A stretch of 38,545 nucleotides of DNA from Streptomyces sp. NP160 (GTDB taxonomy: Bacteria; Actinomycetota; Actinomycetes; Actinomycetales; Quadrisphaeraceae). The stretch covers positions 43,142 through 81,686 of the forward strand of contig NZ_VDMJ01000040.1 in assembly GCF_006335115.1 (NCBI RefSeq), written 5' to 3'. The notes beneath the pieces are model-generated. The model worked only from the letters and a program-made list of their open reading frames with translations. It made no database searches and was not told where the DNA came from. A program made the position numbers and the translations under genes. This document shows, piece after piece, positions 1 through 38,545 of this stretch (positions are counted from its first letter, which is position 1; every line of letters starts with the position of its first letter).

Positions 1-1013
1 GGTCCCCCGGCCCTGAGCCGTCGCACGTTCTCCGCGACGTCGGCCACCCGCGCCAGCAGCGTCTGCCGCGTGATGCCGGAGCTGTGCGGTGAGGCGACGA
101 CGTTCGGCAGCGACCCCCAGTCGCACCGCCCCGGAGCGCCCGTGACCGGGCCCGCGCCCGCCCCGGTGCCGGACGCACCCGACCCGCCGGCCGCACCGCC
201 GCCGGGGTAGCTCCACCACACGTCCAGCACCGCGCCGCCGAGGCGGCCGGACGCCAGCGCCTCGAAGAGCGCCTCCTCCACCACCAGGGGCCCGCGCCCC
301 ACGTTGACCAGCACCGCCCCGGACGGCGCCAGCTCCAGCAGCCGCGCGTCGACCATCCCCCGCGTCCTGTCGGTGAGGGGAGCGGAGAGCACGACGACGT
401 CGGACCCGGCCACCAGCTCATCGAGCCGGTCCGCGCCACCGGCCCACGCCAGCCCGTGCGCGGCGGCGTCGAGCCGGCCGCTGCCCGTGACCGCAGCGCC
501 CACCGCGCCGAGCGCCCGCAGCGGCGCCCAGCACGCCCGGCCGATGGCCCCGAACCCCGCGAAGCCCACCCGCGCGCCGTCCAGCCCCACCGGCAGCGGC
601 AGCGAGGCGTCGAACGTCGAGGACGCCCACTCGCCGCGCTCGCGCAGCGCGACGTCCTGCTCGCGCACCCGCCGCCGCAGGACGACGACGCCCGCCAGCA
701 CGTGCTCGGCGATGCTGCGCTCGTGGTGGCCGGTGTTGGCCAGGAGCACCCCGGCGGGCAGCGCGGCGGTGTCGATGGCGTCCAGCCCGGCGGCGGGGCA
801 CTGCAGCAGGCGCAGCGAGGAACTCATCGGCACCAGCGACGCGGTGTAGCGGCTGGCCACCAGCACCTCGGCGCCCGGCAGGTCGCGCGCCACCGCCGCC
901 CTGTCGAACCGGGGGTGCCACGCCACCTCCGCCTCCGGTGCGACGGCCCGCACGGCCGCCTCCAGCTCGGCGGCCACCGCGGGGAGGTTCGGGTCGATGA
1001 CGACGATGCGCAC
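1..1013 (-). CDS. D-isomer-specific 2-hydroxyacid dehydrogenase, C-terminus cut by window edge
   Basis: NAD(P)-dependent reduction or oxidation of a 2-oxoacid/2-hydroxyacid pair in the cytoplasm; the substrate cannot be told. About 337 residues are visible and no stop is reached before base 1, so only the last few residues are missing. The Rossmann motif GFGAIG lies mid-protein in the context ARVGFAGFGAIGRACW. The catalytic Arg is in NVGRGPLV and the catalytic His in NVVASPHSSG, the usual order for the PGDH/glyoxylate reductase family. The GTG start at 1013 is chosen because GGAGGA (1021-1026) sits 7 bases upstream and the protein then begins VRIVVIDPNLP, the expected first beta strand. An ATG at 1021 is in another frame. 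It diverges from the small membrane-protein gene at 1102. Family confident, substrate unknown. Confidence 0.85.
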   Translation of the reverse strand, partial: MRIVVIDPNLPAVAAELEAAVRAVAPEAEVAWHPRFDRAAVARDLPGAEVLVASRYTASLVPMSSSLRLLQCPAAGLDAIDTAALPAGVLLANTGHHERSIAEHVLAGVVVLRRRVREQDVALRERGEWASSTFDASLPLPVGLDGARVGFAGFGAIGRACWAPLRALGAVGAAVTGSGRLDAAAHGLAWAGGADRLDELVAGSDVVVLSAPLTDRTRGMVDARLLELAPSGAVLVNVGRGPLVVEEALFEALASGRLGGAVLDVWWSYPGGGAAGGSGASGTGAGAGPVTGAPGRCDWGSLPNVVASPHSSGITRQTLLARVADVAENVRRLRAGG

Positions 1014-1101
1014 CCGCGCATCCTCCCGGGCCCGCCTCCTCAGGCCGTCCTCAGGTCGGCGGTGTGGAATGTCCGGTACGTCCCGTCAGCAGGAGGTCAC
1101 C

Positions 1102-1332
1102 GTGCGCGCCGTCCGATCCCTCACCCACACCGCGTTCACGCTGCTCGTGCTCGCGGCGATCGTCGTCGTCCTGCTGGCCTTCGCCCTGCCGCGGGTGACG
1201 GTGCCGGGCGTCGACACCCGCGGCGTGGAGGAGCGCTCCCAGCGCCTGGTCCAGCAGACCGCGGCCGTGGTGACCGGCGCCGTCACCGGCGCCTGGGACG
1301 GTGCGGTCGAGGGAGCGCGCTCAGCGGGCTAG
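1102..1332 (+). CDS. Small single-pass membrane protein of unknown function
   Basis: A 76-residue protein that I do not recognise. Residues about 10-30 form one strongly hydrophobic helix (AFTLLVLAAIVVVLLAFALP), followed by about 45 polar and Ala/Gly-rich residues. A short positively charged N-terminus suggests an N-in, C-out membrane anchor. The GTG start at 1102 follows AGGAGG (1091-1096) by 5 bases, which makes it better than upstream in-frame starts. Its 3' end overlaps the convergent amidohydrolase gene by 12 bases. No functional motif is visible. It could be a secreted peptide or simply a small membrane subunit. The strong ribosome-binding site and a good hydrophobic segment argue that it is translated. 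Confidence 0.55.
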   Translation: MRAVRSLTHTAFTLLVLAAIVVVLLAFALPRVTVPGVDTRGVEERSQRLVQQTAAVVTGAVTGAWDGAVEGARSAG

Positions 1333-2547
1333 GTGGTGCAGGGCCATCGCGGCCAGCGCGGCGGCCTGGTCGCCGAGCACCGCGTCGTCGAAGAGCACCA
1401 GCGGGGAGTGGTTCCACGCCGCCGTCGCCGGGTCGACGCCGTCCGGGCTCGCGCCGAGGAAGAGGAACGCGCCGGGCACCCGCTCCAGCACGAAGCTGAA
1501 GTCCTCCGAGCCCATGAGCGGGTCGGTCATGACCGTCCCCCGGCCCTCGCCCAGCAGCCCGTTGACGACGTCCAGGGCGGTGGCCGCCGCGCCGGCGTCG
1601 TTGACGGTGACCGGGTACTGGACGTCGAAGGAGACCTCGGCGGTGCAGCCGTGGGCCGAGGCGATGCCCTGGGCGACCCGCGCGGTCTCCACGCGCAGCC
1701 TCTCCACCGAGGCGGCCGACAGGGTGCGCACCGTCGCCCCCAGCGTCGCGGAGGGCGGGATGACGTTGAGCGCCTCGCCGGCCGACAGCTGCGTCACGGA
1801 GAGCACGACGGGGTCGTGGACGTCGAACCGGCGGGTGACCATCGTGTGCAGCGCCGTGACCACCTCGGCCAGCGCGGGCACCGGGTCGAGCGCCACGTAG
1901 GGCCGCGAGCCGTGCCCGCCGGCGCCGTGAACGGTGATGTGCAGCTGGTTGGAGCCCGCCATGAGCGGGCCGGGGCGGGTGCTGAACACCCCGCGCGGGC
2001 CGGGGGCCACGTGCACGCCGTACGCGGCGACGGGGTGCGCGCCGGAGGCGCCGAGCACCCCCTCGTCGACCATGATCTTCGCTCCGCCGAAGCCCTCCTC
2101 GCCCGGCTGGAACATGAGGACGACGTCCCCGGCGAGCTCCTCGCGGTGCTCGGCGAGCAGGCGGGCGGCACCCACGAGCCCGGCCACGTGCAGGTCGTGG
2201 CCGCAGGCGTGCATGGCGCCGTTGGTGGAGGCGTAGGGCAGGTCGTTGGCCTCGACCACGGGCAGCGCGTCCATGTCGCCGCGCAGCAGCACCGCGGGCC
2301 GCTCGCCTCCCGGCGGCACGGCGCCCCCGCGCAGGACGGCCACCACGCCCGTGGTCGCGCTGTCCGCGGGGCCGGTGCTGACCTCCAGGCCCAGGCCGGC
2401 CAGCGCCTCCAGCACGGTGGCCTGGGTGCGCGGCAGCTGCAGGCCCACCTCGGGGGCGGCGTGCAGGGTGCGGCGCAGGGAGACCAGGTCCGGCTGGAGC
2501 CGGGCGGCGTCGGCGAGGAGGGTGGTCGGCGTGGTCACCCGCCCCAC
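1321..2547 (-). CDS. M20-family amidohydrolase/carboxypeptidase (M20D type)
   Basis: Metal-dependent hydrolase of N-acyl amino acids or related amides, the family of hippurate hydrolase, IAA-amino-acid hydrolase and AbgA/B; 408 residues, normal for the family. Metal ligands are visible in order: HACGHD (Cys115, His117), PGEEGFGG (Glu150/151), the His of AYGVHVAPGP, and a C-terminal His in AAWNHSPLV. The dimerisation insert is in the middle (GAGGHGSRPYVALDPV). The GTG at 2547 is preferred because GAGGGG lies 7 bases upstream; GTG 2538 is an alternative three codons later. It lies 11 bases downstream of uppP on the same strand and is probably co-transcribed, with no obvious functional link. The substrate cannot be assigned. 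Confidence 0.88.
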   Translation of the reverse strand: MGRVTTPTTLLADAARLQPDLVSLRRTLHAAPEVGLQLPRTQATVLEALAGLGLEVSTGPADSATTGVVAVLRGGAVPPGGERPAVLLRGDMDALPVVEANDLPYASTNGAMHACGHDLHVAGLVGAARLLAEHREELAGDVVLMFQPGEEGFGGAKIMVDEGVLGASGAHPVAAYGVHVAPGPRGVFSTRPGPLMAGSNQLHITVHGAGGHGSRPYVALDPVPALAEVVTALHTMVTRRFDVHDPVVLSVTQLSAGEALNVIPPSATLGATVRTLSAASVERLRVETARVAQGIASAHGCTAEVSFDVQYPVTVNDAGAAATALDVVNGLLGEGRGTVMTDPLMGSEDFSFVLERVPGAFLFLGASPDGVDPATAAWNHSPLVLFDDAVLGDQAAALAAMALHHLAR

Positions 2548-2558
2548 GGTGCCACCCC

Positions 2559-3395
2559 TCAGGTGGCGGAGACGACCCCGGTGCCCACCAGCGCCAGCAC
2601 GACGGCTCCCGCGACGACGCGGTAGGCGATGAAGACCGAGTAGCTGTGGCGGGCGATGAACTTCAGCAGCCAGTCGACGGTGAGGTAGGCGACCACGAAG
2701 CTCACCGCGGTGGCCAGCAGCGTGGGCCCCCAGCCGATGCCGGAGGAGATCTGCGGGAAGGCGCTGTACCCCTGGTAGAAGCTCGCGGCGGTCAGCGCGG
2801 GGATGGACAGCATGAAGGACAGGCGCGTCACCGTGACCCGGTCCAGGCGCAGCGCCAGGCCGATGGACATGGTGGCGCCCGAGCGCGAGATGCCGGGGAT
2901 GAGCGCCAGGCACTGGACGGTGCCGATGAGCAGCGTGTCCTTCCAGGTCACGCTCGACTCGGGGCGGTCCTGCTTGGCGGTGCGGTCGGCGAGCAGCATG
3001 ACGAAGCTCCAGCCGATGAGCGCGATCCCCACCACCCACAGGCTGCGCAGCGTGGTCTCGATGACGTCGGAGAAGAGCAGGCCCACCACACCGATGGGGA
3101 TCGACCCCACGATGACGCCGATCGCCAGCCGCCAGTCGGCGTTGTGCCGCGCCTCGCGGTAGCGCAGCCCGTCGAGGAACGCGGCGACGAGCCGCAGGAT
3201 GTCGCGGCGCAGGTAGAGGATGGTCGCGAACACCGCCCCGAACTGGATGATCACCGTGAAGGCCGTGATGTCGGGGTCGTCGATGGTGTAGCCGAGGAGC
3301 TTCTCGAGGATCGTCAGGTGGCCGGTCGAGGACACCGGCAGGAACTCCGTGACCCCCTCGACGGCCCCCAGCAGGACGGCGTGCCACCACTCCAC
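2559..3395 (-). CDS. uppP: Undecaprenyl-diphosphatase UppP (BacA)
   Basis: Integral membrane phosphatase that recycles undecaprenyl pyrophosphate to undecaprenyl phosphate, the lipid carrier for peptidoglycan and other envelope polymers. The 278 residues match the family length. The two signature stretches are present: an N-terminal EGVTEFLPVSSTGHL containing the catalytic Glu and Ser region, and a central PGISRSGAT containing the catalytic Arg. Several hydrophobic helices follow (WVVGIALIGWSFVMLL, VVAGAVVLALVGTGVV). It starts with GTG, giving MEWWHAVLLGAVEG, with a GAGGGA element about 9 bases upstream. It is first in a leftward pair with the amidohydrolase. Confidence 0.95.
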   Translation of the reverse strand: MEWWHAVLLGAVEGVTEFLPVSSTGHLTILEKLLGYTIDDPDITAFTVIIQFGAVFATILYLRRDILRLVAAFLDGLRYREARHNADWRLAIGVIVGSIPIGVVGLLFSDVIETTLRSLWVVGIALIGWSFVMLLADRTAKQDRPESSVTWKDTLLIGTVQCLALIPGISRSGATMSIGLALRLDRVTVTRLSFMLSIPALTAASFYQGYSAFPQISSGIGWGPTLLATAVSFVVAYLTVDWLLKFIARHSYSVFIAYRVVAGAVVLALVGTGVVSAT

Positions 3396-3507
3396 GTCAG
3401 ACGATCCCTCTCACACGGTGACGCCGGCGGCCCGGCGACTCCGTCGACGCCTGCCGGCACGGGCACCCACGGTAGGGGAGGCGACCTGACGCGGACCTGA
3501 CGACGGG

Positions 3508-3557
3508 CCGACAGTCCCGCATCCCCGGACCGGGCTGTCACCGCCGCCGCCTAGAGT
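3508..3557 (+). promoter_or_regulatory. Hairpin and -10 element before the SNF2 helicase gene
   Basis: A TAGAGT box (3552-3557) lies 7 bases before the GTG start at 3565, so the transcript probably begins at or next to the start codon (leaderless). Just upstream, GACAGTCCCG (3510-3519) pairs with CGGGCTGTC (3531-3539) apart from one base, in the -15 to -55 region where an operator could sit. A nearby direct repeat GACCTGACG occurs at 3483 and 3494. No convincing -35 hexamer is visible. Confidence 0.4.
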
Positions 3558-3564
3558 CCGTCGG

Positions 3565-6500
3565 GTGCTCGCGGTCCACGGCGTCTGGGCGCGGCGCGGT
3601 GCCCTGTGCCTGTGGGCCGAGGCACCCGCGCGCCTGCCGCTCACCGGCTCGGACGCCGAGGCCGTCCGGGAGGCGCTCGCGGGGCCGCTGCCGCGGCTGG
3701 CGCACGCCCTCGTGGCCCGCGCCCGCGGCACGGTGGAGCTGCAGCTGCCCTCAGAGCGCGGCCTGGCGCTGCAGCGCCTGCCCGCCGTCGTCCTCGGACC
3801 GGACCGCGCCCTGCCCGTGCTGCTGGAGCTCCACCGCCAGGCGGGGGAGGGGACCGCGCTGCCGTGGCCGCTGGAGGTCGGCGAGGACCTGCGCTGGCTC
3901 GCGGGGCTCGCCGCGGCCGCCGACGCGCGGGCGCGGGCCGGTCTGCTCGTGCCCGGCCTGGAGCAGGCCGACGGGGAGTGGTGGGGCCGCTGGCACCCCC
4001 TGGTCGACAGGGCGTGGCGGCGCTGGTGCAGCGCCGCTGCCGCCGCCGCGCCCCCCGCGGCCCGCGCCGAGGACGACGGGCGCATCGGCCGGCCCGCCGA
4101 GGAGCTGGTGACCGCCGTCGTCGCCGACCTCACCGCCGCGGTCGGCGCGCAGCTCGCGGCGGCGCTGCCGGAGCCCCTGGCGTCGTCCGGGCAGTCCGCG
4201 CCCGGTGGGGTGGCGGACGCAGGCTCGGCGTGGCTGGCCTCGCTGCGCACCGGTGAGCCGGTCGGGCCGGACGCGCCGGCGCGGGCCCTGGTGGAGCTCG
4301 CGGCGCGGGCCGAGCGCTGGCGGGCCAGCGCCACCACGCAGCCCGCGGAGCTGCTGCTGCGCGTCGCCGAGCCCGCCGACGAGGACGAGCCGTGGACGCT
4401 GCAGGTGCGGCTGCGCTCGCTGGACGACCCCAGCGCCGTCGCCACGCCCGGGGAGGTGCGCCGCGGGGTCAGCGGTGAGTGGGGCCAGGACTGGGACGGC
4501 GACCTCGACCCGTGGGCGTTCGCCGTCGCCGAGCTGGGCCGGGCCGCCGCGGTGCACCCGGCGCTGCTGGAGCTGGGGGCTTCGCCCGACGCCGACGCCG
4601 AGCTCGACGCCCAGCAGGTGGTCGACCTCGTCACCGACGGGGTGCCCGCGCTGGTGGGGGCGGGCTTCGCCGTCGCCCTCCCGGGTCGCTGGCTGCGCCC
4701 CCAGGTGGGTCTGTCGGTGCGGGCCCGCCGCCCCGGCGAGGGGCCGGCACCGCAGGGCACCTCCGACGTGCCCGCCGCGGTGGGTGCGCCGGGGTCGCTG
4801 GCCAGGACCGACCTCGTCGAGGTCGACTGGAAGGTGGTCCTCGGCGACGTCGAGCTGGACGAGGCCGAGCTGGCGGTGCTCGCCGCCCAGCGAGCGCCGC
4901 TGGTGCAGCTGCGCGGTCAGTGGGTGCAGGTCGACGCCGACGCCATCGAGAGGTCGCTGCGCTTCCTGCGGCGCTCGGTGCACCAGGAGTCCTCCCTCAC
5001 CTCGCTGACCGGGGTGCTGGGGCAGCTGGCCTCGGGGAGCCTGCCGGCGCCGCTGGTGTCCCTGGACGGGGACGGGCCGCTCGGGGCGCTGCTGTCCGGG
5101 GAGCAGCGCACCTTCGCGCCGGTGCCCGCGCCCGCCGGGCTGCAGGCGCAGCTGCGGCCCTACCAGGAGCGGGGGCTGGCGTGGATGGCCTTCCTCGACG
5201 CCCACGGCCTGGGCGGGGTGCTCGCCGACGACATGGGGCTGGGCAAGACGGTGCAGCTGCTCGCGCTGCTCCTGTCGGAGCGCGAGCGGGCGGCTCCCGG
5301 CGTCGCGCCGGGCCCGACCCTGCTCGTCTGCCCGATGTCCGTGGTCGGCAACTGGGAGCGCGAGGCCGCCAGGTTCGCGCCTGACCTGCGGGTGCACACC
5401 CACCACGGCCCGGACCGGCTGCGCGGCGAGGAGCTGCTGGCGGCAGCGGGGAGGAGCGACCTCGTGCTCTCCACCTACCCGCTGGTCGCGCGCGACGCCG
5501 ACGACCTCGCCGCCGTCGCGTGGCGCCGGGTGGCCCTCGACGAGGCGCAGCACGTGAAGAACCTCGGCACCCGCGCCGCCCGCGCCGTGCGCCAGGTGGC
5601 GGGGGCGCCGCACCCGCCGCAGGGCACGCAGCGGATCGCTCTGACCGGCACGCCGGTGGAGAACCGGCTGGCCGAGCTGCACGCCGTCGTCGACTTCACC
5701 AACCCCGGTGTCCTCGGCAGCGCCACGCGGTTCCGGGAGCGGTTCAGCGTGCCCGTGGAGCGGCACGGCGACGAGAGGGCGACCCAGCTGCTCACCACGC
5801 TCACCCGGCCGTTCGTGCTCCGGCGCACCAAGACCGATCCCGGCGTGGCGCCCGACCTGCCCGCCAAGCTCGAGCTGGTGGTCCGCGCCAACCTCACCAC
5901 CGAGCAGGCGGCCCTCTACAAGGCCGTGGTCGACGAGATGCTCGCCAGGATCAAGGAGGCCGAGGAGCACCGCGACAAGCAGCAGCGGCGCGGTCTGGTG
6001 CTCGCCACGCTCACCCGCCTCAAGCAGGTGTGCAACCACCCGGCGCAGCTGCTCGCCGACGGCTCGCCGTTCCTGCGCCGCGGGCAGCACCGCTCCGGCA
6101 AGCTCGCCCTGGTCGACGACGTGCTCGACACCGTCGTCGCCGACGGTGAGAAGGCCCTGCTCTTCACGCAGTACCGCGAGCTGGGAGCGCTGCTGGTCCC
6201 GCACCTGCAGCAGCGGTACGGGGTGGAGGTGCCCTACCTGCACGGCGGGGTGTCCAAGAAGGCCCGTGACGCCATGGTCGTGGGGTTCTCCGAGGGGAGC
6301 GCGAGCCCGCTCATGCTGCTCTCGCTGCGCGCCGGGGGCACCGGTCTGAACCTCGTCGCGGCCAACCACGTCGTGCACGTCGACAGGTGGTGGAACCCCG
6401 CCGTGGAGGCCCAGGCCACCGACCGGGCGTTCCGGATCGGGCAGACGCGTCAGGTGCAGGTGCGCAAGCTCGTGTGCGTGGGGACGGTGGAGGAGCGCGT

Positions 6501-6654
6501 GGACGAGCTCATGACCCGCAAGGCCGACCTCGCCTCCTCGGTGGTGCGCTCCACCGACGCCGACGGGGGGTCCGGTGAGAGCTGGCTGACGGAGCTGAGC
6601 ACGGACGAGCTGCACGACCTCGTCCGGCTGGGCGCCGAGGCGGTGGGCGACTGA
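3565..6654 (+). CDS. SNF2-family DEAD/DEAH-like helicase (HelZ-like)
   Basis: ATP-dependent DNA translocase of the Swi2/Snf2 superfamily, 1029 residues. The first ~520 residues form the poorly conserved N-terminal region found in bacterial HelZ-type proteins. The motor follows: Walker A in LADDMGLGKT (about residue 555), motif Ia LVCPMSVVGNWERE, Walker B as DEAQHVKN (about 659), LTGTPVENRL, then the C-terminal RecA lobe with RAGGTGLNL and the arginine-finger motif ATDRAFRIGQTR. The GTG start is placed by the leaderless -10 box and gives MLAVHGVWARRG. The stop overlaps the next gene's ATG (TGATG), so a SWIM zinc-finger protein is translationally coupled. Such pairs recur in actinobacteria; DNA repair or remodelling is inferred only. 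Confidence 0.92.
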   Translation: MLAVHGVWARRGALCLWAEAPARLPLTGSDAEAVREALAGPLPRLAHALVARARGTVELQLPSERGLALQRLPAVVLGPDRALPVLLELHRQAGEGTALPWPLEVGEDLRWLAGLAAAADARARAGLLVPGLEQADGEWWGRWHPLVDRAWRRWCSAAAAAAPPAARAEDDGRIGRPAEELVTAVVADLTAAVGAQLAAALPEPLASSGQSAPGGVADAGSAWLASLRTGEPVGPDAPARALVELAARAERWRASATTQPAELLLRVAEPADEDEPWTLQVRLRSLDDPSAVATPGEVRRGVSGEWGQDWDGDLDPWAFAVAELGRAAAVHPALLELGASPDADAELDAQQVVDLVTDGVPALVGAGFAVALPGRWLRPQVGLSVRARRPGEGPAPQGTSDVPAAVGAPGSLARTDLVEVDWKVVLGDVELDEAELAVLAAQRAPLVQLRGQWVQVDADAIERSLRFLRRSVHQESSLTSLTGVLGQLASGSLPAPLVSLDGDGPLGALLSGEQRTFAPVPAPAGLQAQLRPYQERGLAWMAFLDAHGLGGVLADDMGLGKTVQLLALLLSERERAAPGVAPGPTLLVCPMSVVGNWEREAARFAPDLRVHTHHGPDRLRGEELLAAAGRSDLVLSTYPLVARDADDLAAVAWRRVALDEAQHVKNLGTRAARAVRQVAGAPHPPQGTQRIALTGTPVENRLAELHAVVDFTNPGVLGSATRFRERFSVPVERHGDERATQLLTTLTRPFVLRRTKTDPGVAPDLPAKLELVVRANLTTEQAALYKAVVDEMLARIKEAEEHRDKQQRRGLVLATLTRLKQVCNHPAQLLADGSPFLRRGQHRSGKLALVDDVLDTVVADGEKALLFTQYRELGALLVPHLQQRYGVEVPYLHGGVSKKARDAMVVGFSEGSASPLMLLSLRAGGTGLNLVAANHVVHVDRWWNPAVEAQATDRAFRIGQTRQVQVRKLVCVGTVEERVDELMTRKADLASSVVRSTDADGGSGESWLTELSTDELHDLVRLGAEAVGD

Positions 6655-7535
6655 TGGCCGGGCCCCCCGGGCGCTCGGGGACCACCGCGTGGGACTCCTC
6701 CTGGCCGCCGGGCACGAGGATCAAGGCCGACGGCATCAGGCCCCGCTCCAAGCGCGGCGCGTTCGCCACCACCTGGTGGGGGCGCCGCTTCACCGACGCC
6801 GTCGAGGAGGCCGCCGGTCCCGGTCGGCTGTCGCGGGGGCGCACCTACGCGCGCGCCGGGCAGGTGGTGCACCTCGACGTCGGCACGCCGGGCACGCGCA
6901 CCGCGGGCCGGGTGGACGCCACCGTGCAGGGCAGCCGCACCAAGCCCTACGACGTGGTGCTCACCCTCGGCACGTGGGACGCCGAGACCCGCGCCGAGCT
7001 GGCCGACGCGCTCGCTGCCGACCCCTCCGTGCTCACCGCCGTGCTCGGGGGGACGCTGCCCGAGGGGTTCGAGCAGCTCTGCCTCGACGCCGGGCTGGTG
7101 CTCCTGCCGCGCTCGCTGTCGGACCTGCGCACCAGCTGCACCTGCCCGGACCTCGTCGAGCCCTGCAAGCACGCCGCCGCGGTCGTCTACCTGCTGGCCG
7201 AGCGCCTCGACGACGACCCCTTCACCGTCCTGCGCCTGCGCGGCGTCGACAGGGACGGCCTGCTGTCGCTGGTCGCCGAGCGCCGAGCGGCGCTGGACGG
7301 GGCCGAGGACGGCAGCGCGCCGACGCGCAGGGCGGCGATCGGCGGGCCCCTGCCGGCGGACGCGTCGTTCTGGCGCGGCCGCCCGCTGCCGCCTCCGCCG
7401 GACCCGGCGCTGCCCACCGGCGCCAGCGCCCTCGATGCGCTGGACGCCTCCCTGCTCGGGCCGACCGGTGACTCGGTGGTCGCCCGCCTGCGCCCCCTGC
7501 TGGCGGCGATGGCGCAGGAGGGCCAGCGGCGCTGA
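6654..7535 (+). CDS. SWIM zinc-finger protein, partner of the SNF2 helicase
   Basis: A 293-residue protein with a single SWIM zinc finger, CxCx6CxH: Cys162, Cys164, Cys171 and His173 in SCTCPDLVEPCKHAAAV. SWIM fingers bind DNA or protein and often accompany SNF2 ATPases. The N-terminal half (WWGRRFTDAVEEA, RGRTYARAGQVV) is the conserved part of the family that comes with these helicases. The C-terminal ~90 residues are Pro/Ala-rich and likely less ordered. The start ATG overlaps the helicase stop by one base, implying coupled synthesis and a likely physical complex. A 25-bp-arm inverted repeat begins at the base after its stop codon. Exact role unknown. Confidence 0.88.
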   Translation: MAGPPGRSGTTAWDSSWPPGTRIKADGIRPRSKRGAFATTWWGRRFTDAVEEAAGPGRLSRGRTYARAGQVVHLDVGTPGTRTAGRVDATVQGSRTKPYDVVLTLGTWDAETRAELADALAADPSVLTAVLGGTLPEGFEQLCLDAGLVLLPRSLSDLRTSCTCPDLVEPCKHAAAVVYLLAERLDDDPFTVLRLRGVDRDGLLSLVAERRAALDGAEDGSAPTRRAAIGGPLPADASFWRGRPLPPPPDPALPTGASALDALDASLLGPTGDSVVARLRPLLAAMAQEGQRR

Positions 7536-7616
7536 GCGTCCCGACCAGCATGCAGAAGTCGGCCGGGAGCTCCCTGAGCGCCGTGGTGGGGGACATCTGC
7601 ATGCCCGACGGGACGC
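7536..7616. repeat. Long imperfect inverted repeat between convergent genes
   Basis: Left arm 7536-7560 and right arm 7592-7616 pair at 21 of 25 positions (cores GCGTCCCG and GCATGCAG with their complements), separated by 31 bases. The element fills almost the whole gap between the SWIM gene and the leftward kinase gene, whose stop is at 7630. It has no T-run on either strand, so it is not a classical intrinsic terminator, although a long stem could end transcription both ways. A dispersed palindromic (REP-like) unit is an equally good reading. A 27-codon ATG frame (7550-7633) crosses it but has no ribosome-binding site. Confidence 0.6.
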
Positions 7617-7629
7617 CTCCGGCGGCGAC

Positions 7630-8640
7630 CTAGAGCTGGTCCGCCAGCGCGGCGGGGGTGGGGCGGGCGCTCGCGGGCAGCGACCCGGCGGCCACCAGCG
7701 CGTCGAACGCCAGCAGCAGGGAGCCGACCACCGGTGCCACCTCGGTGTAGCGGATCCGGTCGTCGGTGACGGCGGGGTCGCGCGCCAGCAGCGCCGCCCG
7801 CACCTCGGCGGTCAGCCGCGGCGCGCGGGCGTGCAGCAGCCCGCCGCCCAGCACCACCGGCAGCTCGTGCAGCGGGTGGCCCAGCCGGGACGCGGAGGCG
7901 GCGGCGAAGTCGGCCACCTCCTCGGCGAGCCGCCGCACGAGGCCCACGGCCACGGCGTCCCCGGCGTCCGCCGCGGCCAGCACCGCACGGGCCAGGTGCC
8001 GCTCCGACCCGGCCGGCGCCTGACCGCGGTGCAGCGCCAGCACCGCCTCGTGCGCGCTCGCCGTGCCGTACTGCTCCCGCACGGCGGCGGTCAGGGCCGT
8101 GGCGGGACCGCGCCCGTCCTCCTCGCGGCACGCCGCGCCCAGCGCCGCCACGCCCAGGTCGGTGCCACCGCCCCAGTCGCCCGAGACCGGCCCCAGCGAG
8201 AGGAAGCGCACCGTCCGCTCGCCGTCCAGCCCCACCGCGTTGGTGCCCGTGCCCGCGATGACGGCGACGCCCCGCGGCTCTCCCGCGGCGGAGCGCAGGA
8301 CCGCGAACAGGTCGTTCACCACCGACAGCACCCCGCCCTCGCCCGGCCCCGCGACGAGCTCGCGCTCGCGCGCCACCTCGGCGAGCGCCACCTCCTCGTC
8401 GGGCTGGTCGACGCCGGCCACGGCGAGCGCGGCCACCGCGTACCCGCTCCTCGGGGCGCCGGCAGCCGCCAGCGCCTCCTGGACGACGTCGAGGCAGCCC
8501 TCCTCCCCGAGCTCGTCGGGCGAGCCGCCCGGCCCGCGCCCGGAGAAGAGCACCCGCCCGCCGGTGTCCGCGACGGCGACGGCGGTCTTCGAGCCGCCGA
8601 CGTCCACGCCCAGCAGCAGCCCGGACGCCAGGTCCGTCAT
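7630..8640 (-). CDS. BadF/BadG/BcrA/BcrD-type sugar kinase (N-acetylglucosamine kinase-like)
   Basis: ATP-dependent kinase of the actin-like ASKHA fold, 336 residues; this subgroup includes N-acetylglucosamine and glucosamine kinases. The phosphate-1 motif GVDVGGSKTAVAVAD lies at residues 11-25, a second nucleotide motif GVAVIAGTGTNAVG lies mid-protein, SGDWGGGTDLG follows, and the adenosine motif LGGGLLH is near the C-terminus. Its ATG overlaps the TGA of the upstream GH4 gene by 4 bases (ATGA), so the two are translationally coupled. The natural reading is that the kinase makes the 6-phosphorylated sugar that the GH4 enzyme needs, or phosphorylates the sugar it releases. Substrate inferred, not shown. 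Confidence 0.85.
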   Translation of the reverse strand: MTDLASGLLLGVDVGGSKTAVAVADTGGRVLFSGRGPGGSPDELGEEGCLDVVQEALAAAGAPRSGYAVAALAVAGVDQPDEEVALAEVARERELVAGPGEGGVLSVVNDLFAVLRSAAGEPRGVAVIAGTGTNAVGLDGERTVRFLSLGPVSGDWGGGTDLGVAALGAACREEDGRGPATALTAAVREQYGTASAHEAVLALHRGQAPAGSERHLARAVLAAADAGDAVAVGLVRRLAEEVADFAAASASRLGHPLHELPVVLGGGLLHARAPRLTAEVRAALLARDPAVTDDRIRYTEVAPVVGSLLLAFDALVAAGSLPASARPTPAALADQL

Positions 8641-9926
8641 CGGGACGCGTCTCGCGTGACGCCCGGCAGCAGCTGCTCGACGAGGTCCCACTGGCCCACG
8701 AGCGGGTGCGCCAGCAGGGCGCGGCGCACGTCGTCGTCGTCCCTCGTGACGGCGGCGCGGGCGATGAGCGTCTCGTAGGCGGTGACCGCCTGCACCAGCC
8801 CGCGGGCCTCGGGGGCCAGCGGCGGCTGCGGCAGCGGCCGCACCGTCCCGCCGCCGGAGGAGCTGACCTCGCAGGGCACCTCGACGACGTCGTCCACCGA
8901 CAGGCCCGCGACCACCGGCTCGCCGTCGAGCGAGTTGCGCACGTCCACCACGTGCACCGCGGGACGGTCCCCGAGGAGGGAGGCGAGCAGGTCGACAGCG
9001 GCCTCGGAGTAGAACGCACCGCCGCGCCCCTCCAGCGCCGCCGGCTTGGTGACGAGGGCGGGGTCGGCGTAGGCGCGCAGCAGCTCGGCCTCGAGGTCGG
9101 CGACCACGGCGGCGCGCGGCCGCTCGCTGCGCTGCTCGGCCACCACGCGGTCGTGCTCGTAGAAGTAGTGCAGGTAGTAGGACGGGATCACCCCGGCCAG
9201 CCGCACCAGCTCCGGCGGGAACGGGTACTGGGCGACCACGTCGTCGAGGTGCTCGGCGAGGATGCGCGGCAGCACGTCCTCGCCGTCCAGCAGCACCCGG
9301 CGGGTCCAGGACAGGTGGTTCAGGCCGGCGGGGTCCACGGCCACCCGGCGCAGCTGCTCGCGGTCGGTGACGTCCACGCCGAGCAGCTTCGCGGCCCACC
9401 GCTGCACGCCGATGGCGTAGTTGCACAGCCCGACGGCGCGGTGGCCGTGGTCCAGCAGGGCGCGCGTGACGATGCCGACGGGGTTGGTGAAGTCGACGAC
9501 CCACGCGCCGGGCGCGCTGCGGCGGCGCACCTCCTCGGCGATCTCCAGGACGACGGGCACCGTGCGCATCGCCTTGGCCGCGCCGCCGGCGCCGGTGGTC
9601 TCCTGCCCCACGCAGCCGCAGGCGCCGGGGAAGGTCTCGTCGCCCAGGCGCGCGGCCTGCCCGCCGACGCGCAGCTGCAGCAGCACGGCGTCGGCGCCGT
9701 CGAGGGCGCGGTCGCGCTCGGTGGTGAGCGAGGTGGTGACGGACAGGCCCTGCGCGGCGAGCATCCGCTGCGCCAGGCCCCCCACCACCTCCAGGCGGGC
9801 GCCGTCGACGTCGAAGAGCACCAGCTCGTCGACCTGCAGGTGCTCGCGCTGCGCGGCCAGCCCGGAGACGAGCTCGGGGGTGTACGTGGAGCCGGCGCCG
9901 ACGACGGTCACCTTCAACCCAGTCAT
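8637..9926 (-). CDS. GH4 family 6-phospho-beta-glucosidase-like enzyme
   Basis: Glycoside hydrolase family 4: NAD+- and metal-dependent cleavage of 6-phospho-glycosides by a redox elimination mechanism, cytoplasmic. The 429 residues match the family. The NAD motif VVGAGSTYTPELV is at residues 8-20. The metal/substrate residues Cys168 (in GLCNYAIG) and His204 (in GLNHLSW) are present, as is DFTNPVGIVTRAL before them. The ATG at 9926 is directly abutted by GGGAGG with no spacer, so a TTG three codons later (9 bases from GGGAGG) is a real alternative start. It is first in a two-gene unit with the kinase and diverges from nrdR. No PTS or transporter gene adjoins it. Confidence 0.88.
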   Translation of the reverse strand: MTGLKVTVVGAGSTYTPELVSGLAAQREHLQVDELVLFDVDGARLEVVGGLAQRMLAAQGLSVTTSLTTERDRALDGADAVLLQLRVGGQAARLGDETFPGACGCVGQETTGAGGAAKAMRTVPVVLEIAEEVRRRSAPGAWVVDFTNPVGIVTRALLDHGHRAVGLCNYAIGVQRWAAKLLGVDVTDREQLRRVAVDPAGLNHLSWTRRVLLDGEDVLPRILAEHLDDVVAQYPFPPELVRLAGVIPSYYLHYFYEHDRVVAEQRSERPRAAVVADLEAELLRAYADPALVTKPAALEGRGGAFYSEAAVDLLASLLGDRPAVHVVDVRNSLDGEPVVAGLSVDDVVEVPCEVSSSGGGTVRPLPQPPLAPEARGLVQAVTAYETLIARAAVTRDDDDVRRALLAHPLVGQWDLVEQLLPGVTRDASR

Positions 9927-9947
9927 CCTCCCAGCGAACCACCAGCC

Positions 9948-9977
9948 TTGCACGCAGCGTGACGGCCCCCCTAGCCT
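9948..9977 (+). promoter_or_regulatory. Putative nrdR promoter (leaderless)
   Basis: TTGCAC (9948-9953) and TAGCCT (9972-9977) are separated by 18 bases, a good match to the main sigma factor. The predicted start of transcription falls on the GTG at 9984, so the mRNA would lack a leader. This fits the absence of any purine-rich ribosome-binding site there. Confidence 0.5.
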
Positions 9978-9983
9978 GGAGCG

Positions 9984-10511
9984 GTGCACTGCCCGTTCTG
10001 CCAGTTCGCGGACTCGCGCGTGGTCGACTCGCGGACCTCGGACGACGGCCAGTCGATCCGCCGGCGCCGCCAGTGCCCGCGCTGCGGGCGGCGCTTCTCG
10101 ACGTCGGAGACCGCCAGCCTCACCGTGCTGAAGCGCTCCGGGGTGGCCGAGCCGTTCAGCCGCGACAAGGTGATCGCGGGTGTGCGCAAGGCCTGCCAGG
10201 GCCGCCCGGTCACCGCCGACCAGCTGGCCCGACTCGCCCAGCAGGTCGAGGAGTCGGTGCGCACCGCGGGGCGCGCCGAGGTGGACGCGCACGACGTGGG
10301 CGTGGCCGTGCTGGCGCCCCTGCGCGAGCTGGACGAGGTCGCCTACCTGCGATACGCCTCGGTCTACCAGGCGTTCGACTCCCTGGAGGACTTCGAGGCG
10401 GCCATCGCGCTGCTGCGCGCCGAGCACCAGGTCAGCGGCACGGTCAGCGGCACGGTCAGCGAGGCACCTGCTCCTGCTGCTGAGCGGGAGCAGCCGGCGG
10501 CGCGGGGCTGA
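9984..10511 (+). CDS. nrdR: Transcriptional repressor NrdR
   Basis: ATP/dATP-sensing zinc-ribbon repressor of ribonucleotide reductase genes. A four-cysteine zinc ribbon (Cys3, Cys6, Cys31, Cys34; HCPFC and QCPRCGRRF) is followed by the ATP-cone domain at about residues 47-137 ([16 protein letters not shown] to [13 protein letters not shown]). The 175-residue length exceeds the usual ~150 because of a low-complexity tail encoded by a 12-base tandem repeat and a Pro/Ala/Glu run. It starts with GTG with no Shine-Dalgarno sequence (see promoter). No nrd gene adjoins it here. Its last 56 bases overlap the convergent GGDEF-EAL gene on the other strand. Confidence 0.96.
10431..10461 (+). repeat. 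12-bp tandem repeat in the nrdR tail
   Basis: GTCAGCGGCACG occurs at 10431 and 10443, followed by a partial copy to 10461. It encodes the repeated VSGT of the NrdR tail. The partial third copy contains the reverse-strand stop codon (TGA, 10456-10458) of the convergent GGDEF-EAL gene. The repeat may have lengthened either tail by slippage. Confidence 0.7.
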
Positions 10512-12057
10512 TGCCCAGCCGGCGCGCCACCTCGGCGGCCGGCTCGGCGCGGCCGTGCAGGTACCCCTGCGTCTCGTCGCACCCCGCCTCGACGACCGCG
10601 GCCAGGACGGCCTCGTCCTCGACGCCCTCCACCACCAGGCGCAGCCCGAGGCGGTGCGCGAGGTCGACGGTGGAGGCGACGATCGCCGCGATGCCCGGGT
10701 CGGTCAGGACGCGCATGGTGAACGCCCGGTCCAGCTTGAGCTCGGTGGCCGGCAGGTCCGCCAGGTAGCTCAGCGAGGAGTAGCCGGTGCCGTAGTCGTC
10801 GATGGACAGCTGCGCCCCGAGCGCCCGGAGCCGCCGGGCCGTGGCCAGCGCCTGCTGCGGCTCCGACATGAGCACCGTCTCGGTCACCTCGACCACCAGC
10901 AGGTCCGCCTCGACCCCGCTCTCGCGCAGCGCGGCGTCCACCATCGGCACGAACGAGGCGTCGGTGAGGCACGTGGGGGAGACGTTGACGGCGATCCGCA
11001 GCCGGTGACCGGCGGTGTGCCAGTCGCGGGCGTCCAGCAGCGCCGTGCGCAGCACGTGCTCGGTCAGCCGCCGCACCAGGCCCTGCTCCTCGACGATGCC
11101 GAGGAAGGTCTCCGGCCCCACCAGGCCGTGGCGGGGGTGGCGCCAGCGCACGAGCGCCTCCAGACCGCCGATGCGGCCCGTGGCGGTGCTCACCTGCTGC
11201 TGGTAGTGCACCACCAGCTGGGCCGTCGCACCGCGGTCGGGCTGGCCGCTCTCGGACAGCGCCGCGCGCAGCTCGTCGGCCAGCAGCGCCCGCTCGCGCA
11301 CCGCGAGGTCGTGGCCGGGGTCGAACAGACCCACACCGCCCCCCGCGGCCTTGGCCGTGTAGAGCGCCACCTCGGCGCGCCGCAGCACCTCGTGGGCCGG
11401 GTCGAGGAGGGCGCCGTCGGTGCCGTCGACGTCGGGGACCTCCTCCCACGGGTCCGCCCAGGCCAGGCCCACGCTGACGGGGGCCTGCGGCGTGACGGCC
11501 GCGGCGATGCCGTCGGCCACCAGGCGGGCCCGGGCGGCGTCCTCGCCGGTGAGGAGGACGGCGAACTCGTCGCCGCCGGTCCTCGCCACGAGGGCGCCCC
11601 CCGGGGCGTTGGCCCGCACGATCTCCGCGGTGCGGCGCAGCAGCGCGTCACCGGCCACCGGCCCGTACCGGCCGTTCACCTCGTGGAAGCCGTCCAGGTC
11701 CGCGAGCAGCAGGGCGACCAGCGAGCCGCCCTCGTCCTCTTCGTCCTCCGGGGTGGTCTCCGCGCGCGCCAGGGCGGTCTCGAGGGCGGCCTGCAGGACG
11801 GTGCGGTCCGGCAGGCCGGTGAGCGGGTCGAGGGCGGCGGCGGTGGTGAGGTCCTGGGCGAGGCGCTGGGACCGGCGCAGCTGGTCGCCGGTGCGCAGCA
11901 CCCCCACCACGGTGGCGGTGAACAGGACCACGGCGGCCGTGACCGCCATGGGTGCCGGCACAGGGCGGAAGGCGTGCAGCAGCAGCGCGGCGGCAGCGCA
12001 CGCCGCAGCGACGACGCCGGTGACGAGGTCGGCGGCGCCTGCTGCGCGGCGGCTCAC
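10456..12057 (-). CDS. Membrane GGDEF-EAL protein (c-di-GMP synthesis/breakdown)
   Basis: A 533-residue bifunctional-type signalling protein. Two N-terminal membrane helices (about residues 9-28 and 36-54) precede a GGDEF domain and a C-terminal EAL domain. The GGDEF signature is intact (RTGGDEF, 161-165), but the allosteric I-site RxxD is replaced by PGGA. The EAL domain keeps the EAL triad (300-302, [11 protein letters not shown]), [20 protein letters not shown] and VVEGVED, so phosphodiesterase residues look complete. No sensory domain is recognisable. The GTG start (12057) overlaps the HDOD gene's TGA by 4 bases, making a coupled operon. Which activity dominates cannot be told from sequence. 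Confidence 0.92.
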
Positions 12058-12914
12058 CAGTCGGAGGCCGTGACGGCCTCGTGGAGCTTCGGCATCATGG
12101 CGGCGAGCCGGTCCTCGGTGACCGAGCCCTCGGACAGCCCCAGCACGTCGACGGTCGGGGCGTCGGGGCAGACCAGGCGGCCGGCCGCTTCGATGGACGT
12201 GGCCAGGCACCGCGACCACGGCGTGGTGGAGCTGCGCCCCGAGGGGTCGTCGACGAGGTCGAGGGCGTCGGTGAACTCGCGCGGGAAGCGCCACGCGGAC
12301 AGGGCGGCGGCCGAGACCTGCGTGTGCCGGAAGCCGTGCACCTCCTGCTCGGCCAGCAGCAGCGCCCGGCGCCCGCCCGCCGCGACGTCCTCGCGCTCGA
12401 GCAGCACCTGGTAGCCGTCGCGGTCGTGCTGGATGAGGATCGCCTGGCCCAGCCCGGAGAGCAGGCCCAGGCAGAACGCGTCAGGGGCGGGGACCCCGAA
12501 CAGGGGGGCCAGCGAGCTGCAGGCCACCGCGGTGGCCTTGGAGCGGGGCCAGAAGTCGGCGGGCAGCACGTCGTCGGTGTCCAGGCCGGCGGCTGCGGTG
12601 GCCGCCATGGCGCGGATGGTGGAGAAGCCGACCACCGTGACCGCGAAGGTCACGGTGCGCACGCGCCCGCCCAGGCCGAAGTAGGCGCTGTTGGCCAGCT
12701 TCATGACGCGGGTGGTCAGCGCGACGTCGGCGGTGAGGGTGCCGGCCAGCTCCTTGGAGCCGACGGAGTCGTCGTCGGTCATGGCCACCACGCGGGCGGC
12801 GACCGGACGGCGAGCAGCCAGCTGGTCGACCAGCTCGAGCAGGTCGCCGATGCTGGGGCCGGCCTCCTCCTCGGGGGCGGCGGCCTCGTCCGTCGTCTGG
12901 ACTCCGGTGGTCAT
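12054..12914 (-). CDS. HDOD-domain signalling protein
   Basis: A 286-residue protein made of an acidic ~20-residue leader and an HDOD domain, the non-catalytic relative of HD phosphohydrolases that often partners c-di-GMP or chemotaxis proteins. Typical HDOD stretches are KLANSAYFGLGGRVRTVTFAV and GLLSGLGQAIL. The ATG at 12914 is preceded by GGAG at 8 bases. It is the first gene of an operon with the GGDEF-EAL protein; the 4-base overlap suggests that the two act together. A sigma-28-like promoter lies about 65 bases upstream, suggesting motility or chemotaxis control. Confidence 0.85.
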   Translation of the reverse strand: MTTGVQTTDEAAAPEEEAGPSIGDLLELVDQLAARRPVAARVVAMTDDDSVGSKELAGTLTADVALTTRVMKLANSAYFGLGGRVRTVTFAVTVVGFSTIRAMAATAAAGLDTDDVLPADFWPRSKATAVACSSLAPLFGVPAPDAFCLGLLSGLGQAILIQHDRDGYQVLLEREDVAAGGRRALLLAEQEVHGFRHTQVSAAALSAWRFPREFTDALDLVDDPSGRSSTTPWSRCLATSIEAAGRLVCPDAPTVDVLGLSEGSVTEDRLAAMMPKLHEAVTASDW

Positions 12915-12978
12915 GGGTGGCACTCCGAGCTGTCGCGGGTCTGGTGGACCTCGCCCGCAGGAGGTCCTCGCCCCGCAC

Positions 12979-13005
12979 ATCGGCCGTGCGCCCCGACCCG
13001 TTGAG
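12979..13005 (-). promoter_or_regulatory. Possible sigma-28 (FliA/WhiG-type) promoter of the HDOD operon
   Basis: Read on the minus strand, CTCAA (13005-13001) is followed after 16 bases by GCCGAT (12984-12979). This resembles the flagellar sigma consensus, TAAA-N15-GCCGATAA in enterobacteria, with CTCA-type -35 boxes in motile actinobacteria. It lies 64 bases before the HDOD start codon, in the right orientation. Only the GCCGAT half is strong. Confidence 0.45.
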
Positions 13006-13055
13006 CGCTGACCGGTGAGGGCACCCGCTCGGCCCACCGGCACCGGCCGCGGGGG

Positions 13056-13061
13056 TAGCGT
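13056..13061 (+). promoter_or_regulatory. -10 element, leaderless start of the DsbA-like gene
   Basis: TAGCGT lies 6 bases before the GTG at 13068, which has no Shine-Dalgarno sequence. No clear -35 hexamer is seen at the expected distance. Confidence 0.4.
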
Positions 13062-13067
13062 GCGCCG

Positions 13068-13571
13068 GTGAGCTGGGACCGGCACGTGTACGGCGAGCGC
13101 GACGCACCGCTGGCCGTGGTGGAGCACGGGGACTTCGAGTGCCCGTACTGCGCCGCCGCCGCTCCGGTGCTCAGGGCGCTGGTCGACGGCTCCGACGGCC
13201 GGGTGCGGCTGGTGTTCCGTCACTTCCCGCTGTTCACCAAGCACCCGTTCGCGCTCACCGCGGCGCTGGCCTCCGAGGAGGCGGCCGCGCAGGGGCGGTT
13301 CTGGGAGCTGCACGACCTGCTCTTCCGCCACCAGGCGGACCTGTCCGACCCGGCACTGGTGGCCCTCGCCGAGCGCGCCGGGCTGGCCGACCCGGCGGCG
13401 GTGGTGGGCCAGGGCGCCCAGCGGCACCGCGAGGCGGTCGAGACCGACTACGCCGACGGCGGCGCGGCCGGTGTCAGGGGCACGCCGACGCTGTTCGTCG
13501 ACGGCCGCCTGTACACCGGCCGCGTGGAGGAGGCCGCCCTGCGGCGCGAGCTGGGGCTGCCCCGCCGCTGA
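13068..13571 (+). CDS. DsbA-family thiol-disulfide oxidoreductase, probably cytoplasmic
   Basis: A 167-residue thioredoxin-fold protein with the redox motif CPYC (Cys25-Cys28 in GDFECPYCAAAAP) and the cis-proline loop VRGTPTLFVDG near the C-terminus. The inserted helical domain between them is typical of DsbA. There is no signal peptide or membrane anchor, so it probably works in the cytoplasm on thiols or as a FrnE-like oxidoreductase rather than in secreted-protein folding. The GTG start is supported by a TAGCGT box 6 bases upstream. The stop codon sits in a tandem repeat that supplies stops in all three frames. Partner proteins unknown. Confidence 0.88.
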   Translation: MSWDRHVYGERDAPLAVVEHGDFECPYCAAAAPVLRALVDGSDGRVRLVFRHFPLFTKHPFALTAALASEEAAAQGRFWELHDLLFRHQADLSDPALVALAERAGLADPAAVVGQGAQRHREAVETDYADGGAAGVRGTPTLFVDGRLYTGRVEEAALRRELGLPRR

Positions 13572-13602
13572 CTGCCGCTGACTGCCGCTGACTGCCGCTG
13601 AC
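13565..13602. repeat. 10-bp tandem repeat carrying stops in all three frames
   Basis: ACTGCCGCTG is repeated exactly three times (13571-13600), with partial copies on both sides. A TGA recurs every 10 bases (13569, 13579, 13589, 13599), covering all three forward frames. The first is the stop of the DsbA-like gene. The repeat fills the gap to the convergent epoxide hydrolase gene, whose stop is at 13608. Confidence 0.8.
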
Positions 13603-13607
13603 CTCGG

Positions 13608-14843
13608 CTACCCGACGAGCGAGCCGAAGAAGTCGCGCACGTCCGCCACGTACGTGTCCGGGACCTCCAGCGGGGCGAAGTGCCCGCCGTCGTCGTGGAC
13701 GCGGTACTGCTTCAGGTTGAAGTAGGCGTTGGTGAAGGTGCGCGGCGGCTTGTAGATCTCGCCCGGGTAGATGCTCACCGCGGTCGGTGCGCCGACCACG
13801 GGGAACCTGTCGTGGGAGGGCTTCCACGGGTTGCCGCGGCACTCCCAGTAGTACCGGGACGACGTGCCGCCGGTGTTGGTGAGGAAGTACACCGCCGCGG
13901 TGGTGACGAGGTCCTCCTTGGGCCAGACCGCCTCGAACCTCTCGGTGCCCTCGCCGCGCTCGGCCAGGCCCCAGAAGTAGCGCTTCTCGGTGATCCAGGC
14001 GAGCTGCCCGGCGGGGGAGTCGGCGAACAGCGCGGCCAGGGTCTGCGGCTTGGTGAGCTGGATCTCGCCGTAGCCGGACTCGTGCTGCACGAAGAGCTTG
14101 CCGCGCTCGAACCAGCCCTCCTCGCCCTCGCCGTACTCGCTGGCGGCGGGCAGGCCGAGCAGCGGGTCGTACTGCACCGACGCGGGGGCGTCGGGGTGCT
14201 CGGGCAGGTAGTGGCTCATCTGGGCGGGGAAGTGCGTGTAGACGCCGATCAGGTCGTCCTCGTACTTGTGCCCGTGCTGCTGGGCCACCAGCGCGCCCCA
14301 GTCACCACCGGCCGTGGCGTACCTCTCGTACCCCAGCACGTCCTTCATGAGGGCGTTCTCGAGGTCCGCGGTGCGCCACCAGTTCCAGCCGGTGTCGGTC
14401 AGCGGCGAGGAGAAGCCGTACCCGGGCAGGGAGATGAGCACGACGTCGAAGGACAGGGAGTCGTCGAGCCCGTGCGCCGCGGGGTCGGTCAGCGGGCCGA
14501 TCACCTTGCGCACGTCCCAGAAGGTCCAGGGCCAGCCGTGGTGCAGCAGCAGCGGCACCGACGGGTTCTTCCCCGTGCCCCTGACGTGCACGAAGTGCAG
14601 CGGCACGCCCATCAGGTCGACCTTGTACTGCGGCAGCTCGTTCATGCGCCGCTCGACGTCGCGCCAGTCGTACTCCTCCAGCCAGTACCGCACCAGCTCG
14701 CGGTGGTAGGAGGTGTTGTAGCCGTAGCGCCAGTCGTCGTTGCCGAAGTCCTGCGGGAAGCGCGTGCGCTCGAGGCGCTCGCGCAGGTCCGCCAGGTCGG
14801 CGTCCGGGACGTGGATCTGGAAGGGCTGGACGTCGTACCCCAC
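13608..14843 (-). CDS. Epoxide hydrolase, alpha/beta-hydrolase with EHN domain
   Basis: Hydrolyses epoxides to diols through an aspartyl ester intermediate; 411 residues. The N-terminal epoxide-hydrolase domain (residues ~1-110: FQIHVPDADLADLRERLERTRFP) is followed by the alpha/beta-hydrolase core. The oxyanion motif HGWP is at 102-105, nucleophile Asp181 is in TAGGDWGALVA, and catalytic His388 is in DDGGHFAPLE. There is no signal peptide. The GTG at 14843 follows GGAGG by 7 bases and lies 2 bases after the pepD stop, so it is co-translated with pepD. The natural substrate is unknown. The link to the upstream importer operon is only positional. Confidence 0.92.
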   Translation of the reverse strand: MGYDVQPFQIHVPDADLADLRERLERTRFPQDFGNDDWRYGYNTSYHRELVRYWLEEYDWRDVERRMNELPQYKVDLMGVPLHFVHVRGTGKNPSVPLLLHHGWPWTFWDVRKVIGPLTDPAAHGLDDSLSFDVVLISLPGYGFSSPLTDTGWNWWRTADLENALMKDVLGYERYATAGGDWGALVAQQHGHKYEDDLIGVYTHFPAQMSHYLPEHPDAPASVQYDPLLGLPAASEYGEGEEGWFERGKLFVQHESGYGEIQLTKPQTLAALFADSPAGQLAWITEKRYFWGLAERGEGTERFEAVWPKEDLVTTAAVYFLTNTGGTSSRYYWECRGNPWKPSHDRFPVVGAPTAVSIYPGEIYKPPRTFTNAYFNLKQYRVHDDGGHFAPLEVPDTYVADVRDFFGSLVG

Positions 14844-14845
14844 GG

Positions 14846-16333
14846 TCAGGCCTCCGCCTTCTTGTCAGCGGCGAGCCGGGTCACGACCTCGCGCACCAGC
14901 GGCCACACCTTGGCGACCGACGTGTGCTTCACGGCCTCGTTGGGGGAGTGCAGGTCGCGCAGCTCGGTGCCGATCGAGATGACGTCCAGCCCCGGCACGG
15001 CGCGGCTGAACATGCCCAGCTCGAGGCTGCACTGGCTGACGTGGACGTCGGGCTCGGAGCCGATGACGTCGGAGTAGGCCGCGCGGGCGGTGGCCAGCAG
15101 GGGGGAGTCGGGGCGGTAGGGGAACTCGGGCGCGTCCAGCCCGTACTCCTCCACGCCCACGCCACCGCCGGCGAGCGCCGCGAGGTTGCGGACCCGGTCC
15201 AGCACCTCGTGCTTGCGGGAGGTCAGCGCCGAGGTGATCGTCGACATGAGGCGTGCGCCGTCGTCCGTGGTGCGGATGGTGCCGAGGTTGTTGGAGGTCT
15301 CCACCACGCCGGGCACGTCGAGGTTCCAGCTGATGACGCCGTTGGGGACCAGCGTCGTCAGGCGCGCGAGGCGCTCGCCCGCCGTCTTCGAGAACGCCCG
15401 CTCCGGCACCCTGGAGGCGTCGGCCAGCTCGAGGCGCAGCTTCGGCTCGGCGGTGGCGTACTCGCGCTGGAAGGTGGCCTGCAGGTCGGCGACGGCGTCG
15501 CGGACGGCCTTCTCGTCCTCCGGGCGCAGCACGAGCACGGCTTCGGCGTCGGCGGGGATGGCGTTGTTCTGCGCACCGCCGTGCGGCGAGCTGACGCGCA
15601 CGTCGGCGACGTCGGAGAGCGCCACCAGGGCCCGGGCCAGCAGCAGCACCGCGTTGGCGCGCTCGAGGTGGATGTCGAACTCGCAGTGGCCGCCCACCAG
15701 GCCGCGGACCAGCAGGCGCTGCGCGGTGGTGTGCGTGGCGGGGGCCGCCTCGAGCTCGCCGGGCACGTCCACGGTGAAGGTGATGTCGCCGGAGCAGCCC
15801 GCGAGGATCTCCGTGTCGGTGATCCAGTTGAAGTCGATCATCCGCGACCCGGTGAGCCGGGAGGTGTCGAACTTGCTGGAGCCGACCTTGCCCTTCTCCT
15901 CCATGGCGGTGAGGACCACCTCCAGCGGCGGGTGCGGCACGTCGGTGGAGTCGAGCAGGGCGAGGATGTAGGAGACGCCGATGCCGTTGTCCGCGCCGAG
16001 GGAGGTGCCGTCGGCGGTGATCTCGTCGCCGACCACCTTGATGGTGATGGGGTCGTTGAGGAAGTCGATGTCCACGCCTTCGGCCTTCTCGCAGACCATG
16101 TCGAGGTGGCCGTGCAGCACGAGCGGGACGGCGTCCTCGCCGCCGTGCTGGCCGGGCTTGCGGACGAAGACGTTGTGCACCTCGTCGGAGGAGGCCTCCA
16201 GCCCTCGCTGGCGGGCGAAGTCGACCACCCAGGCGGCCACGCGCTCCTCGTTGGTGGAGCCGCGGGGGATGGTGGTGAGGGTCTCGAAGAAGCGCAGGAC
16301 CTCCTGCGGCTCCAGCTGGTCGAGCACGGTCAT
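14846..16333 (-). CDS. pepD: Aminoacyl-histidine dipeptidase PepD (M20C)
   Basis: Cytoplasmic zinc dipeptidase (Xaa-His dipeptidase, carnosinase-type), 495 residues, normal for PepD. Metal and catalytic residues: His76 and Asp78 in LHGHLDMVCEK, Asp115 in GADNGIGVSYILAL, Glu145/146 in TAMEEKGKVGS. The last departs from the usual DEE but keeps both glutamates. The start ATG has a GGAAGGAAGAGAG purine tract upstream. It lies 67 bases after the end of the importer operon on the same strand, with a 12-base perfect palindrome in the gap. It is followed 2 bases later by the epoxide hydrolase gene. Whether it shares the importer transcript is open. Confidence 0.93.
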   Translation of the reverse strand: MTVLDQLEPQEVLRFFETLTTIPRGSTNEERVAAWVVDFARQRGLEASSDEVHNVFVRKPGQHGGEDAVPLVLHGHLDMVCEKAEGVDIDFLNDPITIKVVGDEITADGTSLGADNGIGVSYILALLDSTDVPHPPLEVVLTAMEEKGKVGSSKFDTSRLTGSRMIDFNWITDTEILAGCSGDITFTVDVPGELEAAPATHTTAQRLLVRGLVGGHCEFDIHLERANAVLLLARALVALSDVADVRVSSPHGGAQNNAIPADAEAVLVLRPEDEKAVRDAVADLQATFQREYATAEPKLRLELADASRVPERAFSKTAGERLARLTTLVPNGVISWNLDVPGVVETSNNLGTIRTTDDGARLMSTITSALTSRKHEVLDRVRNLAALAGGGVGVEEYGLDAPEFPYRPDSPLLATARAAYSDVIGSEPDVHVSQCSLELGMFSRAVPGLDVISIGTELRDLHSPNEAVKHTSVAKVWPLVREVVTRLAADKKAEA

Positions 16334-16358
16334 CGTGGCTCTCTTCCTTCCTGGTGTT

Positions 16359-16370
16359 CTCAGCGCTGAG
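16359..16370. promoter_or_regulatory. Perfect 12-bp palindrome upstream of pepD
   Basis: CTCAGCGCTGAG lies in the 67-base gap between the leftward permease gene and pepD, 26 bases before the pepD start. It could be a regulator-binding site for pepD or a weak stem in the intercistronic RNA. No promoter boxes are evident beside it. Confidence 0.35.
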
Positions 16371-16400
16371 CAGTGGGGCGGGGCTGGTCGGGCTGGCGGG

Positions 16401-17423
16401 TCACTTGACGACGGCGCCCTTGGCGCGGCTCGCCGTGAGGGCGACCGCCGCGATGACGACGGCGCCGTAGACGAGGCTGCGCGCCTGCGGCGTCACGCCG
16501 AGGGCGGTGGCGGCGATGGGCACCAGCGCCACGGTGAGCGCGCCGAAGACCACGCCGACGGGGTTGGTGCGCCCGCCGGTGATGGCGACCCCGCCGATGA
16601 GGGCCGCGGCGATGCCCGGCAGCAGCAGGTCGCTGCCGAGGCCGAAGGAGCTGGCGGCGCCGGCCTGGCTGATGATGCAGATGCCCGCCGCGCCGGCCAT
16701 GAGGCCGGAGAAGGAGAACGCCGCGACCTTGAGCCAGCGGGTGCGCAGGCCGGAGAAGACGGCCGCCGTCTCGTTGAGGCCCACGGCGGTGAGGGCCTGG
16801 CCGAGCGACGTGCGGCGCAGGACGACCCAGAACAGCACCGCCACGACCACGGCGAACCAGAACGCCACCGGCAGGCCGGCGAACGCCTGGATGAAGAGCC
16901 ACTGCACCACCTCGGCGTTGGCCGAGGCGTAGACGGTGGTGTTGTCCGAGACCACCAGCGAGGCCGCCTGCAGCACGCCGAGCGTGCCCAGGGTGAGGGC
17001 GAAAGACGGCACCTGCGTGAAGGCCACGAGCAGGCCGTTGACCGCGCCGATGAGCGCCATGATGACGAGCGTCAGCACGGGCGCCGCCACGGCGGTCGGG
17101 CCGAGCAGCTTGGCCAGCACCATCGCGCCGAGCACGGCGGAGGCCGCGTTGGACAGGTCGATCGAGCCGACGTGCAGCACCGCGGCCTGGCCGAGGGCCA
17201 CCAGCAGGATCGCGGTGGCCTGCGTGGTGAGGTTGATCGGGCCGACGCCGGACAGGATGGCCGGCTGCAGGGCGGCCGTGACGCCGAAGAGGACGACGAA
17301 GACGGCGGCCGGGCCCACCGTCTGCCACAGGCCGGGCGGTAGGCCCCGCCGGACCTTCGGCGCGCGAGCCTCGGACGTCGGCGCCGAAGGCGCCGCGGGG
17401 GTCGTGGTCGACATCGTCGTCAC
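16401..17423 (-). CDS. Ribose-type ABC transporter permease (second permease of leftward importer)
   Basis: Membrane permease of the RbsC/BPD_transp_2 family, 340 residues. After a ~30-residue polar N-terminus, some 8-10 hydrophobic helices follow (PAAVFVVLFGVTAALQPAIL, AVLTLVIMALIGAVNGLLVAF). The family motif appears as GSIDLSNAASAVLGAMV, and the GLNETAA coupling-helix region is in the cytoplasmic loop. The GTG at 17423 overlaps the ATPase stop (GTGA); ATG 17414 is three codons further in. It is the last gene of the importer operon. It differs clearly in sequence from the first permease (19018-20049), so the channel is probably a heterodimer. Confidence 0.9.
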   Translation of the reverse strand: MTTMSTTTPAAPSAPTSEARAPKVRRGLPPGLWQTVGPAAVFVVLFGVTAALQPAILSGVGPINLTTQATAILLVALGQAAVLHVGSIDLSNAASAVLGAMVLAKLLGPTAVAAPVLTLVIMALIGAVNGLLVAFTQVPSFALTLGTLGVLQAASLVVSDNTTVYASANAEVVQWLFIQAFAGLPVAFWFAVVVAVLFWVVLRRTSLGQALTAVGLNETAAVFSGLRTRWLKVAAFSFSGLMAGAAGICIISQAGAASSFGLGSDLLLPGIAAALIGGVAITGGRTNPVGVVFGALTVALVPIAATALGVTPQARSLVYGAVVIAAVALTASRAKGAVVK

Positions 17424-19018
17424 ACCATCTTCTCGAGCAGGTCCAGGGCGGTGGGGGTCTCGACAGCGGTGTCGAAGCGGGCGGTGACCTCGCCGTCACG
17501 CATGACGATGATCTCCTCTCCCAGCTCCAGCGCCTCCTCGAGGGTGTCGGGCAGCAGCACCACGGCGGCGCCCCGCGCGCACGCGGCGCGGATCTGGGCG
17601 TTGACCGTCTCGCTGGCGCCAGGGTCGAGCCCGCGCAGCGGGTGGTCGAGAACGAGCACCTTGAGGTCGGAGGAGCTGAGCCACTTGGCCAGCACGACCT
17701 TCTGCTGGTTGCCGCCGGAGAACCGCTCCAGCGCCAGCTCGGGCTGGCGGGGCCGCACGTCGAGGTCCTCGAACCAGGTCTCGGCGATCTTCTTCCGCGC
17801 CTTGGGCCTGAGCAGCGGCCCGGAGCGGGACGCGCCGGGGTGGGTGAGCACGAGGTTCTCGGCGGCCGTGAGCCCGCCGACCATGCCCTCGACGCGGCGC
17901 TCGGAGGGGATGTAGGCCACACCGGCGCGCACCGCGGACGCGACGCTCCAGGAGCCGACGTCCTTCCCGGCCACGCGCAGCGTGCCGGTGCTGAAGGGCT
18001 CGGCGCCGAACACGGCCCGGACGACCTCCTCGCGGCCCGACCCGTTGGTGCCGACGATGGCGGTGATGCTGCCGGCGGGCACGGAGAAGGAGACGTCGCG
18101 GAAGGCGTGGCCGCGGGTGAGGCCCTCGACCTGCAGCACCGCGGTGGCCCGGTCCTGGGGGGTGCGGCGCTCGCTGGGGGTGGCGCGGGAGTCGCGGCCC
18201 ACCATGAGGCGGAACAGCTCGTCCTCGGTGACCTCGGAGGTCTTCCGGTCACCGACCACCTCGCCGTGGCGCATGACGACGACGCGGTCGCAGATGCGCA
18301 TGACCTCGTCGAGGCGGTGGGAGACGAAGACGACCGACCCGATCTCGCGCAGCGAGCGGATCTCCCGCTCGAGCACGGCGGTCTCGTCGCGCTCGAGCAG
18401 GGAGGTGGGCTCGTCGAGGATGAGCACCGGGGAGGCGTGGGCGCCGGTGTCGACCTGCAGCGCGCGGGCGATCTCCACCATCTGCCGGTCGACGAACGAC
18501 AGGTCGCCGACGGTGGTGCGCGGGTCGATGTCGACCCCGATGCGGGCGAGCACCTCCTTGGCCACGCGGTTGAGGTGGCCCCAGCGGTAGACGCCGAAGC
18601 GGGTGGCGGCCTTGGCGCGCGAGCCCGACGTCATGGCGATGTTCTCGGCCACCGACAGGTTGGTGAGCAGCGACTGCTCCTGGTGGACGATGCCCACGCC
18701 GGCGCGGGCGGCGTCCTCCGGGGAGCGCAGGCGCACCTGCTTCCCGTTGACCGCCAGGGTGCCGCTGTCGGGCTCGTGGACGCCGGAGAGCACCTTGAGC
18801 AGGGTCGACTTGCCGGCGCCGTTCTCGCCGATGAGGCCGAGCACCTCGCCGCGGCCGAGGGTCAGGCTCACGCCCTTGAGCGCGTGGACCGGGCCGAAGC
18901 TCTTGGTGACGCCGGTCAGGGACAGGGCCGGCGCGGCCGTGACGGACAGGCCGTCCGAGGCCGGCGAGGACGACGGGGGAGTGGGGGCGGACACGCGGAC
19001 GACCTCCGGGGCGCTCAT
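17420..19018 (-). CDS. Ribose-type ABC transporter ATPase (two fused nucleotide-binding domains) with altered second Walker B
   Basis: RbsA/MglA-like cytoplasmic ATPase, 532 residues. NBD1 has an intact Walker A (GENGAGKST, Lys70), Q-loop HQEQSLL, signature LSFVDRQMVEIARAL and Walker B LILDEPTSLL. NBD2 has the usual degenerate P-loop of this family (GTNGSGREEVV), signature FSGGNQQKV, and an unusual Walker B, LDHPLRGLDPGA. There the catalytic Glu after Asp458 is His459, whereas the paralogue at 23596 reads IDEPTRGVD. ATP hydrolysis may therefore depend on one composite site. The ATG at 19018 overlaps the upstream permease stop (TGATG). It serves the permeases on either side and the binding protein at 20063. 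Confidence 0.92.
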   Translation of the reverse strand: MSAPEVVRVSAPTPPSSSPASDGLSVTAAPALSLTGVTKSFGPVHALKGVSLTLGRGEVLGLIGENGAGKSTLLKVLSGVHEPDSGTLAVNGKQVRLRSPEDAARAGVGIVHQEQSLLTNLSVAENIAMTSGSRAKAATRFGVYRWGHLNRVAKEVLARIGVDIDPRTTVGDLSFVDRQMVEIARALQVDTGAHASPVLILDEPTSLLERDETAVLEREIRSLREIGSVVFVSHRLDEVMRICDRVVVMRHGEVVGDRKTSEVTEDELFRLMVGRDSRATPSERRTPQDRATAVLQVEGLTRGHAFRDVSFSVPAGSITAIVGTNGSGREEVVRAVFGAEPFSTGTLRVAGKDVGSWSVASAVRAGVAYIPSERRVEGMVGGLTAAENLVLTHPGASRSGPLLRPKARKKIAETWFEDLDVRPRQPELALERFSGGNQQKVVLAKWLSSSDLKVLVLDHPLRGLDPGASETVNAQIRAACARGAAVVLLPDTLEEALELGEEIIVMRDGEVTARFDTAVETPTALDLLEKMV

Positions 19019-20049
19019 CACTTCACCACCCGCAGGCGGCTCCGGTGCGGCCACGCGGCGGCGACGATCGCCCCGATGAGCACGGCGCCGGACACGGCGG
19101 ACTGGATGTTGGGGCTGACCCCCGAGAGGATCAGGCCGTTGTTGAGGACGGTCAGCAGCAGCACGCCGAGCGCGGTGCGGGCGATGCCGCCGCGACCGCC
19201 GCCCAGCGAGGTGCCGCCGATGACGACGGCGGCGATGGTGAGGAAGAGCGTTCCCGCGCCGAGGGTCACCGAGCCCGCCCCCAGCTGCAGCGAGGCGAGC
19301 ACGCCCGCGAGGGCGCTGCACCCGCCGGCCACCATGAAGACCGCCACCTTGGTGCGGGCGGCGCGCACGCCGTTGTCGCGGGCGATGCGCTCGTCGGCGC
19401 CGAGGGCGTAGGCCGAGCGGCCGAGCCGGGTGTAGCGGCCCACGAGCAGGCCCAGCACGAGCACCATCGCGGCCAGCCAGAACGAGTGGGGCAGGCCCAG
19501 GAGCAGGCGGCTGGCCCAGTTCGCGGTGGCGGGGTCGGTGAAGTTCGGGATGCCCTCGGTGCCGTACAGCAGCGTGGCCACCCCCAGCCCGATGTACCAG
19601 ACGCCGAGCGAGGCGATGAAGGTCGGCACCCGCAGGCGCGTGTGGATGAGCGCGGTGAGCAGGCCGATCGCCAGGCCGACGGCGAGCGCCGCGACCAGCG
19701 CGAGGGCCCCGTGGGACTCCCCGCCGCGGCTGTTGGCGCTCAGCAGCACGAACGTCATGCCGGCCGCCCCCATGACGCCCTCGACCGACAGGTCGATGCT
19801 GCCCATGAGGATGACGAGGGTGGCGCCCACGCCCACGATGAGCGGCAGGGCCGCCTGGTCGAGGATGGTGCGGGCGTTGGTGGCGGTGGCGAACGTGCCG
19901 GGGTTCAGCAGCGTGAACACCACGAGCAGCACGAGCAGGGCGATGACCTCGCCGGAGCTGCGCAGGCGGCCGTGACCCCGCCGCGCGCGGTCCGCGCGCG
20001 GCAGGGGCTGGCGACCGGGGCTCTTCGGAGCCGTGAGGACGTCGGTCAC
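19018..20049 (-). CDS. Ribose-type ABC transporter permease (first permease of leftward importer)
   Basis: BPD_transp_2/RbsC-family membrane protein, 343 residues. A basic cytoplasmic N-terminus (~30 residues) precedes multiple hydrophobic helices (VIALLVLLVVFTLLNP, GALALVAALAVGLAIGLLTAL). The family motif is VGVGATLVILMGSIDLSVEGV, with a coupling loop around ALGADERIARDNGVRAAR. The C-terminus is VVIGGTSLGGGRGGI followed by LLTVLNNGLILSGVSPNIQ. It starts with GTG, 13 bases after the binding-protein stop; the Shine-Dalgarno is weak, suggesting coupling. It is probably paired with the permease at 16401 in a heterodimeric channel. Confidence 0.93.
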   Translation of the reverse strand: MTDVLTAPKSPGRQPLPRADRARRGHGRLRSSGEVIALLVLLVVFTLLNPGTFATATNARTILDQAALPLIVGVGATLVILMGSIDLSVEGVMGAAGMTFVLLSANSRGGESHGALALVAALAVGLAIGLLTALIHTRLRVPTFIASLGVWYIGLGVATLLYGTEGIPNFTDPATANWASRLLLGLPHSFWLAAMVLVLGLLVGRYTRLGRSAYALGADERIARDNGVRAARTKVAVFMVAGGCSALAGVLASLQLGAGSVTLGAGTLFLTIAAVVIGGTSLGGGRGGIARTALGVLLLTVLNNGLILSGVSPNIQSAVSGAVLIGAIVAAAWPHRSRLRVVK

Positions 20050-20062
20050 AGTCGTCAGCAGG

Positions 20063-21202
20063 TCACTCAGAGGGCATCTTCACGGGGCCGGCGCCGACGA
20101 CCGGCACGGGCTCGGCGTTGAACGGACCTGACTCGATGAGGCCCTTGACCCAGCCGTCGACGTCGGCGTCGTACTTGGTGTAGTCGGCGAGGTTCTCCGG
20201 TGTCACGCAGCCGATCTTGAAGATGCCCTGGCGCTGCTCGGGGGTCATGGACTTGACGTCGAGCTCGCCCGTGGCGGCCTCGTAGGCGGTGAGCAGGCCG
20301 ATCGCGGAGGCCATGTAGCCGCGGTGGAAGGTCTCGGCGGTGATGGTGCTGCCGGGCTTCTGCATCAGCTCGATGGTGGGCGGGTACAGGCCCTCGCCGG
20401 CGAACTTCACGTTGGCCGTGGTGCCGGCGTTGTCGAAGGCCTGGATGGCGCCGAGCATCATCGCGTCGTCAGCGGTCCACACGCCGTTGATCTGGTCGCC
20501 GTACTTGGCGATCATGCCCTGGGCCTCCTTGAAGCCCACCTGCTGGTCCCAGTTGGCCGGGCGCTCCTCGAGGATCTTGATGTCAGGGTAGTCCTTGAGG
20601 GCCTCCTTGAGGCCCGCCACGCGCTGCTGGCTGATGGTGGAGTCGAGCACGCCGGGGAAGACGACGATGTTGCCCTTCCCGCCCATCGACTCGGCGAGGT
20701 TCTTGCCGGTGCACTCCCCGGCGTCCACGCCGGAGTGCAGCTGGAAGGCCACGAAGTTGTCGCCGACCTGCTCGGGGGTGAAGTCGTCGGGCTTGTTCCA
20801 CCAGATGACGCCGTAGCCGCCGGCCTGCTTGACCGAGTTGATGATCGGCACGGCGTCGGCGCTGGCGACCGTGTTGGAGACGAGGGCGACCTTCTTGCCC
20901 TCGGCGAGGATGGCCTGGATCTGGGAGATCTCCTGCTGCGAGGAGCCGCCGGAGTCGACCACCTTGAGCGGCACGCCGAGCTGCTTGGACAGCGACTTCG
21001 CGCCCTCGATCATCGAGGCCATGTAGGGGTTGGTCGTGTTGATGACCGACAGGACGAGCACGAGGTCGTCCTTGGCCACCGTCTGCTGGCCGCTGCCGCC
21101 GCTGGCGGCCTGCGTGGTGGTGCCGCACGCGGTGGCGGTGAGCAGGGCCAGGGAGGAGACCCCGGCAGCGAGGGCGAGGCGCCAGCGAGAGGTCGTGCGC
21201 AT
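20063..21202 (-). CDS. Sugar ABC transporter substrate-binding lipoprotein (leftward importer)
   Basis: Periplasmic-binding-protein-like domain of the ribose/galactose class (Peripla_BP_4), 379 residues. A lipoprotein signal peptide (residues ~1-25, basic MRTTSRWR then a hydrophobic core) ends in ATAC with Cys26 as the lipidation site; a Gly/Gln/Ser linker follows. The mature domain starts LVLVLSVINTTNPYMASMIEGAK, the usual first strand and ligand loop. The aromatic ligand candidates in VIWWNKPDD are notable. The ATG has GAGGAG about 10 bases upstream. It is the first gene of a four-gene importer operon and lies about 100 bases downstream of a promoter/operator shared in sequence with two other operons. 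Ligand unknown; a sugar or polyol is likely. Confidence 0.93.
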   Translation of the reverse strand: MRTTSRWRLALAAGVSSLALLTATACGTTTQAASGGSGQQTVAKDDLVLVLSVINTTNPYMASMIEGAKSLSKQLGVPLKVVDSGGSSQQEISQIQAILAEGKKVALVSNTVASADAVPIINSVKQAGGYGVIWWNKPDDFTPEQVGDNFVAFQLHSGVDAGECTGKNLAESMGGKGNIVVFPGVLDSTISQQRVAGLKEALKDYPDIKILEERPANWDQQVGFKEAQGMIAKYGDQINGVWTADDAMMLGAIQAFDNAGTTANVKFAGEGLYPPTIELMQKPGSTITAETFHRGYMASAIGLLTAYEAATGELDVKSMTPEQRQGIFKIGCVTPENLADYTKYDADVDGWVKGLIESGPFNAEPVPVVGAGPVKMPSE

Positions 21203-21299
21203 GGTGGGTCAGCTCCTCATCGAGCGGTCGTCGAGCGGTGGGTGGCGGGCTTCAGCGTCGAAGTGCGCGTCGGTGTCGCTCCTGGCCTCGACTGCGAGG

Positions 21300-21316
21300 C
21301 ATATTCATTCAGGGTA
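21300..21316 (-). promoter_or_regulatory. Promoter -10 and degenerate operator (site A) of the leftward importer operon
   Basis: On the plus strand ATATTCATTCA (21301-21311) is identical to 11 bases of the operator at 22491 (site B). On the minus strand it follows a TACCCT -10 box (21316-21311) and precedes the binding-protein gene by about 100 bases. Only one half site (TGAAT) is intact; the other half reads ATGC instead of ATTC. The position just downstream of -10 is where a SorC-type repressor would act. Confidence 0.5.
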
Positions 21317-21400
21317 CGAATCGACTTGCGGAGGAGTCTCAGGTGGCAGCGACGTGCCTGTCAAGAGCTTCTTCGGGGTGGGGGTGCTCCGGCGCGCCGG

Positions 21401-21417
21401 CGTCTCAGGCTGAGACG
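21401..21417 (-). terminator. Hairpin downstream of the first SorC gene
   Basis: CGTCTCA (21401-21407) and TGAGACG (21411-21417) form a perfect 7-bp stem with a 3-base loop, 24 bases beyond the SorC stop in its direction of transcription. GCCGGC blocks flank it. There is no U-tract, so termination is only a possibility. Confidence 0.3.
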
Positions 21418-21440
21418 TCGGACGGCCGGCGGGAGGGGTG

Positions 21441-22400
21441 CTACCGCTGGGGGACCGAGGCGGCGAGGAGCTGCGCGGTCTCCGTGTCGGTGACGAGCAC
21501 GTTGATCCAGCCGCCGACGAGGGCGGCCCGGATGGCCGGCGCCTTGCTGCAACCTCCGGCCACGCCGAGGCGGCGGGGCGTGCGCCGCAGCTGCTCGGCC
21601 GTCACGCCGATGACGAGGTCGTCCAGGGGTGTGTCCAGCAGGTCGCCGCGCTCGTCGATGAAGTGCAGGCACACCTGGCCGACGGCGCCCAGCTCCCTGG
21701 CCTGCGCGAACTGCTCGGCGGTGAAGAAGTTGTCGCCGCCCAGCGGGGGTGCCACGTCGGCGGGGCCGGTGCCCACCAGCACGACGTCCAGGTCGTCCAT
21801 GGCGGCCAGGGTCTGCCGGGCGTGCCCGTCTTGGGCCAGCAGCACCTCGCGCAGGCGCGGGTCGGAGACGACGCCGGGTGCGCGCAGGTACAGCGGCTCC
21901 GCGCCGAGCAGCTGCGCCAGCCGCTCGGTGCTCTGCGCGGCGGCGTGCTGCAGGGCGGGGGCGCCGAGGTCTCCCAGCACCTCCACGACGACCTCGGCGG
22001 TGGAGGTCTGGGGGACCATCGCCTCCACGCAGTGCCGCAGCGTGCGGCTCCAGGAGGTGTACCCGAGGGTCCTGGTGCGCAGCGGGCTGCCGGCCAGGAT
22101 CGCGGCGGTCGCGTGGCCGAGGTCGCGCACCAGCTCGTCCTCGTCGTCGGCGACGACGTCGACCACGTGCGCCTCGGCCAGGCCGTAGCCCTCCTCGAGG
22201 GCGTCCTCGAGCTCGGAGTGCAGCCCCGGGGGCACGACCACCACGGTGCGGACGACGCCCGACTCCTCCGCCTGGCTCAGCAGGCGGGACACGCGGGACT
22301 GGGACAGGTGCAGGCGGGCGGCGATCTCCGCCTGGCGCAGGCCGCGCACGTGGTAGAGCCGCGCGACCTTGGTGACGAGGCGCAGCTGGCTGGGGTCCAC
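21441..22400 (-). CDS. SorC-family transcriptional regulator (first copy)
   Basis: Sugar-binding regulator of the SorC/DeoR-like family, 319 residues. The N-terminal helix-turn-helix covers residues ~5-55 (VARLYHVRGLRQAEIAARL with recognition helix LSQSRVSRLLSQAEE). A large C-terminal sugar-phosphate-binding domain follows (LGYTSWSRTLR, ELGAVGQVCLHFIDERGDLL, VAGGCSKAPAIRAALVGGWIN). It starts with GTG; TAGGGT (22413-22408) 7 bases upstream suggests a leaderless transcript. It sits between the two importer operons, with matching operator-like palindromes on both sides, and has a close paralogue at 30178 with nearly the same recognition helix. It probably controls both importers and the 31280 operon in response to a phosphorylated intermediate. 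Confidence 0.92.
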   Translation of the reverse strand: MDPSQLRLVTKVARLYHVRGLRQAEIAARLHLSQSRVSRLLSQAEESGVVRTVVVVPPGLHSELEDALEEGYGLAEAHVVDVVADDEDELVRDLGHATAAILAGSPLRTRTLGYTSWSRTLRHCVEAMVPQTSTAEVVVEVLGDLGAPALQHAAAQSTERLAQLLGAEPLYLRAPGVVSDPRLREVLLAQDGHARQTLAAMDDLDVVLVGTGPADVAPPLGGDNFFTAEQFAQARELGAVGQVCLHFIDERGDLLDTPLDDLVIGVTAEQLRRTPRRLGVAGGCSKAPAIRAALVGGWINVLVTDTETAQLLAASVPQR

Positions 22401-22407
22401 GGCGGCA

Positions 22408-22413
22408 ACCCTA
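22408..22413 (-). promoter_or_regulatory. -10 element, leaderless start of the SorC gene
   Basis: TAGGGT on the minus strand lies 7 bases before the GTG at 22400. There is no Shine-Dalgarno sequence and no clear -35 hexamer. Confidence 0.4.
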
Positions 22414-22437
22414 GGGGCCCGTCTCCCGGCGGCGGGG

Positions 22438-22467
22438 TTGACAGCGTCCTGAGGGCACTCCCATGCT
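22438..22467 (+). promoter_or_regulatory. Promoter of the rightward importer operon
   Basis: A consensus -35, TTGACA (22438-22443), is followed after 18 bases by CATGCT (22462-22467), a weak -10 match (A2, T3 and T6). This puts the transcript start near 22474, just before the operator at 22491. It diverges from the SorC promoter. Confidence 0.5.
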
Positions 22468-22490
22468 TGTTGCGAATCGTCATCCGCTTA

Positions 22491-22506
22491 GTGAATATTC
22501 ATTCAC
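22491..22506. promoter_or_regulatory. Operator-like palindrome GTGAAT-N4-ATTCAC (site B)
   Basis: GTGAATATTCATTCAC has perfect 6-base inverted arms around ATTC and lies between the predicted transcript start and the ribosome-binding site of the binding-protein gene at 22581. The same arms and spacing recur at 31242-31257, and a half-degenerate copy lies at 21301. Confidence 0.65.
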
Positions 22507-22580
22507 CGTTCCGACGGAGGAGCGCGGAGGGGCGACGGTGCCGCAGCGGAGCGGCACCCCGACGACGAAGGAGACGTCCC

Positions 22581-23594
22581 GTGGCGCGACCCGGTGCACG
22601 CAAGCGCAAGGCCCTCGTGGTGCTCGCCCCCCTGGCGGCCCTCGCCGTCGCCACCCTGAGCGCCTGCGGCGGCGCCTCGACCGGGGCGGAGGGCGGTGGC
22701 AGCGGCAACAAGACGATCGGCGTCTCCGTCGCCGACCAGAAGTCCCTCTTCTACGTGGCGGCCGTCCAGGGCATGCAGGCCGAGGCCGAGGCCAAGGGCT
22801 ACGAGCTCAAGGTCACCAGCGCCAACAACAACTCCACCCAGCAGGTCAGCCAGGTCAACGACCTGCTCACCCAGAACGTCGGCGCGCTGATCTTCATCTC
22901 GCAGGACTCCACCGCCGCCAGCGCCGGCGTGCGCGCCGCCAACCAGGCCGACGTCCCGCTCATCGCCGTGGACCAGAAGCCCGAGTCGGGCGACGGCGAG
23001 CTCGCCACCTACATCGCCACCGACTCGGTCAAGGCCGCCAAGCAGCTGTGCGAGTGGATGTTCCAGCAGATGGGCGGCTCCGGAGACATCGCCATCCTCC
23101 ACGGCGTGCTCGGCTCCACCGCCGAGATCCAGCGCACCCAGGGCTGCCAGGAGGCGCTCAAGGAGAACCCGAACATCAAGGTGGTGGCCGAGCAGACCGC
23201 CAACTGGGACGAGACGCAGGCCTTCCAGGCCACGCAGAACATCCTCACCGCCAACCCGGACCTCAAGGCGGTCTTCGGCGAGTCCGACGCGATGGGCCTG
23301 GGCGCCGCCAAGGCCGCCCGGCAGGCCGGCCGCACCGACCTCATCTCAGTGGGCATCGACGGCTTCCCGACGATGTTCGACGGCATCTCCCAGGGCCTGA
23401 CCCAGGCGACCATGGCGCAGCAGCCCTACAAGATGGGCCAGATCGCCGTCGACAACGCCATCGCCTACATCGAGGGCCAGGGCGACTCGGTGCCGAAGGA
23501 GCAGTACCAGGACACCGTCCTCATCACCAAGGACAACGTGGCCTCCGAGGACGTCACGACGTTCTACGGCCCCGACGCGAAGACGCAGCAGTGA
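22581..23594 (+). CDS. Sugar ABC transporter substrate-binding lipoprotein (rightward importer)
   Basis: RbsB-like (Peripla_BP_4) binding protein, 337 residues. The signal peptide has basic residues 1-10 (ARPGARKRK), a hydrophobic core and the lipobox LSAC (Cys29). The mature domain begins KTIGVSVADQKSLFYVAAVQGM. Later motifs NPDLKAVFGESDAMGLGAAKAAR and DLISVGIDGFP are typical of ribose/galactose-class proteins. The GTG at 22581 follows AAGGAG by 7 bases; no earlier in-frame start gives a signal peptide. It is the first gene of a seven-gene operon behind operator B. It is quite different from the binding protein at 20063, so the two importers probably take different or differently modified substrates. 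Confidence 0.94.
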   Translation: MARPGARKRKALVVLAPLAALAVATLSACGGASTGAEGGGSGNKTIGVSVADQKSLFYVAAVQGMQAEAEAKGYELKVTSANNNSTQQVSQVNDLLTQNVGALIFISQDSTAASAGVRAANQADVPLIAVDQKPESGDGELATYIATDSVKAAKQLCEWMFQQMGGSGDIAILHGVLGSTAEIQRTQGCQEALKENPNIKVVAEQTANWDETQAFQATQNILTANPDLKAVFGESDAMGLGAAKAARQAGRTDLISVGIDGFPTMFDGISQGLTQATMAQQPYKMGQIAVDNAIAYIEGQGDSVPKEQYQDTVLITKDNVASEDVTTFYGPDAKTQQ

Positions 23595-23595
23595 C

Positions 23596-25248
23596 ATGGC
23601 GGCCCCGACGACGACGAGGACGTCCATGACCGCCTCCAGCGCTGCCTCGGACCGGCTCGAGGTCGTCGGGGCCGGCACCTCGTCCAGCAGCTCGGCAGGA
23701 CTGGTGTGCACCGGCCTGGTCAAGGAGTACGCCGGAGTCCGCGTGCTCAAGGGCGTCGACATCACCGTCGCCCCGGCCTCCGTGCTCGGCTTCATCGGCG
23801 AGAACGGCGCCGGCAAGTCGACCACCAGCTCCATCATCACCGGCGTCGTGAAGCCCGACGGCGGGTCGATGACCCTCGACGGCGCGCCGTACGCCCCCTC
23901 GGGCCCCGCGGCCGCGCTCGACGCCGGGGTGGCCCTCATCCACCAGGAGATCCGGCTGCTGCCGGAGCTGTCGGTGGCCGAGAACATCTTCCTCGGCCGG
24001 CTCCCGATGGCCGGCGGGCGGCTGGCCCGCAGCCGGATGGAGTCGCAGGCCCGGGAAGCGCTCCGCACGCTCGGGGTGGACCTCGACCCGCGCCGCCAGG
24101 TCCGCGGACTGCCGATCGCCGTGCAGCAGGAGATCGAGATCGCCAAGGCGATCTCGCGCCGCCCCAGGTACGTCATCTTCGACGAGCCGTCGGCGTCCCT
24201 CGGCGAGAGCGAGACCGAGCGGGTGCTGGAGCAGATCGGCGTCCTGCGCGACGCCGGCGCCGGTGTCGTCTACATCTCCCACCGCCTGGAGGAGGTGCGC
24301 CGCACCGCCGACCAGGTCCTCTGCCTGCGCGACGGGCAGCGTGTGGCCTTCTGGGACACCGGTGACGTGCCCCAGCGCGAGCTGGTCAACGCCATGGTCG
24401 GCCGGGAGTTCACCTACCAGCACTCCGCGCCCGCCCCCGCCACCGACCGCGAGGTGCTGCGCGTGCGCGGCCTGGGCCGCCGCGGCGCGTTCGAGGGCAT
24501 CGACCTCGAGGTGCGCGCCGGGGAGGTCCTCGGCGTGGCCGGTCTCGTCGGTGCCGGACGCACCGAGGTGGTCCGCGCCGTCTGCGGCGTCGACAGGCCG
24601 GACGCCGGCACCGTCGTCGTCGACGGGAAGGAGCTCAAGCGCGGCGACGCCCGCGCCGCCATCCGCGCCGGCGTGGTCATGGTCCCCGAGGACCGCAAGG
24701 GCCAGGGGCTCAACCTCGACCGGACCGCCGCGGAGAACATCACCCTGCCCTGGGAGGCGTCGCTGGCCAGGGGCGGCCTCGTCTCCCGGAAGGTCGTCAA
24801 GGACACCGCCGACAAGCTCAGCAGGGACCTCGACATCCGCGGCCGGCTCCACCTGCCGGTGGCCTCCATGTCGGGCGGCAACCAGCAGAAGGTGCTGCTC
24901 GGCAAGTGGCTCGTGAAGACCCCCCGGGTCTTCATCATCGACGAGCCGACGCGCGGCGTGGACGTCGGCGCGAAGATGGCGATCTACGAGATCATCCGCG
25001 GCCTGGCCGCCCAGGGCGTCGCCGTCGTCGTCGTCTCCTCCGAGCTGGAGGAGGTCCTGGGCCTGGCCCACCGCGTCATGGTCATGGGCGGGGGCCACAA
25101 CCGCGGGGTGCTGACCCGCGAGCAGGCCACCCCGCAGGCCGTCATGGAGCTCGCCGTGCTCGGCACGGCCTCCGAGGGGTCCACCGGGACCCTCACCACC
25201 TCCACCAGCGAGAAGACGACCCCCTCACCGGAAGGTCAGGACCGATGA
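23596..25248 (+). CDS. Ribose-type ABC transporter ATPase (rightward importer)
   Basis: RbsA/MglA-type fused dual-NBD ATPase, 550 residues. NBD1: GENGAGKSTTSSIITG, IHQEIRLLPELSVAENIFLG, and Walker B IFDEPSASLGE. NBD2: degenerate P-loop GLVGAGRTEVV as usual for the family, signature MSGGNQQKVLLGKWL, intact Walker B IIDEPTRGVDVGAK. The ATG at 23596 lies one base after the binding-protein stop; ATG 23626, with GAGG six bases before it, is a plausible alternative that would trim ten residues. The C-terminus is Thr/Ser-rich. The stop overlaps the permease start (ATGA). Confidence 0.95.
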   Translation: MAAPTTTRTSMTASSAASDRLEVVGAGTSSSSSAGLVCTGLVKEYAGVRVLKGVDITVAPASVLGFIGENGAGKSTTSSIITGVVKPDGGSMTLDGAPYAPSGPAAALDAGVALIHQEIRLLPELSVAENIFLGRLPMAGGRLARSRMESQAREALRTLGVDLDPRRQVRGLPIAVQQEIEIAKAISRRPRYVIFDEPSASLGESETERVLEQIGVLRDAGAGVVYISHRLEEVRRTADQVLCLRDGQRVAFWDTGDVPQRELVNAMVGREFTYQHSAPAPATDREVLRVRGLGRRGAFEGIDLEVRAGEVLGVAGLVGAGRTEVVRAVCGVDRPDAGTVVVDGKELKRGDARAAIRAGVVMVPEDRKGQGLNLDRTAAENITLPWEASLARGGLVSRKVVKDTADKLSRDLDIRGRLHLPVASMSGGNQQKVLLGKWLVKTPRVFIIDEPTRGVDVGAKMAIYEIIRGLAAQGVAVVVVSSELEEVLGLAHRVMVMGGGHNRGVLTREQATPQAVMELAVLGTASEGSTGTLTTSTSEKTTPSPEGQDR

Positions 25249-26264
25249 GCGCTCCGACCGCAGCGCGCCCCACCCCGCACGCCCCCGCACCCGCCCAGCC
25301 CTCGGCGAAGGACCGCGCCCTCGCGGCGTTCCGGTCGCTGCCCGGCCCGCTCGTGGGCCTCGTGGTGATCGTCATCGCGATGTCGTTCCTGTCGCCGTAC
25401 TTCCTCACCTCGCGCAACCTGCTGAACATCGTCAGTGCGGTCTCCGCGATCGGGATCATGGCGGTCGGTGCCGCCCTGGTGATCATCATCGGCGGCATCG
25501 ACCTCTCAGTCGGGTCCGTCCTGGCGATCACGGCGATGTTCAGCGCCTGGCTCTTCAAGGACCACGGCATCCCCTTCGCCGCCGCCCTGCTCGCAGCTCT
25601 CCTGCTGGGTGCGTTCATCGGCCTGGTCAACGGCGTCCTCGCCACCAAGGGCAGGGTCCAGCCGTTCGTGGCGACGCTCGCGACGATGTCGGCGGCGGCT
25701 GGTCTGGCGCTCTGGATCACCGACGGCAACCCGATCACGGCGTTCCCCGGCTGGTTCCTGACGCTCACCGAGAACGTACCGGGCACGCAGATCCCCGTGC
25801 AGGGCCTGATCATGGTGGCCGTCTACCTCGGGGCGGCGTTCTGGCTGCGCTACCGGCCCGACGGGCGCGCCCTGTACGCCATCGGCGGCAACGAGGAGGT
25901 CGCGCGGCTGTCGGGCCTGCGCGTCACCTCGCTGAAGATCCGCGTGTACGTCATCGCCGGCGTCCTCGCCGCCGTCGCGGGCATGCTCACCACCTCGCGG
26001 CTCGACTCGGCAGCCCCCAGCGCGGGCTCGACCGACCTGCTCAACGTCATCGCCGTGGTGGTCATCGGTGGCGCCAGCCTGGCCGGCGGCTCGGGCACGA
26101 TGCTCGGGACCTTCATCGGCCTGCTCATCATCGGCACGCTGAACAACGGCATGTCGCTGCTCAACGTCTCGCCCAACCTGCAGCCCGTCGTCATCGGCGT
26201 GGTCATCATCGCGGCCGTCATGAGCGACCGCGGTGGGCGGGCCCGGCTGCGGGGCGGTCACTGA
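25245..26264 (+). CDS. Ribose-type ABC transporter permease (rightward importer)
   Basis: RbsC-like membrane permease, 339 residues. A Pro/Ala-rich cytoplasmic N-terminus precedes ~9 hydrophobic helices (LVGLVVIVIAMSFLSPYFL, PFAAALLAALLLGAFIGLVNGVL). Family motifs are AVGAALVIIIGGIDLSVGSVLAI, the coupling loop AIGGNEEVARLSGLRV and the C-terminal VVVIGGASLAGGSGTMLG. The ATG overlaps the ATPase TGA by 4 bases, and its own stop overlaps the next ATG (TGATG). It is the only permease in this operon, so a homodimeric channel is expected, in contrast to the leftward importer. Confidence 0.95.
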   Translation: MSAPTAARPTPHAPAPAQPSAKDRALAAFRSLPGPLVGLVVIVIAMSFLSPYFLTSRNLLNIVSAVSAIGIMAVGAALVIIIGGIDLSVGSVLAITAMFSAWLFKDHGIPFAAALLAALLLGAFIGLVNGVLATKGRVQPFVATLATMSAAAGLALWITDGNPITAFPGWFLTLTENVPGTQIPVQGLIMVAVYLGAAFWLRYRPDGRALYAIGGNEEVARLSGLRVTSLKIRVYVIAGVLAAVAGMLTTSRLDSAAPSAGSTDLLNVIAVVVIGGASLAGGSGTMLGTFIGLLIIGTLNNGMSLLNVSPNLQPVVIGVVIIAAVMSDRGGRARLRGGH

Positions 26265-27760
26265 TGATCACGTCCGCCTCCTCCCTGCTGGACCTGGCCG
26301 ACCCCACCGACGTCGACGCCCTGCGCGAGGCCCTGGCCGACCAGGACCCGCGCCGGCAGCTGACGCCCCTGGGCCTGCGCCGCCTCGTGGTGGCCTCTGA
26401 CGCGTCCACCCGCGTGGTCCCCGAGCTGTCCGACCTGCTCGCCGCCCGCGGCGTGCAGCTGGCCGGCGCCCGCGTGGTGCTGCTCGTGGACGACGTCGCG
26501 ATCCAGCGCGCCGGCCGCGACCTCAAGGACGACGTCGAGGCCGCGCTCCGGGCAGCTGTCGGCGCCACCGGCGCGGTGACGCGGTACGTGGTGCGCGACG
26601 AGCACGGCGATCACGCCGTCGGCCCGCTGCACGCCGACGAGACGGCGCTGTCCGCCGCCGCACGGGCCGTCACCGGCGCCGACGCCGTCGTCTCGGTGGG
26701 CGGCGGCACCATCACCGACATCGGCAAGGTCGCCACCTCCCGCACCGGGAACGCCCCGCTCGTGGTGGTGCAGACCGCCGCCTCGGTGGACGGGTTCACC
26801 GACGACGTCTCCGTGGTGCTCGCCTCCGGCGTCAAGAAGACGATCCCCTCGCGCTGGCCCGACGTCGTGCTCGGCGACCTCGAGACGGTCGCCGGCGCCC
26901 CGCCGCAGATGGCGGCGGCCGGCTACGGCGAGCTGCTGTCGATGTTCACCGCCCCCGCCGACTGGTACCTGGCGGCGCTGACCGGGCTCGACGAGACCTT
27001 CCACCGCGCCCCCGTCGACCTGCTGGCCGTGGTGGGCCGGGGCCTGGCCGAGTGGTCGCCCGGCGTGGTCCGCGGCGAGCCGGAGGCCTTCGAGGCCCTG
27101 ACCCGCGCCCTCGACGTGCGCGGCATCGCCACCGGGGTCTCCGGCGGCACCGCGGTGCTCTCCGGCGTGGAGCACCTCGTCTCCCACGTCCTCGACATGC
27201 ACCACGCCGCGTTGGCGCAGCCGATCGGGCTGCACGGCGCGCAGGTGGGCGTGGCCTCAGTGGTCGCGGCCGCCGCGTGGGAGCTGCTCTTCGAGCGGCT
27301 CGCCGAGGTGGGTGGCGCTCGGGCCGCTGCGCGGCTGCACGTCGACCCGGAGGCTGCGCTGCAGCGCTGCCGGGACGCCTTCGGGCACCTCGACGACGAC
27401 GGCGCGCTGGCCGCCGAGTGCGGCCGCCGCTACGAGCTCAAGCAGGCCGAGCTGGCCACCCGCCGCCAGCGCCTGGTGGCCGTGCTCGAGCGCTGGGACG
27501 AGCACGCGGAGGTGCTGCGCTCGCTGGTCCGCCCGTCGGCGGAGCTGCGCGAGGGCCTGCGGGCCGCCGGCGTCGCCGCCACCTTCGCCGACCTCGTGCC
27601 GTCCGTGGACGCCGGCCTGGCCCGCTGGGCCGTGGCGAGCTGCCACCTCATGCGCGAGCGGCTCGTGGTCGTCGACCTCCTCGACGCGCTCGGCTGGTGG
27701 ACGCCGGCCGAGGTCGAGCGGTGCCTGTCCGCGCTCGAGCCGCAGGAGGCCGCGCTGTGA
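26264..27760 (+). CDS. sn-Glycerol-1-phosphate dehydrogenase-like (AraM/EgsA type) NAD(P)-dependent enzyme
   Basis: Iron-containing-alcohol-dehydrogenase superfamily, AraM/G1PDH branch, 498 residues, about 100 longer than typical AraM. The nucleotide motif is SVGGGTITDIGKVAT (Gly146-148), followed by QTAASVDGFTDD in place of the usual PTAPSMDGY. Metal-ligand histidines lie in GVEHLVSH (His304) and GLHGAQVG (His324). The third ligand motif, normally GFGDxxAK, reads GYGELLSM, with Glu223 replacing Asp. A C-terminal extension of ~100 helical residues (ELKQAELATRRQRLVAVLERWDE at its start) is unlike AraM. In Bacillus subtilis araM sits in the arabinose operon with araL and araB, as here with a HAD-IIA phosphatase and an FGGY kinase. 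The substrate may be another polyol phosphate. Confidence 0.8.
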   Translation: MITSASSLLDLADPTDVDALREALADQDPRRQLTPLGLRRLVVASDASTRVVPELSDLLAARGVQLAGARVVLLVDDVAIQRAGRDLKDDVEAALRAAVGATGAVTRYVVRDEHGDHAVGPLHADETALSAAARAVTGADAVVSVGGGTITDIGKVATSRTGNAPLVVVQTAASVDGFTDDVSVVLASGVKKTIPSRWPDVVLGDLETVAGAPPQMAAAGYGELLSMFTAPADWYLAALTGLDETFHRAPVDLLAVVGRGLAEWSPGVVRGEPEAFEALTRALDVRGIATGVSGGTAVLSGVEHLVSHVLDMHHAALAQPIGLHGAQVGVASVVAAAAWELLFERLAEVGGARAAARLHVDPEAALQRCRDAFGHLDDDGALAAECGRRYELKQAELATRRQRLVAVLERWDEHAEVLRSLVRPSAELREGLRAAGVAATFADLVPSVDAGLARWAVASCHLMRERLVVVDLLDALGWWTPAEVERCLSALEPQEAAL

Positions 27761-29316
27761 ACCGCGACCTCGTCATCGGCGTCGACTGCTCCACCACCGC
27801 CACCAAGGCCGTGGTGTGGGACGCCACCGGCCGCTCCCGCTCGGTGGGCCGCGCGGCGTTCGCCACCTCCACCCCGCACCCGGGGTGGGGCGAGCAGAAC
27901 CCCGAGGACTGGTGGAGCACCTTCTGCGAGGCGGTGCGCCGCGCGGTGCAGGCCGTGGACGGCCGCCGCGTGGGCGCCATCGCCATCACCCACCAGCGCG
28001 AGAGCTTCGCCTGCACCACCTCCGACGGGCGCCCGCTGCGCCCGGCGATGCTGTGGCTGGACACCCGCGCCACCGCCGAGGTGGCCGAGTTCGGCACGCG
28101 CGACGTCCACGAGCGCACCGGCAAGCCGCCGAACCCCACGCCCGCCTGGTACAAGCTGCTCTGGCTGGCGAAGCACGAGCAGTCGACGCTGCGGCGCACC
28201 GAGAAGGTCGTCGACGTCGGCGCCTACCTCACCCACCGGCTCACCGGCACCTGGGTGACCTCGTGGGCCAGCGCCGACCCGCTCGGCGTGGTGGACCTGC
28301 GGACCTTCGACTACGACGACGACCTGCTGGCCGCCGCCCAGCTCACGCGGGACCACCTGCCCGCGCTGGCGGCGCCGGGGTCGGTGGTGGGGGAGGTCAC
28401 CGACGCGGTGGCCGACGCCCTCGGCCTGCCGCACGGCCTGCCCGTGGTGGCCGGTGCCGGCGACGGTCAGGCCGCGGGCCTCGGGCTGGGCGTCACCGAG
28501 CCCGGTTCCAGCTACCTCAACCTCGGCTCCGGCATCATCTCAGGGTTCGCGAGCGACACCTACCGCTGGGCCGACGCGTTCCGCACCATGGCGGGCGGGG
28601 TGCCCGGCACGTACGCGCTGGAGACGTTCATCGGGGGCGGCACCCACAACATCAGCTGGTTCGTGGAGCGGTTCGCCGGCGTGGACACCCGCGCCCTCGG
28701 CCTGGACCTCACGGCCGAGCAGGTGCTCGAGACGGCGGCGGCGCAGCTGCCCCCGGGCTCCGAGGGGCTGCTGACGCTGCCGTACTGGACCGGGGCGCTC
28801 ACCCCCTACTGGGACCACCACGCCCGCGGCACGATCGTCGGGCTGACGGGCCGGCACGGGAAGAGCCACGTGTACCGCTCGCTGCTGGAGGGCCTGGCCC
28901 TGGAGCAGCGGCTGCTCACCGACGGCGCCGAGGCGGCGCTGGGGGAGCCGGTGCAGAAGGTGGTGGTGACCGGCGGAGGCGCCCGCAGCGCGGTGTGGTG
29001 CCAGATCGTGGCCGACGTGCTGCGCCGGCCGCTGCACGTGGCGCGCGAACCCGAGAGCACCTGCCTGGGTGCGGGGGTGCTGGCGGCCGCGGCCCTCGGG
29101 CTGCACGGGTCCATCGGGGAGGCGTCCGCGCAGATGAGCGGCACCGGCCGGGTGTACCACCCCGGTGAGGAGCACGCCGCCGTGTACGACCGCCTCTTCG
29201 GCGTCTACGAGCGGCTCTACCCGCAGCTGCGCGACGTGTTCTGCGACCTGCAGACCGCGCTGGAGCCGCCCGCCACCAGCGAGGACCCCCTCGAGCTGGT
29301 CGGAGCGGGGCGATGA
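27757..29316 (+). CDS. FGGY-family carbohydrate kinase (xylulokinase/ribulokinase-like)
   Basis: ATP-dependent sugar or polyol kinase of the FGGY family, 519 residues. The N-terminal phosphate motif is VIGVDCSTTATKAVVWDATG, then AITHQRESFACTTSDG and AMLWLDTRA (substrate region), the catalytic Asp in VVAGAGDGQAAGLGLGV, and the C-terminal nucleotide motif VVVTGGGARSAVWCQIVADVL. The GTG start overlaps the upstream stop (GTGA) and its stop overlaps the HAD gene's ATG, so all three are coupled. The substrate cannot be assigned; the neighbourhood suggests a pentose, tetritol or pentitol. It is the first of two FGGY kinases in the presumed regulon. Confidence 0.9.
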   Translation: MNRDLVIGVDCSTTATKAVVWDATGRSRSVGRAAFATSTPHPGWGEQNPEDWWSTFCEAVRRAVQAVDGRRVGAIAITHQRESFACTTSDGRPLRPAMLWLDTRATAEVAEFGTRDVHERTGKPPNPTPAWYKLLWLAKHEQSTLRRTEKVVDVGAYLTHRLTGTWVTSWASADPLGVVDLRTFDYDDDLLAAAQLTRDHLPALAAPGSVVGEVTDAVADALGLPHGLPVVAGAGDGQAAGLGLGVTEPGSSYLNLGSGIISGFASDTYRWADAFRTMAGGVPGTYALETFIGGGTHNISWFVERFAGVDTRALGLDLTAEQVLETAAAQLPPGSEGLLTLPYWTGALTPYWDHHARGTIVGLTGRHGKSHVYRSLLEGLALEQRLLTDGAEAALGEPVQKVVVTGGGARSAVWCQIVADVLRRPLHVAREPESTCLGAGVLAAAALGLHGSIGEASAQMSGTGRVYHPGEEHAAVYDRLFGVYERLYPQLRDVFCDLQTALEPPATSEDPLELVGAGR

Positions 29317-30188
29317 CCACGACGACGACGGTCGCCCCGGCGGACCTGGAGGCGCTGCTGCGCCGCCCGGACGACGCGTACGACGGGTGCGTGTTCGACC
29401 TCGACGGCACCCTCTACCTCGGCGACGCGCTGCTGCCCGGCTCCGCGGAGCTGGTGGCGGCGCTGCGCGAGCGGGGCTCGAAGACGGTGTTCCTGTCCAA
29501 CAACCCCACCCGCGACCCGGTGATGTACGCCGAGAAGCTCACCCGCCTGGGCATCCCCACGTCCGTGGAGGAGGTGCTCAACCCGCTCGTCACCACCGCC
29601 GCGTGGCTGGCGGCGAACGCCCCGGGCGCCGGGGTGTTCGTCATCGGCGAGGAGCCGCTGCGCCGCCACCTCGCCGCCACGGGCGTGCGCCTGGTGGAGC
29701 GCGCGGAGGAGACCGACGTCGTCGTCGCCAGCTACGACCGCGGCTTCGACTACGCGAAGCTGCAGACGGCCTTCGACGCGCTGTGGTTCCACCGCCGCGC
29801 GCGGCTCATCACCACCAACCCCGACCGGTTCTGCCCGATGCCCGGTGGGCGCGGCGAGCCGGACGCGGCGGCGGTGGTGGCGGCCATCGAGGCGTGCACC
29901 GGCGCCCGCTGCGAGGCCAACCTCGGCAAGCCGGCCGCCTCCATGCTCGAGGCGGTGCGCGACCTGCTGGGGCTGCCGCTGGAGCGCTGCATCATGGTGG
30001 GGGACCGGCTGTCCACCGACATCGCCATGGCGCAGGCCGCGGGCATGGACTCCGCGCTCGTGCTCACGGGGGAGAACACCCTGGCCGACGTCGCGGCACT
30101 GCCCGTCGAGCAGCGCCCCACCTGGGTGCTGCGCGGCGCGTTCGAGCTGCTGCCCGACCTCGTCGCAGGAGCGAGCGGTGGCCGTTGA
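29313..30188 (+). CDS. HAD-IIA family sugar-phosphate phosphatase (NagD/AraL-like)
   Basis: Haloacid-dehalogenase-type phosphatase, subclass IIA, 291 residues. Motif I is CVFDLDGTLYLG with nucleophile Asp29 and Asp31, motif II FLSNNPTRDP, motif III Lys in NLGKPAASM, and motif IV MVGDRLSTDIAMAQAAGM. The C2-type cap lies between motifs II and III. It resembles AraL, NagD and phosphoglycolate/glycerol-phosphate phosphatases. With the kinase just upstream it may reverse or repair misphosphorylation of pathway sugars. The ATG overlaps the kinase stop by 4 bases, and its 3' end overlaps the SorC gene by 11 bases. Confidence 0.9.
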   Translation: MTTTTTVAPADLEALLRRPDDAYDGCVFDLDGTLYLGDALLPGSAELVAALRERGSKTVFLSNNPTRDPVMYAEKLTRLGIPTSVEEVLNPLVTTAAWLAANAPGAGVFVIGEEPLRRHLAATGVRLVERAEETDVVVASYDRGFDYAKLQTAFDALWFHRRARLITTNPDRFCPMPGGRGEPDAAAVVAAIEACTGARCEANLGKPAASMLEAVRDLLGLPLERCIMVGDRLSTDIAMAQAAGMDSALVLTGENTLADVAALPVEQRPTWVLRGAFELLPDLVAGASGGR

Positions 30189-31170
30189 GGCGGCTCACCG
30201 GGCCCTCCCGCGCCAGGTGCCGCCCGCGGCGGACGCGGCGCAGCTGCGGCTGGTCACGCTCGTCGCGCGGCTCTACCACGTGCGGGGGGTGCGCCAGCGC
30301 GACATCGCCGCCCGCCTGGGGCTCTCGCAGCCGCGCGTCTCACGGCTGCTGAGCGCCGCCGAGGAGCTGGGCGTCGTGCGCACCGTGGTGGTGGCCCCGC
30401 CGGGGCTGCGCCCGGAGCTGGAGGACGCCGTGGAGGCGCGGTACGCCGTCTCCGAGGTGCACGTCGTCGAGACCAGCGACCCCGACGACGTGGCGCTCGA
30501 GCTCGGGACGGCCGCGGCGGCGCACTTCAGCGACGCCTGGCCGGCCGGCGCGGTGGTCGGCTTCACCTCGTGGAGCACCACCCTGCAGGCCATGGCCGAC
30601 GCCCTGGCGCCGCAGCGGCGCAGCGGGGTGGGCCAGGTGGTGGAGATGCTCGGCGACATCGGCTCGCCGCTGCTGCAGCACGAGGCCGCCCGCAGCACCC
30701 TCCGCCTGGCGCAGGCGCTCGGTGCCGAGGCCGTGTTCCTGCGCACGCCGGGGGTGGCGGGCAGCCGCGAGCTGCGCGACGCCGCGGCGGGCAACCCGCA
30801 CGTCGCCACCGCGCTGGGGCTGCTCGGCGCGGTGGACGTCGCGTTCGTGGGCGTCGGGCCGGCGCAGTTCCACGGGCCCATGCAGGCCGGGGACAACTCC
30901 TTCAGCGCCGAGCAGCTCGGGGCCGCCCGAGCCGCGGGGGCGGTGGCGCAGCTCGTGCAGCGCTTCGTCGACGACCAGGGGCGTCCCGTGGACACGCCCC
31001 TGGACGACCTCGTGGTGGGTGTCGACCTGGACCAGCTGCGTCGCGCCGGCCGGCGCGTCGTCGTGGCCGGGGGGCGCAGCAAGCACGCGGCGGTCCGCGC
31101 CTGCCTGGCCGGCGGGTGGGTGGACGTGCTGGTCACCGACGTGGTGACGGCGGAGCAGCTCCTCACCTGA
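30178..31170 (+). CDS. SorC-family transcriptional regulator (second copy)
   Basis: A 330-residue paralogue of the regulator at 21441. A ~20-residue N-terminal extension precedes the helix-turn-helix (LVARLYHVRGVRQRDIAARL with recognition helix LSQPRVSRLLSAAEE). The C-terminal effector domain has the same landmarks (GFTSWSTTLQAM, VEMLGDIGSPLLQHEAARST, DDLVVGVDLDQLRRAGRRVV, GGWVDVLVTD). The GTG at 30178 is supported by AGGAG 6 bases upstream. It is the last gene of the rightward importer operon, directly before operator C, so it is probably autoregulated through operator B and acts on the 31280 operon. Confidence 0.92.
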   Translation: MAVEAAHRALPRQVPPAADAAQLRLVTLVARLYHVRGVRQRDIAARLGLSQPRVSRLLSAAEELGVVRTVVVAPPGLRPELEDAVEARYAVSEVHVVETSDPDDVALELGTAAAAHFSDAWPAGAVVGFTSWSTTLQAMADALAPQRRSGVGQVVEMLGDIGSPLLQHEAARSTLRLAQALGAEAVFLRTPGVAGSRELRDAAAGNPHVATALGLLGAVDVAFVGVGPAQFHGPMQAGDNSFSAEQLGAARAAGAVAQLVQRFVDDQGRPVDTPLDDLVVGVDLDQLRRAGRRVVVAGGRSKHAAVRACLAGGWVDVLVTDVVTAEQLLT

Positions 31171-31199
31171 GCACCGGGCGACCCGGGGCGGTCCGGCCC

Positions 31200-31228
31200 T
31201 TGTGGGACGGCGCGGCCCCCTCTAGAAT
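31200..31228 (+). promoter_or_regulatory. Promoter of the E1/lipoyl/GlpD operon
   Basis: TTGTGG (31200-31205) and TAGAAT (31223-31228) are spaced exactly 17 bases apart, giving a start of transcription near 31235. It is the clearest promoter in the window, with an operator-like palindrome beginning within about 10 bases downstream. Confidence 0.6.
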
Positions 31229-31240
31229 CATCATGCAGTG

Positions 31241-31258
31241 GGTGAATGAACATTCACC
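31241..31258. promoter_or_regulatory. Operator-like palindrome GGTGAAT-N4-ATTCACC (site C)
   Basis: GGTGAATGAACATTCACC has perfect 7-base arms around GAAC. Its GTGAAT/ATTCAC arms and N4 spacing equal those of site B at 22491. It lies between the predicted transcript start (~31235) and the ribosome-binding site (31267-31272), a position suited to repression. The SorC gene just upstream is the likely source of its ligand protein. Confidence 0.7.
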
Positions 31259-31279
31259 CCGACCCCAGGAGGAACCCCA

Positions 31280-32329
31280 GTGGACCTGGCAGCGATGGAC
31301 CGAGCGACGGCGCTCGAGGCGCAGCGGCGGATGCTGCGCATCCGCCGCTTCGACGAGCGCGCGTCCAAGATGGTGAAGCGCGGGCAGATCCCCGGCACGG
31401 TGCACACGAGCATCGGCCAGGAGGCCCAGGTGGTCGGCGCCACGATGGCGCTCGGCGACGACGACTACATGACCGGCAACCACCGCAGCCACGGCCACCC
31501 GATCGGCAAGGGCAGCCCGCTCGGCCCGCTCATGGCCGAGCTGGTGGGCAAGGGCACCGGCGTGTGCGGCGGCAAGGGGGGCTCCCTGCACCTGGCCGAC
31601 TTCAACGTCGGCAGCCTGGGGGAGTCCGGCATCGTCGGGTCCTCCATCCCGATCGCCACCGGCGCCGCGCTGTCGAGCAAGGTGCTCGGCAACGGCCGCG
31701 TCTCGCTGGCCTTCTTCGGCGACGGCGCCGCCAACCAGGGGTGCCTCTACGAGGCGATGAACATCGCCGGTGTGTGGGACCTGCCGGTGGTCTTCCTCTG
31801 CGAGAACAACCAGTACGCCCTGTCCACCCCGGCGCACACCGTCACCTCCGGCGTCATCGCCGAGCGCGCCGCCGGCTTCGGCATCCCCGGCGTCCGCGTG
31901 GAGGAGGGCCAGGACTTCCTCGCCGTCTTCGAGGCCGTGAGCGCCGCGGTGGAGCGCGCCCGCCGCGGCGAGGGGCCCTCGCTGGTCGAGGTGGTCACCT
32001 ACCGCTTCAACGAGCACTCCGAGGGCCTGCGCCTGGGCGTGGACTACCGAGACGCCGCGGAGAAGGCCAGCTGGCTCGAGAAGGACCCGATCGTCCTGTT
32101 CCGCAAGCGCCTCGTGGTCGACGGCGTGGCCACCGACGACGAGCTGGACGCCCTCGAGCGCGAGGTCGACACCGAGGTCGAGGACGCCTTCGAGTTCTCC
32201 CAGACCAGCCCGTTCCCGGACGCCTCGGTCGCCTTCGCCGACCTCTACACCGAGCCCTTCGGGCCCACCCACCTGTCCCGCGACGGCGTCCAGTCCGCCG
32301 AGCAGGCCCACGCCGAGATCGGAGTCTGA
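31280..32329 (+). CDS. TPP-dependent dehydrogenase E1 alpha subunit (acetoin/2-oxoacid dehydrogenase type)
   Basis: Alpha subunit of a heterotetrameric E1 that decarboxylates a 2-oxoacid, or cleaves an alpha-hydroxyketone such as acetoin, on thiamine diphosphate; 349 residues. The TPP/Mg motif runs from GDG (147-149, FFGDGAANQG) to ENNQYA (Asn176-177). The substrate/phosphorylation-loop region contains NHRSHGHPIGKG and CGGKGGSLHLAD, closer to AcoA-type E1 than to mitochondrial PDH. The GTG at 31280 has AGGAGG 7 bases upstream. It is the first gene behind operator C. The loop residue usually in GHS reads EHSEGLRLG. Substrate unknown; the polyol-pathway neighbours make a sugar-derived 2-oxoacid or hydroxyketone plausible. 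Confidence 0.9.
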   Translation: MDLAAMDRATALEAQRRMLRIRRFDERASKMVKRGQIPGTVHTSIGQEAQVVGATMALGDDDYMTGNHRSHGHPIGKGSPLGPLMAELVGKGTGVCGGKGGSLHLADFNVGSLGESGIVGSSIPIATGAALSSKVLGNGRVSLAFFGDGAANQGCLYEAMNIAGVWDLPVVFLCENNQYALSTPAHTVTSGVIAERAAGFGIPGVRVEEGQDFLAVFEAVSAAVERARRGEGPSLVEVVTYRFNEHSEGLRLGVDYRDAAEKASWLEKDPIVLFRKRLVVDGVATDDELDALEREVDTEVEDAFEFSQTSPFPDASVAFADLYTEPFGPTHLSRDGVQSAEQAHAEIGV

Positions 32330-32331
32330 CC

Positions 32332-33360
32332 ATGGCGAAGACCACCATGAGCTTCCTGGGCGCCATCGGCGCCGCCCAGAAGGAGGCGATGGACGCCGAC
32401 GAGCGCGTCGTCATCATCGGCGAGGACGTCGAGGCGAACGTCTACGGCACCACCGGCGCCGGCAAGTCGCGCAAGGACAAGGGCGACTTCCTGCAGATGT
32501 ACGGCCGCAACCGCATCCGCAACACCCCGATCTCCGAGGAGGTCATCGTGGGTGCCGCCGCGGGCGCCGCGATGACGGGCCTGCGGCCGATCGTCGACCT
32601 GTCCTACTCGAGCTTCCTGTACATGGCCATGGACCAGTTCGTGAACCAGGTGGCCAAGAACCGCTACATGTTCGGCGGCCAGGCCTCCATGCCGGTGGTG
32701 TTCCGCTCGGCGATGTTCTACGGGCTCAACACCGGCGCCCACCACAGCGACCGGCCGTACCCGATGTTCATGAACGTGCCCGGCCTGAAGATCGTCGTCC
32801 CGGCCTCCCCGTCGGACGCCAAGGGCCTGCTGCGCACCGCCATCGACTCCGACGACCCGGTGCTGACCTTCGAGGCCTGCCAGCTGTGGGGCCTCAAGGA
32901 GGAGGTCGAGGAGGACGAGTACCGCATCCCCTTCGGCGTGGCCCGCACGGTGCGCGAGGGGACCGACGTCACCGTCGTCGCCATCGCCACCGCCGTCCCG
33001 GAGGCCGTGAAGGCCGCGGACGCCCTCGCGGAGGAGGGCATCTCCGTGGAGGTCATCGACCCCCGCACGCTCGTGCCGCTCGACTCCCGCGCGGTGCTGG
33101 AGTCGGTGGCGAAGACCGGGCGCCTCGTGGTGGCCGACCCGGCGCACAAGACCTGCGGCGCCGCCGCGGAGATCTCCGCGATCGTCGCCGAGGAGGCCTT
33201 CGACGCCCTGCAGGCGCCGATCGCCCGCGTGGTCACCCCCGACACGCAGATCCCCTTCAGCCCCGCGCTGGAGAAGCAGCTCTACCCGGCGCGCGACTCC
33301 ATCGCCGCTGCGGTGCGCCGCGTCGCGGGGGCCCGCCCCCGCGAGCTCGCCCTCAGCTGA
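32332..33360 (+). CDS. TPP-dependent dehydrogenase E1 beta subunit
   Basis: Beta subunit partner of the preceding E1 alpha, 342 residues, transketolase-like pyrimidine domain plus C-terminal transketolase domain. Landmarks: RVVIIGEDVE (activating Glu), RNTPISEEVIVGAAAGAAMTGLRPIVDLSYSSF, GLNTGAHHSDRPYPMFMNVPGLKIVVPASP, VIDPRTLVPLDS, and TCGAAAEISAIVAEEAF near the C-terminus. The ATG lies 2 bases after the alpha-subunit stop with GGAG 7 bases before it. Together with E1 alpha it would pass the acyl group to the stand-alone lipoyl protein encoded next. Confidence 0.93.
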   Translation: MAKTTMSFLGAIGAAQKEAMDADERVVIIGEDVEANVYGTTGAGKSRKDKGDFLQMYGRNRIRNTPISEEVIVGAAAGAAMTGLRPIVDLSYSSFLYMAMDQFVNQVAKNRYMFGGQASMPVVFRSAMFYGLNTGAHHSDRPYPMFMNVPGLKIVVPASPSDAKGLLRTAIDSDDPVLTFEACQLWGLKEEVEEDEYRIPFGVARTVREGTDVTVVAIATAVPEAVKAADALAEEGISVEVIDPRTLVPLDSRAVLESVAKTGRLVVADPAHKTCGAAAEISAIVAEEAFDALQAPIARVVTPDTQIPFSPALEKQLYPARDSIAAAVRRVAGARPRELALS

Positions 33361-33413
33361 CTCGGGCTGAGGCAGACCGACCACCCGTTCTTCGAAGAGG
33401 AAGAGAGAGTCAC

Positions 33414-33656
33414 ATGGCACGCGTCGAGGTCCTCCTGCCCCAGTGGGGCATGGGCATGAGCGAGGGCACCATCACCACCTGGCTGAAGGCCGTGGGGGAC
33501 GACGTCACCGAGGACGAGGCGCTGGCGGAGGTGGAGGCGGAGAAGGTCGAGGAGACCCTCGAGGCACCCGCCACCGGCAAGCTCGTCGAGCTCCTCGTGC
33601 CCGAGGGTGACACCGTGGAGGTCCGCACCCCCGTCGCCGTGATCGAGACCGCCTGA
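33414..33656 (+). CDS. Stand-alone lipoyl-domain protein (detached E2 swinging arm)
   Basis: An 80-residue protein that is a single biotin/lipoyl domain: it begins VEVLLPQWGMGMSEGTITTWL and carries the lipoylation lysine Lys44 in EVEAEKVEETLEAP, the E2-type motif rather than the MKM of biotin carriers. No linker, subunit-binding or catalytic domain follows. The E2 catalytic core is coded separately at 37806, so the normal E2 is split in two. The ATG has a GAAGAGAGAG tract upstream; the 53-base gap before it contains the small palindrome CTTCGAAG. Its TGA overlaps the next ATG (TGATG). It presumably carries acyl groups from E1 to the separate E2 core. Confidence 0.9.
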   Translation: MARVEVLLPQWGMGMSEGTITTWLKAVGDDVTEDEALAEVEAEKVEETLEAPATGKLVELLVPEGDTVEVRTPVAVIETA

Positions 33657-35311
33657 TGAGCGCGCCCGCCGTGTCCACCGCACCGACCTCCGCGGCCGTG
33701 CCCGAGAGCGACCCGCTCGCGCTGCCGTTCGACCTCGTGGTCATCGGAGCCGGGGTCAACGGGGTCGGCATCGCCCGCGACGCCGCCCTGCGCGGCCTGC
33801 GCGTGGTGCTGCTGGAGCAGGACGACATCTGCTCCGGCGTGTCCGCCTGGTCCGGCCGGCTGGTGCACGGCGGGCTGCGCTACCTCGAGCACTACGACTT
33901 CGCGCTGGTGCGCGAGAGCCTGCGCGAGCGGGAGACCCTGTTCCGCCTCGCGCCCCACCTGGTGAAGCCGGTCCGGCTGATCATGCCGTTCTACCGGCAC
34001 AACCGGCGGCCCGGCTGGCTGATCCGGGTGGGCATGGCCCTGTACGACGTGCTCAGCTTCGACAAGAAGTCCCAGAGCCACGAGGTCCTCGGCCTGGAGA
34101 AGCTCCTGCGCCGCTTCACCGGCATCGGCCGCGACGGGCTCTCCGGCGCCGCGGTGTTCACCGACGGACAGGTGGAGTACGCCGAGCGGCTCTGCGTGGA
34201 GCTCGCCGTGGCCGCCGCGGGCGACGGCGCGGTCATCCGCACCGGAGCCCGCGTGGACGGCGTGCTCACCGAGCACGGCCGGGTGCGCGGCGTCACCTTC
34301 CGCGACACCGCCACCGGTGAGCAGCGCCAGGTGCTCGCACCCGTCGTCCTCAACGTGGCGGGCCCCTGGATCGACAGGGTGTTCGCGCAGCAGGCCGGCG
34401 TCTGGGAGGCGCAGCCGCGCCTCAACGGCGGCACCAAGGGCAGCCACCTCGTGGTGGACCCGTTCCCGGGCGCTCCCACCGACGTCGTCTACTACGAGTC
34501 CCGCAAGGACGGCCGCCTCGTGCTGGTCATCCCGTGGATGGGCCGGTACCTGCTGGGCACCACCGACATCCGCTACGACGAGGACCCGGGCACCGCCCGC
34601 TGCGACGCCGACGAGATGCAGTACATCCTGGACGAGGTCAACTCCCTCGTGCCCGAGGCGGGCCTCACCGTGGACGACGTGCTCTACACCTACTCCGGCG
34701 TGCGGCCGCTGCCGTACGCGCCGGGGGTGTCGGAGTCGAAGGTGCCGCGCAGCCACGTCCTGCACGACCACGGCGACGGCCTGCAGGGCCTCATCACGGT
34801 GGTGGGCGGCAAGCTCACCACCTACCGCCAGCTCGCCGAGGACGCCGTCGACGACGTGCTGCGCCGCCTCGGCCGGCCGTCCGTGCCCTGCGTGACGCGC
34901 AAGCTGCCGTTCCCGGGGGCCACCACCGACGAGGGCTCGGTGCGCTCCGCGCTGCGCGGCGCCGGGCTGGGCCCGCGGAGCGTGGACCGGCTGTTCGCGG
35001 TCTACGGGCGCCGCGCGCTCGACATCGTGGCGAGCGCGGGCGGCGACGCCGAGCTGCTCTCCGTCGTCGACGAGCCCAGCGGCGCCGTCGGCGCCGAGCT
35101 GCTCTTCGCGGTGACCCACGAGTTCGCCCGGGGGCTGGCCGACGTCATGGCCCGGCGCACCCTCCTCGCGTTCGAGCCCGACCACGCCCTGCCGTCCCTG
35201 GACCGCATCGCGGCCCTGCTCGGGGACCGGCTCGGCTGGGACGAGCAGCGCCGCAAGGAGGAGGTCGAGGACTACCGCACCTGGCTCGACCACCTCGCCA
35301 TCCCCGCCTGA
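33656..35311 (+). CDS. GlpD-like FAD-dependent glycerol-3-phosphate (or polyol-phosphate) dehydrogenase
   Basis: Flavin dehydrogenase that oxidises a polyol phosphate to a ketose phosphate and passes electrons to the quinone pool; 551 residues, normal GlpD length. The FAD motif is LVVIGAGVNGVGIARDAAL (GxGxxG from Gly31). The family signature is LVHGGLRYLEHYDFALVRESL, followed by NVAGPWIDRV, GTKGSHLVVD, WMGRYLLGTTD and VVGGKLTTYRQLAEDAVD. The C-terminal DAO_C domain spans ~400-551. The segment before LVHGG reads SAWSGR where many GlpDs have SSRSSK. The erythritol-phosphate enzyme EryB belongs to this family, so the substrate need not be glycerol-3-phosphate. It sits between the lipoyl gene and a GlpK-like kinase. 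Confidence 0.88.
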   Translation: MSAPAVSTAPTSAAVPESDPLALPFDLVVIGAGVNGVGIARDAALRGLRVVLLEQDDICSGVSAWSGRLVHGGLRYLEHYDFALVRESLRERETLFRLAPHLVKPVRLIMPFYRHNRRPGWLIRVGMALYDVLSFDKKSQSHEVLGLEKLLRRFTGIGRDGLSGAAVFTDGQVEYAERLCVELAVAAAGDGAVIRTGARVDGVLTEHGRVRGVTFRDTATGEQRQVLAPVVLNVAGPWIDRVFAQQAGVWEAQPRLNGGTKGSHLVVDPFPGAPTDVVYYESRKDGRLVLVIPWMGRYLLGTTDIRYDEDPGTARCDADEMQYILDEVNSLVPEAGLTVDDVLYTYSGVRPLPYAPGVSESKVPRSHVLHDHGDGLQGLITVVGGKLTTYRQLAEDAVDDVLRRLGRPSVPCVTRKLPFPGATTDEGSVRSALRGAGLGPRSVDRLFAVYGRRALDIVASAGGDAELLSVVDEPSGAVGAELLFAVTHEFARGLADVMARRTLLAFEPDHALPSLDRIAALLGDRLGWDEQRRKEEVEDYRTWLDHLAIPA

Positions 35312-35352
35312 CCAGCCGCCCAGCGGCCCCCCTGAACGACGAAGGAGTCGTC

Positions 35353-36930
35353 ATGGCCAGCCCCTCCAGCAGCGGGCCCTACGTCATGGCCCTCGACGAG
35401 GGCTCCACCAGCGCCCGCGCGGTGCTGGTGGACCCCGCCGGGCGCATCGCCGCCGAGGCCCGCAGCCCCGTGGTGCCCAAGCGCCCGCGGCGCGGCTGGG
35501 TCGAGCTCGACCCGGCCGCGCTGTGGGCGGCGCAGCGCTCGGCCATCGGCCGCGCCATGGCGCAGGTGGGGGCGCACCCCTCCGACGTCGCCGCCGTCGG
35601 CATCACCACCCACCGCGAGAGCGTCTTCATGTGGGACCGCGCCACCGGCACCCCGGTGCACCACGGGATCATGTGGATGAGCCACCAGACCGACGACGTC
35701 GTCGCCCGGTGGCGCGCCGAGGGGCTCGACGAGGAGTCGCGGGCCCGCACCGGCGTTCCGGTCGACTCCTTCTTCTCCGCCCCCAAGATCGCGTGGCTGC
35801 TGGAGGAGGTGCCGGGCGTGCGGGAGCGCGCCGAGGCCGGCGAGCTGGCGGTCGGCACGGTCGACACCTGGCTGCTGTGGAACCTCACCGGCGGCCGCTC
35901 CCACCTCACCGACCACGGCGAGGCCAGCCGCACGGGCCTGTTCAACCTCCACGACCTGGGGTGGGACCAGCACCTGCTGGACGCCTACGGCATCCCGCGC
36001 TCGCTGCTGCCGCAGGCGGTCGCCTCCGACGCGGGGTTCGGGGAGGTGGAGCCGGGCGTGCTCGGCGGCCTGGTCGGCGACCCCTCGCGGGGCGCCGCAC
36101 GCGCGGGCATCCCGGTGACCGCGGTCCTCGCCGACCAGCAGGCCGGGATGTTCGGCCAGGCGTGCTTCGCTCCCGGCAGTGCCAAGAACACCTACGGCAC
36201 CGCCAGCGTCCTCACCGTCAACAGCGGCGGGGACGTGCTCGCGGTGGAGGGCATGACCTCCTCGGCCGCCTGGACCGTCGGCGGGCAGACCACCTACGAG
36301 TCCGAGGGCGTCGTCTTCCACAGCGGGCAGACCCTGCAGTGGCTGCGCGACGACCTCAAGGTGCTGCGCGAGGGCGACGACATCGAGGTGGTCGCCCGCT
36401 CCGCCGGGGACGACCACGGCCTGCACCTCGTCCCGGGCTTCACCGGGCTGTGCGCACCCCACTGGGAGCACGGGGCCACCGCGCACCTCGTGGGCATGAC
36501 CCTGGAGACCCGCCCCGAGCACCTCGTGCGCGCGGGGGTGGAGTCGATGGCCTACCAGACCCGGGACGTGCTGGTGGGCTACGCCCGCGCTGGCATCGAG
36601 CTGACCGAGCTGCGGGTGGACGGCGGCGCCGCCGGAAACGACCTGCTCTGCCAGTTCCAGGCCGACATCGCCGGCATCCCCGTGGTGCGCCCCGACGAGC
36701 TGGAGCGCACCGCCCTCGGCGTCGCCTACCTCGCCGGCGCCGGCGTCGGCTGGTGGAAGACCCCCGACGACGTCGAGTCGAGCTGGGTCGTCGAGCGCAC
36801 CTTCGAGCCCCAGATGAGCGACGAGCGCCGCGAGGAGCTCTGCGCCGGCTGGGACGACGCCGTGGCCGGCGTCGTCGACGCCGCCGCCCGCCGCGCCGCC
36901 CGCAAGACCCCCACCCCTTCTGCACCCTGA
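35353..36930 (+). CDS. GlpK-like FGGY carbohydrate/polyol kinase
   Basis: Glycerol-kinase-type FGGY protein, 525 residues. It begins YVMALDEGSTSARAVLVDPAG (phosphate motif). GlpK-like stretches include FSAPKIAWLLEEVPGV, GTVDTWLLWNLTGG, GEASRTGLFNLHDLGWD, the catalytic Asp261 in LADQQAGMFGQ, and GSAKNTYGTASVL. The substrate loop reads TTHRESVFMWDRATG and MWMSHQTDD, where glycerol kinases have VWQCRRT, so the substrate may be a larger polyol. The ATG follows GAAGGAG by 5 bases. It is placed after the GlpD-like gene and before a class II aldolase, consistent with a kinase, oxidation, aldolase route. Confidence 0.88.
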   Translation: MASPSSSGPYVMALDEGSTSARAVLVDPAGRIAAEARSPVVPKRPRRGWVELDPAALWAAQRSAIGRAMAQVGAHPSDVAAVGITTHRESVFMWDRATGTPVHHGIMWMSHQTDDVVARWRAEGLDEESRARTGVPVDSFFSAPKIAWLLEEVPGVRERAEAGELAVGTVDTWLLWNLTGGRSHLTDHGEASRTGLFNLHDLGWDQHLLDAYGIPRSLLPQAVASDAGFGEVEPGVLGGLVGDPSRGAARAGIPVTAVLADQQAGMFGQACFAPGSAKNTYGTASVLTVNSGGDVLAVEGMTSSAAWTVGGQTTYESEGVVFHSGQTLQWLRDDLKVLREGDDIEVVARSAGDDHGLHLVPGFTGLCAPHWEHGATAHLVGMTLETRPEHLVRAGVESMAYQTRDVLVGYARAGIELTELRVDGGAAGNDLLCQFQADIAGIPVVRPDELERTALGVAYLAGAGVGWWKTPDDVESSWVVERTFEPQMSDERREELCAGWDDAVAGVVDAAARRAARKTPTPSAP

Positions 36931-36939
36931 GGAGCACCG

Positions 36940-37809
36940 ATGCACCAGGCAGACCCCCGCAAGCTCGTGCAGGACGCGCAGGCCGGCGGCTACGCCGTCG
37001 GCGCGTTCAACATGCACTCCGACGAGACCGCCCAGGCCCTCGTGCGCGCCGCCGAGATCGCCCAGGCGCCCGTGTTCCTCCAGGTCGGCCGGGCGATCGT
37101 CCCGCACATGGGCCTCAAGGCCGCCTACGAGCTGACCCGCCGCGCCGCCGAGGAGTCCGACGCCGAGGTGGTCATCCACCTCGACCACGGCCCGTGGGAG
37201 GAGGTCTTCGAGGCCATCAAGCTGGGCTTCACCTCGATCATGTACGACGGCGCGCACCTCCCGCTGGACGAGAACATCCGCACCACCCGGCAGGTCGTGC
37301 AGGTGGCCCACTCCTTCGGCATCCCCGTCGAGGCCGAGCTCGGCACCATCCCCGACGCCGGCGAGGAGGTCGACTGGTCGGCGTACTACACCAAGGTCGA
37401 CGAGGCGCAGCGCTTCGTGGAGGAGACCGGCGTCGACTGGCTGGCCGTGTCCGCCGGCATCGTCCACGGCGTGGTGCCCGACCTCCCGCCGCAGCCGCTC
37501 GACCTGCAGCGCGTGGAGGAGATCCGCGAGGCCACCGGCCTGCCGCTCGTGCTGCACGGCATGTCCGGCGTCGCCCCCGACGACGTCCAGGGCGCCATCA
37601 AGGCCGGCGTGCACAAGTTCAACGCCGACACCGACCTGCGCCACGCCTTCCGCGCCGGCGTCGAGGCCGTCTGGTCCCAGGGCGACCGCCAGCTCGAGGA
37701 CGCCCTCGCGGAGGGGCGCGCGCGGATGATCGACGCCACGGTGGCGAAGATGCGCGAGTACGGCGTCGCCGGCCGCGCCACCGGCTCGGTCGCGGGGAGC
37801 GCCCGGTGA
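36940..37809 (+). CDS. Class II (zinc) fructose-bisphosphate/tagatose-bisphosphate-type aldolase
   Basis: Reversible aldol cleavage of a ketose phosphate, usually yielding DHAP plus an aldehyde; 289 residues, the compact GatY/KbaY/Fba size. Catalytic Asp82 and zinc His83 lie in VIHLDHGPW, Glu133 in VEAELGTIP, zinc His176 in SAGIVHGVVPD and His206 in LVLHGMSGV. The DHAP-phosphate loop NADTDLR lies at 228-234. The usual HGGSG reads HGMSG, which may alter substrate choice. The ATG has GAGGAG five bases upstream. Its TGA overlaps the next GTG, coupling it to the E2 core. The substrate is presumably the phosphorylated ketose made by the two preceding enzymes. Confidence 0.92.
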   Translation: MHQADPRKLVQDAQAGGYAVGAFNMHSDETAQALVRAAEIAQAPVFLQVGRAIVPHMGLKAAYELTRRAAEESDAEVVIHLDHGPWEEVFEAIKLGFTSIMYDGAHLPLDENIRTTRQVVQVAHSFGIPVEAELGTIPDAGEEVDWSAYYTKVDEAQRFVEETGVDWLAVSAGIVHGVVPDLPPQPLDLQRVEEIREATGLPLVLHGMSGVAPDDVQGAIKAGVHKFNADTDLRHAFRAGVEAVWSQGDRQLEDALAEGRARMIDATVAKMREYGVAGRATGSVAGSAR

Positions 37810-38516
37810 GCGCCGCCACGAGCGAGGCCACCGAGGCCCCCGCGGGCCAGCCCGGTCAGCAGACGACCAAGCTCAAGGGCATCCGCCGCACGGCCGCCAA
37901 GCGCATGGTCGCCGCGTGGGAGGCCCCCGTCTTCCACCTCGGCGTGAGCGCCGACATGACCGCCGCCCTCGACGGCTCGCGCCGCCCGAAGGGCACCACC
38001 GTCACCGACGTGCTCCTCGCCGCGTGCGCCGGTGCGCTGGTGGCCCACCCGGACATGAACGCCCACTTCGGCGTGGTCGACGGCGCGGAGTCGGTCACCA
38101 CCTTCGACGCCGTGAACCTCGGCCTCGCCGTCGCCACCGACGCCGGGCTCGTCGTCCCCGTCATCCACGGCGCGCAGGACCTCGACCTCGAGGGCGTCGC
38201 CGCGGGCCGCAAGGCCGTCGTCGGCAAGGCCCGTGAGGGCAAGCTCGGGATGGCCGACGTCACCGGCGGCACCTTCACCGTCTCCAACCTCGGCATGCTC
38301 GGCATCGACAGGTTCGACGCCATCCTCAACGTGCCGCAGGTCGCGATCCTCGCCGTGGGCACCACCAGCCACCGACAGGTCTGGAACGACGGCGACCCGC
38401 AGTGGCGCCCCCTGGCCGACCTCACCCTCACCTGCGACCACCGCGCCATCGACGGCGCCACCGGCGCGCAGTTCCTCTCCGACCTCAAGCGGAGGCTGGA
38501 GGCCGGCGGCGCATGA
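37806..38516 (+). CDS. E2 acyltransferase catalytic core lacking lipoyl and subunit-binding domains
   Basis: A 236-residue protein that corresponds only to the catalytic domain of dihydrolipoyl acyltransferases (CAT-like fold). After ~22 unstructured residues it begins LKGIRRTAAKRMVAAW and ends with the active-site motif CDHRAIDG (His212, Asp216). TVSNLGMLGIDRFDAILN and PQVAILAVG are family landmarks. Ordinary E2s are 400-550 residues, with N-terminal lipoyl and E1/E3-binding domains that are both absent here. The lipoyl domain is supplied by the separate gene at 33414. The GTG start overlaps the aldolase stop (GTGA) and leaves no room for a longer in-frame N-terminus within the operon. It should assemble as a 24- or 60-mer core. 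Confidence 0.9.
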   Translation: MSAATSEATEAPAGQPGQQTTKLKGIRRTAAKRMVAAWEAPVFHLGVSADMTAALDGSRRPKGTTVTDVLLAACAGALVAHPDMNAHFGVVDGAESVTTFDAVNLGLAVATDAGLVVPVIHGAQDLDLEGVAAGRKAVVGKAREGKLGMADVTGGTFTVSNLGMLGIDRFDAILNVPQVAILAVGTTSHRQVWNDGDPQWRPLADLTLTCDHRAIDGATGAQFLSDLKRRLEAGGA

Positions 38517-38526
38517 GGTCCGCGTC

Positions 38527-38545
38527 ATGACGCTGGCACCTGAGG
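38527..38545 (+). CDS. First codons of a downstream gene, cut by window edge
   Basis: An ATG ten bases after the E2 stop reads MTLAPE before the window ends. The position within the operon suggests a co-transcribed partner; a dihydrolipoamide dehydrogenase (E3) or another pathway enzyme would fit. Only six codons are visible, so neither the gene nor its product can be confirmed. Confidence 0.3.

Follow-up and report, generated by a model that had tools for sequence, protein, structure and literature searches.

A polyol gene cluster in Streptomyces sp. NP160 with a candidate dissected 2-oxoacid-dehydrogenase-like complex and a stand-alone lipoyl protein

The window, the whole 38,545-nucleotide stretch of contig NZ_VDMJ01000040.1 of Streptomyces sp. 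NP160 that was analysed, carries transporter, kinase and dehydrogenase genes of polyol type and, at its right end, the genes of a 2-oxoacid-dehydrogenase-like complex (Table 1). The frames of E1 alpha and beta, a lipoyl protein, a GlpD-like dehydrogenase, a GlpK-like kinase, a class II aldolase and an E2 core form one close-packed run. Intergenic gaps do not exceed 53 bases anywhere from E1 alpha to the E2 core, genes overlap at 33656 (lipoyl protein and GlpD-like) and 37806 (aldolase and E2 core), and the spacing between the SorC gene and E1 alpha is 109 bases. The original prediction, which covered positions 33414-38516, had described E1 alpha and beta followed by an 80-residue protein that is only a lipoyl domain, three closely packed polyol genes and, some 4 kb downstream, an E2 core without lipoyl or E1/E3-binding domain. 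The frames and the Pfam calls on the cluster proteins (E <= 0.001) bear this out: the small protein is a Biotin_lipoyl domain and 2-oxoacid_dh (residues 18-232) is the sole match on E2. The E1 frames (31280-33360) fall 5' of the interval covered. The window's right edge is the contig end, 29 bases past the E2 stop codon.

Table 1. Features of the window, with positions, strand and the basis of each assignment
Feature	Position	Strand	Basis
Epoxide-hydrolase-like protein with EHN domain	13608..14843	-	Pfam EHN; PDB relatives 5f4z, 4i19
M20 dipeptidase-like (PepD-like)	14846..16333	-	TIGR01893 423 bits, over cut-off
ABC transporter 2 (binding protein, two permeases, ATPase), divergent operon	16401..21202	-	gene calls; Peripla_BP_4
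Second SorC-type regulator	21441..22400	-	Pfam Sugar-bind
Second palindrome copy	22491..22506	.	between two divergent transporter operons
ABC transporter 1 binding protein, RbsB-like	22617..23594	+	NCBIfam RbsB-like, below cut-off
ABC transporter 1 ATPase	23596..25248	+	named from sequence; frame; conserved in relatives
ABC transporter 1 permease	25245..26264	+	named from sequence; frame; conserved in relatives
Glycerol-1-phosphate-dehydrogenase-like (AraM-like) polyol dehydrogenase, 498 aa	26264..27760	+	Pfam Fe-ADH_2; PRK00843 105 bits, below cut-off 413
Second FGGY kinase, xylulokinase-like, 519 aa	27757..29316	+	profile matches
HAD-IIA phosphatase, 291 aa	29313..30188	+	profile matches
SorC-type sugar-binding regulator	30178..31170	+	Pfam Sugar-bind
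Palindrome GGGTGAATG-AA-CATTCACCC, probable SorC-type operator	31240..31259	.	before E1 alpha
E1 alpha (TPP-dependent), 349 aa	31280..32329	+	Pfam E1_dh 266 bits; TIGR03182 316 bits, below cut-off 394
E1 beta, 342 aa	32332..33360	+	Pfam Transket_pyr and Transketolase_C
Stand-alone lipoyl protein, 80 aa, predicted lipoyl Lys44 in AEKVEE	33414..33656	+	Pfam Biotin_lipoyl 69 bits
GlpD-like FAD polyol-phosphate dehydrogenase, 551 aa	33656..35311	+	Pfam DAO, DAO_C; PRK12266 361.7 bits, cut-off 360
GlpK-like FGGY kinase, 525 aa	35353..36930	+	PRK00047, TIGR01311 scores; alignment to E. coli GlpK
Class II ketose-bisphosphate aldolase, 289 aa	36940..37809	+	Pfam F_bP_aldolase 277 bits; TIGR00167 223 bits, cut-off 216
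E2 acyltransferase, catalytic core only, 236 aa, HRAIDG	37806..38516, GTG start	+	Pfam 2-oxoacid_dh 213 bits
Putative start of lipA (lipoyl synthase), 19 bases, cut by contig end	38527..38545	+	reads MTLAPE

E1 contains the GDG...NN motif of TPP-dependent enzymes. Judged from sequence, the parts of a 2-oxoacid dehydrogenase complex are at hand: E1 alpha and beta, a lipoyl domain with an acceptor lysine, an E2 core with HxxxDG and an E3, for which one gene in the genome exceeds the TIGR01350 cut-off. The departure lies in the lipoyl and subunit-binding domains, which are not tethered to E2, either here or in the cluster relatives. A sequencing error hiding a fused lipoyl-E2 frame, a possibility raised with the original prediction, is ruled out, because the two genes lie about 4.1 kb apart with three genes in between and the relatives are split in the same way. 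The 16 core-only E2s, including that of the window, form a single clade (100/99), while in all 23 of the more remote loci that have a lipoyl match immediately upstream, lipoyl domain and core share one frame; the split is therefore not a sequencing error. Nor does the operon hold a full-length E2 for this E1: the three further E2-like matches in the genome all lie on other contigs, outside the operon. The HRA(I/L)DG motif is intact in 17 of 17 aligned E2 rows, and the single-chain model of E2 is a confident, complete core fold (pLDDT 89.9) that resembles known E2 cores with a TM of about 0.85. The usual hydrophobic tail is missing from its C-terminal end, so that E2 may be a soluble free trimer and the complex perhaps cage-less. 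A partial tail is retained in the E2s of L010, L013, L018 and the FW306 plasmid copy. Lipoyl arm and E2 core have probably been taken apart more than once, with the usual C-terminal tail lost as well.

Lipoylation genes tend to travel with the cluster. The last 19 bases of the window read as the start of lipA; the equivalent place in L057 reads MVLAPE and continues as a LipA N-terminus, and in G003 (L055) a similar start 3' of E2 matches LipA residues 1-34 (E 3e-10). A LipL-like or lipA gene accompanies 14 of the 15 E1-holding clusters; for four clusters it sits on a different contig. LipL-like matches occur in 13 of the 15, nine on the same contig as the cluster and four on a different one, where they follow a LipA end. 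At G003:C3 and G009:C8 a LipL-like gene comes after the C-terminal end of LipA, and at G000:C128 and L088 an SDR gene stands between the two. L095 has consecutive genes for GlpK, a LipL-like protein, a second GlpD-like protein and LipA, the last over its cut-off, and the Shinella plasmid cluster includes lipA and lpdA. Against this, a search for lipA in the window's own genome found none, and the order E2-lipA-SDR-LipL, which would span a contig break there, is a putative one.

The genome search suggested with the original prediction, for E1, a free lipoyl protein and a short E2 beside GlpD, GlpK and aldolase homologues, does find such operons. We compared 15 clusters with a close E1 alpha, several of which are near kin and hence not independent cases. 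The aldolase is present in 15 of 15, and the glycerol-1-phosphate-dehydrogenase-like gene, a GlpK-like kinase (at least 48% identity) and the E2 core each in 14 of 15; the genes of ABC transporter 2 also lie near the cluster in relatives. Plasmids of Shinella and Rubrobacter carry related clusters; the Rubrobacter plasmid has E1 and the lipoyl protein and nowhere a match to E2 core, LipL-like gene or lipA. Dissected E1-lipoyl-E2 sets occur in Glaciecola and Sandaracinobacteroides as well, and nothing in the 20 kb stretches compared matched the polyol genes of the window; the split is therefore not peculiar to polyol pathways.

The palindrome TGAATRNNCATTCA is common to the complex operon and the transporter/kinase operon. 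It was derived from these two window sites themselves, and therefore only its absence elsewhere is informative: allowing one mismatch at most, it occurs in just these two places in the 4.77 Mb genome, and its reversed control in none. This absence makes it probable that the complex and the polyol genes belong to a single regulon. By eye, no clear copy stands before E1 in L061, L015 or L018. An alternative operator, TGAAC-N4-GTTCA, gave no match, and a promoter and terminator scan yielded nothing useful. The interpretation given in the original prediction stands in part: the dissected E2 is real, and the palindrome and the 15 clusters speak for a likely shared regulon with the polyol genes.

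The GlpD-like protein matches the glycerol-3-phosphate dehydrogenase model PRK12266, just over its cut-off. The GlpK-like kinase scores 543.3 bits against the GlpK subfamily PRK00047 (cut-off 498) and 529.7 against the TIGR01311 equivalog, under its cut-off of 590.35. Since both proteins pass curated glycerol cut-offs (for GlpK, the subfamily one), these two genes may still serve plain glycerol chemistry. In the alignment, the places of the glycerol-contact residues Tyr135 and Phe270 of E. coli GlpK read Phe and Val, and the other glycerol contacts are kept. The kinase and aldolase alignments indicate no substrate, and the PDB matches of the binding proteins, many and of ribose type, are uninformative.

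We consider it probable, though well short of certain, that the locus is a horizontally mobile sugar-alcohol catabolic regulon in which a dissected 2-oxoacid-dehydrogenase-like complex with a diffusing lipoyl carrier turns a ketol or 2-oxoacid into an acyl-CoA. The kinases would phosphorylate the polyol, the GlpD-like and glycerol-1-phosphate-dehydrogenase-like enzymes would turn polyol phosphates of opposite handedness into ketose phosphates by oxidation, and the aldolase and HAD phosphatase would trim these. E1 would then cleave the resulting alpha-ketol in the manner of acetoin dehydrogenase or, less likely, decarboxylate a 2-oxoacid. The acyl group would pass to the diffusing carrier, itself lipoylated by the cluster's own genes, and from it to CoA on the soluble E2 trimer, and the housekeeping E3 would reoxidise the carrier. 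The more ambitious reading is doubtful: a new class of cage-less, diffusible-lipoyl, CoA-acylating ketose dehydrogenase that would split a polyol-derived alpha-ketol, perhaps one with a tertiary carbinol, into acyl-CoA and an aldehyde or ketone, with stereo-complementary kinase/dehydrogenase pairs and an epoxide-hydrolase-type enzyme serving a stereo-mixed substrate such as isoprene-derived atmospheric 2-methyltetrols and epoxydiols.

Within the regulon proposed here, oxidative decarboxylation of a sugar-derived 2-oxoacid, the first choice of the original prediction, is a real but lesser possibility. In profile comparisons the matched relatives of E1 are 2-oxoacid dehydrogenases, and the alignment retains histidines that are catalytic in PDH E1. 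The loops YRFNEHSEGLR in alpha and HHSDRPYPMFMNVPG in beta, presumably near the active site, are more polar than their PDH counterparts. The comparison favours a polyol-derived ketol, because the GlpD-like and glycerol-1-phosphate-dehydrogenase-like enzymes would make ketols and there is no evident 2-oxoacid maker among the genes compared across the 15 clusters.

The small lipoyl protein might instead be a GcvH-like relay, a donor for the LipL-like transferase, with E1 and E2 core drawing in trans on the lipoyl arms that the housekeeping E2p carries. Its models are LipL of B. subtilis, which moves octanoyl from GcvH to E2 (PMC6067878), and OdhA, which depends on E2p lipoyl groups (PMC10415282). 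The LipL-like genes of 13 of the 15 clusters fit this, as do the small proteins of Shinella (23.7 bits) and Sphingobium, which exceed the cut-off of GCV_H by roughly one bit. The window protein, however, stays under that cut-off (20.3 against 22.2 bits), Biotin_lipoyl far outscores GCV_H in all the small proteins compared, the gene lies directly 3' of E1 beta in every cluster whose contig spans that place, and the Shinella plasmid shows no LipL-like match though the small protein is present. We regard the relay as unlikely. Chance adjacency of two unrelated pathways would agree with the varied placing of GlpD and GlpK, which in relatives stand within the E1 run, either upstream or downstream of it, or on the opposite strand, but it is very improbable given the shared palindrome, absent elsewhere in the genome, and given that the set persists both in Actinomycetota and on a plasmid of an alphaproteobacterium. 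A relic E2 core, with E1 passing its acyl groups elsewhere, would suit the Rubrobacter plasmid, which lacks the core, and is scarcely credible against the intact motif, the complete modelled fold and the core's presence in nearly all the clusters.

Erythritol and tetritol pathways (EryABD) share with the window an FGGY kinase, a GlpD-like dehydrogenase, a SorC-type regulator and an Rbs-type transporter; no E1/E2 complex or lipoylation genes are known in them. In the textbook view the lipoyl arm is tethered to E2 for speed, via local concentration, and a natural system with arm and core apart makes this idea directly testable. In PDH, BCKDH and OGDH we find the same E1 alpha/beta, lipoyl domain and E2 catalytic core and a presumed reliance on E3, but the window's lipoyl domain is separate, subunit-binding domain and usual hydrophobic C-terminal tail are absent, and clusters of this type bring lipoylation genes along. 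Acetoin dehydrogenase (AcoABC) has kindred E1 alpha/beta subunits and the ketol cleavage proposed here, and the top NCBIfam match of the lipoyl protein is the lipoyl part of the AcoC-type E2 model NF011457 (70.8 bits, far below the cut-off of 307). That model, however, is one 372-position protein with its lipoyl part at the start, and it does not match the window's E2 core. The claim that known complexes keep the lipoyl arm on the E2 core was too strong: according to PMC10415282, actinobacterial OdhA takes lipoyl groups in trans from E2p, and its E2 domain is trimeric. OdhA/KGD resembles the window in that its E2 core lacks a lipoyl arm, lipoyl groups act in trans and the E2 domain is trimeric (here putative), and differs as an E2-E1 fusion using E2p arms (PMC10415282), where the window has separate E1 and E2 genes and a dedicated small carrier. 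LbpA of sHdr sulfur oxidation is another free-standing lipoyl protein and has a dedicated ligase gene close by, but PMC6067878 makes it GcvH kin serving an Hdr-like system rather than an E1/E2 pair. In the open-licence literature, mostly at the level of titles and abstracts, we recognised no description of a core-only E2 alongside a free-standing lipoyl protein, or of such a polyol gene set. The locus is a lead to a catabolic pathway, as yet uncharacterised, that brings along lipoylation genes, carries a regulon-marking palindrome and occurs on plasmids of distant bacteria.

The epoxide hydrolase, the M20 protein and a BKACE gene have no assigned role in the proposed pathway. BKACE was dropped as a core part, being present in 10 of the 14 cluster genomes searched and distant from the cluster in the window's own genome, G009 and G003. 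In the window's own genome it stands beside genes that, named from sequence, resemble nucleoside catabolism.

The dissection of E2 claimed in the original prediction is confirmed beyond this genome. The 80-residue lipoyl protein matches lipoyl/biotinyl families and scores under the GcvH cut-off, and the only Pfam match of the window E2 is its catalytic domain (residues 18-232). A scan of genome contigs for E2 yielded 46 loci, and those closest to the window E2 display the same split. Among the more distant loci, all 23 with a lipoyl hit directly upstream encode lipoyl domain and core in one open frame. Five other distant loci (L029, L032, L041, L043, L052) carry long N-terminal extensions, and three (L038, L046, L053) are cut by contig ends. 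In two from Methylocystaceae (L044, L047) the lipoyl hit separates the two E1 subunits, and an apparent binding domain is retained before E2. The remaining two (L048, L051) are dissected. A tree of 42 E2 cores, built without the duplicate rows L057 and L058, groups 16 dissected E2s in one clade (100/99); the window E2 and a plasmid copy that lacks E1 are among them. The accompanying statement that known complexes tether the lipoyl arm to the E2 core is too strong, OdhA being a counterexample. The system is a dissected, perhaps cage-less, variant of the 2-oxoacid dehydrogenase type, accompanied by genes for lipoylation and by a probable polyol regulon.

Features of the window and of compared loci or stretches (L numbers)
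Stretch	Position	Strand	Feature
Window	31280-38516		E1 alpha, E1 beta, 80-residue lipoyl protein, GlpD-like dehydrogenase, GlpK-like kinase, class II aldolase, 236-residue E2 core
Window	upstream of 31280-38516		Rbs-type transporter, G1P-dehydrogenase-like enzyme, second FGGY kinase, HAD phosphatase, SorC regulator
Window		opposite	second SorC regulator, second transporter, M20 dipeptidase-like protein, epoxide-hydrolase-like protein
Window	31240-31259		palindrome, probable SorC-type operator
Window	22491-22506		second copy of palindrome
Window	14846-16333		M20 dipeptidase-like gene
L055	7285-8748		M20 dipeptidase-like gene (G003)
Window	13608-14843		alpha/beta hydrolase
L071	10168-11082		alpha/beta hydrolase
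L074	27957-28868		alpha/beta hydrolase
L011	18844-19791		BKACE
L061	13718-14737		BKACE
L074	29989-30936		BKACE
L097	8357-9304		BKACE
L075	143-6390		core-only E2 and neighbours (Arthrobacter FW306-07-I plasmid)
L051	9752-10684		dissected set
L048	2311-4539 and 9776-10516		dissected set
L072	9977-14244		E1 alpha, E1 beta, lipoyl gene (Sphingobium plasmid)

The two dissected sets outside this clade (L048 and L051) come from Glaciecola pallidula and Sandaracinobacteroides. In Glaciecola pallidula both E1 subunits, a lipoyl protein of 76 residues and an E2 of 229 residues are encoded one after another; in Sandaracinobacteroides a 76-residue lipoyl protein follows E1, and a 246-residue E2 lies about 5 kb off on the other strand. 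The Pfam matches of these small proteins are to Biotin_lipoyl alone, and those of the E2s to 2-oxoacid_dh alone. Both E2s fall on long branches outside the 16-member clade; the Sandaracinobacteroides E2 pairs with a fused E2 (98/94), and the place of the Glaciecola E2 is unsure. Since these dissected E2s fall elsewhere in the tree, dissection probably arose more than once. These two sets lie amid apparent oxygenase and acyl-CoA genes, not polyol genes. The Sphingobium plasmid stretch (L072) has a PQQ-dependent dehydrogenase next to genes for both E1 subunits and a small free-standing lipoyl protein, and it contains no E2 match.

All 23 distant fused E2s display a hydrophobic run at or near the C-terminal end, with LAL in 18, which come mostly from one related group and are not independent, and MIV, IVI or LLL in the rest. 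The fused E2s of the window's own genome (L002, L003) end otherwise, in RWA and LGL. Among the dissected cluster E2s the last residues are ESS, EAGGA, EAPL, ESEKE, EKEAPAN or similar; L010, L013, L018 and the FW306 plasmid copy retain a P-I pair, after which most residues are polar or small. The E2 of L051 closes with EGSFT and that of L048 with DAAGN. Excerpts of PMC10415282 describe the trimer-trimer contacts of canonical E2s as made by a terminal 3-10 helix, and an actinobacterial E2p unable to make them as a trimer. Given this role of the helix and the difference in tails, we infer that the dissected cluster E2s would be soluble trimers. The single-chain model of the window E2 is confident (pLDDT 89.9) and fits known E2 cores with a TM of about 0.85.

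The window's final 19 bases translate as MTLAPE, apparently the start of a lipA gene. At the same place L057 reads MVLAPE and continues as the LipA N-terminus, and in L055 (genome G003) a similar start after E2 matches LipA residues 1-34. A search of five genomes with a LipA query that passes the lipoyl synthase cut-off (TIGR00510) found LipA end pieces at contig ends, four in G003 and two in G009, a single long copy in each of G010 and G226, and no match in the window's own genome assembly. We infer that two near-identical lipA copies break assemblies, and such copies may conceal the gene from draft genomes. Contigs break inside lipA in G003, G009 and probably the window's own genome. Contig 3 of G003 starts with a LipA C-terminus, followed by genes for a LipL-like and a beta-lactamase-family protein and then by transporter 2; the other lipA copy of this genome lies in pieces on contigs 1 and 2, the latter piece beside lipB. 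At the end of contig 8 of G009 a LipA C-terminus is followed by a LipL-like gene, and contig 128 of genome G000 starts with a 25-residue LipA C-terminus (recognized by eye), an SDR and a LipL-like gene, an order shared by L088. The order in L095 is SorC, GlpD, GlpK, LipL-like, second GlpD-like and LipA, and in L015 and L018 the LipL-like gene directly follows E2.

Pfam LplA-B_cat is matched by all five LipL-like proteins tested. The best NCBIfam match of four is octanoyl-[GcvH]:protein N-octanoyltransferase, in each case far under the cut-off; the remaining protein, from a short gene call, has no NCBIfam match. A LipL-like match accompanies 13 of the 15 E1 clusters, which shows presence and is not a blind count, as partner stretches were fetched for holding such a match: nine lie on the cluster's own contig (G226, L011-L016, L018, L019), and four lie on a different contig, each preceded by a LipA end (G000, G009, G012, G003). 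Shinella has lipA and lpdA in place of the LipL-like gene, and the Rubrobacter plasmid has neither a LipL-like nor a lipA match. One Arthrobacter genome (L095, L099, L100) contains three near-identical lipA genes, by lipB, near gcvH and in the polyol cluster; each lipoyl system of this genome seems to have a lipA copy of its own.

The window E2 is an accessory trait: of 396 genomes sampled from the order, 5 have a match at E <= 1e-55, and of 13 genomes in the family, 4 have one at E <= 1e-50, with the window's own genome included in both counts. Among plasmids, E1 alpha identity is 80% for Rubrobacter indicoceani, and two Shinella records, which are equal in length, give 73%. The Shinella cluster comprises lpdA, lipA, E1, lipoyl protein, GlpD, aldolase, core-only E2, a G1PDH-like gene, a second kinase and a distant HAD gene. 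The Rubrobacter plasmid carries E1, lipoyl protein, GlpD, GlpK, aldolase, a G1PDH-like gene and a second kinase, and tblastn over the whole plasmid found no E2. The 18 sets compared, 15 of them with E1 alpha, include near kin (L018/L019 and the Arthrobacter rows). The three sets without E1 alpha are two cut contigs (L010, L017) and the Arthrobacter FW306 plasmid stretch, which carries E2, lpdA and a GlpD-like gene. Aldolase and lipoyl protein are present in all 15 E1 clusters, the E2 core in 14, the G1PDH-like gene in 14 (one contig being cut), GlpK-like kinase of at least 48% identity in 14 (28% in Shinella), and GlpD of at least 55% in 13, the L011 and L012 stretches holding the second GlpD-like gene only. 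On the FW306-07-I plasmid the core-only E2 adjoins lpdA, a GlpD-like gene and thiC, and L075 contains no E1.

A perfect palindrome, GGGTGAATG-AA-CATTCACCC, precedes E1 alpha; the two divergent transporter operons have a near copy between them. The two matches in the window, against 0.40 expected, are a modest excess reached by 4 of 100 shuffles. The pattern TGAATRNNCATTCA, derived from these same two sites, has no further place in the genome with at most one mismatch, and its reversed control has none. The genes of the complex and of polyol breakdown thus probably belong to a single regulon. By eye, similar palindromes precede E1 in L056 and L057 and weaker ones in some other loci, with no clear copy before E1 in L061, L015 and L018. 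The M20 dipeptidase-like gene of the window lies with the regulon; that of G003 sits between SorC and GlpD.

In the proposed scheme, a polyol would be imported and phosphorylated, and the GlpD-like and G1PDH-like enzymes, whose model families have sn-glycerol-3- and sn-glycerol-1-phosphate, respectively, as substrates, would oxidise opposite stereo-forms to ketose phosphates, with aldolase and phosphatase acting after this oxidation. E1 would cleave the ketol, and the free lipoyl protein would pass the acyl group to the E2 trimer and electrons to the housekeeping E3. The parts, the fold, the lipoyl/E2 split, the shared palindrome and the company of lipoylation genes are the observed portion of this scheme. 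Where a 2-oxoacid or a hydroxyketone had been predicted as the substrate, a ketol is preferred and a 2-oxoacid less favoured, because the genes compared include no evident 2-oxoacid maker and two E1 loops, YRFNEHSEGLR and HHSDRPYPMFMNVPG, are more polar than their PDH counterparts, which border the active site.

In the alignment, the kinase has Phe and Val at the places of the glycerol contacts Tyr135 and Phe270 of E. coli GlpK, a difference that points to a non-glycerol substrate. The opposite is suggested by the cut-offs: the kinase passes that of a GlpK subfamily, and GlpD just passes its own. An EHN-type epoxide hydrolase is present in 8 of 15 clusters, the stretch in several of the rest not covering the place, and a different alpha/beta hydrolase is found in Shinella and Rubrobacter. 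These hydrolases, which we assume to carry an Asp-nucleophile motif, hint at an epoxide or halide among the pathway inputs. An improbable but more novel proposal, a stereo-mixed substrate such as the 2-methyltetrols and epoxydiols that arise from isoprene in air, on which literature searches yielded nothing, would fit the hints from kinase and hydrolases. Two unlike alpha/beta hydrolases, one EHN-type, accompany the cluster by lineage. BKACE with an IHAHN stretch lies beside the cluster in some lineages and elsewhere in the window's own genome.
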